A stretch of 64,000 nucleotides of DNA from contig CM057150.1 in the NCBI GenBank assembly GCA_029964075.1, positions 2,790,001-2,854,000 of the forward strand, read 5' to 3'. Below, piece by piece: positions 1 to 64,000 of the stretch (position 1 is its first letter; each line of letters starts with the position of its first letter). The notes below the pieces were generated by a model. The model made no database searches and was not told the origin of the DNA. It was given only the letters and a program-made list of their open reading frames with translations. This stretch comes from Patiria pectinifera (Eukaryota; Echinodermata; Asteroidea; Valvatida; Asterinidae). Both the position numbers and the translations under genes were made by a program.

Positions 1-166
1 TCGATATGAGTTCGTTCAGCGTGCGTTGTATCTGCGCTGCAAGTACGCTATGTGTTCATGGGGGATAAGCCGTTCATACGCGGTAATACGCTGACCTCCT
101 ATATTGGACGTATACATAGCGTACTTGCAGCGCAGATACAACGCACGCTGAACGAACTCATATCGA
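1..166. repeat. Perfect 53-bp inverted repeat, 60-bp spacer
   Basis: Positions 1-53 are the exact reverse complement of 114-166. This is probably the terminus of, or a whole, palindromic DNA element; the left side may extend beyond the window. Body sequence rich in GCGCA/CGCAT words resembles the 34.4-35.2 kb element. Confidence 0.85.
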
Positions 167-964
167 ATGCCGACGTATTGCACGAATTGGTACCGCTCGT
201 CCTGCGAGCGGGCAGCGCATTGTACTTATTCGTAACTTATGAGAAACGCACAGATAGCGAACTTGCGCACTGCATACGCAACGCATACGCAGTGGATGCG
301 CTGAATTCGTTACTTGTTCGCTAGATGTTCGTCGCACATAAGTCAAAGTAATCAAAACATTTCGACGTTTTTGATCGTACGGCTGCGTATTGAAAATTTT
401 TGATAAGGAACTCATAAGGAATTGGGATACGCAAAGGTGTGACAGGGGCTTAAGTTCAGGTAAGCGTCGCATTAAAAAAACTAGAGCATGACGGAGTGAA
501 AGCCCAGCACTCGTTTTAGTGTCATAGGCATTTAACGGACACAAAATTCTTATTCAGATACTGCCTACCTGTCATTGAAATTTAAACACCGGGAACACTC
601 TACTGAGTACGTAGTGCGTGTCGTGGTAGTACTTAGCTGACGATTTAGCGTTAAAAAAAAACCCGACATTACCCGTCGAAAAGCTAGACGGGTCCTGGAA
701 GCACACCGCATGACATTTTACTTGCAGGCTCTATATACCGTACTTGATGGCGCAGAAAGCGAATTGGACAGCTTGAAGGCTACTTTTGAACTTGGCAAGG
801 AACTCCAGATGCATTTAGCTTGACTGTAAGCTCGGTGTTTATCTAATGCATTGTTCTCCACAACAAAAGCCAAGATAGGCTTACGTCTTGTGAAAAGTGT
901 TCCTTCCTCACTCCAGTTATTTAAAAGATAAAATGAGAAGAAGAGAAAGACGCTGACTGGGGTT

Positions 965-1025
965 CGAACTCGGATCATTCTGATTAGAAGCCAGGGCTAC
1001 CTCCAACCAGTCCACGAATCAGCTG
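965..1025 (-). repeat. tRNA-like SINE head
   Basis: On the minus strand a GTGGACTGGTTGG A-box-like stretch is followed about 35 bases later by a GAGTTCGAACCCC B box. The spacing is that of tRNA-derived SINE promoters, and no full cloverleaf was established. Confidence 0.5.
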
Positions 1026-1057
1026 CCAATCGTCGGTGATTTAAACACCATTATTAA

Positions 1058-1223
1058 GGGAATAAATGTGTGTTTCGTCGGTATTAAACACTCTCTTTAA
1101 AACCGGTGTTAGTCTGGATGGATGATAATTACCCGAGGCGAAGCCGAGATAGTTATCACCCATCCAGACTCCCACAGGTTTTAAACAGAGTGTTTAATAC
1201 CGACGGAACACATACTTATTCCC
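1058..1223. repeat. 166-bp palindromic MITE-like element
   Basis: Arms of about 70 bp (1058-1129 and 1152-1223) are near-perfect reverse complements, starting GGGAATAA and ending TTATTCCC, with a loop around CCCGAGGCGAAGCC. Confidence 0.8.
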
Positions 1224-1960
1224 ATTCATAAATACCTTTTTGGCCAAAAAACCAAATCCTTTCCGTCCAAAAATCAAAACAAGTCAAAAACTAGACGTTG
1301 TTAACCATTTTGTCCAACAATTTTACTTTATATTTTACGAAACACCCCTCTGACTATATTGGAACGCCCCTCCACAATTGCGTGCGCGTCGCGCATTTCA
1401 TTTCCATGGTCGCGCGTACTGCGCGATGTCGCGCAAAACGCAGCTGGGCTGGTGTAGTGAGAATTTCGGACCATGAAATACTAATTCACTTGTAGTACAT
1501 TGCGCATGCGCATACGTGAGGAAGGTGAACGTTCAACCAATGAAACGTTAAAAGGCACCGGATTTCATGGGAGTCCAAATTTCATGTGACACTGGAAAAG
1601 TGTTTAAAACCAGCCAGCCATGTCCAACCTCGTCCCCAGTGCTTACTTTATTTCCAACCGCGTTCCAATAGTAAACCCTGGATAGGAAACTTTCTTCCTG
1701 TATCCTGATTGGATACCGCAATTGGCTAGTAATGGATTTGTCTCGGGTGCTATGTTATTCACAACGTGCAGTACGTGTTTTCGCGATCATTCATCCACGC
1801 CTTCTCAAAAATACTAATTTCCTTTCCATTTTGCTCATAGTAATATGAAATATGATACTGCATGTTGTCTCGATAAGATCGTAACAGTTTGATTTCAAAA
1901 ATCGTGTTTTCGTAACTCACGCCGTGCTCGCGCTGCTACGAATTGACTCTGTTTTTACCC

Positions 1961-2306
1961 CAGACACCGCATACAAAAACAAACGCTAATGTGTAACGCA
2001 TATCCAGGCACCAGACTGTTCCTCATTTGCACACGTGTGCAAAAATCTTGCACATGCAAATGATCCAATACCAGGGTGAGAGAGCAGGTAGTGGTGGGTG
2101 CGTACTGCTCGACACCCTGCGGACGAGGTTGCCCAGACACCGCATACAAAAACAAACGCTATTGTGTAACGCATATACAGGAACCAGACTGTTCCTCATT
2201 TGCATACGTGTTCAAAAATCTTGCACATGCAAATGATCCATTACCAGGGTAAGAGAGCAGGTAGTGGTGGGCGCGTACTGCTCGACATCCTGGGGACGAG
2301 GTTGAG
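1961..2306. repeat. Tandem duplication of a 173-bp unit
   Basis: The segment beginning CAGACACCGCATACAAAAAC at 1961 recurs at 2134 with few changes. Each unit carries a CACATGCAAATGATCC stretch containing an ATGCAAAT octamer. Confidence 0.85.
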
Positions 2307-2557
2307 CCATGTCTTTATCATCCGTTTAAGACCGGCCACGTGACGGGCTCTCGACCAATAGGAATGCGTAAACTGTCTAAGGTATTTATGAGTACTTGCT
2401 ATAATTATATAACTTGTTCATAACGCAGCCAGAGCGCCCTCTTTTGATATTGTCCGACCTCGTTTGGGGGAAAAAGTCACTAAGCTTGGCTTCTGCGCGG
2501 TAGTGAAATGGCGTTTAGGATTGGCCTATCAGTTTGAAAGTGTGAAATAATACTTAC

Positions 2558-2699
2558 ACACTGGGTACCCAACCCTCAACGTTGTTCAGCCTCGCCTCTG
2601 CGCCAGCTGTAGAGGTATCAAAAATACTAGACTCCCTGATGTGATCATCAGGGATCGTTCTGTCTTCAAGTCCCAGGGGCTCCGGGCTCAAACACTCGA
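2558..2699 (-). CDS. Discoidin gene exon 3, first half of F5/8 type C domain
   Basis: 142 nt, phase 1-2, acceptor CCAACAG, donor GTAAGT. ECLSPEPLGLEDRTIPDD followed by ARLNN and GWVPS matches the conserved opening of coagulation factor 5/8 C domains, in which the first Cys starts the domain. Confidence 0.8.
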
Positions 2700-3619
2700 C
2701 TGTTGGTTGTAAACGAAGAAACAAATGAAAGGATTTATCTTCCCCCAAACATCTCATCCTTGACGTCATCAAATTCCATTGAGAATTGTCAATTTACATG
2801 TATAAAGCCTGGAACCAGATGAATGTTGTCTTCCAAACGACAACATTTCAGGTGGAATACCACAGCGGGGTATTTAACACCAGTCATGTCTTCACTGTGT
2901 GCAAGGTATTCGTCATGAAACTTTGCCGGGTAATGGCAGATAATCCTATACGTGGTTGTAAACTTTGAAACACAGCTAGCTATATTTGCACCGTAACTGT
3001 GGTCTGGTAGACCGAAGGGTAAACTTACCAGGTGGCGTGGGTCCCCTTCTTCCCGGACAACGCTCCCGTATCTCTTGCATGACTTGCTTCATCCAGTCAT
3101 CCGGATTATTAGGATCAGGTTCTGGTGGGGGACCGAAGTAACACAATCTCGCCTTGCTCGACACACCATCCAAGAATACTTTGAAAGAAGACGAATTAAT
3201 ATCACAAATTAATATCGTGATCATAAGAAAAACTGTTCTGAGACTGTTCTGTTTTGGGGTTTTTTGGTTGCAAATTGTTGAAGAGCCAAAATTCCTGAAT
3301 TTTTGGAAATGTTTTGCAGACGAATAAGAGCGCATTAAACTCTGGCTCGGAATGGAGACAGAGCTGATTTTTGGGTCTTTAATTCAACTTCCTTTAACCC
3401 CTTTATTAAAGTAAAGCAAATCTTCCATCTTTGCATAAATCTGTTGGCGAGCTGAACTGAACTGTGCCTTATATTTTGACTGACTGATGTACAATTATTG
3501 TGCATCGCTTACTAGAATTGGTTTTTGTAACTTTGAATATTACCAATTCAAAGAACGAACTCCAAGCCTATACCTGTCAGTGATAATAGCATCATAACCA
3601 ACGCCACTGCTCCGTCCAT
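2558..3619 (-). CDS. Secreted or membrane protein with discoidin (F5/8 type C) domain, partial gene
   Basis: Three exons join in frame on the minus strand: 3619-3574 (signal peptide), 3178-3029 (50-codon exon) and 2699-2558 (start of an F5/8 type C domain). Phases are 1, 1-1 and 1-2. The signal segment reads MDGAVALVMMLLSLTG. The third exon has the hallmark PLGLEDRTIPDD ... ARLNN ... GWVPS order of the discoidin fold N-terminal half. The rest of the domain, with the expected W-x-x-VDLG strand, was not found in positions 1-2550, so the gene probably continues off the left edge. Discoidin domains bind lipid, glycan or protein ligands outside the cell; the precise role here is unknown. Start chosen at 3619 because the context is A at -3 and G at +4; in-frame ATGs at 3625 and 3652 are alternatives. 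Confidence 0.72.
3029..3178 (-). CDS. Discoidin gene exon 2, Pro/Asp-rich two-Cys segment
   Basis: 150 nt, phase 1-1, between a TTTCAAAG acceptor and a GGTAAGTT donor. It encodes a 50-residue stretch with LCYFGPPPEPDP, NNPDDW and ERCPGRRGP motifs and two cysteines about 33 residues apart. I do not recognise the domain. Position between signal peptide and discoidin domain makes it the mature N-terminus. Confidence 0.68.
3574..3619 (-). CDS. Discoidin gene exon 1, signal peptide
   Basis: Short hydrophobic leader ending ACA-G before a GTATAG donor, phase 1. The hydrophobic core AVALVMMLLSL fits a secretory signal. The upstream in-frame ATG at 3652 would lengthen it by 11 residues. Confidence 0.65.
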
Positions 3620-5024
3620 CCTCATCGATGCACTGAGCGAGAATAAGATCATCGGAGGAAAAATAAAACCGCAAGGCTCGTGCCTCAGCAGCTTTGCAGA
3701 CCAAATTTTGACGTCATTGTCAGCCAGTCAGGGAGGAGAGATAGATTCTGGCGAGGAGCCAGACCTTTTGGATTGGCTGAGATTCGTCGTGTGGGAGGGG
3801 CTTTGCTTCGACCGCCGCGCGCTTGCATGCGTGGTGTAGCGCGCGTAGTGGTCTCTGCATGCGGCTGAAATCGGTTTAAGGGCCAAGGCAGAAGGTTGGC
3901 CTAAAAATTAAACGATAACCTTGACCGCAGTCGGAGATGCTCAGGAAGCGATAAATTGGCAGATCCGCTTCACTTCGTGTAGCCTGGATTCTGTGAACAC
4001 GTTGAAAACCTGCTGAACAATGGACCTTTCAAACCTTTCAGCCACCCAGTATTGAGGTGAAATTTGCAATATATTAAAACTCGGAGTGATTCACATGTGG
4101 GGCGTGAAGCGAACTATGCAAACTGGAATGCTTTGTAATTTTAGACAGAAGACGTTAACCTACACAGTCTCCGATCGAACAGGAATCGATATGATACATC
4201 GCTACACGCGTACGTCCTGTAATAACTGCAAGAGCCCTAGCCCTGTGTTGAGGCATATGACCTAGATACGAAAACCTTACAAGAAAAATACGCCCAGCAA
4301 CGCATAAATAATTGCAATATGAAAATTGCAATTTTAACCAAAAGTAGTCGGCATTGCTTATAAAGCTAAAAAAAAAAAAAAAAATTAATTTTTAATGTAC
4401 ATGCCTCGTGCAAATTCAGGACCAGCGCTCTGACAATTCTATTCTGCCTTTCCTTCCCTTTTTGTTTTAAGATTACGACTTACAGACGAATTTGACTTTC
4501 CTCCTCCCGAGAAGCAGGCGAGCTAGCGAGGCTGGGAGAATTGATGATGGGGAGCTGGGGGATTAATGGACGGTGTTGACGGGAATGCAATGACTGCTTG
4601 ATAAGCTGATAAAAACTTTCAAAGGCGTAAAAAGATGTTATACATGTATTTGGTTTCTTTTTACATATTATTATTAATATCAAAACCTATCCGTTCCTGG
4701 AAAACGAAGTCGATAGAAACGCTTGGAAAATTTTTCTTCACTTTTGGACAACTTTAAATATTGCCCAGCCCTCTCTTGATCCAAAAACATGTGGCAATCA
4801 AAACTAAAATGGGGACAAACAACGAGCGTATGCATCAATGTTGATACGAACAGCGTCACCAAGTGTTCGTTTTCCATCCCCCACTGAGGGCATGGAATGT
4901 GCCCGCGCTGATAATAACAGAGATTGCATTTCCTTCAACCCCAGATAATAATTTACGAATTCAAGAGGGGTTGAATAAATAACATTATCTAGTTTAGTAT
5001 TAAAGAAAATTAGGCAATTGCTTT

Positions 5025-5074
5025 GGGGGGGGGGGGGGCTGATTCCTGAGCTCTCTTTCTCCCCCCCCCCCCCC
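5025..5074. repeat. G14 / C14 inverted homopolymer pair
   Basis: A run of 14 G (5025-5038) is followed after 22 bases by a run of 14 C (5061-5074), a potential perfect hairpin. Confidence 0.8.
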
Positions 5075-6113
5075 GTTCCCCCAATCCACCAGTGCATCAA
5101 ATTAAGCCACAAGTATCGTGTAATATAAGGTACTCGTAATACGTTCTCATACAAAGGAATGGGAACACAATCCACATGTGGGATTTGATGAGATTTGAAC
5201 CTAGGCCATTTGGTTGAAGGCCAGGAAAGCACTACAGTGCAAATTGTGTAGAAACTCAAAAGTGGGTAATATTAATAACAATGAAAAGACATCAACTTGG
5301 GACAATATTGATATTCTAGCATTATTAAAATATGTTATTATTTCTTTTTTTATTATACCACTTGTATGTTATGAAAGCAAAATAAACGAAGTCATCACAA
5401 ACATTTTAACCTCACATCATAAAAATATAGAGTAGAAGTGCATATTTCATTGCCATAAACTGCAAAATAAAACTATTGGTGCAAAATTGAAAATTTGTTT
5501 TAAGGTAAGTAAACGTGGATGTATCCATACACCACAGATTGACACTTGACGAGTTAGTCGCTTATTTGCTATCACTAAACGTCATTACGGTATACAGCAT
5601 CTTCAACTATTTCCTCAATCAGACTTTGTATAAGTGTAACAAATAGTATAATGTTCAGTATTTTGCGCACAGTTGGTTTGCAAACAATGCAGTGCTCATT
5701 ACATGAAAGAAGTTCATCAGGCTGGTAAAATTTCAACTTTGTAAATGAATTTTCTATTCACAGCCAATTACATACGTAGTTTCGTTTACGTTTCGACTAA
5801 TTTCACTAGTCATCCTCAGAACGAAGCACCAACGTCTAAATTTGTCGCCCTCACTGTGCACAATTTCACTATCTGCCCAATTCATCACATGATTGTTGTC
5901 TCAAGCGTGTTCTGTTATGGCCAATTTCTCTCTTTCCCTACTGTTGATGTTAATAATAATAATACCGAAGTCTTATATAGCGCGCGTATCTACCAACAAT
6001 TAGGAAATTATGGAAATTATGTTTATTATTAGAGACAGGTAAATGAACTACATGAGAAATATGAGAACCATTATGTAGCACCTCTATAATGGTTTACAAG
6101 GTGCTGCGGCGCA

Positions 6114-6335
6114 TTAAGCAGCCACTGTTTTTCCAGCCTTCGTCATGGTTCCGGATGTTAGCTTTTCTACTTCGGTCTTATGTTCTTCGAACCGCGTGCC
6201 GAATTTCCTTCCCGTTTCCCCGATGTAGGATAGTTGGCATGACTGACATGGGATTCCGTATACCACGCCACATTTTTGTTCTTTCTCAATCTTGTCTTTG
6301 ATAATAGAGTTGCATGAGCGTGCGTGGCTTGACAT
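6114..6335 (-). mobile_element. Penelope-like retroelement fragment, GIY-YIG endonuclease
   Basis: The minus frame encodes a GVVYGIPCQSC ... LSYIGETGR ... FGTRFEEHK pattern. This is the GIY-YIG motif with flanking cysteines and the R-x3-EH segment typical of the C-terminal endonuclease of Penelope-like elements. Only about 70 residues remain and no reverse transcriptase was seen nearby, so this is a truncated copy. Confidence 0.75.
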
Positions 6336-7744
6336 GAATAAAAAGGAGTAAATGCTTCAGAGTTCAAGAATTTACTGGTCATTTTTCAAGGCTGGCGGTT
6401 GGGGCAACCTTGTATATATAAAGCAAATACTTCTGCGCAAAAACTGCTGCGTCAGATTGATCGCCCCAAAATTAACACAAAACGTTAATAAACTTCATCG
6501 TCCAGTGCCCCGAATTCGCGCTGCCCACTATTCGGGCAACCAACTTTCTCGGCTGGACGTATCTTTTTGCACGCAGCAACGTGTCGCCGTCCAACCCAGA
6601 AACGTGCAAGACAACTTCGGTCCGACGTCCACTTTCACTAAACAACAGGGGGCGTAATCAGAATTACGGAGCACGAACAACGGCGTGCGCCTTAATATAT
6701 CGCGTTATTATTTAACAATCTCTTTTGCCGAGATGCAGATTTCGGTACCGAGGTGTTTGTTGGAATGAATATGCTTTAAAAAGTTTTCTTAATGAAAGCA
6801 ATAAATATTAATTATCAACTCATTAAAAAAAAAAATAAGCAATTAGCAGTTGATTTAACCTATATTATACTCGGAAATACTCGGGGCGCTATCCGATTGT
6901 CGACGAAACCAATTCGGCAAACTTCGGAAATCTTCGGAAAAAGGAGGAATTCCTCCCGTTTTAGTCACGTGACGTAAATTGTTATACAATGTATTACCGG
7001 AGGCAACCTGACCTAAGATTCATCAGGAATAGTCAGAATCTTTTGGTCTGGGAACCAGACTAAAATTAGGTGTATGCGATCATGTGTTGCGGCGGCGCGA
7101 TCGGCCACGGTATGGTCGACCACGTGCAGCGCAGGCGCGAGCGCCTATATATAATTGATTGATATCACAGGTGTGTTAGAATGAGCAACAAATGCCGGAG
7201 AACATTACAGAAGGGTGGTTTTGTAATGTTTTTGCTGGAGGGGTCATTTTAAATACTTTTTTTGCATGTACTTAAAAATACAGCCACGGCATACTAAGGT
7301 TATATTACATTTATTTCTATTTTTGGAGAAACTGTATAAACATGTATTTGTAAATGTTATATATGGTTGATTTTCAGCAAAAAAAAAATAGTTCTCGGAA
7401 CTCTTTAAATGCATGTGATTTAACTTCTTAGATTTTCGACAAAATATATTGTAAGATATGAAATTTTGTGGATTTAATTAATTTACCTCAAATTTTCAAT
7501 TATATTATGGTTTTAAATATTTTGCATGCAGTTGTGTCTTCCAAAATCGAAAGAAATTCATTTATTTAATATTTAAACAAAATGTGTATTTACATGTAGT
7601 AACAATGTTGGATGGCAAATTAAAGTTAGTTTATCAAACTACAGACCAAAGTTGTGCACATAAACTTATATCCTTTATTCAACAAACATCGATCCACAAA
7701 GCCTCAGGTTAGATAAAATCCTCCAGAGCCTTAGGTTAGATAAA

Positions 7745-7835
7745 AAGGAAATGATTCGGGTGCAAAACCGAGATTCGAATCCGCAACCTCGCGGTGCAAA
7801 ATCCTACCCTCTATCGACTGAGCTGTCGCACTGCT
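7745..7835 (-). repeat. tRNA-like SINE head
   Basis: Minus-strand GCTCAGTCGATAGAGG (A box) and GGATTCGAATC (B box) at tRNA spacing. The body does not form a convincing functional tRNA. Confidence 0.55.
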
Positions 7836-8298
7836 TGCCAAAAAGTGGTGAAACAGATAATAATATACCTGCGTGCGTATCAAAAAAGTGTCGTAGAGGG
7901 CGCTAAACAACCGTGTATGTTCGCTCGTACCCCCCGCCCTGCAAACAGGACGCTGGGATACTCTGATGAATTCACGCTCTGATTGGTTGGATTTTGCGTG
8001 ACCTGTGACCTGCGCGTCATCACGGTCATGACTCTGCAAGGTTTGAAACGGCCGTTAAGACTGATTCATTACTCTTTTATTCCAGTTTAGAGATGTTTTT
8101 TTTTTTCGTTGAAAAGTGTAATAATGTAGGAAATTCTAAAAAAACTTACATGTGTTGTAAATTTACAATTCCCGTCACTAGCTCGGGCTCCGTTTCGAAT
8201 CACGAACGGCCGGATTGCACTATGCGACGCTCAAAATTTTGTCCGCATGGGCCGTAGTCTGGTTCCCAGACCTGACAATTATTCCCGACGCTCACGTC

Positions 8299-8740
8299 TT
8301 AACCCTAAAGGGGCTGGGTTATTTTGACCATCTCTCAGCCGGGGGGGGGGGCGGATTCCGCCCCCCCTAAGATCTCGGCCATCGAGTGACGAAAATTTTT
8401 GAAACTCGGCACATGCATAGAGCAACTCTTCCTAAACCTACCCAAGAAATTTCATGACTATAGGTCAAAGGGTTTTGGAATTATGGCTTATTAATTATTC
8501 ATATGTACGAATGGCAATTCTGCTCTGTGTACACGACGTATATGCGAAAATTCAGTTTTCACGGCGCGTAGCGCCGGGAAAAATTTTGCTACACGGCAAC
8601 CCGTGGTCCGATTTTTATGTTTTTGGTATCAAAAGTTGCGCAAAGCTCGAGGCTAAAAAGTCATAACAGCTCGGGTCGCGAAAAAAAAGTTTTAGAGGCT
8701 ATCACGGAAAATGTTGAGGGGGCGGGGGGGGGGGCGGGTT
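8299..8740 (+). repeat. Dispersed G/C-run element, copy 1
   Basis: About 440 bp starting TTAACCCTAAAGGGGC, with GGGGGGCGGATTCCGCCCCCC near the left end and a conserved core including AAGAAATTTCATGACTATAGG and ACGACGTATATGCGAAAATT. Related copies lie at 32949-33385, 41085-41401 and 43105-43550. Confidence 0.7.
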
Positions 8741-9104
8741 AAATTGTAGGTCAGGCAACCTCCGTGGCTAAAAATAAACATGACGACATTTATCAGTTGA
8801 GTCAGAACGATGTCTGAAGCTGCTTTAAAAACGAGTTTGTTTGAATTTGCCAACATGTTGGTCAGTTGACGAAGAGTGTTGATGACGCAACTAAATCTTC
8901 AAACGAGTTAATCTTTATTGCAAGCCTGCTTTCGGGCTGGCTGCGTAATTTTTTTTCCTAGGAGGGTTAGGGGTGTCAATAATATATTTTTTTTTTTTTT
9001 TTTCATGCAAGAAAGGTTTAGTTTCTTCTATTTTCCCCTTAATTTAAAATTATCTCAGTGATAAATTTGGAGAAGAAAAATAGCTGATAAAAGTGAGCAG
9101 CGAC

Positions 9105-9180
9105 GACGTGGATTCGATACAGGGATCTTTGTATCCATAAGCTCATCTCGCTATCCACTAGGCTACTGTGTGGTAGCTCG
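9105..9180 (-). repeat. tRNA-like SINE head
   Basis: Minus strand shows GTAGCCTAGTGGATAGCG followed by TATCGAATCC, resembling internal pol III A and B boxes. Confidence 0.5.
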
Positions 9181-10817
9181 ACGACAACCGTTCTTTAAAA
9201 TGCTTTAATGTATTGTAACTAATTGAGTAACTAACAACAATGCTGTTGATGTCATTGTCCGTTCTCTCATGGATAAACATAATTTTCCCATCAAAACTAC
9301 TGAATTATTCATGACATTGCCCCTAACCCTCCTAGGAATAAAAATTACGCGGGCTGGCTAGCGTATGCTGAACCACATTGTGACACCCACAGGTCTATAA
9401 TAATGTGAAATGTAAATTTGTCGGCTGTCGCCTCATGTACCATGCCAAAAATGCAGGGCTGGATCAGCTATGTGGTTAAGCATCGGTACAGTATTCCGAA
9501 GGTTGCAGGTTAAAATCGCTTTTTAATTATCAAGCTTATCTTCTTTGTGTATCGTGCAAGTTCTAACATGTTAACAAAAATGTAAGAGGTTTTCACAGCA
9601 AAAGAGGGAAAGTAAAAATGTAAGTCAAGTTTGCTTGTAAAGCAGACAGTTTTACAACGTCAACGATTGTCTCGATTCTAGCGTCAGTATTTGCTAACAA
9701 CGTACAGGCCACATGTGTTTTTTTCTACATTACAGGTGCTCATCCCTAACCCAGCAATGAATTAAGTCTGAGGAGGTGAAGCAGGAGGTCCAGTCTGGCT
9801 ACCGCATGCCTAAACCAGAACACTGTCAGCAGGATCTGTGAGACCTTTGGTTGTACATTAAGGCAAACGTTCCATCATAGTCTATCAATTAAACAAAAAT
9901 TGCTTCAGGTTTTTTTGATCAACATTAGATTTCCAATGAAACTGTATATACTTGCACAAAGAACGACCAACGGCATGTTGCTTTCTTATTAGTTTCGAAT
10001 TTGAATTAGGAACATATCTGTTTGCGCTGTATTTTTAATGCACTGCATAGCGATGATATGCTGCCGATCGTTTACCGCGTACGGACGAAAAATGACGAAC
10101 GCCTTGACCAAGGCTACGTTCGGGGTGATGAATAGCCCTCGGGCTTCGCCATCGGGCATTTCTCATATACGAACGGCGCGCTCCTCGAGTATTATCCTTA
10201 ACAGAGCGCCCCCATTCGGTGCTGATATACCAGAATAAGCACACGTGACTACAATACTGAGTTTCTTGATTCCAGATCGTATGAAGCTCAGGGTAACCTT
10301 AAACGGTTTACCGGTGTTTATCTATGGGGCTATCTCTAATTATAATGACAGGAGCTGACCCATTTAAATAACAAACAAATAAAATCAAACCTTGTAATTG
10401 TAGCAGCTTTCGTCAAGCATTGTGCAGAGGTCAATGCATAATAAAAGCGCTGCCTCAAATCACCCCATCATGGACACGCAGGCACTGCAGAAATAGCAAC
10501 CATTCTCCTTTTCGGAACGATTGGTAGTACCGTTCAATAACACGAGTTTGGCAAACAGAAATTCTTTTTAAGGTCAAACGCTCTACCAACAATCTACATG
10601 TATTATCTAAACACCAACAAACGCATCAGTAAACCCGAGCTGCATACCGGGTCGAAAGTCACGTTCACATCGCGACACAATACTACACACTGAGCTGGTG
10701 ACGTATACATGTAGGTATTGCCATGCATGCAAGCTGCATGACCCAGAGTCCAAACTCTACACAAACATTGTAAGCATTGATGGCCGAGGGTGTACGTGTG
10801 GCATTGAACCTCTAAAA

Positions 10818-10890
10818 ATGGCGAAGTTGAGTCGTTACACGACACTGGTACTAGGAATATTGCAGATTTATGTACGGTCATCTGCAGAAG
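10818..10890 (+). CDS. IgPY-1 exon 1, signal peptide
   Basis: MAKLSRYTTLVLGILQIYV then RSSAE before a G|GTAGGT donor, phase 1. The ATG context AAAATGG is strong, and all four paralogues start with MA. The frame is open upstream, but this start puts the hydrophobic core at the right place. Confidence 0.8.
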
Positions 10891-13800
10891 GTAGGTATAA
10901 AAATAGGGGGATATGCATGTTAACTCCAGTAAATGATGTTCACGTTTGAGGGCCGCATAATACATGTATTTGGATTAAGTTGGGCTTATGTAATAACCAG
11001 CTGTTTACAAAATAATATCATTGCTGGTAAGCTTTTGAAGAAGCAGTTGTCTGGGTCTTCTGTTGCTGACGTTTTGAAAATAAATACTGTTGCTGTCGAT
11101 ATTGGGGCTGGCGATACTCCTTGCTTTCCCAATCTACTCTTGGGTTAAAGTTATTTCTTTTTGCATCTTGTTGCTGTTGATAGCGTTAACAGTGTCGTTG
11201 ATAGTTTACTATATGCTGGGGCTCAGTTGCTACGTATGATGCAGTTTTAATGCTGATACTGCTGCAGTAGCTGTAGTCGTTGATCTTATGTTGTCTTTCC
11301 TTTCGTTGAAGTTACTGTTGCTGCTGATTTATAAGTCTATAGTTTTACGAGTCTAGAGTGCTGAATTGCAACACATAAAAAAACCATGAAATTTCTGGTA
11401 TGCAAATGAAAATATTTTCAACAGCGAATGTAACCCCGCCCACGCCTCTTCGGATGTCAAAAAGCACTGCTGAAAACCCTGGAATTGAGGTTGCGTATTT
11501 TGTGAGAATCAAAATAAGGAAAGGATGAGAACAGTGGTTTTCGGGGCGTCTAAATTAAATGGTTCACCTTTAAAGGATCAGTCAGATTATAGCTTAAAAC
11601 TTACCATGCGTTGTTTACTATAAGAAGTCGTCATCACTTGGAGATGTCGACCGAAATTAACAGAGGACACAATCTAAAAAAACAAGTTTGTAACAAGTTT
11701 GACTCTCTATATCGCAGTGCGCTATGCCAAACTCAGATTCACATGGTATAAATTATCACAAAGTTAGAAGGTGACTAGGCCTAAACCGTCTGAATTAGAC
11801 GGCCCCTAATTATGATGAACGCAAACAATTGACCATATTTCCTGACATAATTTCTCTGTCGTCTGAGCGTTTTCCATTTTAATAACCTGAAATTAAGACA
11901 GTACATCAGTTGTGTTTTTTTTCAATTGATATCCTATATAAATGGTAGTGGAACTCTGGTGGCGAAATGCAAATTATAACTGAAAACTCATTAATTCACT
12001 GTTTTGTTTGACTCTTGCGCCAGACTGTCAAAGTTATGTGTTTATCAGCCCCGGCAACATTACGTGCAACAACGGAGTAATGCAAGGACAATTGAACTCG
12101 CAATATGTCGTAGAGTGCGTGTCGCACTCAAGCTCCATGTCGACAAACCTGACGTGGTTTGTCGGGGGTGTCGAGCAGAACACGATACACCAGATTTCGA
12201 ACTCGCCCGACGGACAGAACTTGCATATGACGGTTTCGCATTTGAACTTTGTTATCACGTCAAAGAACGACGCCGTGTTTGAATGCTGTGGTGCCTCTGT
12301 CGACAATGAGACGAATTGTAGAGGGAATGTCTGTGCGAGCTGTCGGCTGGACGTGTTGTGTAAGTTAATGGTTATTACTTGTGCTCAGGGGCTTAAATCC
12401 CGAGGGATAGGGGTGTATATCGCCTGCCTGTTTGACCAGGGGGTGGGCTATTGAATCATTTTCTACTTTGTTCTAATGAGAAACAAAAAATGTAGATTTC
12501 GCGGTATGATTCGAACAAAAAAAATGTATTCAAGAACACTGAAAAGTAGAGACACAAAGCGCAAAGGCTTTTAAAATGCGCTGTTTTAATTTATTTAAAG
12601 CAAGAGTATACATATTGATATACATCTATATCCTGAAGAGCGACCCTAGTGTAATGTGGTGTCCAGCCCCCCCCCCCCCCCGCGCTTTTCAGTTTTCCAC
12701 GGCCGGGCCATTTTTGTATTTTGGTCATCCCCATCCCTCTTTTGCCGGAACAGACTTAAGCCACGGGCAGCCCCAGAGGTACTGTGAAAACAGTACGTCT
12801 GAAATAAATATGTCATTTGAAAGGAAACAATTATTGCTAGGATGTCTGCCGAGCACAGTGTACGGAATCCACTTCATCGACCTTAAAACTTGTTCGAACA
12901 TTTTCCCTGTTTTCTCAAAATGTATAGTCCCCTGAGCTGAAACATCAACAAGTATATAATCAGTCACGCACCTTTCTTAAGAATTGTGGCAGTTCTGTTG
13001 CTTCAAACAAAACGAAGTGCTGAAAAAGCAGTGAATGTACCTTTTAATTTCACAGCAATAAATGTCCATTCCGTATTGTTATCAGTTTCTTTAACTCATT
13101 ACATGCAAAAAAGTGTTCGATCATCGAGTGAGACCTGTGAGAAATCGCCTTTTTTTCCTGCTGTTTCATACGTTAAAAAAATATGAACCAATCAGCCAAA
13201 ATGTTATTTGTATCGTTTTAGATCCGGCGGAGTTTTCCTTGACCCAGTCGAAACCGAGCCCCTTCCAAGAAGGAGACGACGTCGTGCTAGCTTGTATTCC
13301 AGACGCCAATCCGACATTCAGCGGATGGATCGAATGGCGGAGCGGTTTCCAGCCAGATAGCTTGGTCAGTCTAGGTGAACCGACATACACGCCAAACAAT
13401 AGCACACTGGTCCTGCCCAAAATCGGCCGGAACCAGACTGGCTGGTACCGGTGCGCTGGCTACACCTTTTGGAATTCCTGGTTAGACTGGACACCGACCT
13501 TGTCTGCAGCGATTCCCGTAATTGTTCATTGTAAGTGGAAACTGTTTCTGGAATATTTTATGTAGGTTTTGGGTATAAACTAATTCTCCAACGGCTTCTC
13601 CATTGTACAGTTGTTGCCTGGGTGCATGCATTTTCTTGCAGATAATCTTTTGAAAGTATAATCATTATGTTTATGTTGTTCGTATTAGATTACAAAGAAC
13701 ATTTCGTCGTCATCTCAAACATAATTAAATGTTTACTCAACCAATTGCCTTTTGAAGATTCAATCGCATTGTAATTTTTGAAGAGTCAAAAAAAAAAAAT

Positions 13801-16800
13801 TCAAAAGCTCTATAATTACAAATGGAACGCCCGAATGCATAGGTAATTGGTATCCGAGACATGGTTTAGGGCGGGACAGTTACAAAGGAACATTATTTTG
13901 CTTAGCCGACGAGGATATGTATAAAACAATGACAGGCTTGTGTAGCCCAACTGTATAGCTCAGTAATCTGTGTTGCGAAGGGACAGCAATAATAGGGAAC
14001 AAAAGCAGGAGTGTTCTTGCAAAAAAATGAGACTTGTAGTTTTTAATAAGCTGTTTACCTGATACGCATCCAGATGGCCGAAGTTTGCCGGGGTTGCCGC
14101 TCTGTCAACCAACCGTACAAATGGCCCTTGCTTCGTGGTAAACCGTATTTCAAGTTGAATGTATTTTTTTCCCAAGCTATGGTCAATCATTTATTTACAC
14201 TGACTGCAAGCTGATGCTTTCAGACGAATAACGTTTACTTTCACATTTTCAACACTCAGAAGCTTCTTGCGTAAATGTTTGCCCACAGATGGCCCCAACA
14301 CTACCAACAAAGACAGGACTTGGATTGGCGCGAACGAGGGCTACACGGCTGTTTTAGAATGCATCGTCGACGGGAATCCCCTCCCTGTGGTAACATGGTA
14401 CGGTCCGACGAATGAGGCGTTAACCAATAATACAGACAGGAGGATGTCTCTGGGAAATACCATTACGGGGGATGGGGTTGTTGGATACAGCGTCAGCAGT
14501 CGTCTCGTCCTTCATCCCGTGGTCACCTCTGTCGACTACGGAGTCTACAGGTGCGAGTCCCGCAACAACAACGGAATGTCTGCACCGCTTCAAGTCCAGT
14601 TGAAAGAAACAGGTAGATAATTATGTAGTGGTACTTCTCTCATTACAACATTAAAATTAAATTCAAGTTCCTGTTTTGGATCCGGGGAGCCGGAGTCAAC
14701 CACTCGATGTGTACTGTCTTTAAAATTGAAAAGGTTTGGTTTATTTTTCACAAGAGGCAACTTTCAAGAAGTACTTGAATTCAGACTAAGCACACAAGTT
14801 CCTCACCAAGAAGCGGTAAACAAACAAAAATCGTGCAATGTGTATTCACTGGGGAAAAAAAATGTTTGGAAAACGGGTTGGAATTGCCCCGTATGTCTGT
14901 CAACATACCAACTGCCGGCATTTGGGTAAATTCTTCCCGATTGTTGGTCAATTGTTACCATAATTATTCAACAATACAGCGATTTCACACCAATGTTGAG
15001 CAAACATTTCCAAACTGATTGGTTGAAGTCCGATGGCTGAAATGTGTGCATGTATTTGTGAGATCACAAAGACTTTATTCGATAAAAATGTCGGAATAAT
15101 ATAATTTCAGGTAAACCCTTGGCGCCGACCGACCTGGAGATAATAGTCGCCGAAACCACCGAGTCGGCAATCGCACTGCGATGGATGCCAGGCTATGACG
15201 GGGGCGAGACGCAGGATTTCTACCTTGGAATCCGTGGTGATGTGGAAGGAGGGTCTAAGAACGTACACGTTGGCCGTGGTCAATCTATGGTAATCAGTGG
15301 CCTGAGGCCGGACACGTCTTACGAGCTGTCGGTCTTCTCCCAAAACTCCAACGGTCCCGGACAAGGCGTAGTCATCACGGCCATAACGCTACGTGAGCTT
15401 TCTTTAATTTTTGTCATCATTATTTTTTTATTGTAATACTCTTCAGGCACGAAGTGGAAGATACAAAAACCGAGCTTTGGCTTTGTTTAAGCTGAAGTGT
15501 TGACGCTGAGAAAAAATGGATAAATATTCTTAAATGGTATCATGAATGAGACGCCCAATCTTCTTAATTTCCGCTTTACTCAGCAACGTGGGCCCCAGGA
15601 TGATCACAATTATTTTAACTCGATACGCTCAGTCGATTGTTGCAAAAGCACCCTATATGCAAATAAGGCTAAACAAATATGACATTTCTTCGTACGAAGG
15701 CAGAAATTTGTTGTATATATCAACATTAAACATTCCCCAGAGTATTGTTTGAAAATATGACGTCATGTCTATTGGTCTTACGGTAAGATTTTGGTCCTCA
15801 TGTATGTTTGGGGATATCTTTTGAAATTATTCTAACATATTTTTTCCCCTTTCCCTCCTCATGATATTTCAGCGGATACGCCACAAAATTTACGTAAGTA
15901 CAGACGCATGATGTTGTGTGTTCCCTCATTCAGATATGTTTTTACCTCATCCCTAATTACCTTTTAGAACTATGGACAACATTTCTCATGGAGCAATTCA
16001 GTACATAATTAATAAGGACTAAAATTACCTTGGTTGGCGGGAGAACAGGTAACTGGCAAATATGTCATGGAATGGTTAATGTATTTTTATTCGGTGTTTT
16101 TTCAATACATTTTGGTTAGCACATGACTAATTGTTTTGTGCTTATAGTAATGCCTTCAGCAAAGCAACTCCGTGACATTAGGCCCATTTGACTTTCCTTT
16201 CCTTACCCTTTGTGATGTTCCTACCAAGATGTAGCTTCACAAAATAGGCTTGCTGACAGTACTGCAGCAATTTATCTGAATGACGAAAAGTTAGCTGAGC
16301 ACCAAATGTAGTCTATCATAGAAGTTAAACCTTAAAACTAGAGGGCGTATATTAACTTTACCGGCCGCTTTGTGTGGAGAGGCCACCCTCTCCCGCCATT
16401 TTCCAAGTGGGCTTAACAATTAGGTACGAGAAGAATTTCCAAGAATTTAAGCAGAATCATAACTTGAAAATGGCCAGTACGCTCAAAGCATCTGCCCCTG
16501 TTTCCCGTACAGATATCGTAGTCGAACATAGCTACCAACAGTACTGGGTTCGTATCTCTGGTATACCAGACGATGGCGACCCTGACACGTGTGTGCGTGT
16601 CCAGGGTTGGATTTTGGAAGACGTGCACGACATCAATGGGCTCCAATGCGTGCAACACGACACTGTAGTCAACGTGTACAGCATTCGGTCGTACGAGAGA
16701 ATCCAGTCTCGATACTGTCGGGCAGTCAGGTGTAGCAGGGCAACTTTGGCCCAAACAGGTAAGTGCAGATACCAAAATGGTAAACAAAGAGATGGACATT

Positions 16801-18888
16801 CGTTTTATACGCTTAGAGGTTTACCCTCTTAAAATTCCATTCGGCTGGGAGCAGTAATTGGACATGCCCCTGAGCCGCGGACAGTGCGAGGGCTAGATAC
16901 AAGAAAGTGCCAACTACAAGAGATGACATTCGTGTTGTTACGAGGTCCGATTTTTAAAGCGTTTAATAACTGCAAATTAATTTTAAAATAATAACCTTAT
17001 TCTTAATTCGGACTATCGAACCTTCGGATAAATGAACCTTTGGATTATCAAACCTTCGGATTAATGAACCTTCGGACTATTGCATCAAATGTTCGTACTA
17101 ACGAACCCTATTTCATTTTCGGACTAACGAACCCCCTCTTGTGGAAATTGTGTGCATTCGGACTATCGAACCTTCGGAATAAAGAACCTTCGGACTATCG
17201 GACCTTTGACTATCGGGCGGCCCCCGGCTCTTCAAAGAACACATCCGACACACTATAGGAAGATGTAGCTCGCAGTTAACGCCTTTGGATCCTCTGATCA
17301 GAGACCTACCTCTTTAACCTCTACCAAGTCCTATACATAGACTTGTGACGATTTTACACAGCCTTGTACCGTACTTTAAGTCTGCTACGATTCTCATCTA
17401 CAGGTTCCCTTGCCACCACAACGCCTACCGACGCGCCGCCTTCAGCCCCAGGAGATGACACCGTGATCTTCGTTGCAGCCACAGTTGGCACGTTGGCGAT
17501 TCTGACTTTAGTCATTGCTTGTTATCATTACTTTAAACGTGATAGTCCCGTCGAGCAACAGGTTCATACAACCGCTCCATCCCCACGTAAGTTTCATCCC
17601 TAATAACTCCCCACTATACTGTAGAGCAGTGATATTACTAAACGAACATCTTCGAGCTCCATTCCAATTCCAAAAAGGCACAAAAGGGTTTCATTTTAGG
17701 TGCACTAAAATTCAAACATTCTCACTTCTAGTTAGGCAAATTATTGGTCTCATGTGGCGATCATGATACAACCGCATGTGTAAACAAAGCCATTACGTTA
17801 TTAGGTCTTAGGTTTATTTGTGGCAGTAAATTGCATGCCAAATAATCACACCCTCCCGCGATTTGGACAACAAAACGCAAATCAATGAGCCTCGTAGGTT
17901 CAAATTGTTTCCTAGCGCACATCTCGGTGTCTTGCCGTCAACTGCTCAGTGTATAGGCATAATCTTCCATTAAACAAAAACAAGGCCTGTAATTATTAAA
18001 TTGTCTTTCTGTTTCTTGCAGACTTGCCACCAATTGCCAGAACTGTTTCAGTTGTTCTGCCAAACACGTAAGCAAATGTCAAGCTATCGGAAATATAGCT
18101 AGGCGGCCTTGGACAGGCCATAGAACAAGGAACAGACCATACACTGTAAAACCTGGTGTTTACATTTTGACCACATAAATTATGTGTTTTTTGTTTATAA
18201 ACATTGTAACGCGTTATCCAGTTGTACGCATTGTAACTGCATGGAGACGCTGTGAAGACAATACTGTAGTGGTATCAGTTAGCTTCAGCCAGACAATTTT
18301 AGTATAACAAGGTGGTGCTCTGAGTGAATCAAACGTACATGTATAAACCCTTTCAGAACAATTATGTCTCGCATTTACTTTGTAATGGAAATTGGAAGGA
18401 CCCTTACAACTCATATGCACGTTTTCTCTCTCTCGTTTTGATTACACAGGAGGTCGTTTGTGTACAATGAAAGTGCCATCGAATTGCCACCAGACTACGA
18501 AGATGCATTAGGTAAGGTAGAAATCCTCGGTTAATTATGTGGAAATGTAGCACTTTAACGACCCATTACTGGTCAAATTTGTCCTAAGCTTTCTCAACAT
18601 CAACTTTAATTCATGAGATGTAAGCTTACATTTTAATGCCTAACCACCTTGCCTGTAAATCAAAACCAAGGGGTTGAAAGAAATAGCCGCGAACTTATTT
18701 CAGTTGTTGTCTCCTTTCTCGGTTTAGAAATAGAAGAGAACGATGGGGATACTGAGCTGGACCCACCTCCGACGTACGAAGAGCAAGAAGATGATTTTGA
18801 GGCGGTCACTATAGTAGGACTAGGAGAAGGAAAAGGAGGAGAAGTGGAGGAGGATGGAGAGTCTCAAGAACAGGATGATGATGAGTGA
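10818..18888 (+). CDS. IgPY-1: type I receptor, 3 Ig + FN3 + Cys module + TM + two PPxY
   Basis: Eleven exons (10818-10890, 12024-12359, 13222-13530, 14289-14612, 15111-15392, 15873-15893, 16513-16758, 17404-17586, 18022-18067, 18450-18511, 18728-18888) join into a closed frame of 680 aa. Order: signal peptide; an extra N-terminal Ig-like domain unique to this member; Ig with SGWIEW ... GWYRCAG; C2-like Ig with DRTWIGAN, VTWYGP and YRCES; FN3 with WMPGYDGGE; 7-codon linker; Cys module; Thr/Pro stalk and one TM helix; acidic tail with PPDY and PPTY. The known role of PPxY is binding WW domains; a part in adhesion or recognition is inferred. All exons through the TM exon are phase 1-1. I cannot name an orthologue; the FN3 motif recalls nephrin/Kirrel-like proteins. 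Confidence 0.85.
12024..12359 (+). CDS. IgPY-1 exon 2, N-terminal Ig-like domain
   Basis: 336 nt, phase 1-1. Contains CQSYVFISPGNITC, VVECVS, LTWFVGG and a FECCGAS end, plus a Cys-rich C-terminus (CRGNVCASC). Cys to Trp to Cys spacing fits an Ig fold with extra disulfides. The other three genes have no counterpart that I can see. Confidence 0.75.
13222..13530 (+). CDS. IgPY-1 exon 3, Ig domain (Ig-a type)
   Basis: 309 nt, phase 1-1, acceptor TCGTTTTAG, donor GTAAGTGG. Key motifs VVLACIP, SGWIEWRSG and TGWYRCAGYTFW. It is the same length as IgPY-4 exon 2 (309 nt). Confidence 0.88.
14289..14612 (+). CDS. IgPY-1 exon 4, C2-like Ig domain (Ig-b type)
   Basis: 324 nt, phase 1-1. KDRTWIGANEGY, AVLECIV, GNPLPVVTWYGP, DYGVYRCES and a closing QLKETG. 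It aligns along its length with Ig-b exons of the paralogues (327 nt). Confidence 0.9.
15111..15392 (+). CDS. IgPY-1 exon 5, fibronectin type III domain
   Basis: 282 nt, phase 1-1. One-exon FN3 with ALRWMPGYDGGETQDFYL, a LRPDTSYELSVFSQNSNG strand and a final ITL. Acceptor ATAATTTCAG, donor GTGAGC. Confidence 0.88.
15873..15893 (+). CDS. IgPY-1 exon 6, 21-nt exon
   Basis: Between a GATATTTCAG acceptor and a GTAAGT donor, phase 1-1, adding PDTPQNL between FN3 and Cys module. The same-size exon occurs at this position in IgPY-3 and twice in IgPY-4. Confidence 0.78.
16513..16758 (+). CDS. IgPY-1 exon 7, Cys module
   Basis: 246 nt, phase 1-1. Has ISGIPDD, DTCVRVQG, CVQHD and RYCRAVRC. The acceptor at 16512 (CCCGTACAG) is chosen because it aligns with the module starts in the paralogues; the frame is open upstream. 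The Cys preceding RYC in IgPY-3 is Ser here. Confidence 0.8.
17007..17222. repeat. Degenerate minisatellite in IgPY-1 intron
   Basis: About a dozen variants of a 16-17 bp unit of the form TTCGGACTATCGAACC, with ATTAATGAACC and ACTAACGAACC variants. Confidence 0.75.
17404..17586 (+). CDS. IgPY-1 exon 8, stalk and transmembrane helix
   Basis: 183 nt, phase 1-1. Thr/Pro-rich stalk (TTTPTDAPPSAPGDD), hydrophobic segment VIFVAATVGTLAILTLVIAC and basic stop-transfer residues YHYFKR. Confidence 0.88.
18022..18067 (+). CDS. IgPY-1 exon 9, short cytoplasmic exon
   Basis: 46 nt, phase 1-2, LPPIARTVSVVLPN. It replaces the 34-37 nt exon of the paralogues with the same phases. Strong polypyrimidine acceptor. 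Confidence 0.75.
18450..18511 (+). CDS. IgPY-1 exon 10, first PPxY motif
   Basis: 62 nt, phase 2-1, SFVYNESAIELPPDYEDAL. PPDY is a class I WW-domain ligand. Confidence 0.83.
18728..18888 (+). CDS. IgPY-1 exon 11, second PPxY motif and stop
   Basis: Starts after TCGGTTTAG. Carries DPPPTYEEQEDDF, a Gly/Glu-rich acidic end (DGESQEQDDDE) and TGA at 18886-18888. The acidic extension is longer than in the paralogues. Confidence 0.85.
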
Positions 18889-19235
18889 CAAGACATGATC
18901 ACATTTCATTTTTCTACTGATTCATATTTTTTAAATGATAAATGTGGGAAGCGGGTTTGTGGCATTTGCACTGTGTTTTTTACTTCCATTTTTATTTCAT
19001 AATACGTTTTGGGAAAGTTCATATCAGTTTGCAATTCTGTGTATCCTGAGGTGCAAGCCTTGCGGTTCTAGTGTTTTACAAATGCAGAAGAATTATTCAG
19101 TGTACACATCGTGTGCTTTAAAATTCACAATAATGCTTTACTCCTAATTTTGGCAGTGTTGTAACAAAATTGCCATATTTATCTATTTATTTTATTTCCA
19201 TCAATTCAAGGGAAAGCACGTAGATTAAAATGCAA

Positions 19236-19282
19236 AATAAATATAATATGCAAATACGCTTGCTTAACGTGACAATAATAAA
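19236..19282 (+). promoter_or_regulatory. Candidate IgPY-1 polyadenylation signals
   Basis: AATAAA at 19236-19241 and again at 19277-19282, about 350-390 bases after the stop codon. Confidence 0.45.
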
Positions 19283-20544
19283 CGACTGTAAGCAATAATT
19301 TCTGTGAAAGCAATATTGTTACTGTATTAAGTACATACAAACCAATTATTTCAAATAATTAGATTTAACAAACCTTAGCGTGACAAAAGCAAAAGTAGAA
19401 CAGCAGACAAAGTTACACAAAAATCATTCACGATGATAACAGCTTGAATGTTATCAGAACCATTGCGAAAAAAAGAGCTAATATTTAACGAAGAAAAACT
19501 AAAATGGGATAGAAAAAGTATCAAATTTGGGGAATGATATGAGTGAAAACGGTGGGGGGAAATTCACACTGTTTTTTTATTGTGACATAATTGGACCTCA
19601 TCATTCCATGCTAACTCAGCTCGCGCAGTGTCCGTAGCGCTATGAGACTTTTTTTCACAGTCACCAATTTCTCGAACTGTCACCAGTGTCGAAAAAACCA
19701 TTACACACAACCCCAGAATCGCATGACAGTGGCGTCGGAAATAGGGTGCCCCATTATTCGAAAGTCATGAATGGCTACATTATCTTTTGGGACATTCAGC
19801 GTGTATTTACACAACTGTGATGGTGACTTTTATGTTATCATGATAACACCCAAAAAATGCTTAGTTGTAAAGTTGCAAGGTTTTGAGGCTGTTGAAAAGA
19901 AATCAGAGAAGTATTTGTTCTGGCTTTTTTTTTTAAGGTTGACCATAAGGGTACAGTCATTCAAAGTTATAAAATTTGCAAATTTCACGTCTGTTTTTTT
20001 TGTATCCATGTATAAATTTGGTAACGTATTTTGATTTGTATATTTTTGAACAAAATATAGAACACGTTAGTCTCATGATTGTCTAAAACAGCCTGATTTT
20101 TGTGCGTCTCTCTATTAAAAAAAAAAAACTGCCCTCGCATCTACTGCTAGACCCAAGGCAAAGAACCGACAGTCAAACGACACACATGTGTCGCGCCCAG
20201 TGTAGAATCTTTGTATCGAAAGTCACACTGGACTGTCAATGGACTATCACTGGACTATCAATGTAAATTAAATTTAATGACCACAACTGTCCTTTGTAAT
20301 AAAGGGCACGCGCCATACACAGGGTCTATGGGCTCCATGCATAAGTACTCCTTCAACGGCCAAAAAAAGGAGAGTTGCGGAAGACCTAAACTGGTTCCAG
20401 GTCCATCCACTGCGTACGTCGAATGATCCAAAGTTATTGGGGGCCGGGATGAGTCTGGTAGACCATGGCATTGCAAGTTAAATTTGAACAAATAGCTTTG
20501 GCACATTCGGGAAGTTGGGCGTTTTTCGCGCACGAACCAGTACA

Positions 20545-20640
20545 GTAATAATAATAATAATAATAAAGAAATTTATAAAGCGCAGACAATCGCAGAAAAA
20601 TCCACCTCAAGGCGCTTAACCCTCCGACGCAGAAAGCCCA
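20545..20640. repeat. (AAT)n microsatellite with retroelement-like 3' tail
   Basis: An AATAATAATAAT tract next to AAATTTATAAAGCGC and AAGGCGCTTAACCC, a pattern often seen at the 3' end of SINE/LINE copies in marine invertebrates. Confidence 0.45.
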
Positions 20641-21350
20641 TTTACTAACACGCTTACAGTAAGGGGTCCCTCCGGGGACCCAGATATTTAGCGCCTTGGT
20701 TTGAGGCTACACAACACTGTATCTATATGTATACAATCTCGACATGTCTGTAGACTATAAATAAGGAGGTCATTGACAGGAAACAGATGTTGTATACATA
20801 GTCTGTGGTCAAGTCGTGCACTTGGCTACCCAAAAAGCTTTGTTTGTTTGTGTGTGTACGGGCAGCAGCCCAGGTTGTCAGGCTCAGATATGCCTGACCC
20901 AGGGTCACACACTACAGGTGACTGCATATATCCGTAGAGGGTGTCTCTTGCTAGGATTGGGGGGATTACAATCTAACATTTAAAAAGCGATTTACAACAC
21001 TCAAGCAAACATACTAGATAAAAACAGGAATAAAAGGTATTTTACCGATAAAATACAACCATCAAACTTTTATACATGGAAAACATCAATAATATTGATA
21101 TTACTAATTCACTACATTAAAATACTGTTTAAAAAGATGAGTCTTTAGACGACTCTTGAACAAATCAAGTGTCATCGAATCCTTGACACATGATGGCAAA
21201 CTGTTCCAGAGAGATACAGTATACAGTACAGTACGCACGCGGTGTATATTATGTCCCATCCACGGGGCTTTCAAAAATGGTAAAAACGCGCCCTCTTTTG
21301 ATGGCGCCCAATTTTATGAGGCTATTAAAAACGAATCCGCAAACAATTCG

Positions 21351-22021
21351 CTCTTTGCACGCTTCCGCCATCAGCATGCAGAGCCTCGATATGGCAATTC
21401 TACACAATAAATATAGCCGCTTCAGTGATTCCAGTGTCGGGGTTCAGCGATTCCCGTGTCTACACGGGAATCACTATAGGTAGCAGACCAGTAAATAAAC
21501 TTCCATAGACCCCAATGGTAAATGCTCCCACTTCAATAATTCGGGAAAAATACTCACAACTCTCCAAGGTGTTCGAGACACACATCAAATTAAAGCTTAT
21601 TTCATCATCTTTCATTTTCTTTTCAATTTTTGGGGGGTCAACAGATGACTTTTAGGAGAAATTTCCATCTGAAGATGATCACCCCTGAAAATAGTCCTGA
21701 AGCCCATCCCCATTTTGAAAAACGATGCCTACACTCCATTGCAAAGTAGAGCGCTTTTAGGGTCCAAATTACATAAAAATTACACAGAACTGCAAGCTCC
21801 AAGTCCTGTGCACGGTTTCCACCCATATTTTTTACAAACCCTCAAGTTCATGGCCCACAGCATGCTCAAATACCGAAGATTTTGAGGGCATGCAAATCGT
21901 GATTTGGCCGGCGCAGGCAATTTCGGACCGATTTACTGGTCTGCACCCTATAGCGGCTATATTCATTGTGTAAAGTTGCCAGATCGAGGCTCTGCATGCT
22001 GATGGCGGAGCGTGAAAAGAG
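21351..22021. mobile_element. Inverted-repeat DNA element, ~670 bp
   Basis: 21351-21421 is closely reverse complementary to 21952-22021 (motif CATCAGCATGCAGAGCCTCGAT). An inner pair at about 21474-21497 and 21930-21953 is also inverted. No transposase ORF, so a non-autonomous element. Confidence 0.7.
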
Positions 22022-23016
22022 CGACTTTATCACGAATGGCCCCCTTCAATGGCCAAAGCATTGTGCTAGCTGTTGTTGAGATAGACCGTCACGGGGCAGT
22101 GCCTTGTACAGTAGCGTGTACACTGGTTTTCGCCATTGAAGGGGGGCTCTGGTCGTATGCAACGAGCATGTGCCAGGGTTACTTTATAGACCACACTCAC
22201 ACTTTACTAAGGATGGATTGATGTGTTTGGAGACAAATGGAGGCAGCATTTTCTATGTGATGAAGACACAGACCTTTGATACCCGGCAGTAAAACATTTC
22301 AAAGAAACGAAATTGTCCAGGATTATGTTTTGATCAGGGTGACAGTTAGGTCATTCCCAAATTCTGCTAAATGCGCTTCGAAAATCTGTCAGATTAATCA
22401 AAAATTCGCCAAATTCCCCAGAATCACTCGAAATACACTATAAACACTTAAAATCACATGCAGATGTAGTAGTATTGCCTTTATTAAGGTTCAAATTACA
22501 TTATAAACAATCTGTTATGGTGGTTGCGTAAATTTTAGCCAAAATTCGGTTCCAAGTGCACCTCAGCAGCTAGACCAGGCAACCTGTCCCATTATGCACG
22601 GGTTTGCTTGAATAGATTGAAGCTTTTTAGACAAATGTACCTTTTTTTTCAAATTTGCCATGTTTTTCTGTTAAATAACCGTTTTTGGAGAATTCTGCAA
22701 GAAATGTGCAAAAAAAATCCATTCTGTCAAATTTTCTGTCAAACTCGTTTTTTACGAAAATTTCTGTCAAATTTAGTCGAAACTCGGCTAAAACGGTCAC
22801 CTTGGTTTTGATGTCATAACCTATACAACAGTGCTTTATGTGACATCTGCCTCTCAATGGACGCAGTGCATGCTCAGTATTTGTACAATAAACGTATTTC
22901 AACATGACAATCGATGAATCTGCGGGCACTTACGCACCAGACTAAAGTCCAAACGTCAACCTATTTTGAAAGTATGATCGTGTTCCTTGCTCGTGATAGT
23001 CAACAGTAAAGGACAA

Positions 23017-23083
23017 ATGGCGTGCGCCGACTGCACCGCAGTGGTGTGGGGAGTGATGCAAGCTAACGTGTCTGCGATGGAAG
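23017..23083 (+). CDS. IgPY-2 candidate exon 1, signal peptide
   Basis: MACADCTAVVWGVMQANVSAME then G|GTAAGG, phase 1. Start context AAATGG and the MA start match the paralogues, but the hydrophobic core is weak. Confidence 0.45.
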
Positions 23084-26000
23084 GTAAGGAGCGATTGGAG
23101 AGACTTGAAGAAAAGTGAACCCATTTGCAAACATTTCCAAAATGCAACCGCCGAATATTATGCAATATTATTGATTGCAAGTTAATGATAGTATTCGCGA
23201 AATCATTGCGCCTAGTTTGCTGTCAATTTTGAGAAAGGAGCAATTATATAGTAACCACTTCATTTAGGATCGAATCATAGCGAGAATAACGAAACTTGGC
23301 TCTACGTCGAAAACAATGAAAATGCATTTTCACAGTTTTCTCAACAGTATGATGATATCAACTGAGCTGAATTTTCGACAGTTAAGTTTTTTTAATTAAT
23401 AACCTGCTTCAGATATATGTAATTTTTGTTCGTTGAATCGGGGAAAGATTTTTTTTGTTTTTAAAAGTGTCCTTTACCTTTCACCAGAAAAAAGGACAAA
23501 CAACACAATGATTGAACATGTTTGTTCGCCTCACGATTACGTTAAGATTACATTATATTAGTGGACTGACATTAATGAACCTCTGATCTTTTCAAAACAC
23601 TATGGATGTGCGAGGTTATGACAAGGGGTAATGGATCTGCTTACTACAGACGTTAATTGCGTAGCAGACAGGTTACCAGTTTAAATGTCACCCGATGTTG
23701 ATATTGTTTGTGACTGGTATGCTTTTTTTGCTAAGCAACTCACGAACGTATGTTACAAGTGCAGGGGAATATTAAATTGTATTTGATGCTAATAAACCTA
23801 CGAACATATTTAATGGGAACAGGCCTATATACCAAGCTGCTCGTCCACACACCTTACAGCAACGCGAGGCCAGCGAACGATGACCGTAAAAATGGCTTCA
23901 GAAAATTCGCAATGTTCATGCCAAACCACAACCGATCCACACAAACAAAGCTGTTTTAGGTAGTTAAAGACCTATACATACAGTTGTCAAGGTATTTTTT
24001 TTCTCAAAAAAAAATGGATTTCGATATATTTTTACGGTATTATTTCACGGACAAATCGACTAAAAATTACTTGATGAAATTTCTGTTTTTATTCGACAAC
24101 GACGAAAGTCTCCCGAATGTTGAAGTAATCAATGGAAAAAATGGACCTTCATCTACAAAAAAAATCTCGTGAACGTGATGTCGTTAATATTTTAAGAATT
24201 CGGTGTACACCTAATGTTTCCAACAACTTCCATTTTTCACAACGCGAAAAGATCGTCGCAATCAGCCATGGTAAAAGCAGAGAGCAAGGAACCCAGACAC
24301 GGTATGACCTTCGTGCTGGCCTGTTTAATATTCGTAAGTCATTCATTGCACGTTCGCGCGTGTTATTTACAATTTTCACGGCAGGCCTATACGTTTACAC
24401 GCGTGCATGTGATTGCAAACCATGAAATCTCGCAAAAGTCTTCATTTTTCAACCGGCGATTTGGACCTAAAATATAAAAGTCTCCTTCACGTGCTTCACA
24501 GGAAAATGAAGCGTATACTATCATCTATATAATAAATCTTGCCATTTCTTTTGGCCCTTTTTTTTTGGTTTAAATCGAATGTATATCTAAAAACTATTGG
24601 CCCTCTTTTTTGTTGCTATAAAGTATGATTTTAGTTTGACACGTCGTAACAACTTATTTTTGTCAAAAGCAGTTATATTTGTTATCAAAATAAAGCACAC
24701 GATTTCAACTTTTCACTAACCTAGCCATCTCGGCCAAACAGTGCATGTATTTAGGTACTTTTCGTGGTTTTTGTAGTCTCGAATACAGTCTCGTAAAATC
24801 TCGCGTAGGCGTTTGGGCCATGCGTGCGTGACATCGAGACAAGAAACTGAGGTCAAACAGGGCTCTGTGCGTGACACGGCCACTGACTGGCTGAAACAAT
24901 TGGGAAATAACCAGATGTTATGAATGGGAGGTTTGCGCTTACAGCATGTGGATGATATTTGTTTTGAGTTGTGTGGTTCTGTGCAGGAGATAGTTCCCAG
25001 AATCAACAACTCAAAGCATATAGCATTCACATGGTGTTAGCGCAAACCTCCCGTTCATGTCCATGTCAACCATCCAAACCTTAAGCCTAATTCATTCAGA
25101 TATTGATTTCAGTACAAAAGGGGTTACGTTTAGTGTAATTTTATTGTCAGCTAGATCACAGAATCGTCTCACTCGAGACAAAAAATGAAGCAAATAACAG
25201 GCATTGTGACTAACAATTCTACGAATTATAGCGGTCTCCCTCTTGGCTTTGATGTTACAAAAATAAAAACTAATGTTAATATCGCATCATCCTACTCTGG
25301 CCTATCTTTTAAGAAAAAGATAATGTACTTATATACGAAGCAAATGAATGAAAAGCATATTTTGTTCTGTAATGAATGCATTTTCATAAGTTGTTACGTC
25401 TGGGACTTTCAAAAAAGAACAAAAAGAGAGAGAGAAGAATGCAATTAAAGCGTCTCCTGATCCCTATTCGGAACACCTGTGACACATTCAACCCAGACAC
25501 AGGAACAAAAGGGAATGTTTATGAATGCTGTCGCTAGAGACACCTGTGACTATTATGAGGAAAATTGGACTTCTGAATAAAGATTCGCTGAATTGAAAGG
25601 TTTCACAGGTGTCGTGGATCAAAAAGGCTGGACGATAACTGCGTTTGAAAGCCTGCAATGCCCTGCACGGTTTTGTGAATGTGGTAAAAATAGATTACTT
25701 TAGTCGTCTTGGAAAGGTGAGCTGGGGGGACTTTTTTATTTGGAAAGAATATCCCCGAATTGTCAAACCATAGGTTCATCCAAGTTTGCCATGGGTTAGA
25801 GACCGACCAATCCCGTCCTCGAAGGAAGTAATGTCATTCGGACGTGTAAAGCGGACAATGATGTGACTTTTGCGGGCTTAGTTTATTAGACATGACAGAA
25901 CCAGTCGAACTGGCTTATGTCAATACGGATCGTACACTACGTTTTCTTAGCATCACAGGGAACCAGACGGAGTGGTATTAATGTTCGGTACTCCTCAGAT

Positions 26001-29000
26001 ATAACGAAGGAAACCACACATATATTCAGATGCAATTGCCCGATCGTTCCTTGTAGGTTTTGCTTTATTATACCTGTAAGGGCTCCGTGATGCAAATAAT
26101 AAAATGTGTGCGTTACCTGCAATATGTCCATACATCTCATTTAGTAACGTCTCCCGGATTAACATTTTACCAAGTCATTTTGTATATCATATGCATGCTT
26201 TTCAACAGAAAGACGAAATTCTTTGAACATGAGTGGAAAACGTAATATACATAGTTTTTAATTTTCGAACCAAAAACTGCTTGAAAACTGGGCGATTTTA
26301 CCAAATGCCAGAAGATGTTTTTATCCTGAACTATCAGATAAACATAATTATAAAAAAAAACATTCGTAACAAACGTCTAACATAGCCAAACATATTAACA
26401 TAATCGCCGATGTTGTTGAATCTTGTTTTTCATTTATGGCTCCCAGAGTGATATGAGGAATAATTAAGTGGAGTCCGAAGTTTAGTACCGATTTCAATGG
26501 TTTAATAATTTAACAAAGCATCTGCTTTTGTTTGTTTCACAGATAGTGGATAAATAATTAAAAAAAGACTAAATCCGGAATTTGCCGTCGAGGGTAACTC
26601 ACTCCCTGCAGTGGCGTGGTACGGTCCAAACGGTACCGCTGTTACAAATCACTCGAGCACTGGCCAGATATTGCTGGAAGATACCATTACTGGAGCTAGG
26701 GTTGTTGGATACATTGTCAAGAGTCGTCTGACCATCGATCAGGGCCAGATAGGCAACGGCTATGGGATGTACAGGTTCAGCGCTACCAACAGCATGGGGA
26801 CGTTTAACGGCCATCAAATACAGCTGACTAAAACAGGTAAAAACGTTCAGCTAATGAAATTCTACGATAATACATTGACATTATGGCAGCGAGTTTTTCA
26901 AGAAGAACATCAGATTGAACAGAAATTTCACGGTGTGCGATTGCGTTTTTCCGAAAATATTGTGTTTTCTGACCAGCTTCAGCTAGAAAAGAATAATGGG
27001 AATAGAAATGATGAATCACAGATTTGTAAAATGTTACAAGTTGATGGCCAATTGCATACAATTTATCATAAATCGATATTGTTGTTGCTTATTGTCCGAC
27101 AGCGACACACTTTTGCCTACATCGTAGACTATTTTAGGAGGATTTTTTTTGTTCCTCTTGTTTTTGACTCTCAACCTTTCACGCCAAAAATAAATAAATA
27201 CATGAATAAATAAAATCCGAGGGATTGGGTCGGTCCTCGTGGTTATCGTTATATCGGATAACAGCTCGTTCCTAGTCTGCAGCTCAGTCGTAAAGGATAA
27301 CCTGTTTAACGAGACCTCTCACAGTATTAACATCATCTAAATGTGCGCACTAAATCATCACGGGCCGGCAGCGAAAACGTGTTTTCATTAGCAAGAGCTT
27401 TTTCACCTATTGGGTCTGAGAACTAGACAAGGCCTAATAACAAGCTCCCGAATATCCGTGCTCGCCTATACAACGATTTCAGGTTGCTTGAATTGTTTGC
27501 CGTGTTGTAGTGTTTGTACTTGTACTCGAGTACTACTAGAGCACTTTTTTTTCGTACTCGTACTCGATGTCAAAGTACTTGTGCTCGAAATGACGGCACT
27601 CGTACTTGGGTAGCAAATTACTCGCAGTCGACATGTCAAAATTGTACTCGATCATCAAATGGGGGAAGTGGTATAATTTGACTTACCATGGCTATATTTT
27701 ATCGACACTTTCAGTTGGAAATGGTTGATTGGCTTGTAGAAAAATGGAAGTTTTCTGGTTTCCCTCTGCACACGTCCGAACAAACACAATTAACAGCTAG
27801 CCGTGACTGGGTCTGTATATCGGTCTGACTGGGCCTGGGCCAATTGCGCGCAATGAACCATTTGCCGTATGGCCGTATTTGGGAATATAACGTACTCGCA
27901 CTCGTACTGGAAGTACAAGTACTCGTGCTCGGAGACCTGAACATGTACTCGGAAGGATAAGTACTCGTACTTGTACTCGATAACCTAAGTACTCGGCAGC
28001 ACTCGGTACTGTGAAAAAAAAACACTCGACTACAATAAAGTTTGCTTGTTTGTTTTCTGATAGAGGAAATATACTTGGTGACACCTTCTCCCTACCCTGT
28101 AGACTCCAGCGGTCTGTTTCAGGACGTCAGCGCGCGGGTGGTGCTGGCAGCAACCATCGGAGGTGCCCTGGTGCTAACGCTGGTGGCTGTCTGCTGCTGC
28201 TGGCATCGGCTCGGCTGCGCTAAACGTAATGTGCGAGGTGATGTATAGCATGATTTCGAAAACTGCTTGGTATAACAAACCTCCCATTTTCTTTGGAAGA
28301 TTATGTAGAGCGTTGTTCCACGGTACGTGGGCTCCCACCCCCACTGGGGCCATGGTGCATGTGTTCTTGAGCAAGACACTTATTAGCTACACTACACTTT
28401 CAAATTCGCATTGAAACCGAGCTGAGTCTCTCAGTGCCAAGCCATTGTATGTATGAATTGAGGACATTTTTTTTCGTTTCAAAATCTTCTCAACAAAAGA
28501 CAGTACCGAAGCCTTCGGTTTCATTTCCAAATTGAAATTCCTCTATTGCCTCTCTTCCTCTAGGAGCATAAATGGGTACATGAGAAGGTAGAGAACAGGT
28601 TGAGCTGATCTCCAACATGTGCCAAAAACTGGTGTAATGGCCTGATGAACAGGGGTAATAATATTGTGGAGTGCTTTGAGACCTTTGGTGTAAGCGGTAC
28701 ATGAGCACCACATTGTTGTTATTATTCAATGTAAGGTATAGCCACTCAGTGTGTTACCTCCCAAGTGAAAAGTTGGTAAAACTAAAATTGGAAGAGACCT
28801 CGAACCCACGGCCTCCTTCTTTCTTGTGCAGACGTCTCACCATTCGTTCGGTTGGCAGTGGTTCGAATCTGATGTAGGCCTACAAGTAGCGGCGGGTGAA
28901 GGGCAAAACGGTGACGTTGATGAAGGGCAAACGAATATTGATTTACATCACCCCGACGCAAATTCATCTTATGAATAATTATTGTTATTGTCACGTGACC

Positions 29001-30482
29001 CGCTGTGTTGAATTTGTCCGAAGCCAAACTCAATATCTAGTCGCGGATAAAGTCCAAAACTCAGTATTGGGCGTCGCATATAATACAATCCAGCATAACA
29101 TAATGTAACTCTATAACAGTACTGCAGCTATTTATTTATTGTCTTTATACCGACATGGAATCGTTTATGTATTATTATTCTTTTACAGTGATGTCATTCA
29201 ATTGTTCTTTTTTTTGGCAACCAGTTAGAGTAATTTACAATGCACATGCCTCATTTGGAGACGGAACGGTTCTCGGATTTAAGTTCCATTCACAAAAATA
29301 ATGTTCAGAACCATGAATCACAGCAAAAAGGATGAAATGTATTTCATCGATCAATGTGACTTGATTAATTTAACGGAAATCGAACCCCCAACACGCAACT
29401 TGTGAACACTGGCATAATGTAGGTCGTCACAGTGGCGCTGCAATCTTCGAATTCAATTTGAAATGTTGGTTGGGGATGATAAAAATACAATCTAACTGAT
29501 TGATCAAGTACAATTCACTGAGTGGCAGTGCTTTTCGCTGAATTGTGGTTTATAAAAAGATGTAGGCCATACTTTCCACAATTCATGTCTCTCTTTGCAT
29601 TTTTCACAGATATACTTTTTTTTATTCTTTCGCAGGAGAGTCGAGACCAACTTCGACTGAACCGAACTTGTAAGTACGCTGCGCTTTTGAACCCTCCTTG
29701 CCCTCCTCCTTTGAATCTGCCCAATTTTGCTTTATTTGCCCCATTACTTGAATATTCATTAAGGGGAATGTGACATCATATCGACATCTTCCTAAGTATC
29801 GACACATTCCTTTATTCTGCTTTTCTTTTAGGGACGACAGTTTCGACAATGACGCCCCACCATCTTATGAAGAAGTTATAGGTAGGCGGGATTGATTTCT
29901 TATAAGATATAAAATTCAAATACAAAGAGAGAAACAGTTCTTACCTTACATTTCCCTTAATTTTGTGGTAATTGTTTGCAGAGGCTTAGCAAGCTAAAAA
30001 AAATTGTTCAAAAAATGTTGCACGATCTACAACAAGCACAACAATTAGTGATGCATATGACTTGAAGCTTTGCATGGCGGATGACATAAAATGTGTATCA
30101 CCATGTAGAAAGAAATCTCCTCTTGGAAGAAGTGTGGTTCTGAAAAGAACCGGTTGGTTGAGTGTAGAACTCGACGTTTCGGACGGTGTGCTCTGTCCGT
30201 CCTTTTACGTGGCGCACTCACCCTCCTGAGGATGGACAGAGCACACTGTCCAAAAAGTCCACTTCTTCCAAGAAGAGATTTCTTCCCACACGGCGTGACC
30301 CACAATTGTGTCAATTATAATTAGTGTTACATTGACGCTTTTCTATGATTTTTTTCTGTCTAGAAATGGATTCCGACATTGGCGAAATGGACGATTTCCC
30401 TCCGGAGTACGAACTGCTTAGAGAGCCCCCAACGGCTGGCTTATGTACAGAAGAGATACGAGAGGACGAACATTGTGTCTAA
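23017..30482 (+). CDS. IgPY-2: decayed receptor or ectodomain-less TM protein with two PPxY
   Basis: Intact parts: a candidate signal exon (23017-23083), a TM exon (28064-28225) and three tail exons (29636-29669, 29832-29881, 30364-30482) with canonical splice sites. Between them the Ig-a (about 25797-26040) and Ig-b (26543-26836) exons are broken by stops, a frameshift and loss of both Ig-b core cysteines; FN3, 21-nt and Cys-module exons were not found. Signal, TM and tail exons together are exactly 432 nt, an open frame of 143 aa with stop, because all these borders are phase 1. The locus may be a pseudogene or may make a short membrane PPxY protein. The signal exon is the least certain part. 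Confidence 0.55.
24920..25058. repeat. Short inverted-repeat (MITE-like) element
   Basis: ATGAATGGGAGGTTTGCGCTTA at the left is nearly the reverse complement of the right end (AGCGCAAACCTCCCGTTCAT), 139 bp in all. Confidence 0.7.
25797..26040 (+). pseudogene. IgPY-2 Ig-a exon remnant
   Basis: One frame shows PVLEGSNVIRTC (compare TVLEGSNVTFTC in IgPY-4) and another shows LAYVNTDRT and TGNQTEWY-stop-CS (compare NQTGWYRC in IgPY-1). A frameshift and several stops separate them. Confidence 0.75.
26543..26836 (+). pseudogene. IgPY-2 Ig-b exon remnant
   Basis: The acceptor (TTTCACAG) and donor (AAACAG|GTAAAA) survive, but there is an in-frame TAA at 26551-26553, the segment holding WIGAN and the first Cys is missing, and the second Cys is Phe (YGMYRFSATNS). 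The rest (GNSLPAVAWYGPNG, LLEDTITG) still aligns. Confidence 0.85.
27505..28010. repeat. Degenerate TACTCG repeat clusters
   Basis: Two clusters of TACTCG/TACTTG/CACTCG words (about 27505-27640 and 27885-28010) flank about 240 bp of unique sequence just upstream of the IgPY-2 TM exon. Confidence 0.7.
28064..28225 (+). CDS. IgPY-2 stalk and transmembrane exon
   Basis: 162 nt, phase 1-1, no stops. Stalk EIYLVTPSPYPVDSSG; TM VVLAATIGGALVLTLVAV followed by CCCWHRLGCAKR. Three consecutive Cys lie at the membrane-cytosol edge. Confidence 0.8.
28340..28740 (+). repeat. SINE-like sequence
   Basis: TTCTTGAGCAAGACACTT, GAGCATAAATGGGTAC and a GTAAGCGGTACATGAGCACCA tail resemble the body of the 54.0-54.3 kb SINE. 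Confidence 0.45.
28790..28870 (-). repeat. tRNA-like SINE head
   Basis: Minus strand GAATGGTGAGACGTCTGC followed by GTGGGTTCGAGGTC, similar to the + strand element at 59125. Confidence 0.5.
29636..29669 (+). CDS. IgPY-2 short cytoplasmic exon
   Basis: 34 nt, phase 1-2 (ESRPTSTEPN), between TTTCGCAG and GTAAGT. Same size and phases as IgPY-4 exon 13. Confidence 0.7.
29832..29881 (+). CDS. IgPY-2 first PPxY exon
   Basis: 50 nt, phase 2-1, DDSFDNDAPPSYEEVI. Acceptor TTCTTTTAG, donor GTAGGC. Confidence 0.8.
30095..30305. repeat. Foldback element, copy 1
   Basis: GAAGAAGTGTGG...TCTGAAAAGAACC on the left and CCACTTCTTCCAAGAAGAGA on the right are inverted; the middle carries GGACAGAGCACACTGTCC. 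Lies in the IgPY-2 intron before the last exon. Relatives at 35950, 45040 and 61455. Confidence 0.65.
30364..30482 (+). CDS. IgPY-2 terminal exon, second PPxY
   Basis: After TTCTGTCTAG. MDSDIGEMDDFPPEYELL, then a 20-odd residue end finishing REDEHCV and TAA at 30480-30482. Confidence 0.8.
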
Positions 30483-32702
30483 AATTCAAGTTTTCCACCA
30501 ACAGTGCCGAACTGTAAAGGGGCCTTTCTTAAACAGATTCGCAAATTGTCTGCAGTTACTAGAGGCTACGTTAAACTCGAAAGGCCAATAGACTGTCCTT
30601 TAAAGGCACTTTTTTTTATATTTTCGCAGATTGTGCGAATAGCTTTAGATTCCGCATTTATTATTAAAGGTGTTCACAGTGAGGTTTGCTTTTAAATGTA
30701 CTACTTTGATTTGAAATGTTTTTGTGTGTTTGCCGGTTTGTTTGTTGTTTGGGTGGGTTGTTTGTTTATTTGTTTAGGTGACGGCACTTCAGTCCAAGCC
30801 GCCTTGTTATTGATGTATTTGTCTACAGCGTAACCTTCACATATTTTTTTATTAAAAGAAATTTGCTTAACAAATTACCAATTAATGTTCTTTTTGTTTT
30901 TAATTTAAAATCTTAGCACTGATTTTCGACGTGTACAAAATTATCCATGGACATGTACACAATCTGTATATTTGACAAACGATGTACTGTAATATGTACC
31001 ATTATCTGTTGTTACTCAGATTTCTTGACTACTCTTACTAATGGATTCAGGATGATGTCGTAGTGCTCAAGTTAAAATGTCAAAATCCTGCAACATGAGA
31101 TATAAAGGACGCCGCGTAGAATCAATAATGATAAGTGACAGCTACACATTAACACAAAAGAATATGTACACGCTGACCTCCTTTTTTCTTGTCAACTTTA
31201 CTCTTTGTCAAAAAAATACCTTTAAAGGTTTTAATAAAAAGACATATTAAAGAAATGGCACTTGAGGTGAAATCTAACCACATTAGCATTCATATAGCAA
31301 TATGGACACAAAATTATACAAGTATTTTGTAATCAATCTATATACATGGCGAAAATTTTTCCAGTTATAGCTATGTAGGGGTTTACACAATTACAAACAT
31401 GACGCTCGTAAGAACGAGCATACATTTTTTTTTTTGGTTAACATATTCTATGATTTCGTATTGTCATGCATTTGACAACGTTAAGACGTACTGACAGGTG
31501 TTTTGTTTTCATTGAAAAGCAACATGCCTTTATGCTAAGTTGACATAAAATAAATTGAAAGCCTACCTTAGAAAATGGCATTTTGTTTATTTTAATTCAT
31601 ATACTAAACCATGTAACATGTTTGTTTGCTTATTTGTTTACATAGAGTTAAGTTTTGCGCAGGTCGCTAACTAATCCTTTACACACACACACACACACAA
31701 ACTGTTACGAGTTAACTTTCTTAGTTACATTTTTTTACACGAGAATATATCAAACCATTCATTAAAACAGATATACAAAAAATATATTTACGTCTTTTTA
31801 CAGATGTAGCCCACCAATATTTCTTACGATTTTGGTTTTAAAATGTTACCTTTTTTTTTTAAAAGAATAGTTCAAATAGTTATTACTAGTTAAAGTTCTC
31901 AGGGTTTGGGTTATAATTGCGTGGATATTTTAGATAAAACTGGACTTTTTATCATTATACATAATGAAATCTCAGATGATTTTGTTTGCTCTTTCGTTAG
32001 GATGGCGATTTGAGATTCGGAGGGGTGTTTTATTTCAGGAGCAGCGCTTAATCCCACGTCGGTTTTAATGACCGTACGCAACAAGATGAGTAGAAAGTCG
32101 ACCGGCATTTTTTGAGTAGTAGACCCACTTTAACAACTTTAACCAACATAATATCTGCATACCGTCAAATGTTAAACTGAGTACAGTTAAAATGTTAAAA
32201 TAAGTAATATGTCAAAAGGAGTACGCTACGCAGTTTCTACTGTATATGAAAAGAAAGCGATAACACAAGCATATGCGATCATTTGCTCTTATCCACAAAA
32301 ATAACCTTCAAAATTATTATGGAAAGGCTCTATTGGTACTAAACACCCCATGACATCATTCCGTGTGGCTTGCTATCCTTTCAAAGAAATGGTGATTTCA
32401 AACGCTAATTGACTTATATTTTGGAATACGGAGTTTTTATTTACGAAATTGTGTCTTGTGATCAAAAGGTTGAGCATGGGTTTTCACTGTTTTCTCGAAA
32501 TGTGTTAAATATCCACTCAGCTGCAACTTCAAGAAGCTAGGTTTTGAAGTTTCTTTGGACTTTGAGTGGTTTTACTATTGGGGAAGAACAAAACACAGGA
32601 AAAGCAGATGATCTATGTTCCTTTAACAGTGATTACATAGGATGCGTTGCATGTCTTCATTAATCATCACGTGGTAGTTGGTTGCTTCTGGTTGTATGTT
32701 TC
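30483..32702. other. Convergent intergenic region IgPY-2 / IgPY-3
   Basis: AT-rich 3' flanks. Has a short (AC)n run near 31681, ATTAAA at 30663-30668 downstream of IgPY-2, and AATAAA on the minus strand at 32436-32441. No exon seen. Confidence 0.55.
32436..32441 (-). promoter_or_regulatory. Candidate IgPY-3 polyadenylation signal
   Basis: AATAAA on the minus strand about 260 bases past the stop codon. Confidence 0.4.
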
Positions 32703-32797
32703 TTACACGAAATACTCCGGCCTGTCGGTCGTGCCTGATGATACACATTCGTACGCCGGTGGGGGATGATCACTATTACCAGCAGTGACAATCATTT
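32703..32797 (-). CDS. IgPY-3 exon 10, second PPxY motif and stop
   Basis: After CTTGTGTAG. MIVTAGNSDHPPPAYECV, then SSGTTDRPEYFV and TAA at 32705-32703. Confidence 0.85.
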
Positions 32798-35700
32798 CTA
32801 CACAAGACAATAAAGATCAAGGACCTTCATTATTTGGGCTTTGTTGTTGGGCTGGAGTTTTTAAAGGTCTGGGGGTGAGTATTTTTTAGTTCATTCAATA
32901 GCAATAGCAACTCTAGGGACAATTTTATTGGAAGTAATGCTGTTCTTTATTTTAACCCTAAAGGGGCCGGGGGCGAATCCCCCCCCCCCTTTTTTGTGAT
33001 AAAAAAAAAAAAAAAAAAAAAATTTTCGTTATGACTTTTTATTAGCCTTCTTTTTTGCCTTTTGCGCATCAAAAAACAAAAAAAAAAACACGTTGCCGGC
33101 CGCGGCGCAAAAATTTCGCTTACGCGCGCGCTAACTAATTTTTGCATATACGTCGTCTACACAGAATTGCCATTCATTCATTCATATATATAATTAATTA
33201 ATTAATAATTCCAAAACCCTTTGACCTATAGTGAGGAAATTTCTTGGGTATGTTTAGGAAGAGTTGTTCTATGGCTGTGAGTTCTGTTTAAATTTTCGTT
33301 TTTCGCCGGCCGAGATGGGCGGATCAACCCCCCCCCCCGCGAGGCCCAGAAAAAAAAATAACCCATGCCTAGCCCGTTAAAGTAAATTTGTTATTAAAAC
33401 AATGACATTTGAAGGTCGACATTCATTCTCTTTACATGACTTTGACAAAACATTTTTGGAGGAGCGTTTGAAGGTAGGCATATGTGTTAACAGTAATAAC
33501 AATGGAGCAGCGCCCCAACATTGTGAGCTTGGATGTCATGACCTATGTCCTGCTTAACATTCAGATGTCTTATGTTCTATCGTTAGGGTTTGTACAAGTC
33601 GTAATGATGCGTGATGGTATGGTATTTCATTAAAGTTAAGTGTTCATTCTTTAATGTTTAGTATGTTTGCTATTCCACGAGTAATGTTTGTTTGCTTCAA
33701 AAGTGTTTTAATACCTGCACTGTTGCCTGTGGGGAACTTTTTTATTGCGAAACCCTGCTCGTTTGTGTAGCATAACATAGTCTTGCCTTGGGACTAAATT
33801 AAAGACTCACGATGCTCACGATACTGGTGATTTGGTTTTATGCAATGACATTCATTCTTACCAAGTGCTTCATTGTAGGTTGGAGGTGAGTCGTTCCCAT
33901 GTTGGTACACCTCCGCTTCCCTGTGTTTGGGAGGGGAAAAGGTAAGTACACCTTAAAGACCCCACCAAGAGCATTAAAAACAACTGAACTGAAGTGAGCA
34001 AAGAAGCATATATCGTTTGACCACAGAGGCATTTTAATGATCAATACCATATTCCACCTGTAATTGAGGAAACCCAGAGCATCTAAATTCCAACAACTTT
34101 TTGCCCCCCCCCCAAAAAAAAATTGTGTACTGGATCCGCCCTTGTCCAGACAGCCTATAGCGAAAGATAAATTTTCTATCGACAGCCGGTTTGGTGTGAA
34201 ATTTGGACTCCTATGAAATACAGACTTGTCGACTGTATCGTACATTGCTCAGCGAATAGAACCACAACAGCTCACTAACGCACTTGACGTCAAGAGTCCA
34301 AGTAATGTCAAAATGTCTGGATTTTGTAGAAGCCCAAATTTCAAATAACACCGAAAATGAAAAGAAAGGAAATGCATTGTAGGATCTTCCGACACTTGGT
34401 GGCGCTGTTCATTTTGCACATTATAATGTGTGTTCTATATAGTTAAGCCCTGTCACACTGTCTGCGATCATATATGCGCTCTCACTGCGTCCTTGAAAAA
34501 TTGCTGGGGCGCAACAAAAACAACCAGATCGCAACGACAACTACATAGGTTGTCTGATGGGCGACTGAGGGTCTTTATGGTCTCCGATGAGCGCAAACGT
34601 TTTTGAACATGCTTAAAACAATCGCAACACCTCTGCGCTCTGGCAGGGTGCCGTAATGACGCAAGTCGGGCGCTCTGCGAATGTGCATCGTGCGTTGACG
34701 TGGCATTGACGCAGCCTAGGCGCAAGGCAGTCGATGTAGTCTCCACGAGAAAGTAATTCGACTGCGATGGAATTGTAGGAAAAAATGAAACTGGACTGCG
34801 GATTGACCGTTATGTCGTGGTATTTATACAGCGCAAGTGACGTCACGTGAGCGTATTTTGGTCGGATAGAGAGCGTGACGCCAGCTACTAGGACGTATCA
34901 ACAGCGAACAGAGCGTAGTATAAGCGCAGTGGCAGCGCAGCGGCAGCGACGAGATCGAGTATACTTGGGCTTGACAGGGGCGCATAGAGAGCGAGTTGAG
35001 CGCATCATAAGCGCAGGATGAACGCAGTATGAGCATAGCTTGAGCTACTTTCTGGCCACTTTATTCAGAAAATGATATTTTCTTGCGTTCTCGCTGCGAT
35101 TGTTATGTTAGGTCTCCTATGAGAGCGCATATAATGTGAGTGTGACAGGCCCTTTAGGCACGTACCCGCTTTTTACATCATTCAAGGCAGCTTCTATTTT
35201 TATATTACTATCATTAAAATGCTCAAACAGCCGTCGGGACTAACCCGTTCTTGTTACTTTTTCCCCTCCCTTTCAATTAGGGAAGGAGGACGGGGTGGGA
35301 TCAATCTTTGAATTAACAAGTTAGGCTTAAGTCAACACACCATACACAGACGTGTAATCATTAAGCCCAACACCACCTGTGCATGCGTTTATTTACCTTT
35401 CAGTCGTTCTTAAAGTTTTTCCTTACAAATGTTTTTGGCAGTAAATTGTGGTTAGTTTTTAATCAATGATCTTAGTTTTCAATCAATACTCCTTTTGTTT
35501 GCCTCAGATCAATAACATGGTGTGTCAGCCATTACAAGTTTGCATGTTTTTGCTTGATGCGAACATGTACGTATTTTCGCTCACATTATGTTCAGTACTT
35601 ACGGTGCCAGGGGTGCATGTCTCGTTAGCTCAACATTGTCTGTAAAAAGAAAAAAGAAAAAAAAAAGAACCTCCACATCACATTTCTTTTTCTTAAAAAA

Positions 35701-38700
35701 AAATAGGTTGGAGAGTGTGTCCGGTATAAAATTTCCCCATGGATCATACGTTTGACTCAGAAAAAAATGGTTTTGTTAGTTGCATCTCGCCCAGTCCTCT
35801 TCATGATCAATTAATATTCGGGGAAATCTCGCTATAGCCATCGTTAATTCGATAAAAAGGTAATCCCATTTAGTTTGTAAAATTACATTTCGTATAAAAA
35901 TTTGGGATTTCTTAAATTTGTGTTGCGGTAGCGCTATATTGCAAAATCTTTTTTTGTGAGTATGTGTGGTTCTGAAAAGAACCGGAGAGTAGACTCAACG
36001 GTTAGAAAAGTATGCTCTGCCCGTCTGTCAGGAGACTCTCAACGATGGGCAGAGCATCATCTGACACGTTGAGTACCCTCCGATCCGATCCTTTTCAGAA
36101 CCACACATACTGACAAAAGAGATTTTTTCATATACCATTTCACCATGCAAACCTTCAAATCTCATTTTTTTTTTAATGACCGACCGACCGACAGACTACG
36201 CTTACCTTGTCTGTTTTATTTAGGTTTTCCCGGCTATTTTAAAACGTGTATCATTATATTCACCGTTTAAATATTCAAATTCATCGATCAGCATCGATTT
36301 AGTGTACATGTGTAATTTCATCTTTTGTCAGACAATTTTAAACTCAGTTCGAGTAAATTAAAAAAACGAGCACACGTTTTCGTCCCGGTGTATTCGATTT
36401 CGTCTCGACTACGCCAAACCTTGTTATACAGAAATCAAATAAGTCTACTTGATTTACCTGTTACATGCACACTACATTAATGTGAATAGCGCCCTCAAGA
36501 ATTTCACCACCCATTCATGTGAGCAAGAAAAGATGGCCGCTAGCATGTGAATACAACTCAGTTCGTGTTAACTCAAAGACAAGTCTCTGTCCTATCCTAA
36601 ATGCTACAAAGAAGCATTACATTACCTAAGACGTATTCGATTTCTGAATGCTGCCATTCGGCAACAGCTAAGACAACATTTGATCTGTAACGACGAATAA
36701 TTTTTCTCGACCCGTTCACTAAAGAGGCTGACCAAACTTTTAAAATGTAATGGCACATGAGTAAATTTGTTTTGTTCAAAGCGTGTAAAATTTTTCTCGG
36801 ACGAAATTGAATGCTAGTGTTGTTGAATTTGAATGAAAAAAAAAAAATCTTTAAAAAAGCCAGGAAACACTGTAATTTGGAAATCTTCGATCAAAATGTG
36901 GAAAAAGTAGCTTCGGCAGAAACTATAGTTACCTTTCCTTTAAGTACAACATTTAAAATAAGGGCAACAATTTAGAAACAAATTAATTTGCTTTCCATTT
37001 GGCTTTACCTGAAGTTGAAGGTAGAGAGATGGGTTTATTACAGTCGCTGAAACACGCAAGGTACCGGCAGATTCCAAGGCCAAGAAGCAGCAGGACTATG
37101 CCAACAGATAGGCTGACGCCAACAATCACCCCGACATTGTCAGCTGTGTTCCCCCCATGCTTGGGCCAGGTGGGCAGAGGTGGACGGGCAGTAGTAGGAA
37201 AGTCTGTACACGATAAATTAGAAGTCATTGCAAGATATTAAGGTTGGTGTCTAATATATAGCGCTTTTTGGTGGTTTCTTTTGGCACGGATACGGCTGGG
37301 ATTTACTGCCGTTCAATGGACCGATCCAGTAAGCCCCGCCCACTGCGCACTAGGCAAATTTACACGTGCTCATCTCCAATGCCACACTGCATTTTCCTGC
37401 CGCGCGCATCATACGCGTGTCGAACTTTAGCGCACGCACGTCGGACATAAATCACGGCTGTGATTGGTCAGAACACTGTGGGGCGGTGCTTACTGGATCA
37501 GTCCATTGAGAACGATGCCCATTTGGAGCTGCGCGGTCTGGATCATAGTTCAAACTTGGACGATATTTCTTAGTGTATTCGTATTGTCCCTACTGAAGCT
37601 TCTTCCTGGTAACCCTCCACCAGCTTTTGTTTGTGCCTTTTTGCAATTGCTTCCCTTGGTTAACAGTACGGCAGTTATAGGTGATGGGATTGTGCCTTTG
37701 ATGATACTAGCATGACATTTGGCACACAGTCATGCAACTGTCCCGTGGCGGTCATCTGAAGAAAAAAAATAGCCGGCACCATTGAAGGGGGCCTCTCCGT
37801 AACGGAAGTGATAGCGTGCCCAGATGGATCTACATGTATTTAACCACGCACACAAGTGTGTTAACACCTTCAATAGTGACCCCCTATTCATGTCCCTCTT
37901 TTGTTTGTACACTTTTTAGCAAGACCTTCCATGTATTTGTACACGATCGTCAATCGCGGACCTTCGGAAATTATTAACCTTATTGTCCTCTATTGTTCAA
38001 CTTCCACAATTGTAATGTGTAAACAAGTGCACATACACCTTTGTCCGTAACTGTGGGGACTGCACATGAGTTGCCCGTGGGACCAAAGACGCCATGGGGA
38101 TAGCAGAAAGTCCCAACAACTCGGTCCTAATTACCCTAAAAATGAAAACTTCCCCATAATGCGGTGACAGCCCGCCCACACAATCGAGGAATAGCTTACC
38201 CTCTGTCACGTGTGACTGCGAACTGCATAACCCATCATGGCAGTATCGACAGTGGATGTGACCGGTATTCGGACCGGAGCACTCGAACTCGCCGTCTTGC
38301 TGAATGCAGTCTAGGTCTGGTCTCAGACTCACCCACTCACCCTGGCTGGTATCATACCCTATGAGGCGCAGGCAGGTCCCGTCGTAGTTGTCCTTTGGCA
38401 TGCCGGTGACCATAATTATACGGTGTGCCTCGTTATATGTCACTCTTATACCTGAAAGCGGTGCGGAGCCCATGAAGAATTGTTATGAAGGAATCCCTAC
38501 ATTTTGCAATGATCAGGTCGTTAATGTTGTTGAAAGAGGTAAGGGCAATAAAATGTTTTTAGACTGATGTCAAAATAATGATAACATGTATTGTGTCGAT
38601 CGACATACATTCATACCTTTGGGGATACTTTGTAGAAATTTATTTTACATCAGGGAGACACTTGGCGTGCATCAGGTAAACATTTGAATTTTGAATGTTT

Positions 38701-41700
38701 GCCAAATGTTTTAAGTACATGTACCATTTTTAGATGGACTTTTACTGCTGATAGCTGTTTAAAACGATTTCTTAGGTCGAGAATAGTATCAGCAAGAAGT
38801 TTGATCATGGACAGTTTAAATATGAACTAACTCGGCAAGGTGAAGAGGAACCAAATAGTTATTACACTTACCTAATTCATCCGGTGATGCAGCTGAATCG
38901 TAACAACCACGGAAGAGAAAAGAAAATGCAAACAGAAATTATTCACAAGATGGGATTTTGTTTGCGTCGGGGTGATATAAATCAAATTAGGTTTTGCCCT
39001 TCACCGACGTATAATATTTGCCTACAATGTTTTAGGTAACATTTCTAGAGGACTTTTGCTGCCGATAGCTGCTTAAAACAATTTCTTAGGTCGAGAATAG
39101 TATCAGTGAAACAGAAAATGTAAGAATGAAACCTGGTTTCTTCATGTTTGAGTGTGATGAGCGACTCTATAGGACATCAACATAGACTCGGTTTTAGACA
39201 AAAACGTTCGCATTAAATGTCCACTGACAAAAATGACGTCTGAAATCAAGAAAACAAAAAACGACCTCGTCCCATGTGTTACATATCATAAATTCCCCTC
39301 CGCGCTCTGAACATCAGACGTTCGGGTAACCGCGAAAAAATCTGGCTTCCGGGAGTCAGGTTAATTGGCGTAGCGGGACTTCCTCACCTTCCACCGCTGT
39401 GACCCCGGGTTCGATTCCCGCTTGGGCAACATGTGGATTGGGTTTTCATCCCCACCTGATTCCGTGGGTTTCCTTCAGAATCTGGACTATTCCTCCCATT
39501 TCTAAAACCGTAATTTCTTTACATTGTCTTCTCTCTACATGTTCCTTCAGGCTTTCGAGGTGCAGGGTCTAGGGCATTTTTGAGGAACCCTTGGTTTCCT
39601 TACCAGAGACACATAATATGAATACATAATTACAAAATAGGTAATTTGTGGTCACAACCCCAGCCACACAGCACAGCACAAGTATCAGCATAATTGTGAA
39701 TCGAGGATATTTCGTTGTTCATCTTTTGTTAGTAATCAAGCATTCTGTAGAACATGTCATTCGTTTTGATACACTTGTTTACGTTTTACGTCCAAGACTG
39801 TCCTGACAGCGCATGTCTTCAAATAGAAAAAGGGTTTCCTAAAAAAAATGCATTTACTCGATTTACACCATTGGGGCGCGTCCGAGTGTACTTACGCCTC
39901 GTGCGCACGTCCACTGTAGCGTATAAACTGGCCCCGTGCGTATTGAGTGCATACACGGCCACTTGGTAAAGCGTGCCTTGTTCCAGGTAAGAGAAAAAGC
40001 CTTTGGTGATCGTCGGAGGCCAGCGTTCGATCCAGCCACCGGCGTCAAAGTCCCACGGAATCTTGCGAATGTTGACATAGTGTGCCTGCAGCTCCTCGCC
40101 CCCGTCGTAGCCTGGCTCCCATGTCACCCAGACGTCGTTCTCTGTTACATAATATACTCGGAGGTCTCTTGGCGGCTCTGGCTTTCCTTTAAAAAAAAGC
40201 GAATACACTAAAGTTCATTATCCAATTAAGCAACATGTTGTATCGCTTGGACATAGGGTTGTAAACCATGTACAGAGCATGTTCCTTGCTCTATTTGTAA
40301 ACATTCACCTGTTGGCTTTCAGTGAGCTTTTTGGTTACACCTGTGGGTAACATAAACGTACTCGGGACTACCAGGTATCAAAATAAATCATCCATCTCAA
40401 AAACACTGGGCTCAGAACACTGCGTCAAATAAGGGCTGACATTAACCTGACTTTTACCTGTTTTTGTCAGCTCTATTTCATGCTCGTCGTATGTGCTGAT
40501 GTTGTTGGCAGCTCTACACCTGTACATCCCATAATCGGTGATGTTCGCCACTGGAGTAATGATCAAGTGACTGACGATGAGATAGCCCACAGCCCCACTA
40601 CCGGTAATGGTGTCTTCCAGGAAGATCCGGTCAGGGTTGGTATAATTGGTAATAATGGTGTCATTTGGACCGTACCAAGTGACCGTGGGGAGGGGATTAC
40701 TTCGGACGATGCATTCCAAGGTTGCTGTGTAGTTGTCGTTGGCACCAATCCACGTCCTGTCCTTGGTGGTAATTTCAGGAGGATCTAATTGACGCAAATT
40801 GGAGAAATCGAATGGGAGAAGGACAATCATCAATGTAATCTTTCAGGTTTTAATGGTGACAGCATTACAATGGCATTTAAATGCAACACTTCAAAACTTG
40901 TTTTTAAAAAGGAAATAGAGGTTATCTCATTTTTGATGACTTCATTAAAGGTGATTACAGTGAACGATGTAATAACAGTTGCTGTGCCACTAATATCCAC
41001 CAACATGGGATGAACAGAATCAGAATCCAATCCTGTTAACAAAAAGCCTTTGAAATCCACTCCCATGTTACAATATTATAGAAGGTGTAACTGTCTTTCA
41101 AACCTTATACAAAAACATAAAAATCGGACCGCTGGTTGCCATGCAGCGATTTTTTTCCCGGCGTTATGCGCCGTGAAAACTGAATTTTCGCATATACGTC
41201 GTGTACACCGAGCAGAATTGCCATTCAAACATATGAATAATTAATTAGCCATAATTCCAAAACCCTTTGACCTATAGTCATGAAATTTCTTGGGCATGTT
41301 TAGGAAGAGTTGCTCTATGCATGTGCTGAGTTTCAAAAATTTTCGTCACTCGATGGCCGAGATCTCGGGGGGGGGGGGGCGGAATCCGCCCCCCCCCCAA
41401 GGATTCCAGGTCACATATAATTGAAAATGGAATTGACGTGTCATTTTGACATTAGGTCAAACATGACCAGGCTTCCATGGCAAATGTGATCCGGTATCTT
41501 AAGAGTGTACTCCTGGTACAGGTGCAATGAACCATTGCATAAGCTCTGGCATATTATTACTCAGCTCGATTGCTTGTTGAGTTGCCATTCATATTCAAAT
41601 CTATTCAGTACATTTTAAGTCTTGAATTAGCCTTTTTTTCTTATTTGCTTTTCACGATTTAAAATAATTCTTCAAATGAATGACCAAAAAAAGAAGGTCT

Positions 41701-43036
41701 ACAGCCTTTAGGATTTGGCAGGGTTCTTGATGTATTTGACTGAATTGTATCGTCATTTAAATACTCCTTTGGACGAAAGTGAAAACCAATATGGGGCTAC
41801 TCACAAAGGACTTCCACAGCAGTCGAGTCGGAAAATGTGTTTGGATTCCAATAGCTTGATGTCCAGACGCTGGTCCCCACACATCGGTACCAGCCAGTCT
41901 GGTTCCTGGACACCCCTGTGAGCGTCAAGTTGTTGCTTGAAACTGTATATGTTGGTTCAGTGAGCGGGAAAAAGGAAGCTCCATTCAGACTGTGCTGCCA
42001 CTGAACCCATCCAGTGGCGGCTTGGTTGCTCGTGATGAGGCACGTGAGCGTGACGTCACTTCCTTCGAGGATGGATTCCGATGGAGATGTAGTAACGGAG
42101 AGCTCCCAGTCTCCACGAGTGACTAATCAAAATGAGTAAGTTAAGGAATCTTGAGAAACATGTTACATGTGTTTAATTCAGAAATTGGAAGTTGTGATCA
42201 TGTGATGCCAATTTTCAGCAAACTGTTCTCTTCTGCATTGCATGTATATGTGTTAAAACATAAATGGTTTGAAAGTTTTGGCATACAATATATGTTGGAC
42301 GAAATGACATGCAAAACATGCTGAAATGTTTCGGTTGCCTGGCGGTTGCCTGTCGGCATGAGGTCACATGAAACATACATAATTTATATGTATGCAGTGT
42401 CATAGTTTTGTTAATGAAAGTCGCATCACAAGTCATAACAAATCGTCTCAAGCCTGCACAAATCAATCACTGGTCAATCACAAGTCCGTTAGCTATTAAA
42501 ATGAATTGAACTGTGACAAAGGCATGATCCACGGTAAGTGTTCATCCTCTGTTGCTCGGGTACTGAGGTGTGATTTCCCTCTTTTCAATTGTAACGCGTA
42601 TACGCGACGTGTGATGTACTCGACTGTGTACCGCCGTGCAAAAAAATAAACCTCTAACACTATCTGACATTTAATACAAGGTCATATAAGTCACATAAGG
42701 GTGGTGTGCTAATATTCCATGTCTGTCTCACAAATGTGTTAACAATTGTATGCCACCTTTGAATCCATGGTCTGCTTGTGTTTGCACAATACACCCATAT
42801 TATATCACTGTGACAATGCAAAATGTTCCTGTAAATTCAATTGCCTTTCTTTTTCTCGATAGTTACACTGTCTGCGCTTCAGCTAATAGGTCGTGTCAGG
42901 CTAACAGTACAGTTCATCCGTTTATGTGTTCGTCTTTCCCGTGTCAAGGCATTTGCCGTTCTAAACTGTCAGACTAACCTTGTGTGGAGATTTGAACCAG
43001 TGACAACACTACTACTGCGTAAATGGCGTGCGCCAT
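32703..43036 (-). CDS. IgPY-3: type I receptor, 2 Ig + FN3 + Cys module + TM + two PPxY
   Basis: Ten minus-strand exons (43036-42979, 42122-41805, 40784-40458, 40186-39896, 38892-38872, 38451-38200, 37203-37009, 35639-35603, 33920-33862, 32797-32703) total 1653 nt and close as 550 aa. It is the clearest full example of the family plan: signal peptide, Ig-a, Ig-b, FN3, 21-nt exon, Cys module, stalk and TM, short exon, PPTY exon, PPAY terminal exon. All junctions restore sensible codons (for example AG-GC/CT gives Pro before ASPDEL). Transcribed away from IgPY-4 with 3.5 kb between start codons. Expected at the plasma membrane with the tail binding WW-domain proteins; ligand unknown. Confidence 0.87.
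32949..33385 (-). repeat. Dispersed G/C-run element, copy 2
   Basis: Opens TTTTAACCCTAAAGGGGCCGGGG and ends near CCCGTTAAAG; core is reverse complement of copy 1. In the IgPY-3 intron before the terminal exon in the opposite direction. Confidence 0.65.
33862..33920 (-). CDS. IgPY-3 exon 9, first PPxY motif
   Basis: 59 nt, phase 2-1, EAEVYQHGNDSPPTYNEAL. Exactly as long as IgPY-4 exon 14, with the shared EVY start. Confidence 0.83.
34448..35152. mobile_element. Non-autonomous DNA element with TIRs, ~700 bp
   Basis: Left end CCCTGTCACACTGTCTGCG ... ATATGCGCTCT and right end AGAGCGCATATAATGTGAG ... GTGTGACAGG are inverted. Interior is full of GCGCA/GAGCG words. No transposase. Confidence 0.7.
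35603..35639 (-). CDS. IgPY-3 exon 8, short cytoplasmic exon
   Basis: 37 nt, phase 1-2, NVELTRHAPLA, between CTTTTTACAG and GTAAGT. Found because phase 1-2 was required here. Confidence 0.68.
35950..36130. repeat. Foldback element, copy 2
   Basis: GTGTGGTTCTGAAAAGAACC left arm and CCTTTTCAGAACCACACATA right arm are inverted, with TGCTCTGCCC/GGGCAGAGCA inside. In the IgPY-3 intron between TM and tail exons. Confidence 0.7.
37009..37203 (-). CDS. IgPY-3 exon 7, stalk and transmembrane helix
   Basis: 195 nt, phase 1-1. Pro-rich stalk (TTARPPLPTWPKH), TM VGVIVGVSLSVGIVLLLLGL, then GICRYLACFSDCNKP. Confidence 0.87.
37313..37509. repeat. Short inverted-repeat element
   Basis: Left TCAATGGACCGATCCAGTAA and right TTACTGGATCAGTCCATTGA are inverted, with GCCCCGCCC/GGGCGGTGC following. 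IgPY-3 intron. Confidence 0.65.
38200..38451 (-). CDS. IgPY-3 exon 6, Cys module
   Basis: 252 nt, phase 1-1. IRVTYNEAHRIIMVTGMP, DGTCLRLIG, GEWVSLRPDLDCIQQDGEF and HCRYCHDGLC. Six cysteines, the most of any copy. Confidence 0.88.
38725..39110. repeat. Direct repeats flanking the IgPY-3 21-nt exon
   Basis: About 70 bases with GATAGCTG.TTAAAAC.ATTTCTTAGG and GTCGAGAATAGTATCAG recur at about 38728-38793 and 39045-39108, one on each side of 38872-38892. Confidence 0.7.
38872..38892 (-). CDS. IgPY-3 exon 5, 21-nt exon
   Basis: Acceptor TACGATTCAG, donor GTAAGT, phase 1-1; encodes ASPDEL plus two split codons. Located by analogy with IgPY-1 and IgPY-4. Confidence 0.75.
   Translation of the reverse strand: MHHRMN
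39355..39620 (+). repeat. tRNA-like SINE remnant
   Basis: GGTTCGATTCCCGC B box at about 39407, followed by a GGGTTTTCATCCCCACCTG body. Confidence 0.45.
39896..40186 (-). CDS. IgPY-3 exon 4, fibronectin type III domain
   Basis: 291 nt, phase 1-1. KPEPPRDLRVYYV, WVTWEPGYDGGEELQAHYV, LEQGTLYQVAVYALNTHG and VRTRR. Confidence 0.9.
40458..40784 (-). CDS. IgPY-3 exon 3, C2-like Ig domain (Ig-b type)
   Basis: 327 nt, phase 1-1. KDRTWIGANDNYTATLECIV, VTWYGPNDTIITN, TDYGMYRCRAA and ELTKTG. The NYT sequon before LEC is a likely N-glycan site shared with IgPY-4. Confidence 0.9.
41085..41401 (-). repeat. Dispersed G/C-run element, copy 3 (truncated)
   Basis: Reverse complement of the core of copy 1, ending at the G12-CGGAATCCGCC block. 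The distal terminus is missing. Confidence 0.65.
41805..42122 (-). CDS. IgPY-3 exon 2, Ig domain (Ig-a type)
   Basis: 318 nt, phase 1-1. WELSVTTSPSESILEGSDV, VTLTCLIT, GWVQWQHS, NQTGWYRCVG and YWNPNTF. Acceptor TTTGATTAG, donor GTGAGT. Confidence 0.85.
42979..43036 (-). CDS. IgPY-3 exon 1, signal peptide
   Basis: MAHAIYAVVVLSLVQISTQ then G|GTTAGT, phase 1. Context AAGATGG is strong; the pattern matches MAFVKYAVILLGLW of IgPY-4. Confidence 0.78.
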
Positions 43037-43104
43037 CTTTCCACTAACGTTGGTCGAGTGTTTGTCAACATATACGTCATTGTGGAGTTTGGACTCTATT
43101 AAAC

Positions 43105-43550
43105 CGGGCCGGGCTATTTTGACTAGCTCTCAGCCGGGGGGGGGGGGATTCGGCCCCCCTCTAAGATCTCGGCCATCGAGCCACGAACAATTGTGAAACT
43201 CACCACATGCAAAGAACAACTTATCATGAACATACCCAAGAAATTTCATGACTAAAGGTCAAAGGGCTTTGGAATTATTGCTAATTAATTATTCATATGC
43301 ACGAATGGTAATCCTGCTCTTTGTACACTACGTATATGGGGAAATTCAGTTTCCACGGCACGTAGCGCCGGAAAAAAATCGCTGCGTGGCAACCAGAGGT
43401 CCGATTTTTATGTTTTTGGTATCAAAAGATGCGCAAGGCTCGAGGCTAAAAGGTCTTAATAGCTCGGGTTGCGAAAAAAATGTTTCAAGGCAATCGCGGA
43501 AAAAGTCGAGGTGGCGGATTCCGCCCCCGGCCCCTTTTGGGTTAACGAAG
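43105..43550 (+). repeat. Dispersed G/C-run element, copy 4
   Basis: Same orientation as copy 1. Ends GGCCCCTTTTGGGTTAA, the reverse complement of the TTAACCC-AAAGGGGC start seen in copies 1 and 2, which suggests terminal inverted repeats. Confidence 0.7.
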
Positions 43551-43867
43551 GCGATCAACGATTACATGTACCGGCGTTACTTTTTTACGGTTTTATTTCA
43601 GGTCCGGCTATCGGTGATTTTTTTTTGGATTTAATAAATAAACGCGAAAGAGAAAGTGGAGTTGAATTTCAGAGCCCATTCGCTAATATTCTGGCATCAG
43701 GTCTACCTGCGATTTGCTTGAGCTGCGACGGAGGTAGCTTTAGTCAATCCATTAATAGATAGTATCCGTGCATGATTGTATCTGGTCACTAACCGAACAT
43801 AAACACTAGCTGCTGCACGATGCACTGTACGAAGTACGAACAGCGACCTCACGCGGCTACAATAGGT

Positions 43868-44047
43868 AAAGCCGGTTCACACTTCACATGAATGCGAATG
43901 CGAAGCGAATTTGACGTCATGGCACGTTCGCTGCGAAATTCGCCCGAGTTGAAAAATATGTTCAACTTTTACTAATTCGCAGCGCGAATACTTGACACGA
44001 CGTCACAAATTCGCGTTCGCTTTCGCGCAGAGTATGAACCGGGCTTT
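43868..44047. repeat. 180-bp palindromic MITE
   Basis: AAAGCCGGTTCACAC at the left and GTATGAACCGGGCTTT at the right; arms rich in GCGAATGCGAAGCGAATTTG and its complement. Confidence 0.75.
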
Positions 44048-45039
44048 AACCGGGCTTTAGTCAGTTGGCAAAAACGGACGTTCGTTCTTGTGCTGTGCGT
44101 CACGTAGCGTGCGGCACGTGTTTGTTTCAGCAGCCAGAGACCATCACACACGCAAAATACACCTTACTAATCTGAAAGAGGGAGTGGAGTTGAATCCACT
44201 CGTCACACCAGATCGGTATGTAGCTTCAGCCGACAGTTCTGAAAGCAAGCCGGATATGAATGGATGGAAGCGTTTAGCAACGTGTAGATAACCAGGCTTG
44301 CTGTAAGGGGAGAACCGGTTTTTTCCTAAATATGTTAACATTGTTGCTGAGACCACAGAGCTAGGGCCTAAGGAGTCAGAACGCTTTGGCGATTTACATT
44401 TTGACCATTAACATTCCAATCCCTCGGTATTGTCCACAGCTAAAGCACTGTGACTGCATGCCTCGACCATTCATTGCGTGACTGCAAGCGGCCTTTGAAC
44501 ACGATTATCGTCGCCGCCTTTTGAGTTGGTAACCAACAACCTCCCTCTATGCTGCATAATAAGTCATGTCACGTCGTTGCTCATTTTTGAAACATAAAGT
44601 TTACCACAAGATAGGTTGTTAACAACTGCGAAGTTGTTAGATGTGAGTTACGAATTCAAGTTATCGATGTGCAGTTGTTGGTCCTTGAGAGCGCTACCTG
44701 TTCCTGTAATTTGAAGATCATGTCTTTTTCGAAATTTTAATTGGCAATACGTCATTTGTGAAATGTGATATTTTGACGTTCAACAATGGCAAACCTTTAT
44801 TCCAACGCATGCCAGAGACGCCACCATACGTCATTGAGACGGGCACAAGGTACACATGTAAAACTCAATGCCCGCAGCTTCCGAGATCGTCTTGAGCTTG
44901 TTCGTCTAACACTTTTAGACTAAGTACAGAATGGTAATCGTGATCCCGATATTCTGTTGTAAGCAAAGTCGTGAGAGTCGGCCCTGATGGCAAGTCCTAC
45001 TGATCTTGAAGCTTTGCATGGTGAGATAAGGTAGACAAA

Positions 45040-45235
45040 TTGCCGGTAACACCATGTGGACAGAATTTTTTTCTCAGAAGAAGTGTGGTTCTGAAGAAAA
45101 AAAACCCACACTCACCCTCCCGAGGACGGACAAAGCACACTGTCCGAAACGTCGATTTCTACACTCAATCCAACCTTTTTTTCAGAACCACACTTCTTCC
45201 AAGAAGAGACTTCTTTCCACATGGTGTTACCAGCA
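45040..45235. repeat. Foldback element, copy 3
   Basis: AGAAGAAGTGTGGTTCTGAA left arm and TTCAGAACCACACTTCTTCC right arm; middle GACGGACAAAGCACACTGTCC. Confidence 0.7.
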
Positions 45236-45889
45236 CTTTTTCTATCATACTGAGGTGTATAGACCGCAGAAATTAATTTCTTGTGACCGTAGAATAAATA
45301 ACATTTTTCCCTTAAACGTTCGTAATCAGAGCATGTAAAGACAACCAGCGGCGTGCCACAGAGAGGGGGAGGGGAGGGGGAACACGCCCCTTAACAAATC
45401 CTCGCTCTCCCCTCGCTCTCCTCTTTGTCTCGAGCGGACATTTTCTTTAACAAGTACCCCCGCCCGCCATGAAGAGCGTGACATATTGTCTGATGGTGTG
45501 TCACATTTGAATGAAGCCCCCATAATTACATAACTGGTTTCCAGGCCCCCTCCCCCTCACTTTTTGACGTTGCAGAGGCCAGGTATTTAGCCAGTAAAAA
45601 AGTGCATACTTTTTAACACAGATAAACTGGGCGCCACCCGACTTTAAAATCCTGCCCCCCCCCCCCACTGCCCTACCCCCTCCCACCACCATAATGAGAT
45701 TTGAATTTTGAGTCAATTTTGAGCAAAGCATCCAACAAACTTCAAATTTTACAAACTTCAAGCACTGTTGCGTGTGTATCGACACCATGGGTGACAACCG
45801 ATTTAGCCGAAACTGGCATATGACGTCATGGTTTTTGAAGAGGTACGTACTAGAAAAAAATGGGAATATTGCAATACTTGGTAGTCTTT

Positions 45890-46150
45890 CTAAATGCAAG
45901 AACACCGGACTCATGTTCTGGTGTTTCAGAGGCAACAGTGATGTGGGTTCGAGCCCGCCGGCGGACACTTGTGCTCTTAAGCAAGGCACTTAACCATTAT
46001 TGCTTCGTCCTTCGGATGGGACGTTAAGCCGTTGGTCCCGTGTGTTGTATAAATGCACGTAAAAGAACCCAGTAAACACTTATCGCTAAGAGAAGGGGTT
46101 TGCCCCGGTGTTTCTGGCCTCCTGTATAAACTCCCACGTGGAGTATTTAG
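45890..46150 (+). repeat. SINE with conserved body
   Basis: GTGGGTTCGAGCCCG box, then CTTAAGCAAGGCACTTAACC and GGATGGGACGTTAAGCCGT, a body motif shared by many SINEs of aquatic animals. Confidence 0.6.
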
Positions 46151-46511
46151 GAGAAGAACCAACCAAGAACCAAGATGAACAGTATATGAATGTCTGCAGC
46201 CGATTGTTAAGGCAAACAAGCAATTCCAATGTAGTTAATACTTAATCGGTGGGCATTCATTAACCTAACTCGTTGGGCAAGCCCACTCTGATTTCAGGTG
46301 ACTAATTTAACCCAGAAATATATTCGTCAACGCTTATCATCGTTTCTGTTTACACCAACGAATTCTTGTCAACTGCAGCCTCCATTAATAGCTGTCATCG
46401 AAAAAAATGGGGGTCGTTTTGGCTATATGTTTCGAGTAGCCTACGTCAATCGATTTCGAGTCCAAATTCCAGATGATTGTGAGTGCGCCTCAATTTTTCA
46501 TGGCTGCCAAA

Positions 46512-46590
46512 ATGGCGTTCGTAAAGTACGCAGTAATACTGCTGGGATTATGGGCTCGGATCTGCGGCTGTACACAGTTAGGTGCGCAAG
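46512..46590 (+). CDS. IgPY-4 exon 1, signal peptide
   Basis: MAFVKYAVILLGLWARICG then CTQLGAQ and G|GTAAGT, phase 1. Upstream in-frame ATG at 46500 would add MAAK. Confidence 0.78.
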
Positions 46591-49500
46591 GTAAGTCAAA
46601 GACGTATGGCTTATTACTGGAGCACATTCCCATAATTAAGATAAGGAATTTTATCTGAAACGGGATCCTAAAAATTGTGTTCAATTTATCAACTTGAACA
46701 CCGTCTATGGTGTTGTAAATCTCTACCCCTGCAGTCATTTACGACGGTAGGGATACCGTTGATTTCAAAACAGTTTCGGCTAAGTCGGGTCGATTATTAG
46801 CATTGAGACGAGACGAGTAGTTCCAAAGAAGACCGAAAACACCTGAAATATCAAATAATTTTACACTCTAAAAGTCCCGTGTCAAATCCCTCCCCGGCGC
46901 TTTTAGACTGTATTTAATCAAATGTCCAATAAAAAGTGATCAATATAAATCCGTGCTCGATGAACAACTGCATGTTCATGAACATCGAACATGAGCCCCA
47001 ACAATATCGAACTAGCGACAGCCATATTGGCTTCACGAACATGAATACCAAGTATCTTTTTATTCCCGCGTAGATTGGACACTTTCCGTGACCAGGTCGT
47101 CATGGGATACCGTCCTTGAGGGCAGCAACGTCACCTTCACCTGCACCATTGGTAGCGACAACCCAAACTTTTCTGTATGGATAGAGTGGCGGCACACTCT
47201 TTTTGGGGACGAAATCATCACTCTCACCGCGCCTACATACGTAGCAGGCAGCCACAGTTTGAACCTTACGGGGGTGTCCGGGAGCCAGGCCGGCAGCTAC
47301 CGGTGTGCTGGGAGCACCTCCTGGTCACCAGCCTATTGGAACCCCACTACAATGTCTGGTTGGAGTTCCTTACCACTCCGCTGTGAGTACACGCGAAACA
47401 TATACTTTGTACATGGCCAGTCCATGAACATGATCTACGATGAAATAAACAAAAAAACACTACTGGTTTATCTGAGCGGTATTTCGTTGTATCGTAGTCG
47501 GGTGATTGTCGCGTATTCACGTGTTGTTCTAGAGTCCATTTCCCCTGTTGTGCCAGGTGTCCTATAAATATTCTAAAGGACTTTAACTTTTGGTACTACA
47601 GTTCAATCCTTGTGATTTAATGTTAACCAAAGCTACTCTTTTAAGGCCCAAAAAAAAAATATTCGGTCTCTGGTCAGACCAAAGTTCCGGAATAGACGCG
47701 GGAACGCGGCTTTTTTTTTTTTAGCTTTTTTTTTTCTTCAAGCTTGGTTTGTACAGACAAGATGGGGTACTATTTTGCTATTTGGTGTCATGTACATTGG
47801 TGTCCTCCATAATTTGCCTTGGTGCTCTCGATCATTTGCCTTGGTGCAATTTCCCATTCCTTGGTGCTCTTTGGTAAAAATTTTTTAAGGAGGTGCGGCA
47901 ATAGAGGGCGCTGTTGGAGCTACCGTGGAACATTTTGGAAAAAAAAAAGATTGACGCGCATGATTAAAATCGACGCGCGCGCTGACCAGAGACCGACTTA
48001 TTTTTTTTTTGGCCTAACATTTATTTTTTTTCAGATATGATACTTCCCAGCAAAACCTTTAATTAAATTGACTGAGATAACTTTAATATATTTGCTAAAT
48101 AAAACCATGTTCTAAGGTAAATCCTCCTGTGAAGTTGGTGCGTCCTTGAAAACCAGAAATGATTTATATTTAATCTGGAATTTTTTTCCTTCACAGATCG
48201 CCCCGTATTTATAAACAAGGACAGGACATGGATTGGTGCGAACGACTACCACAATGCAACTTTAGAATGCTTCGTTCGAAGCGATCCCCAGGCTACAGTC
48301 ACTTGGTACGGTCCTAACGGCGCAAATATAACCGAAGACACGGACCCCGACCGAGTCTCAATTGAAGAAGATTCTTATCAGAATCCGTATGCTGGCTATA
48401 TAGTCGATAGTCTCTTGATCATCAATCCAGTGAATTCCAGCACCGATTATGGGATGTACAGGTGTAGGGCTGCCAACGGCATCGGTACATATGTCGACCA
48501 TGACATCGAGTTGAAAGAAACAGGTAATGACGTTATCATTTGCCCGTGGTTTGCACGAAGTATTGAGTTTTGAAGATAGATGATTAAGATACCGGCTAAG
48601 GACATTAGTGTGAAAAATACACACAATCCGATCAGCAAAACAAAACAAAACATCAAGTGAAAACTAAACGTTTCATTAACAAAATATTTTCCTGCTTTAA
48701 AAAGTATTAGATTCAAATATTGCGAATGACTGTGTTTTATATTCTCCAAGGATGTTGCTTTTCGTGGCAAAGCTGGCTGGCTTTTTCAGATTTTAAAAGC
48801 CGGAGAAGGGGGCGCTTTCGACCACTTGATGGTACAGGGTGCTTCCGCTTGTCTTAACCTTCAACTGTTCTTCACGAATAGGCAGAAGATCATAATGAGG
48901 ATGAGATTCAGTGTTTTAAAGGAGGCACAATGTAAACGTTGATTTTGCTTAGTGTATAAAGACAAATTTCCTTGGTGTTACAAACGCAAAGTGGTCGGGC
49001 AGGCAATTTGTTCATTAAACACTGCCGAGTTGAGTTATGAATATGGTATTGTAAGAAGAAAGGATCACACAATTAAATCTTTTCCAGTACAATCAATTAA
49101 TTTGTTAAAAAATGCATCTTAAACGGTGTGATAGATTTTAGTTAACATTCTATGCACACAAACAAGTTATTTCTTGCTTGATGACGTCATTAATCTAAAA
49201 ATACTGATTTAGTTCGGAGTAGATAAACGTTTGTTGTGAAATTAATAACGTATGGAAATATGGAAATATAACTATGTATTCATAACACCTAATGTTCGGT
49301 TTAATGACGTCACAGTATTTGGAGGCAAATCGTAAACATTGTAATGGTGTCGTTATTTGGGCTACGAATACATACGACATGGATCAAATGATACAATTAA
49401 ATTTAAAATATTGTCGTGTCAAATTCTCATAGAAGTAACTTACGGTCTGATGACGTCATGAATTTGAAACCTTGCCAACTTATTTGTGGTTTATCAAAGA

Positions 49501-52500
49501 ATATCAAGGTGCAATTTGGTGAAATTTTAAAGGATGATTTTCAAGTTAAAGGAAGCAAACGCTTTTTAATATGCCGCTACGGGGCGCCCTTTCGAAAGAT
49601 GACGTCATCACACTGTCTTGTGTCTGGCATTCCTCACTTTCATAATTTATTTGTGTGTAGTAAAATGCTTCCGCTTTTGAGTTAAACTCGGTTTTTATTG
49701 CACTTCCGGTAAAACAGGAAGTGAAGGTCAAGCAGTTTTGGGTCCAGGGACAAGATACGCGATACTATATTTAGTTCAAAAGATATAGCACAAATTATTT
49801 CGTCAAAATTTGACCTGAATTCACATGTAATTTGATACATGATGATGTTATGATGACGCAAAAAAATATATAGCATCTTCGTAACATGTTACAAGTTCGC
49901 GCTAGGTTTTTAATCATACCTTAAACCGTATGGAAGACATTTTGCTTGTTTTGATTTTAGGCTAAAGTCTTCATTTTGAATTCACCTAACTTTAACCTTC
50001 CGGTTGACCCGGAAGAAAGGGTCAAGTGAACGTCAAGGAAATGTTTATCAATTCATTAAAATATAAACATCACTAAATATGTTGTTCAAGAGTGATGGGT
50101 GAAAGTAATTGGTCATTTTTTCAGCTGAAATCGATTGTAATTTGACATCCGGTGACGTCGTTATGACGTCAAGGTTCCTATCATGAACCGTTTAGGAGAA
50201 AACCCGCGGAAACGTGCCGTACGGGGAAAAAAAAGATATACGAGAACAATTCCAGACAGTGTTCGGGTTGTGCCCGACCACTCAAAAATGCGTTTCCGTT
50301 ATACCACCTCCACCTGGATATATCTAGCGGTAATTGAGGGAGGGGGGAGGTTGAAGAGTCAGATTCGTTTGGGTTAGGAACACTTTTTTTTTATAAATTA
50401 ATGAGTATTTTGTTTTACAGGACCACCTGAGGCGCCAAAGAACCTCGCAGTATCTAACAACTACGTAACTAAGGATACAATCGGGTTCAACTGGGAACCA
50501 GGCTATGACGGGGGCGAGGAATTGGAGTCCTATTACATGAACATTCGTGAGGTTCCGGGAGAATTCAGTGCCTCGAACTGGATCCAACGTGGCCTGCAGG
50601 AGCGGTATTGGGCGTATACTGACCTCCAGCCGGACATTCTCTACCAAATAGCAGTGTATGCCAGGAACAAACTCGGGACGAGTCAATACTCGACTCTAGA
50701 TGTGCGCACTGCGCGTGAGTATCAGTTCCAATGTTGCTTTTATGCCTTCGACCCTCACGCTTTTGCATCACATGTATATGTTTGATGCATCGACCTTATT
50801 AATTCATTGGTGTATCCTTGGAGTAAAGTGGTGCGATTATTTTCTCGCGAGTGGTCTTATTTTCACGATTGCCTTTTTTACTGACCAGCGTAGGATGGCC
50901 AAAAAGAGCAACGCCTATTATCCGAGAGTATAAAACTGTCATCGAAATGATGTGTTCATCCAGACACCTGTTCAAAAAATTATGTATAGGCGTATAAAGA
51001 TAAAAATATATTTGCACAATACATGCATACCTAAAAATAATTGTTAAAAAATATATAAATAACGAGATCTTTTAAAATCGTGCACTTTGAACAGCGCCCC
51101 ATATGAAAAATACTGAACATATCGAAACGATTTTTAGCACATAGTTGGATCATTAATCAGGGAAACAAACTCCAAAGGTGGCAGGAAGATACTGTCCTCA
51201 AACGGGAGAAATCAATGATGAAAAGGTTTGTCTGCGAACTTCAAAAGGTCTGTGTAACGGTAATGTGAGCTTGTTTCTTTCAAAATATATACGTGAGTAG
51301 CAAAATATTCCCTATTTAGCAACAGGAAGACGATACCTGGTTTAGACTAGGATAATACGCAAATACCTGGTTATATTATTTTTATTTGGATTACTGTGGA
51401 AGCGTTAACGACGTCTTTATAGTAAATTTTAGGTTTTGGCTTCATTTCAATTTAATGATTTTCTGTCTAACATTGTCCTCGTTTTTTTTAATATTATGAT
51501 ACAGCTTTGGAACCGGGTCAGTTGGGTAAGTGCACCTTTTCTTTTCTTTTTGTGCTGACGTATTTGGAATATATATCGTCACTGACACCACGAACTTTCA
51601 CCCTCTGCATCACATGTGTACAATTTTTTTTTAAGTTCCAATTTTCTTTTTTACAAAGTTAAAATTGCTGAAATCATCTAAAATAAGCAAATTTTACTAA
51701 TGAATTCTCAAGAAATCGGTCAATTCGGGTATTTTTTGTTACCACGAAGTGACCCTGCACAAGGTGTCAGTTCGTGAAAACAAAAATTTGCGTGTTTTTG
51801 GAGATTGTGCGCATGCAATAGCATTAGGGAGTGTCAGTTCGTGAAAACGAAAATTGACGTGTTTTTGGAGAGTGCGCGCACGCATGCGCAGTGTGTGCGC
51901 GCACTCGCCCAAAACGCGTCAATTTTGGCCATTTCAACCGCATTTTGCCTCGTTACAATCAGGTTGCATCGAGCACAAAGAGGATGCATCTCAATATACG
52001 CCCTTTTGTCGAATAAATTAAAACACACAGGCCTAATTTTGCACAAGATACGCCCTGTATGCTATATTTAAAATGGAAGGCCATAAGAAACCCCTAAGTA
52101 ACTTTATCTAACAAGAAGACATATAATTCCAGTTAGGCCTCCACCCTTTCACCGTGAGAGGACCGATTTAGAAAATGACCCATAAAGGTGAGCAGTACCT
52201 CAAATTGAAATCGTCTAACTTTGATCGCACTCAGGTATATCAGTATTATACATCAAGTCAAATGGGAGAATTGTCGTCACTGGCATGCCGACAGACGACG
52301 ACAAAGGAACCTGCCTACGACTAGCGGGGCGGGCGACGGGAAGCGTGGATGATGTGAGTCTGAGGTCAGACCTGGACAACATTCAGCATGACGGCGAGTT
52401 CGAATACTTCGGCCCGTATTCCGACAATATGGTATCTTACTACTGCCGGGATGGACGGTGCGGTTGGAATTCTTACGTTTTCAAAGGTAAGTATACCTTC

Positions 52501-55500
52501 ACATTAAAAACAAACGTTCGGCAAAGGGTTGGAATGTACCATCTGACTTCAGCCTCTGGCAAATTCTCCCAAATTTACCCACAGAAGGATGAATTTACAC
52601 CAACGTTTGCTTACAGTGTTTTGCCAAACAATATCATTTTACAGGGTAGAAACACATGTAATCGTATAAAACTAGACCTTTTCCAAAATGAGATTCCATA
52701 AGACTCTATGGTGTTTTGTCTTCGTTTACGTAACTCGTGCAGTGTGGCTTTCCGTGACCAAGAACCCATTGGCACCTGTTCCAGAGAGAGGTGACGTCAC
52801 GCTGACCTGTTTCCTCAACACCCACAACTCGGGATGGATCGAGTGGCAGTACACTCTCAATCAGGAGACCTCGACCAATCTCACCGAGCCGACGTTTACT
52901 GAGAGCAGCAACAGCTTGACCCTTGAGGGGTTGCTCAGGGACCAGGCTGGCTGGTACCGATGCGCTGGGAGGGCGTACTGGTCATCGGGCGATTGGAACC
53001 CGGATTCATTTTCATTCTGGACTGCTGTTATTGTCTACTGTGAGTATATACGACCCCTCCCAACGATCTCCACACCAGTCGCTATTGTAAACCCAAGCCC
53101 TATACCTATTGTAGACCTAGGCCCTATACTCATCTATTTTTGTGTTCTTGTTAATTAAAAGTGCAAACTCAAAACCGACTAAGACCGACTTGCAGGGTCT
53201 CATTGCCCCCGGAATTGTGTTAACACCCTCAGTGTTTGAGCCACCTTGCTTGTACAACCTTACCACTGCCGTATGGGGTACCGAAACAATGGGAGGTACC
53301 CCACAAGGAATGCCCCCGACTTACTGGGTACAGTTTTGGCAACCCTCAAGTTTTTACGAAATAGATATATTAATTTTACTCAAAAACTAGTAATTTTTAA
53401 GGCGGGTTGATGTGTCGTAAATTGAAGAGTTTTGGAAAAGGGATATTAAGTCTGAATTTCAGCCCAGGAAATTTATTCTGGTTAGAATAAGAGCATATTG
53501 AAATTAGTGCGCGACTTTGCAATAGTACACGAGAACAAAGAAAGTACCCCAATTCTTTGCCTTTGTGTGTGGGTGTGTGTGAATTTGTTTTACATTCACT
53601 ATGTGGACTTGTGAACAAAAGCTGTTCACATAATGCAGGTTGTGTTGACGTTATGTTGACTAAGCCGTGCCCACGTAACGTTTCGCCCTCTCTGGAAAAC
53701 AGGTTTAGAGGAATTTTGGGGTTAAGTTTATCCATGGCAGAATGAAGAGAAACACTATAGGGAATTAAAGAAAAAATGGGTTGAAAGAGTTTTCACAGTT
53801 CAAGTAAAGTTATTTTTTGTACCTAGTTTCCTTAACTACACGAAAACAAAGGAATATCCACATAGCGTATGTAAAACAATTTTTGTGTGTGGTTTTTTTA
53901 AGATCACCTGTTGGGACTGTATACACATACCAGAGTGGTACGTCCTTCATCGTTGGTTGTAAAAAAAATAATTTTGATTGCTTGCAGTTACGTTTGAGTG
54001 GGGGAGTGTGTGGACTAGTGGTTAGGGTTCGTGACTCATGATCAGAGGGTCAGGGGTTCGAATCCAGCTGCTGGTCATATATTGTGTCCTTGGGCAAGCC
54101 ACTTCACCCCCGCTTGCCCCTCTCCACCCTGGAGTATAAATGGGTACCGGCATTAGCTGGGAAGTAACCTGCGATGGACTAGCATCCCATCCAGGGGGAA
54201 TATAAATATTCTCAGTCGTTTCATGCTACTGAAACTGGAGATAAACGCCGGCCTGATGAGCCACATTGGCTCGTGACAGACTTTACTTTACTTTACTTAC
54301 TACTCTTGAAGCCCCTGTATTCTGGATCTGTATATGTTTGGGAGAGACGCCATTGGGTTTGTACACGATTCCCAACGGATGACTTTTACCTGATCGCGGT
54401 CCTTATTAATTTGTCACATTTTTCCACCTCTTATTTTTGTGAAAGATGGGCCTGAAATCATTGACAAGGAAAGAACCTGGATTGGTGCGAACGACAACTA
54501 CACAGCAACCTTAGAGTGCATCATCCAAGGCAATCCCCTCCCCAATGTCACTTGGTACGGTCCAAACGACACCATTATAACCAACGACACAATACCTGAC
54601 CGGATTTTACTGGAAGATACCATTTCAGGAGATGGGGTTTTTGAATATCATGTCATCAGTCACCTGATCATTTCTCCAGTGGAGAACATCATCGATTATG
54701 GGATGTACAGGTGTAGAGCTACCAGTAACACCGGTACATTTGACGAGCACGAAATACTTTTGAAAGAAACAGGTAAATTTAATTTGTTCTCATCATTGAC
54801 TCGAATAAGGCAGTGTAGGCCTATGCTTGTTTCCCGAGAGCCTCTGAAAGAGAAATGTTAACAAATGCTGTTGTTTCTTCTCGCCATTATTTTGCACGAA
54901 TGGAGCACGGCGCGCATTTCAGCATCTGACACTTTTATAATTATCATACCTTCCACATTTTCAGAAGTTCTTTTCACCTCATGATGAACATGTATCCTCT
55001 CATAACTAAACCAGTATTCATTTGCACATTTTAACTGCTGACGTCATCAAACTGTTAATAACGTGTTCGTGTACAAAAGAAGATTTTTTATCAAGTAAAA
55101 CGAATGATTAAACTCGACAGGCCAAATATCTGTTCTTACATAAAAAAAAAAAAATGTACAACATATGCAATGTCCTATGAAATTATTTTCTGCCCGATCA
55201 CCCAAAGTTTGAAACTCAATAAATGCGAAGCTCTAAATGTTATGGTTTCTTTTACTTCTTTTTTTTCTCATGAATTTAGGAAAGCCTGAGCGGCCAAATG
55301 GACTTCACCTGGATCACGTTTCAACAAATTCAATCGTGTTCCAATGGGAGTCGGGATATGACGGAGGCGAGAAGTTAAGGCGTCATTATGTCAACAAACG
55401 CGAGATTCCTGAGGAATTCGATATACACGCTTGGAGACCGAGCATGTATCCTGATATGTCGGATTATTTCCCTAACCTCAAGACGGACACAGTCTACCAA

Positions 55501-58500
55501 ATAGCAGTGTATGCAACAAACAAACATGGCTCCGGTCCCTATGCGACTCTGACCGTGCGCACTAAACGTGAGTAGCAATAGTAGTCACAATGGAACAATT
55601 AAGCTACATGTAGATATTTTATGTTGATCTTGACAACCGCTCGGATGTGGTATTACACCGCATGTTGACACTGCTTATCAGGATTTCTGTCTGGGTCTTC
55701 ATATCCTGTTTTTGTATTAGTGATACATCCATGGACACTCAAATAAATAAATACAAACAAACAAACAAATTAACAAACAAACACCCGCAACAACCCACCC
55801 AGCAAACTACACATCAACAGATAAGTACACACTTCGTCATTAAATCTGCGTATGTGTTCTACATATAACCCCCGAGGCCCGACACACAAAGGGAGAACTG
55901 TAGTGTATAAAGTGTTTTTACTAAAGGTCTTAACGTGTTTTCGAATTTTAACTTTGGGAATCGGGATCAATGCACAAGATAAATGTTCACGATGGGAGCA
56001 GTGGTAACTAAACCTGCATTGTGTAAAATCCATGCCATCGGAAACATCGAAGACGGAAATGTAATTCGCACTTAAATTGCAACAAATAGAGGTAATCTTA
56101 CTTGTGCCCATTCTTCCAAACTAGAATTATTGGTATCCTCAATAAATTTGCACGCGCACAGCGAATCGTGTGTTGGGAAGTAAAATTAGTGTTTGATACA
56201 TGATGTGCACACATACATGTTTGAACAGTGTATCCTAGGGGCAGATTGTTTAAGCCCCTCCCCCTCCCAACAACCACCCTGTCGCTTTTTGACTTTCCCA
56301 AGGTGCTAGTTGGCAGCTATAACCGAGTTATTTTTGTCGATCAACTTTGGGCTTAATTACAATTCCTTTCTAACAGTTTTTCACTTCTGTTTTCCTTCCA
56401 TTTTTGTGACTTTGCAGTTACATCCCCATATTTTATGGGTAAGTGTGATGATTACGATGCTTTGCCTGTTAAGATGTTAAGTATGTAGGCTTATATTACA
56501 ATTGGAGGTGGAATGCTTTTAAAACCAAAAAGGTTTTCCCGCTCAAATTAGCTAGAAATTCATTCACATTTGTTTTAGAACAAATATGAAAGCGATGTTT
56601 ATCTAACTTCTTGTTCGGTTCTTATTCATGTTCATTACGTTCAATTTCGTCTATTGACATTCAAATTTGTTTCCAAATCAGAAATTGCTTCATTCAATAT
56701 AAGATAACAATTAGCCGTCATTCAATTTGGCACACCTTAATTGAATGAGGTCTGTGTATTCGATTCTTATCTATTTAATATCCGTTAATGTGCAATCACT
56801 GAATTCTATCACTCAAAATGAATACTTGCACATCAATAGGACGACAAAAGACTTGAAACGTTACGATGAAAGCATTTTTGAATGACCGTCTAAGTAAGAT
56901 GTATTTTTACAAACAGCTGTTAATTTGCACAGAGCAAGGCATAAGTTATTGGACAATGCAGAATTGTCCGACTCTGTAACTGCAAACTGGTTGATAATGT
57001 ATTTAAAAGAAAAAGAGTAGCTTCAAAAGCGATTATCTCGTGATTCTCCCTTTTTTTGCCAGATATGTATGATTTTGCCACTTCATGAGAACATCCGAGA
57101 AATGATCAGTTTAATTTAAGAATTAATGTTTTAGGTTGACACACCCAAAAAGCACGGGGCCCTCCTTTTAAAGATGAAATTGCAGAAGTCAGTAAAATAT
57201 TCCACATAGGAACTTGATTAACAATATTTGCTTACTTTCCTAGGTATAGAGGTGATATACGTCCAGCCACGAGGCAAGTTTGTCATCACCGGTATACCGG
57301 AAGACGACGACGCCGGAACCTGCCTACGACTTGTGGGGCGGCCTGACGAATCCAAATGGGAGTGGGTGAGTCTGAGGCCAGACCTGGCCTGCATTCAGCA
57401 TGACGGGGAGTTCCTGTACTCCGGCCCGTATCCCACAGACCACTTCCACTGTCGATACTGTCGGGACGACGTGTGCGGCTCCGATTCTCATGTTACTGTT
57501 GGTAAGTTATGATGGCTGAGTACTCATGTCTATTGGGAATACCGTAAAACTTCTTTTCTAATTGCGGACATATGCCTAGTGCAGTATCCCGTCTGAAGTA
57601 TCGATTCGTAAGTTATGTCGCGTGTTATGTTCGGGTGCACATGTTTTATTTACTGTGTAAATCGAAGACACACTCGAGGTCGCCCTACTTCTTTTCTGAT
57701 TGGGGACACATACCCAAGTGAGGCCTTGGACAATCCTTAAGTGGCAACATGTGCAAAACCAATGCTGTCAAAAAAGTAGAAACAAAAGAAACAACACGAT
57801 GTCTTCGATTTACACCATACACAAACTTTTGTATTGGCGATCAAGAAATCCGTACATTTGCTTTCTTTTCAATTCGAAACTGGGAAAGGAATAAGTTGGA
57901 TGTGGCATTAACACCGGTATCTCAAAAATCATTAATTTTCCATTCAAAATCCCTTAATTGTATAATAACGCTTGGCCAACAGCAGGTTCACTATAGTCAG
58001 ATTGATGAAGCTCATCGTCTCCACTTCGATTACCAATTATCTCTGTACAGTTACTATTACGACTCCTCGGCCCCCCATACCAACAGGCGATGCGAAGAAT
58101 GATGATGTAGTGATCGTAGCTATGGGCGTGTCTGTTGGCATTATTCTCCTGATAATTGCGATCGTTGCAATGTGTTACCACCGCAAGTGCTTCAACTGTG
58201 CCAAAACCAGCCATCATGGTAAGCAAATTAAAGCGAAAAATCCACTTGGTATTCTTGAAATATTGAACTTGGAATATACTGACCACCGTTGAACATCAAG
58301 CACACGGCAGAAAAGGAGAAATCGACGAGTCAGCCGTATCAAACACTCACACGAACATTATCATCCCATCCACTGAGATCAAGCCCACATTATCGCCCCG
58401 GTCACCCACTGGCACCCAATACGCATCAGAGATCCACTGCAACAACACAGCCACTCAAAACATCGGATTCTACATCAACGACATCTGGGCGCAGCATCCT

Positions 58501-61500
58501 GCATCCAACACACCCCGGCGCACAAACATCCAGCAGTCACACCCCACTGAACACACATAGCCCTAAATCTCCAGCATCATCCACAACCCATCACTCACCC
58601 TCCAGAGGACGGACAGAGCACACTGTCCGAAACGTCGAGTTCTACACTCGTTTTTTAATAGATATTGCTTTCCACATGGTTTTTCCCGCAATCCTTTTGC
58701 TTTACTTCATGATGGTGATTATATTTTCCGTTAAATCAGTATGCAGGAAAATGTGACTTGCAAGTAAATATCGCTTTTTTATTCAATGTAGATGAATAAA
58801 CATTCAACACTGTAAATGTCATGTTATTCAGCATTTTGCTGCAACATGATTTTGATGAAATAAACCAATAAATATTAGATATCGCAAGGTTTCAATGAAT
58901 TTCTCAAATGTAGATGGTGCAGAAAAACAACCGGAACACAACTTCCAAAAGCAAATATAAAAGGAAAACGTTTTTTCTCGATAACCCAAGGTAATCAAAG
59001 TTATTTCGAATCACGCATAATCAGGGTATCAATATTTAATGCACATCACCCCGAGGCTTCCATCTTTTGAAAAGTTTGGTGGCGGTACCCGCTGCTATAT
59101 CAGATTCATACCAGCTAGCCGACCCCGGCAAGCTGGGTGGTCGAGTGGTGAGACGTCTGCCTTTAGTTAGCAGGAGCTCGTGGGTTGCATCCCAACCCGA
59201 GTAAGATGTGGTTTTTTTTCACAACTTCTCCAGACAACACTGAGTATACAATGTTTGTAAACACACGTCGGTGAATGGTAAAACTCAAGAAAGTATTTGT
59301 TTTCACCCAAACGCATATTCCATCTTTTGGACATATCTCTCTCTGATGTAAATTTTACTTTTATCATGTATATATCACAGATGAGTTCATGAGGAATGGA
59401 CCACAAACAAATCCGTAAGTAATAAAATACTATTTTTTTCACATAAACACAATGGCAAGAGTCTTAATACAGACACACTGTCCATCATGCGAATTGATAT
59501 AAACTTGACGCACAAATGCTGTGTGGCTAAATTTAACACCTGTCTTTACAAAATGTGACCTAGCGAACTATGCAGGCTTTTACCAGACGTAAAAAATGAA
59601 GATGTTGCTTGTGACATAAATTGCTGACTGGTCCAATGATTTTTAGCCTCGTCAATGAAGTGCACGCTTGCCAACTTTCCCATGATATATTATTCAGTTT
59701 TTGCTGGTTTGCTTTTTTGAAATGTTAAGAAAAGAATGTCCTCAAAAACTATCTGTCATTTCGCCTCCATATCTTAGTATTATGTCTGGTCATCATTTAT
59801 ACCACCCCTATAGATAGCAAACTTGTGGTGTAGATGGTTAAAGGGTAATCTGTGCTGTTGACTCAGTACACCGACTTGGACGTGAGTCCGACTTGATGGA
59901 CATTTGTATTTCTCTCCTTTTTTCGAGTTGAATATTGAAAATAAAATACACGATTAAAATTGCATACTGCATGGCAAACTCATGGCTATCACGCTTGCTA
60001 GGTATGCTGAGCGCTAGCTGGTCTATAGGGCGGCTCCTCTATTACACCTGTCTCCAATGCTAACTGGCTGGCGGTTGACAGGAAGACAGGCATTTTCTGC
60101 TAACTCTGAGCTGACAGGTTGCCTTTGCAGGAAATTTCGCACTGGCAGATAGGCTTCAGCTTCGGACCCAAATTTGGGCCACCGGTATCAAATGACCGAA
60201 AAGAGAAATTTTTATAGCAATTTTTTGAAAAAAGAATTGGAAAATGTGTGACAGCTTTGTAGTGTGAACGGTGACAGTTTTTTTTGAGGGTGTCAAAAAT
60301 TGCCTGGGTTATTTTTAACCAAGAAAGGGTGAAAAAAGCAACTACCCAAAATTGTATTGTTCTACAACCAATTGTTTGCGTTAAAATTTCTGCTGAATTC
60401 AACCAAAAGTTTTGGTCAAACCAAATCAAACCAAAAGTTAATTTGGTCTTGTATGACCACAAGATAACACGCCATTGGCAGGCTGGATTGTCGCTAATGC
60501 GTTCATGTTGGCAACTAAAGGCTGCCACTCGGAGTCTGCCTTCTTCTTAGTTTATTCGATCCACAAAACTATCTTGGAGGCATGCTGCATCGAAAATGAC
60601 ATACTAGGAAGTACATCCCTCGGTTCCATTGGCCGTTTCAAAGACCGGTCAGTTGAATATGGCCGGTCAATTGAATAGTCCGCATTAATTAAGTTCAACT
60701 GGTTTCAACTGCAACTGGTACCATTTGACCTGGACATTTATGACTGGCTATGAACTTGCTTGTTTTGAACCAGTTAAACCAATTAACCAGCTCAAAATGA
60801 GTCACCAGTTTCCAGTAGAACTTGATTAAACTGTAGTTGTTTTTCCTGGAAGCCTCTTACTCCTAGCCAAGACTGACCTTCTCATTCAGCTACAATTTGA
60901 TTGCTTTAGGCGGTTCAGACATATCGTTCAGGCTAGATGGACGGTTGACTTGATGAATGCATGGAATCGGCTATTTGCTAGGCTTGGCGTCATTTAAAAA
61001 AAAACCTGATCGAAAGGTCAAGATAGCAAAGCGTTTTGTCGTGCTTTTCTCTTAACTATTCAGGACAGTTGAGGTTTACACCCCTTCGTACGACGCACCT
61101 CCAAGCTACGTGCAAGCAGTTGGTAAGGCCGACAAAGCCGACACACTATCCTTGAAATATTCAAACGGTGATTCCAGTTTAATACGCAGTGTCCCCCTGA
61201 CATAAACTTAAGTAAGATTTGAAATTTGTGCATGGTGGCGGTATGACCTGATGTACAAGCATTACATTCACCATGTATTATCTGTGGCAAAATGAAGAGA
61301 AACACTTCAGGAAATCATAGAAAAAAATGGGTTGAAAGAGTTTTCACCGTTTGATTAGCTGAATGAGTTTATTCACTGATATTTCTTAATAACTACATGA
61401 AAACAAAGGAATGTCCACACCTGGTATGTACAACAAACATACATGAAGGTTCGCGGTAAAACCCAGGAACCTCTTTTGAGAAGATGTGTCGTTCTGAAAT

Positions 61501-62237
61501 AAAAAACCGACTGGTTCTTTTCAGAACGACACATCTTCTCAAAAGAGATTCTTCCACATGGTGTGACCACAAACCCTCACTAGATATAAACTTTGCTCGG
61601 CATTACTAATGATTTTCGGATCACTTTTATTAGGAACAGCTGTGTGCATGCAACTGATAATCAGTGAAAATCACTACTTGTATATTTCCAGTCAGCATTA
61701 TTGACTAGAGAATCAATACTTATCAATACAAATCAATCCTTCTTTATCACCTAAAATCATAGAGTGGCCTTGACTAAATGTCGGCTCAGAATTGGCTCAA
61801 GAACTCAGTGTCCTCAAAAAATTATCATGGTCAACATTATCAAAAGCAGTTATCCAGTGGCGATTTGCTTTCTTCGCCCTTTAAAATTGGGCTCAAAGTA
61901 TTTGCCCGAATACCGAGTTAATGATATATTGATCAACAATATAAAACATGAACAAAACTCAGCGATGCCTAAATGTAAACATTCCCTACCAGTTAAGCTA
62001 TTATGATGGCGCCAAAATATTGATAACCATGCAATCAAATTGGATTCAGCCAAACAACATCAGACATGATTGTGCACAGCCATGCATGAATCTGATCGAG
62101 ATCACCTACATATTTGTTATAATGTAGAAATGGATGTCGATGCTGGCAAAAATGACGATGAACCCCCACCGGCCTACGATTTTGAGTCATCTCACACATC
62201 CCAGCAGGCTATCAATGAAAACGAAGAACAAGTCTAG
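46512..62237 (+). CDS. IgPY-4: receptor with duplicated ectodomain block (4 Ig, 2 FN3, 2 Cys modules), TM and two PPxY
   Basis: Fifteen exons join into a closed frame of 947 aa: signal (46512-46590); block 1: 47074-47382 Ig-a, 48197-48523 Ig-b, 50421-50714 FN3, 51505-51525, 52235-52486 Cys module; block 2: 52743-53039 Ig-a, 54446-54772 Ig-b, 55280-55567 FN3, 56418-56438, 57244-57501 Cys module; then TM 58051-58218 and tail exons 59381-59414, 61064-61122, 62128-62237. Only 256 bases separate block 1 from block 2, with no TM, tail or signal exon between, so I read one gene and not two. The start at 46512 (AAAATGG) is preferred over the in-frame ATG at 46500. Every block exon is phase 1-1. The product should be a membrane receptor with an ectodomain twice as long as IgPY-3. 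Confidence 0.84.
47074..47382 (+). CDS. IgPY-4 exon 2, Ig-a, block 1
   Basis: 309 nt, phase 1-1. WTLSVTRSSWDTVLEGSNV, FTCTIG, SVWIEWRH, SYRCAGSTSW. Confidence 0.88.
47663..47996. mobile_element. MITE with 15-bp TIRs
   Basis: TCGGTCTCTGGTCAG at 47663-47677 is exactly inverted at 47982-47996. Interior is T- and A-run rich. In the IgPY-4 intron between Ig-a and Ig-b. Confidence 0.7.
48197..48523 (+). CDS. IgPY-4 exon 3, Ig-b, block 1
   Basis: 327 nt, phase 1-1, open throughout. KDRTWIGANDYHNATLEC, ATVTWYGPNG, TDYGMYRCRAANG, ELKETG. Easily missed because there is no early ATG in frame. Confidence 0.87.
50421..50714 (+). CDS. IgPY-4 exon 4, FN3, block 1
   Basis: 294 nt, phase 1-1. PPEAPKNLAVSN, FNWEPGYDGGEELESYYM, LQPDILYQIAVYARNKLG, VRTA. 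Confidence 0.9.
51505..51525 (+). CDS. IgPY-4 exon 5, 21-nt exon, block 1
   Basis: ATGATACAG acceptor, GTAAGT donor, phase 1-1; adds (P)LEPGQL. Confidence 0.76.
51765..51930. repeat. Duplicated segment and hairpin
   Basis: TGTCAGTTCGTGAAAAC occurs at about 51766 and 51834. The second copy runs into GAGTGCGCGCACGC ... GTGTGCGCGCACTC, a foldback with a further AAAATTGACG/CGTCAATTTT pair outside. Confidence 0.7.
52235..52486 (+). CDS. IgPY-4 exon 6, Cys module, block 1
   Basis: 252 nt, phase 1-1. ISVLYIKSNGRIVVTGMP, KGTCLRLAG, NIQHDGEF, YYCRDGRC. Only three Cys: the one before IQHD is Asn and the one before xYC is Ser. Confidence 0.85.
52743..53039 (+). CDS. IgPY-4 exon 7, Ig-a, block 2
   Basis: 297 nt, phase 1-1. 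WLSVTKNPLAPVPERGDV, LTCFLN, SGWIEWQYT, AGWYRCAGRAYW. The acceptor (CGTGCAG) is preceded by an open frame that mimics a short leader. Confidence 0.87.
53995..54300 (+). repeat. tRNA-derived SINE, complete-looking
   Basis: GTGGACTAGTGGTTAGGG A box and GGGGTTCGAATCC B box, body with GGCAAGCCACTTCACCC, GAGTATAAATGGGTACC and GCATCCCATCCAGGGG, ending in a TTTACTTTACTTTACTTA tail. Intron of IgPY-4 just before exon 8. Confidence 0.75.
54446..54772 (+). CDS. IgPY-4 exon 8, Ig-b, block 2
   Basis: 327 nt, phase 1-1. KERTWIGANDNYTATLEC, VTWYGPNDTIITND, IDYGMYRCRATSN, LLKETG. Nearest to IgPY-3 Ig-b by eye. Confidence 0.9.
55280..55567 (+). CDS. IgPY-4 exon 9, FN3, block 2
   Basis: 288 nt, phase 1-1. KPERPNGLHLDHV, FQWESGYDGGEKLRRHYV, LKTDTVYQIAVYATNKHG, VRTK. 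Pro of WxPG is Ser here. Confidence 0.9.
56418..56438 (+). CDS. IgPY-4 exon 10, 21-nt exon, block 2
   Basis: GACTTTGCAG acceptor, GTAAGT donor, phase 1-1; adds (L)TSPYFM. Confidence 0.76.
57244..57501 (+). CDS. IgPY-4 exon 11, Cys module, block 2
   Basis: 258 nt, phase 1-1. IEVIYVQPRGKFVITGIP, AGTCLRLVG, WEWVSLRPDLACIQHDGEF, HCRYCRDDVC; five Cys. Confidence 0.9.
58051..58218 (+). CDS. IgPY-4 exon 12, stalk and transmembrane helix
   Basis: 168 nt, phase 1-1. TITTPRPPIPTG stalk; VVIVAMGVSVGIILLIIAIV TM; then AMCYHRKCFNCAKTSHH. Confidence 0.88.
58219..58680 (+). other. Intronic Thr/Pro/Ser-rich ORF ending in foldback-family sequence
   Basis: A 155-codon frame (58289-58756) in the intron after the TM exon; its later part contains GGACAGAGCACACTGTCC and a CCACATGG end shared with the foldback elements. 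Most likely a decayed mobile element tail, not a receptor exon. Confidence 0.45.
59125..59215 (+). repeat. tRNA-like SINE head
   Basis: GGTGGTCGAGTGGTGAGACG A box and GTGGGTTGCATCCC degenerate B box. Confidence 0.5.
59381..59414 (+). CDS. IgPY-4 exon 13, short cytoplasmic exon
   Basis: 34 nt, phase 1-2, EFMRNGPQTN, acceptor TATATCACAG, donor GTAAGT. Confidence 0.72.
61064..61122 (+). CDS. IgPY-4 exon 14, first PPxY motif
   Basis: 59 nt, phase 2-1, TVEVYTPSYDAPPSYVQAV. Acceptor CTATTCAG, donor GTAAGG. Confidence 0.83.
61455..61570. repeat. Foldback element, copy 4
   Basis: CTTTTGAGAAGATGTGTCG ... TTCTGAAAT and CTTTTCAGAACGACACATCT ... CTCAAAAGAG are inverted. IgPY-4 intron before the terminal exon. 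Confidence 0.7.
62128..62237 (+). CDS. IgPY-4 exon 15, second PPxY motif and stop
   Basis: After TATAATGTAG. MDVDAGKNDDEPPPAYDFE, then SSHTSQQAINENEEQV and TAG at 62235-62237. Confidence 0.85.
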
Positions 62238-64000
62238 ATGTCTATTGGACCGTGCATGCATCCACCAAGGCAGGCACATGATGACGTAATGCAGGCGTGA
62301 TCCTCACAATCATCAGAACTATAAAATGTTGTGGTAATTGTGTCCTTTATTTCCACTAAAATTATATTTCTCCGGGATTTTTTTTAGAATGATATTCAAT
62401 AGTTATAATTCCTGAGTGCATGACTATCTCAAAACATCACCATAAGAAACCATTTTTTCTCAAACATAATTTTGCTTAGTTCAAGAAATATAAAAAAGAC
62501 CAAGGTTTCTTGGTATGGCATGGTACTAGTGTCATTTCTGCAAAATTAAACAACCTCTAAAATTAAATTGAATTTGAAGTTTAATTTGATTTAATTATCT
62601 TAAAATTAGGGTAAGAGAGTGTAAGAATTTATGATAAATTTAGAAGCTTGACTTTGACAAATTAGTTTCGTGGTTTCCTTCAAAAGGCAAATGTGCATTG
62701 TCAAATGTAAATCGGTGTCAAAAATTAGATGTGCATTACATGTATATAAAAGTAATACATGTTGAATAATTGTTTATCTCATTTATCACATAAACACCAC
62801 AAAAAAGTGTACACTCACTGGAGGATTCATAATATTATATCTGATCGTCTTATGATAACGCCATTTGTACAGACCTTTAGGGAATGTTGTTAGCTACCAC
62901 CGGTACTGTTTGGAACTACCAGAGACTGTACATCGTCCAACACTGACAACGATTTATCATAAATGATGCAGTTGAAAAGTTAGACATTTAAAGATATTTA
63001 CATTTATATTTGAATTTAAGAATGTTCATGTCAGTAACTTTGTTTCATACTGTGTAATTTTACATAGGTAAACTTTTCTAATGATGTCTTAGTGTGGTTT
63101 GTTTATAGATCGCAACTATTCATGTGTTTTGGCAAGTTTTTCTTGGAAGTCATTTGCTAAGAGAATACTATGGTGAATGATTTTGTAATGAAAGCATATA
63201 TTAGCTTATCGAATTATATTGTTTTGATGAGCAGGTTAAAATGCAAAAGAGCTTACGGGCTACATGTAAATCGCATGTTTGTATATTAGCAAGAAATATA
63301 TTTTGCAATTTGTTTTCTCATAAAGTTAAATTTTGTTTATATTAGCAGCTCTAATAACCACTTTATGGTTATTATGTGAGGATATTAAAGTGTTGAGACG
63401 ATCATCACTTTCACAAGAGTATTGTAAGTTAATGTATGCATAGAGTACACGGGTGTGGTTGAGTGGGTTTTATTTTACTGTTCCTTGGATATGACGCAAA
63501 ATGGCCGCTCTCACTTGACTCCAGTGACCAGCGAACTATGACTGCGACTTATTTGAATTTGAAGGCGTATAAGTCATGTATATTGTAGTGGCTATCCTTA
63601 CATAAACCACTTAGATTTATAATTACTACAACTATAAACAAAAACATATAATTACTACAATTACAAAAAAATAGAAATTGGGATCGTCTTTAAATTAATG
63701 TCAGTATCTTTGTTTCCAACTGTGTAATTGTACAGAGCTAGACTTTTCTAATTGTCTCTTAATGTTTTGTGTGTATAAATAGTTGTTCTAAGTTACAAGA
63801 TTTTACTTAAAGTCATTTGATTAAGAGAATGCTTAAGAGAGCAGGTTTAAATGCGAAGTGCATTTATATAGATATTTGTTTTCCATTACGCAAACATATT
63901 TCTGGCAACATCTTTAAAAGTAATTAATTATTTATCAAAAGAGATTAAGGGCTATAATCGCATGTTGGCTACAAAGAAGAATTGTATTCGGGCAACTGAA
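62238..64000. other. 3' UTR and downstream AT-rich region
   Basis: No exon seen. A diverged direct repeat (TCAGTA.CTTTGTTTC ... CTGTGTAATT.TACA) occurs at about 63031-63110 and 63700-63780. Confidence 0.5.

Follow-up and report, generated by a model that had tools for sequence, protein, structure and literature searches.

Gene organization of the window

The window, a stretch of 64,000 nucleotides of Patiria pectinifera (C22:2790001-2854000, C22 being CM057150.1), was found to contain the first genes of a cluster of 11 genes built from the unit IgA-IgB-FN3-module. The domain names are Pfam-based for ten window exons. The features of genes 1 to 3 are listed below.

12023..12361, + strand: gene 1, extra N-terminal Ig domain, CD80-like (Pfam C2-set_2)
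13221..13532, + strand: gene 1, IgA domain
14291..14611, + strand: gene 1, IgB domain
15110..15388, + strand: gene 1, FN3 domain (Pfam fn3)
16513..16758, + strand: module exon, copy 1; type A, most diverged; four cysteines, C26, C49, C72 and C77 (copy-4 numbering); AlphaFold model pLDDT 87.7
17349..17600, + strand: gene 1, stalk and transmembrane segment (hydrophobicity scan; open frame, approximate borders)
18487..18498, + strand: gene 1, first PPxY of the presumed tail (frame scan)
18766..18777, + strand: gene 1, second PPxY of the presumed tail (frame scan)
41803..42111, - strand: gene 2, IgA domain
40459..40779, - strand: gene 2, IgB domain
39900..40187, - strand: gene 2, FN3 domain
38200..38451, - strand: module exon, copy 2; six cysteines; stalk and transmembrane segment downstream
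37046..37195, - strand: gene 2, stalk and transmembrane exon
33875..33886, - strand: gene 2, first PPxY of the presumed tail (frame scan)
32751..32762, - strand: gene 2, second PPxY of the presumed tail (frame scan)
47073..47384, + strand: gene 3, unit 1, IgA
48202..48522, + strand: gene 3, unit 1, IgB
50420..50710, + strand: gene 3, unit 1, FN3
52235..52486, + strand: module exon, copy 3; internal, a second Ig-Ig-FN3-module unit follows and no transmembrane segment; without C49 and C69
52739..53041, + strand: gene 3, unit 2, IgA, 254 bp past copy 3
54448..54771, + strand: gene 3, unit 2, IgB
55279..55563, + strand: gene 3, unit 2, FN3
57244..57501, + strand: module exon, copy 4; five cysteines; stalk and transmembrane segment downstream; AlphaFold model pLDDT 80.5
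58059..58274, + strand: gene 3, stalk and transmembrane exon (frame overruns the likely donor)
61098..61109, + strand: gene 3, first PPxY of the tail (stretch conserved between paralogues; frame scan)
62166..62177, + strand: gene 3, second PPxY of the tail (stretch conserved between paralogues; frame scan)

Two full units are present in four genes (3, 6, 7 and 8), one unit plus IgA-IgB in gene 5 and one unit in the remaining six genes. Five of the 15 modules of the window group, here named type A, are internal, and ten lie ahead of a stalk and transmembrane segment. Between an internal module and the IgA exon that follows it there are 254 bp in gene 3, 284 bp in gene 5, 261 bp in gene 8, 1,069 bp in gene 7 and, in gene 6, 10.5 kb. 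The short distances are too small to hold a transmembrane segment, a gene end and a new start, and we infer that both units of the two-unit genes belong to one protein. Gene 6 could be two genes.

Gene 7 contains a run of exactly 10,000 N (C22:2943717-2953716; positions 153717-163716 of the 264-kb region). The FN3 exon of gene 10 (L031, C22:3011815-3012100; region coordinates 221815-222100) was found in two pieces, which may reflect a broken copy or a misassembly. A lone IgB-like exon, in which the second Ig cysteine reads F, was observed at window positions 26578-26835 on the + strand. No other domains of the unit were found within about 9 kb of it, and it is probably a relic. The extra Ig domain of gene 1 had no other match in the 264-kb region at E 1e-3.

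Sequence signature of the module

The first-pass annotation of the window described one phase 1-1 module encoded by four exons, and this was borne out. All four exons are open and bounded by AG and GT, with lengths of 246, 252, 252 and 258 bp for copies 1 to 4. The identity to copy 4 was 59% for copy 2, 53% for copy 3 and 27% for copy 1. Four motifs had been assigned to every copy. TC-[LV]-R-[LV]-x-G and the C-terminal [RY]-Y-C-x4-C are present in 4/4, but TG-[MI]-P is replaced by SGIP in copy 1 and is thus found in three of the four, and C-[IV]-Q-[HQ]-D-G-E-F is exact in two copies only, with N for C in copy 3 and CVQHDTVV in copy 1. The module was also said to lie always between FN3 and the membrane stalk. 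This is correct for copies 1, 2 and 4, where the transmembrane exon comes next, but not for copy 3, an internal module, where an Ig exon lies 254 bp further downstream. The earlier observation was thus confirmed in part: one of its sentences was wrong, and the extent of the family was much larger than first seen.

Three cysteines, C26, C72 and C77, are present in all 33 aligned copies, and C49 in 32 of them, the exception being copy 3 (N). This near-invariance makes C26, C49, C72 and C77 the common core of the module; a tentative guess at the disulfides would pair C26 with C49 and C72 with C77. C69 was found in 12 of the 15 type A copies and in no others among the 33 aligned. The number of cysteines is odd in 11/15 type A copies, and a free cysteine could link two chains. 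Type C copies have six cysteines (13/14) or seven (one copy). The motif C-x12-W-x5-C is common to types B and C (18/18 copies). Between C49 and C72 there are 20-23 residues in type A, 16 in type B and 33-34, mostly 34, in type C.

Copies of the module in the genome

A bindin core matched the genome (613.5 Mb) at E 1e-33, in keeping with an echinoderm, as bindin is a marker of sea urchins and sea stars. COX1 gave no match, and GFP, a lancelet marker, gave none here or in control genomes and so is uninformative. The genome was then searched with single copies of the module as queries. Copy 4 matched 15 places: itself, 13 close copies (E 1.8e-40 to 2.5e-14), all on the contig of the window, and copy 1, which was reached at E 0.19 only. 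The 15 places span 2.806 to 3.022 Mb of one contig and constitute type A; a local search of 264 kb recovered the same 15 exons. Gene order, exon phase and the four core cysteines tie copy 1 to the family, as does an intermediate of type B (E 0.002). Used as a query, copy 1 gave five further diverged copies elsewhere on the contig (E 0.015 to 0.07, 31-32% identity). One of these in turn recovered the five as a tight group, together with a partial copy on contig C972, with copy 1 (E 0.002) and copy 2 (E 0.009), and with a third group of 14 copies at E 0.026 to 1.3. The second group was named type B (six copies including that on C972) and the third type C (14 copies, 12 of one kind and two of another). 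The E-values of type C are weak, but its membership is supported by cysteines common to the types and by a matching position within the gene: L060, the only type C gene that was read, runs from IgB through FN3 and the module to a transmembrane segment. FN3 likewise lies upstream of the module at the type B loci L040, L041, L043 and L044.

In total about 35 copies were counted, which is a lower bound. The "four copies" of the first-pass annotation hold for the window; beyond it many more lie on the same contig, and the genome and local searches rule out a lone module at four places.

Fragments of the module were also observed. One at C22:2930891-2930947, 199 bp away from a whole copy, matches the last 19 residues. 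Downstream of type B module exons there are arrays of repeats, spaced by about 86 bp, that copy the last 22 or so codons of the module (C22:973809-974730, 1514511-1515518, 2446212-2446961 and 2461544-2463489; C972:7419-8342).

Association with tyrosine kinase exons

A 9-kb piece around the module of L060 (C22:2206500-2215500, read on the reverse strand) contains IgB, FN3, a module with the sequence QKRRRRAVG, a transmembrane segment and kinase exons. The locus is a receptor tyrosine kinase with Ig, FN3 and module, of a family expanded on the chromosome of the window. The two kinase pieces joined matched Pfam PK_Tyr_Ser-Thr at 1.1e-12, and FGFR2 was the first match in the PDB (8.2e-14). The first kinase exon as a genome query gave 48 places at 1e-6. 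Downstream of all six type B modules (C972 included) and of ten of the 14 type C modules, 16/20 together, the same strand has a kinase match at a distance of 1.4 to 3.1 kb. No downstream match was seen for the four other type C modules (near 52390, 1022333, 1573067 and 2193191). Three of the 16 linked kinase matches contain a stop codon, so some of these genes may be dead, or the exon may end earlier. By their downstream kinase exons, types B and C appear to be receptor tyrosine kinases, one type C gene having been read.

In the type A cluster the first kinase exon had no match at E 1e-6, and in the 264-kb region (10 kb of it N) two kinase exons gave only short chance matches at E up to 10. 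Of the 60 places that the IgB domain of the cluster matched at 1e-3, 56 are on C22. The missing kinase matches, taken with the IgB matches on C22, suggest that the window genes are related to the receptor tyrosine kinases expanded on this chromosome but, within the reach of these tests, lack a kinase themselves.

Furin-type site of type C

All 14 type C modules contain R-x-[KR]-R, the furin consensus, between predicted strands E and F. The motif was absent from the 19 type A and B copies. Ten of the 14 modules that carry it lie just upstream of a tyrosine kinase exon. Judged from the motif, type C modules may be cut by furin.

The insulin receptor is a receptor tyrosine kinase in which a domain of FN3 type, FnIII-2, bears a furin site within an insert (PMC4092861). 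That insert is about 120 residues long, whereas the C49-C72 stretch of type C mostly has 34, and the ectodomain there is L1-CR-L2-FnIII as opposed to Ig-Ig-FN3 here. Receptor tyrosine phosphatases of the LAR type also have a furin-like site near the membrane; according to PMC8711739, the cut is made at a penta-arginine where the ectodomain ends, and the subunits remain non-covalently bound. The LAR receptors are phosphatases, unlike the kinases described here.

PPxY motifs in the cluster tails

In the frames downstream of the transmembrane segment, with approximate exon borders, PPxY occurs twice in eight of the 11 cluster genes and three times in two. In gene 5 the frame scan showed no PPxY over 7 kb. 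Most of the motifs are within stretches conserved between paralogues; the first reads PP[ST]Yx2AxGK in 8/10 PPxY-bearing genes and the second PPPAY in 9/10. The extra third motif of genes 10 and 11 looks like chance. PPxY motifs bind the WW domains of NEDD4-type ligases, and for this reason ubiquitin sorting and turnover, rather than kinase signalling, would be expected of the cluster receptors. The Alr receptors of Hydractinia are also clustered, and their Ig folds were missed by sequence searches until structure prediction. They differ in phylum and domains, and their tails bear ITAM/ITIM-like motifs as against the PPxY of the window cluster.

Sequence searches against named families

No named sequence family matched the module in Pfam and PDB searches, in agreement with the first-pass annotation, which had found no match to Ig, FN3, EGF, CCP, SRCR or TNFR. 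Pfam hmmscan of 14 and then 21 members gave nothing better than E 0.074, and each family was matched by one member. The best of these lone matches, DUF6436, scored 13.2 bits against a cut-off of 27.3 at that E-value and was rejected. For fn3 (PF00041) there was no match in 21 members at E up to 10 (with HMMER filters) and none in 14 type A members. Searches of the PDB with copy 4, with profiles, with one type C and with one type B copy returned nothing meaningful and no class II receptors. TcmN cyclase, ABCB6, GspC and XPC (E 0.56-1.9) were taken as chance matches, as were chymotrypsin-C (E 0.031) and others, and designed TIM barrel repeats, with a whole-chain E of 0.0001 and each stretch above 100. 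The module profile was compared by hhalign with the FN3, IgA and IgB profiles of the same genes, with a probability of 1.3% or less; kinship to IgA or IgB (below 1%) was discarded. Judged by these searches the module forms a sequence family of its own, new and missed by Pfam, with a characteristic set of cysteines. By title and opening lines of the abstract, no description of the module or of such an echinoderm kinase expansion was found among the literature matches listed, which cover the field in part and are no proof of absence.

Predicted fold and kinship

The first-pass annotation had proposed a profile search combined with structure prediction as the check for a new domain, and regarded the module as outside the known kinds. 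The searches agree with this in giving no named family, but the predicted fold is a known one, the FN3-type beta-sandwich. FN3 structures occupy much of the structural-neighbour lists obtained with the models of copies 1 and 4. On these predictions the module is most likely a sequence-hidden FN3-like domain, a disulfide-stabilised FN3-type beta-sandwich without the FN3 sequence hallmarks. It resembles fibronectin type III (PF00041) in size, in its symmetric phase 1-1 exon, in its extracellular position beside another FN3 and in the predicted sandwich. It differs in the lack of an fn3 match, in its four near-invariant cysteines and in the lack of the tryptophan of strand B, which is a conserved FN3 feature: a tryptophan at alignment positions 9-19 was found in 2/33 copies only, copy 1 (position 11) and the type C copy L057 (position 16).

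The module could instead have a distinct fold, as a small domain held by cysteines, and the FN3-like model could be what AlphaFold gives by default when a beta-rich sequence is short and its alignment thin. We consider this unlikely, since the models of copies 1 and 4, at 27% identity, converge on the same structural neighbours across the whole domain, the copy 1 model has a pLDDT of 87.7, and size and phase of the module exon are those of FN3 and Ig exons. Somewhat less likely still is a duplication of the adjoining FN3 exon that has diverged beyond recognition. The two exons are adjacent, of equal size and of the same 1-1 phase, and the predicted folds are similar; however, hhalign showed no link between module and FN3 in the same genes, and a weak local match was out of the FN3 register.

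The least probable of the alternatives is that the module is a true relative, an invertebrate outpost, of class II cytokine receptor domain 1 and not generically FN3-like. Class II domains (IL-10R1, IFNGR1, IL-22R1, IFNLR1) are the solved structures nearest to the copy 1 model and top its list, and they take 17 of the best 20 rows for copy 4; C-x12-W-x5-C of types B and C is also found in domain 1 of human IL-10R1, and in local alignment to IL-10R1 the score of one type C copy was reached by 0/1000 shuffles and another had p 0.001. Against this, p was 0.001 or less in only 2/20 tested pairs, window copies 1 and 4 gave p 0.78 and 0.88, the unbiased PDB searches returned no such receptors, and hhalign with a four-sequence class II domain 1 profile gave 5% at most, best for type B. 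The layout differs as well: domain 1 is distal in a D1-D2 arrangement, whereas the module is nearest the membrane behind Ig-Ig-FN3, and kinase exons stand beside most type B and C modules. With so few significant pairs and no class II receptors in the PDB searches, the likeness is a hint and not a finding.

Divergence of the domains

Nei-Gojobori averages for the six membrane-proximal units were 0.38 for IgB, 0.72 for IgA, 1.06 for FN3 and 1.14 for the module. For the four internal units they were 0.48, 0.61, 0.39 and 0.94, and for all pairs with dS below 0.8 they were 0.47, 0.60, 0.80 and 0.97, in the same order. The module evolves fast in both internal and membrane-proximal places, with the core cysteines kept. 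An excess of dN over dS was not significant (dN was equal to or below dS in a fraction of 0.297 of 400 bootstraps), so diversifying selection on the module is possible only; relaxed constraint fits equally well.

Proposed role of the module

We regard it as probable that the module, as an FN3-type sandwich, is a rigid membrane-proximal unit of an expanded receptor superfamily with a furin-cut type C clade and a PPxY-sorted kinase-less clade. The disulfide-stabilised sandwich, a fold taken from prediction, would serve as a stiff element at that end of each Ig-Ig-FN3 unit which is nearer the membrane, in receptors that have expanded on one echinoderm chromosome. In type C, furin may cut the module between strands E and F and give a two-chain receptor, by analogy with the insulin receptor. 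In the kinase-less clade of the window the module would stay whole, and turnover or sorting may proceed through WW-domain (NEDD4-type) proteins on the paired PPxY motifs. These genes would most likely act as kinase co-receptors or decoys, or else as receptors for recognition, in which the module together with the FN3 beside it would form a fast-evolving interface.

A bolder proposal is advanced tentatively. The kinase-bearing genes may represent a receptor tyrosine kinase class that has as yet no name (Ig-FN3-module-TM-kinase), with some 15 or more genes on one chromosome and a cysteine module of their own that serves as a furin-cut two-chain hinge in one clade. Beside them, about 11 kinase-less paralogues with paired PPxY, fast-evolving near the membrane, might constitute a decoy or co-receptor recognition system, and the module and domain 1 of class II cytokine receptors may share an ancient origin. 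Should that likeness be upheld by deeper alignments, it would bear on the origin of class II receptors.

The module, new to Pfam, would add one domain family, and a direct test is possible for the furin-type site that the modules of one kinase clade contain. The interest lies in the setting, a module common to receptor tyrosine kinases, one clade of which has the furin-type site, and to kinase-less PPxY paralogues: one kind of ectodomain appears to be joined to tails of two kinds, either a tyrosine kinase or a tail with PPxY for sorting.
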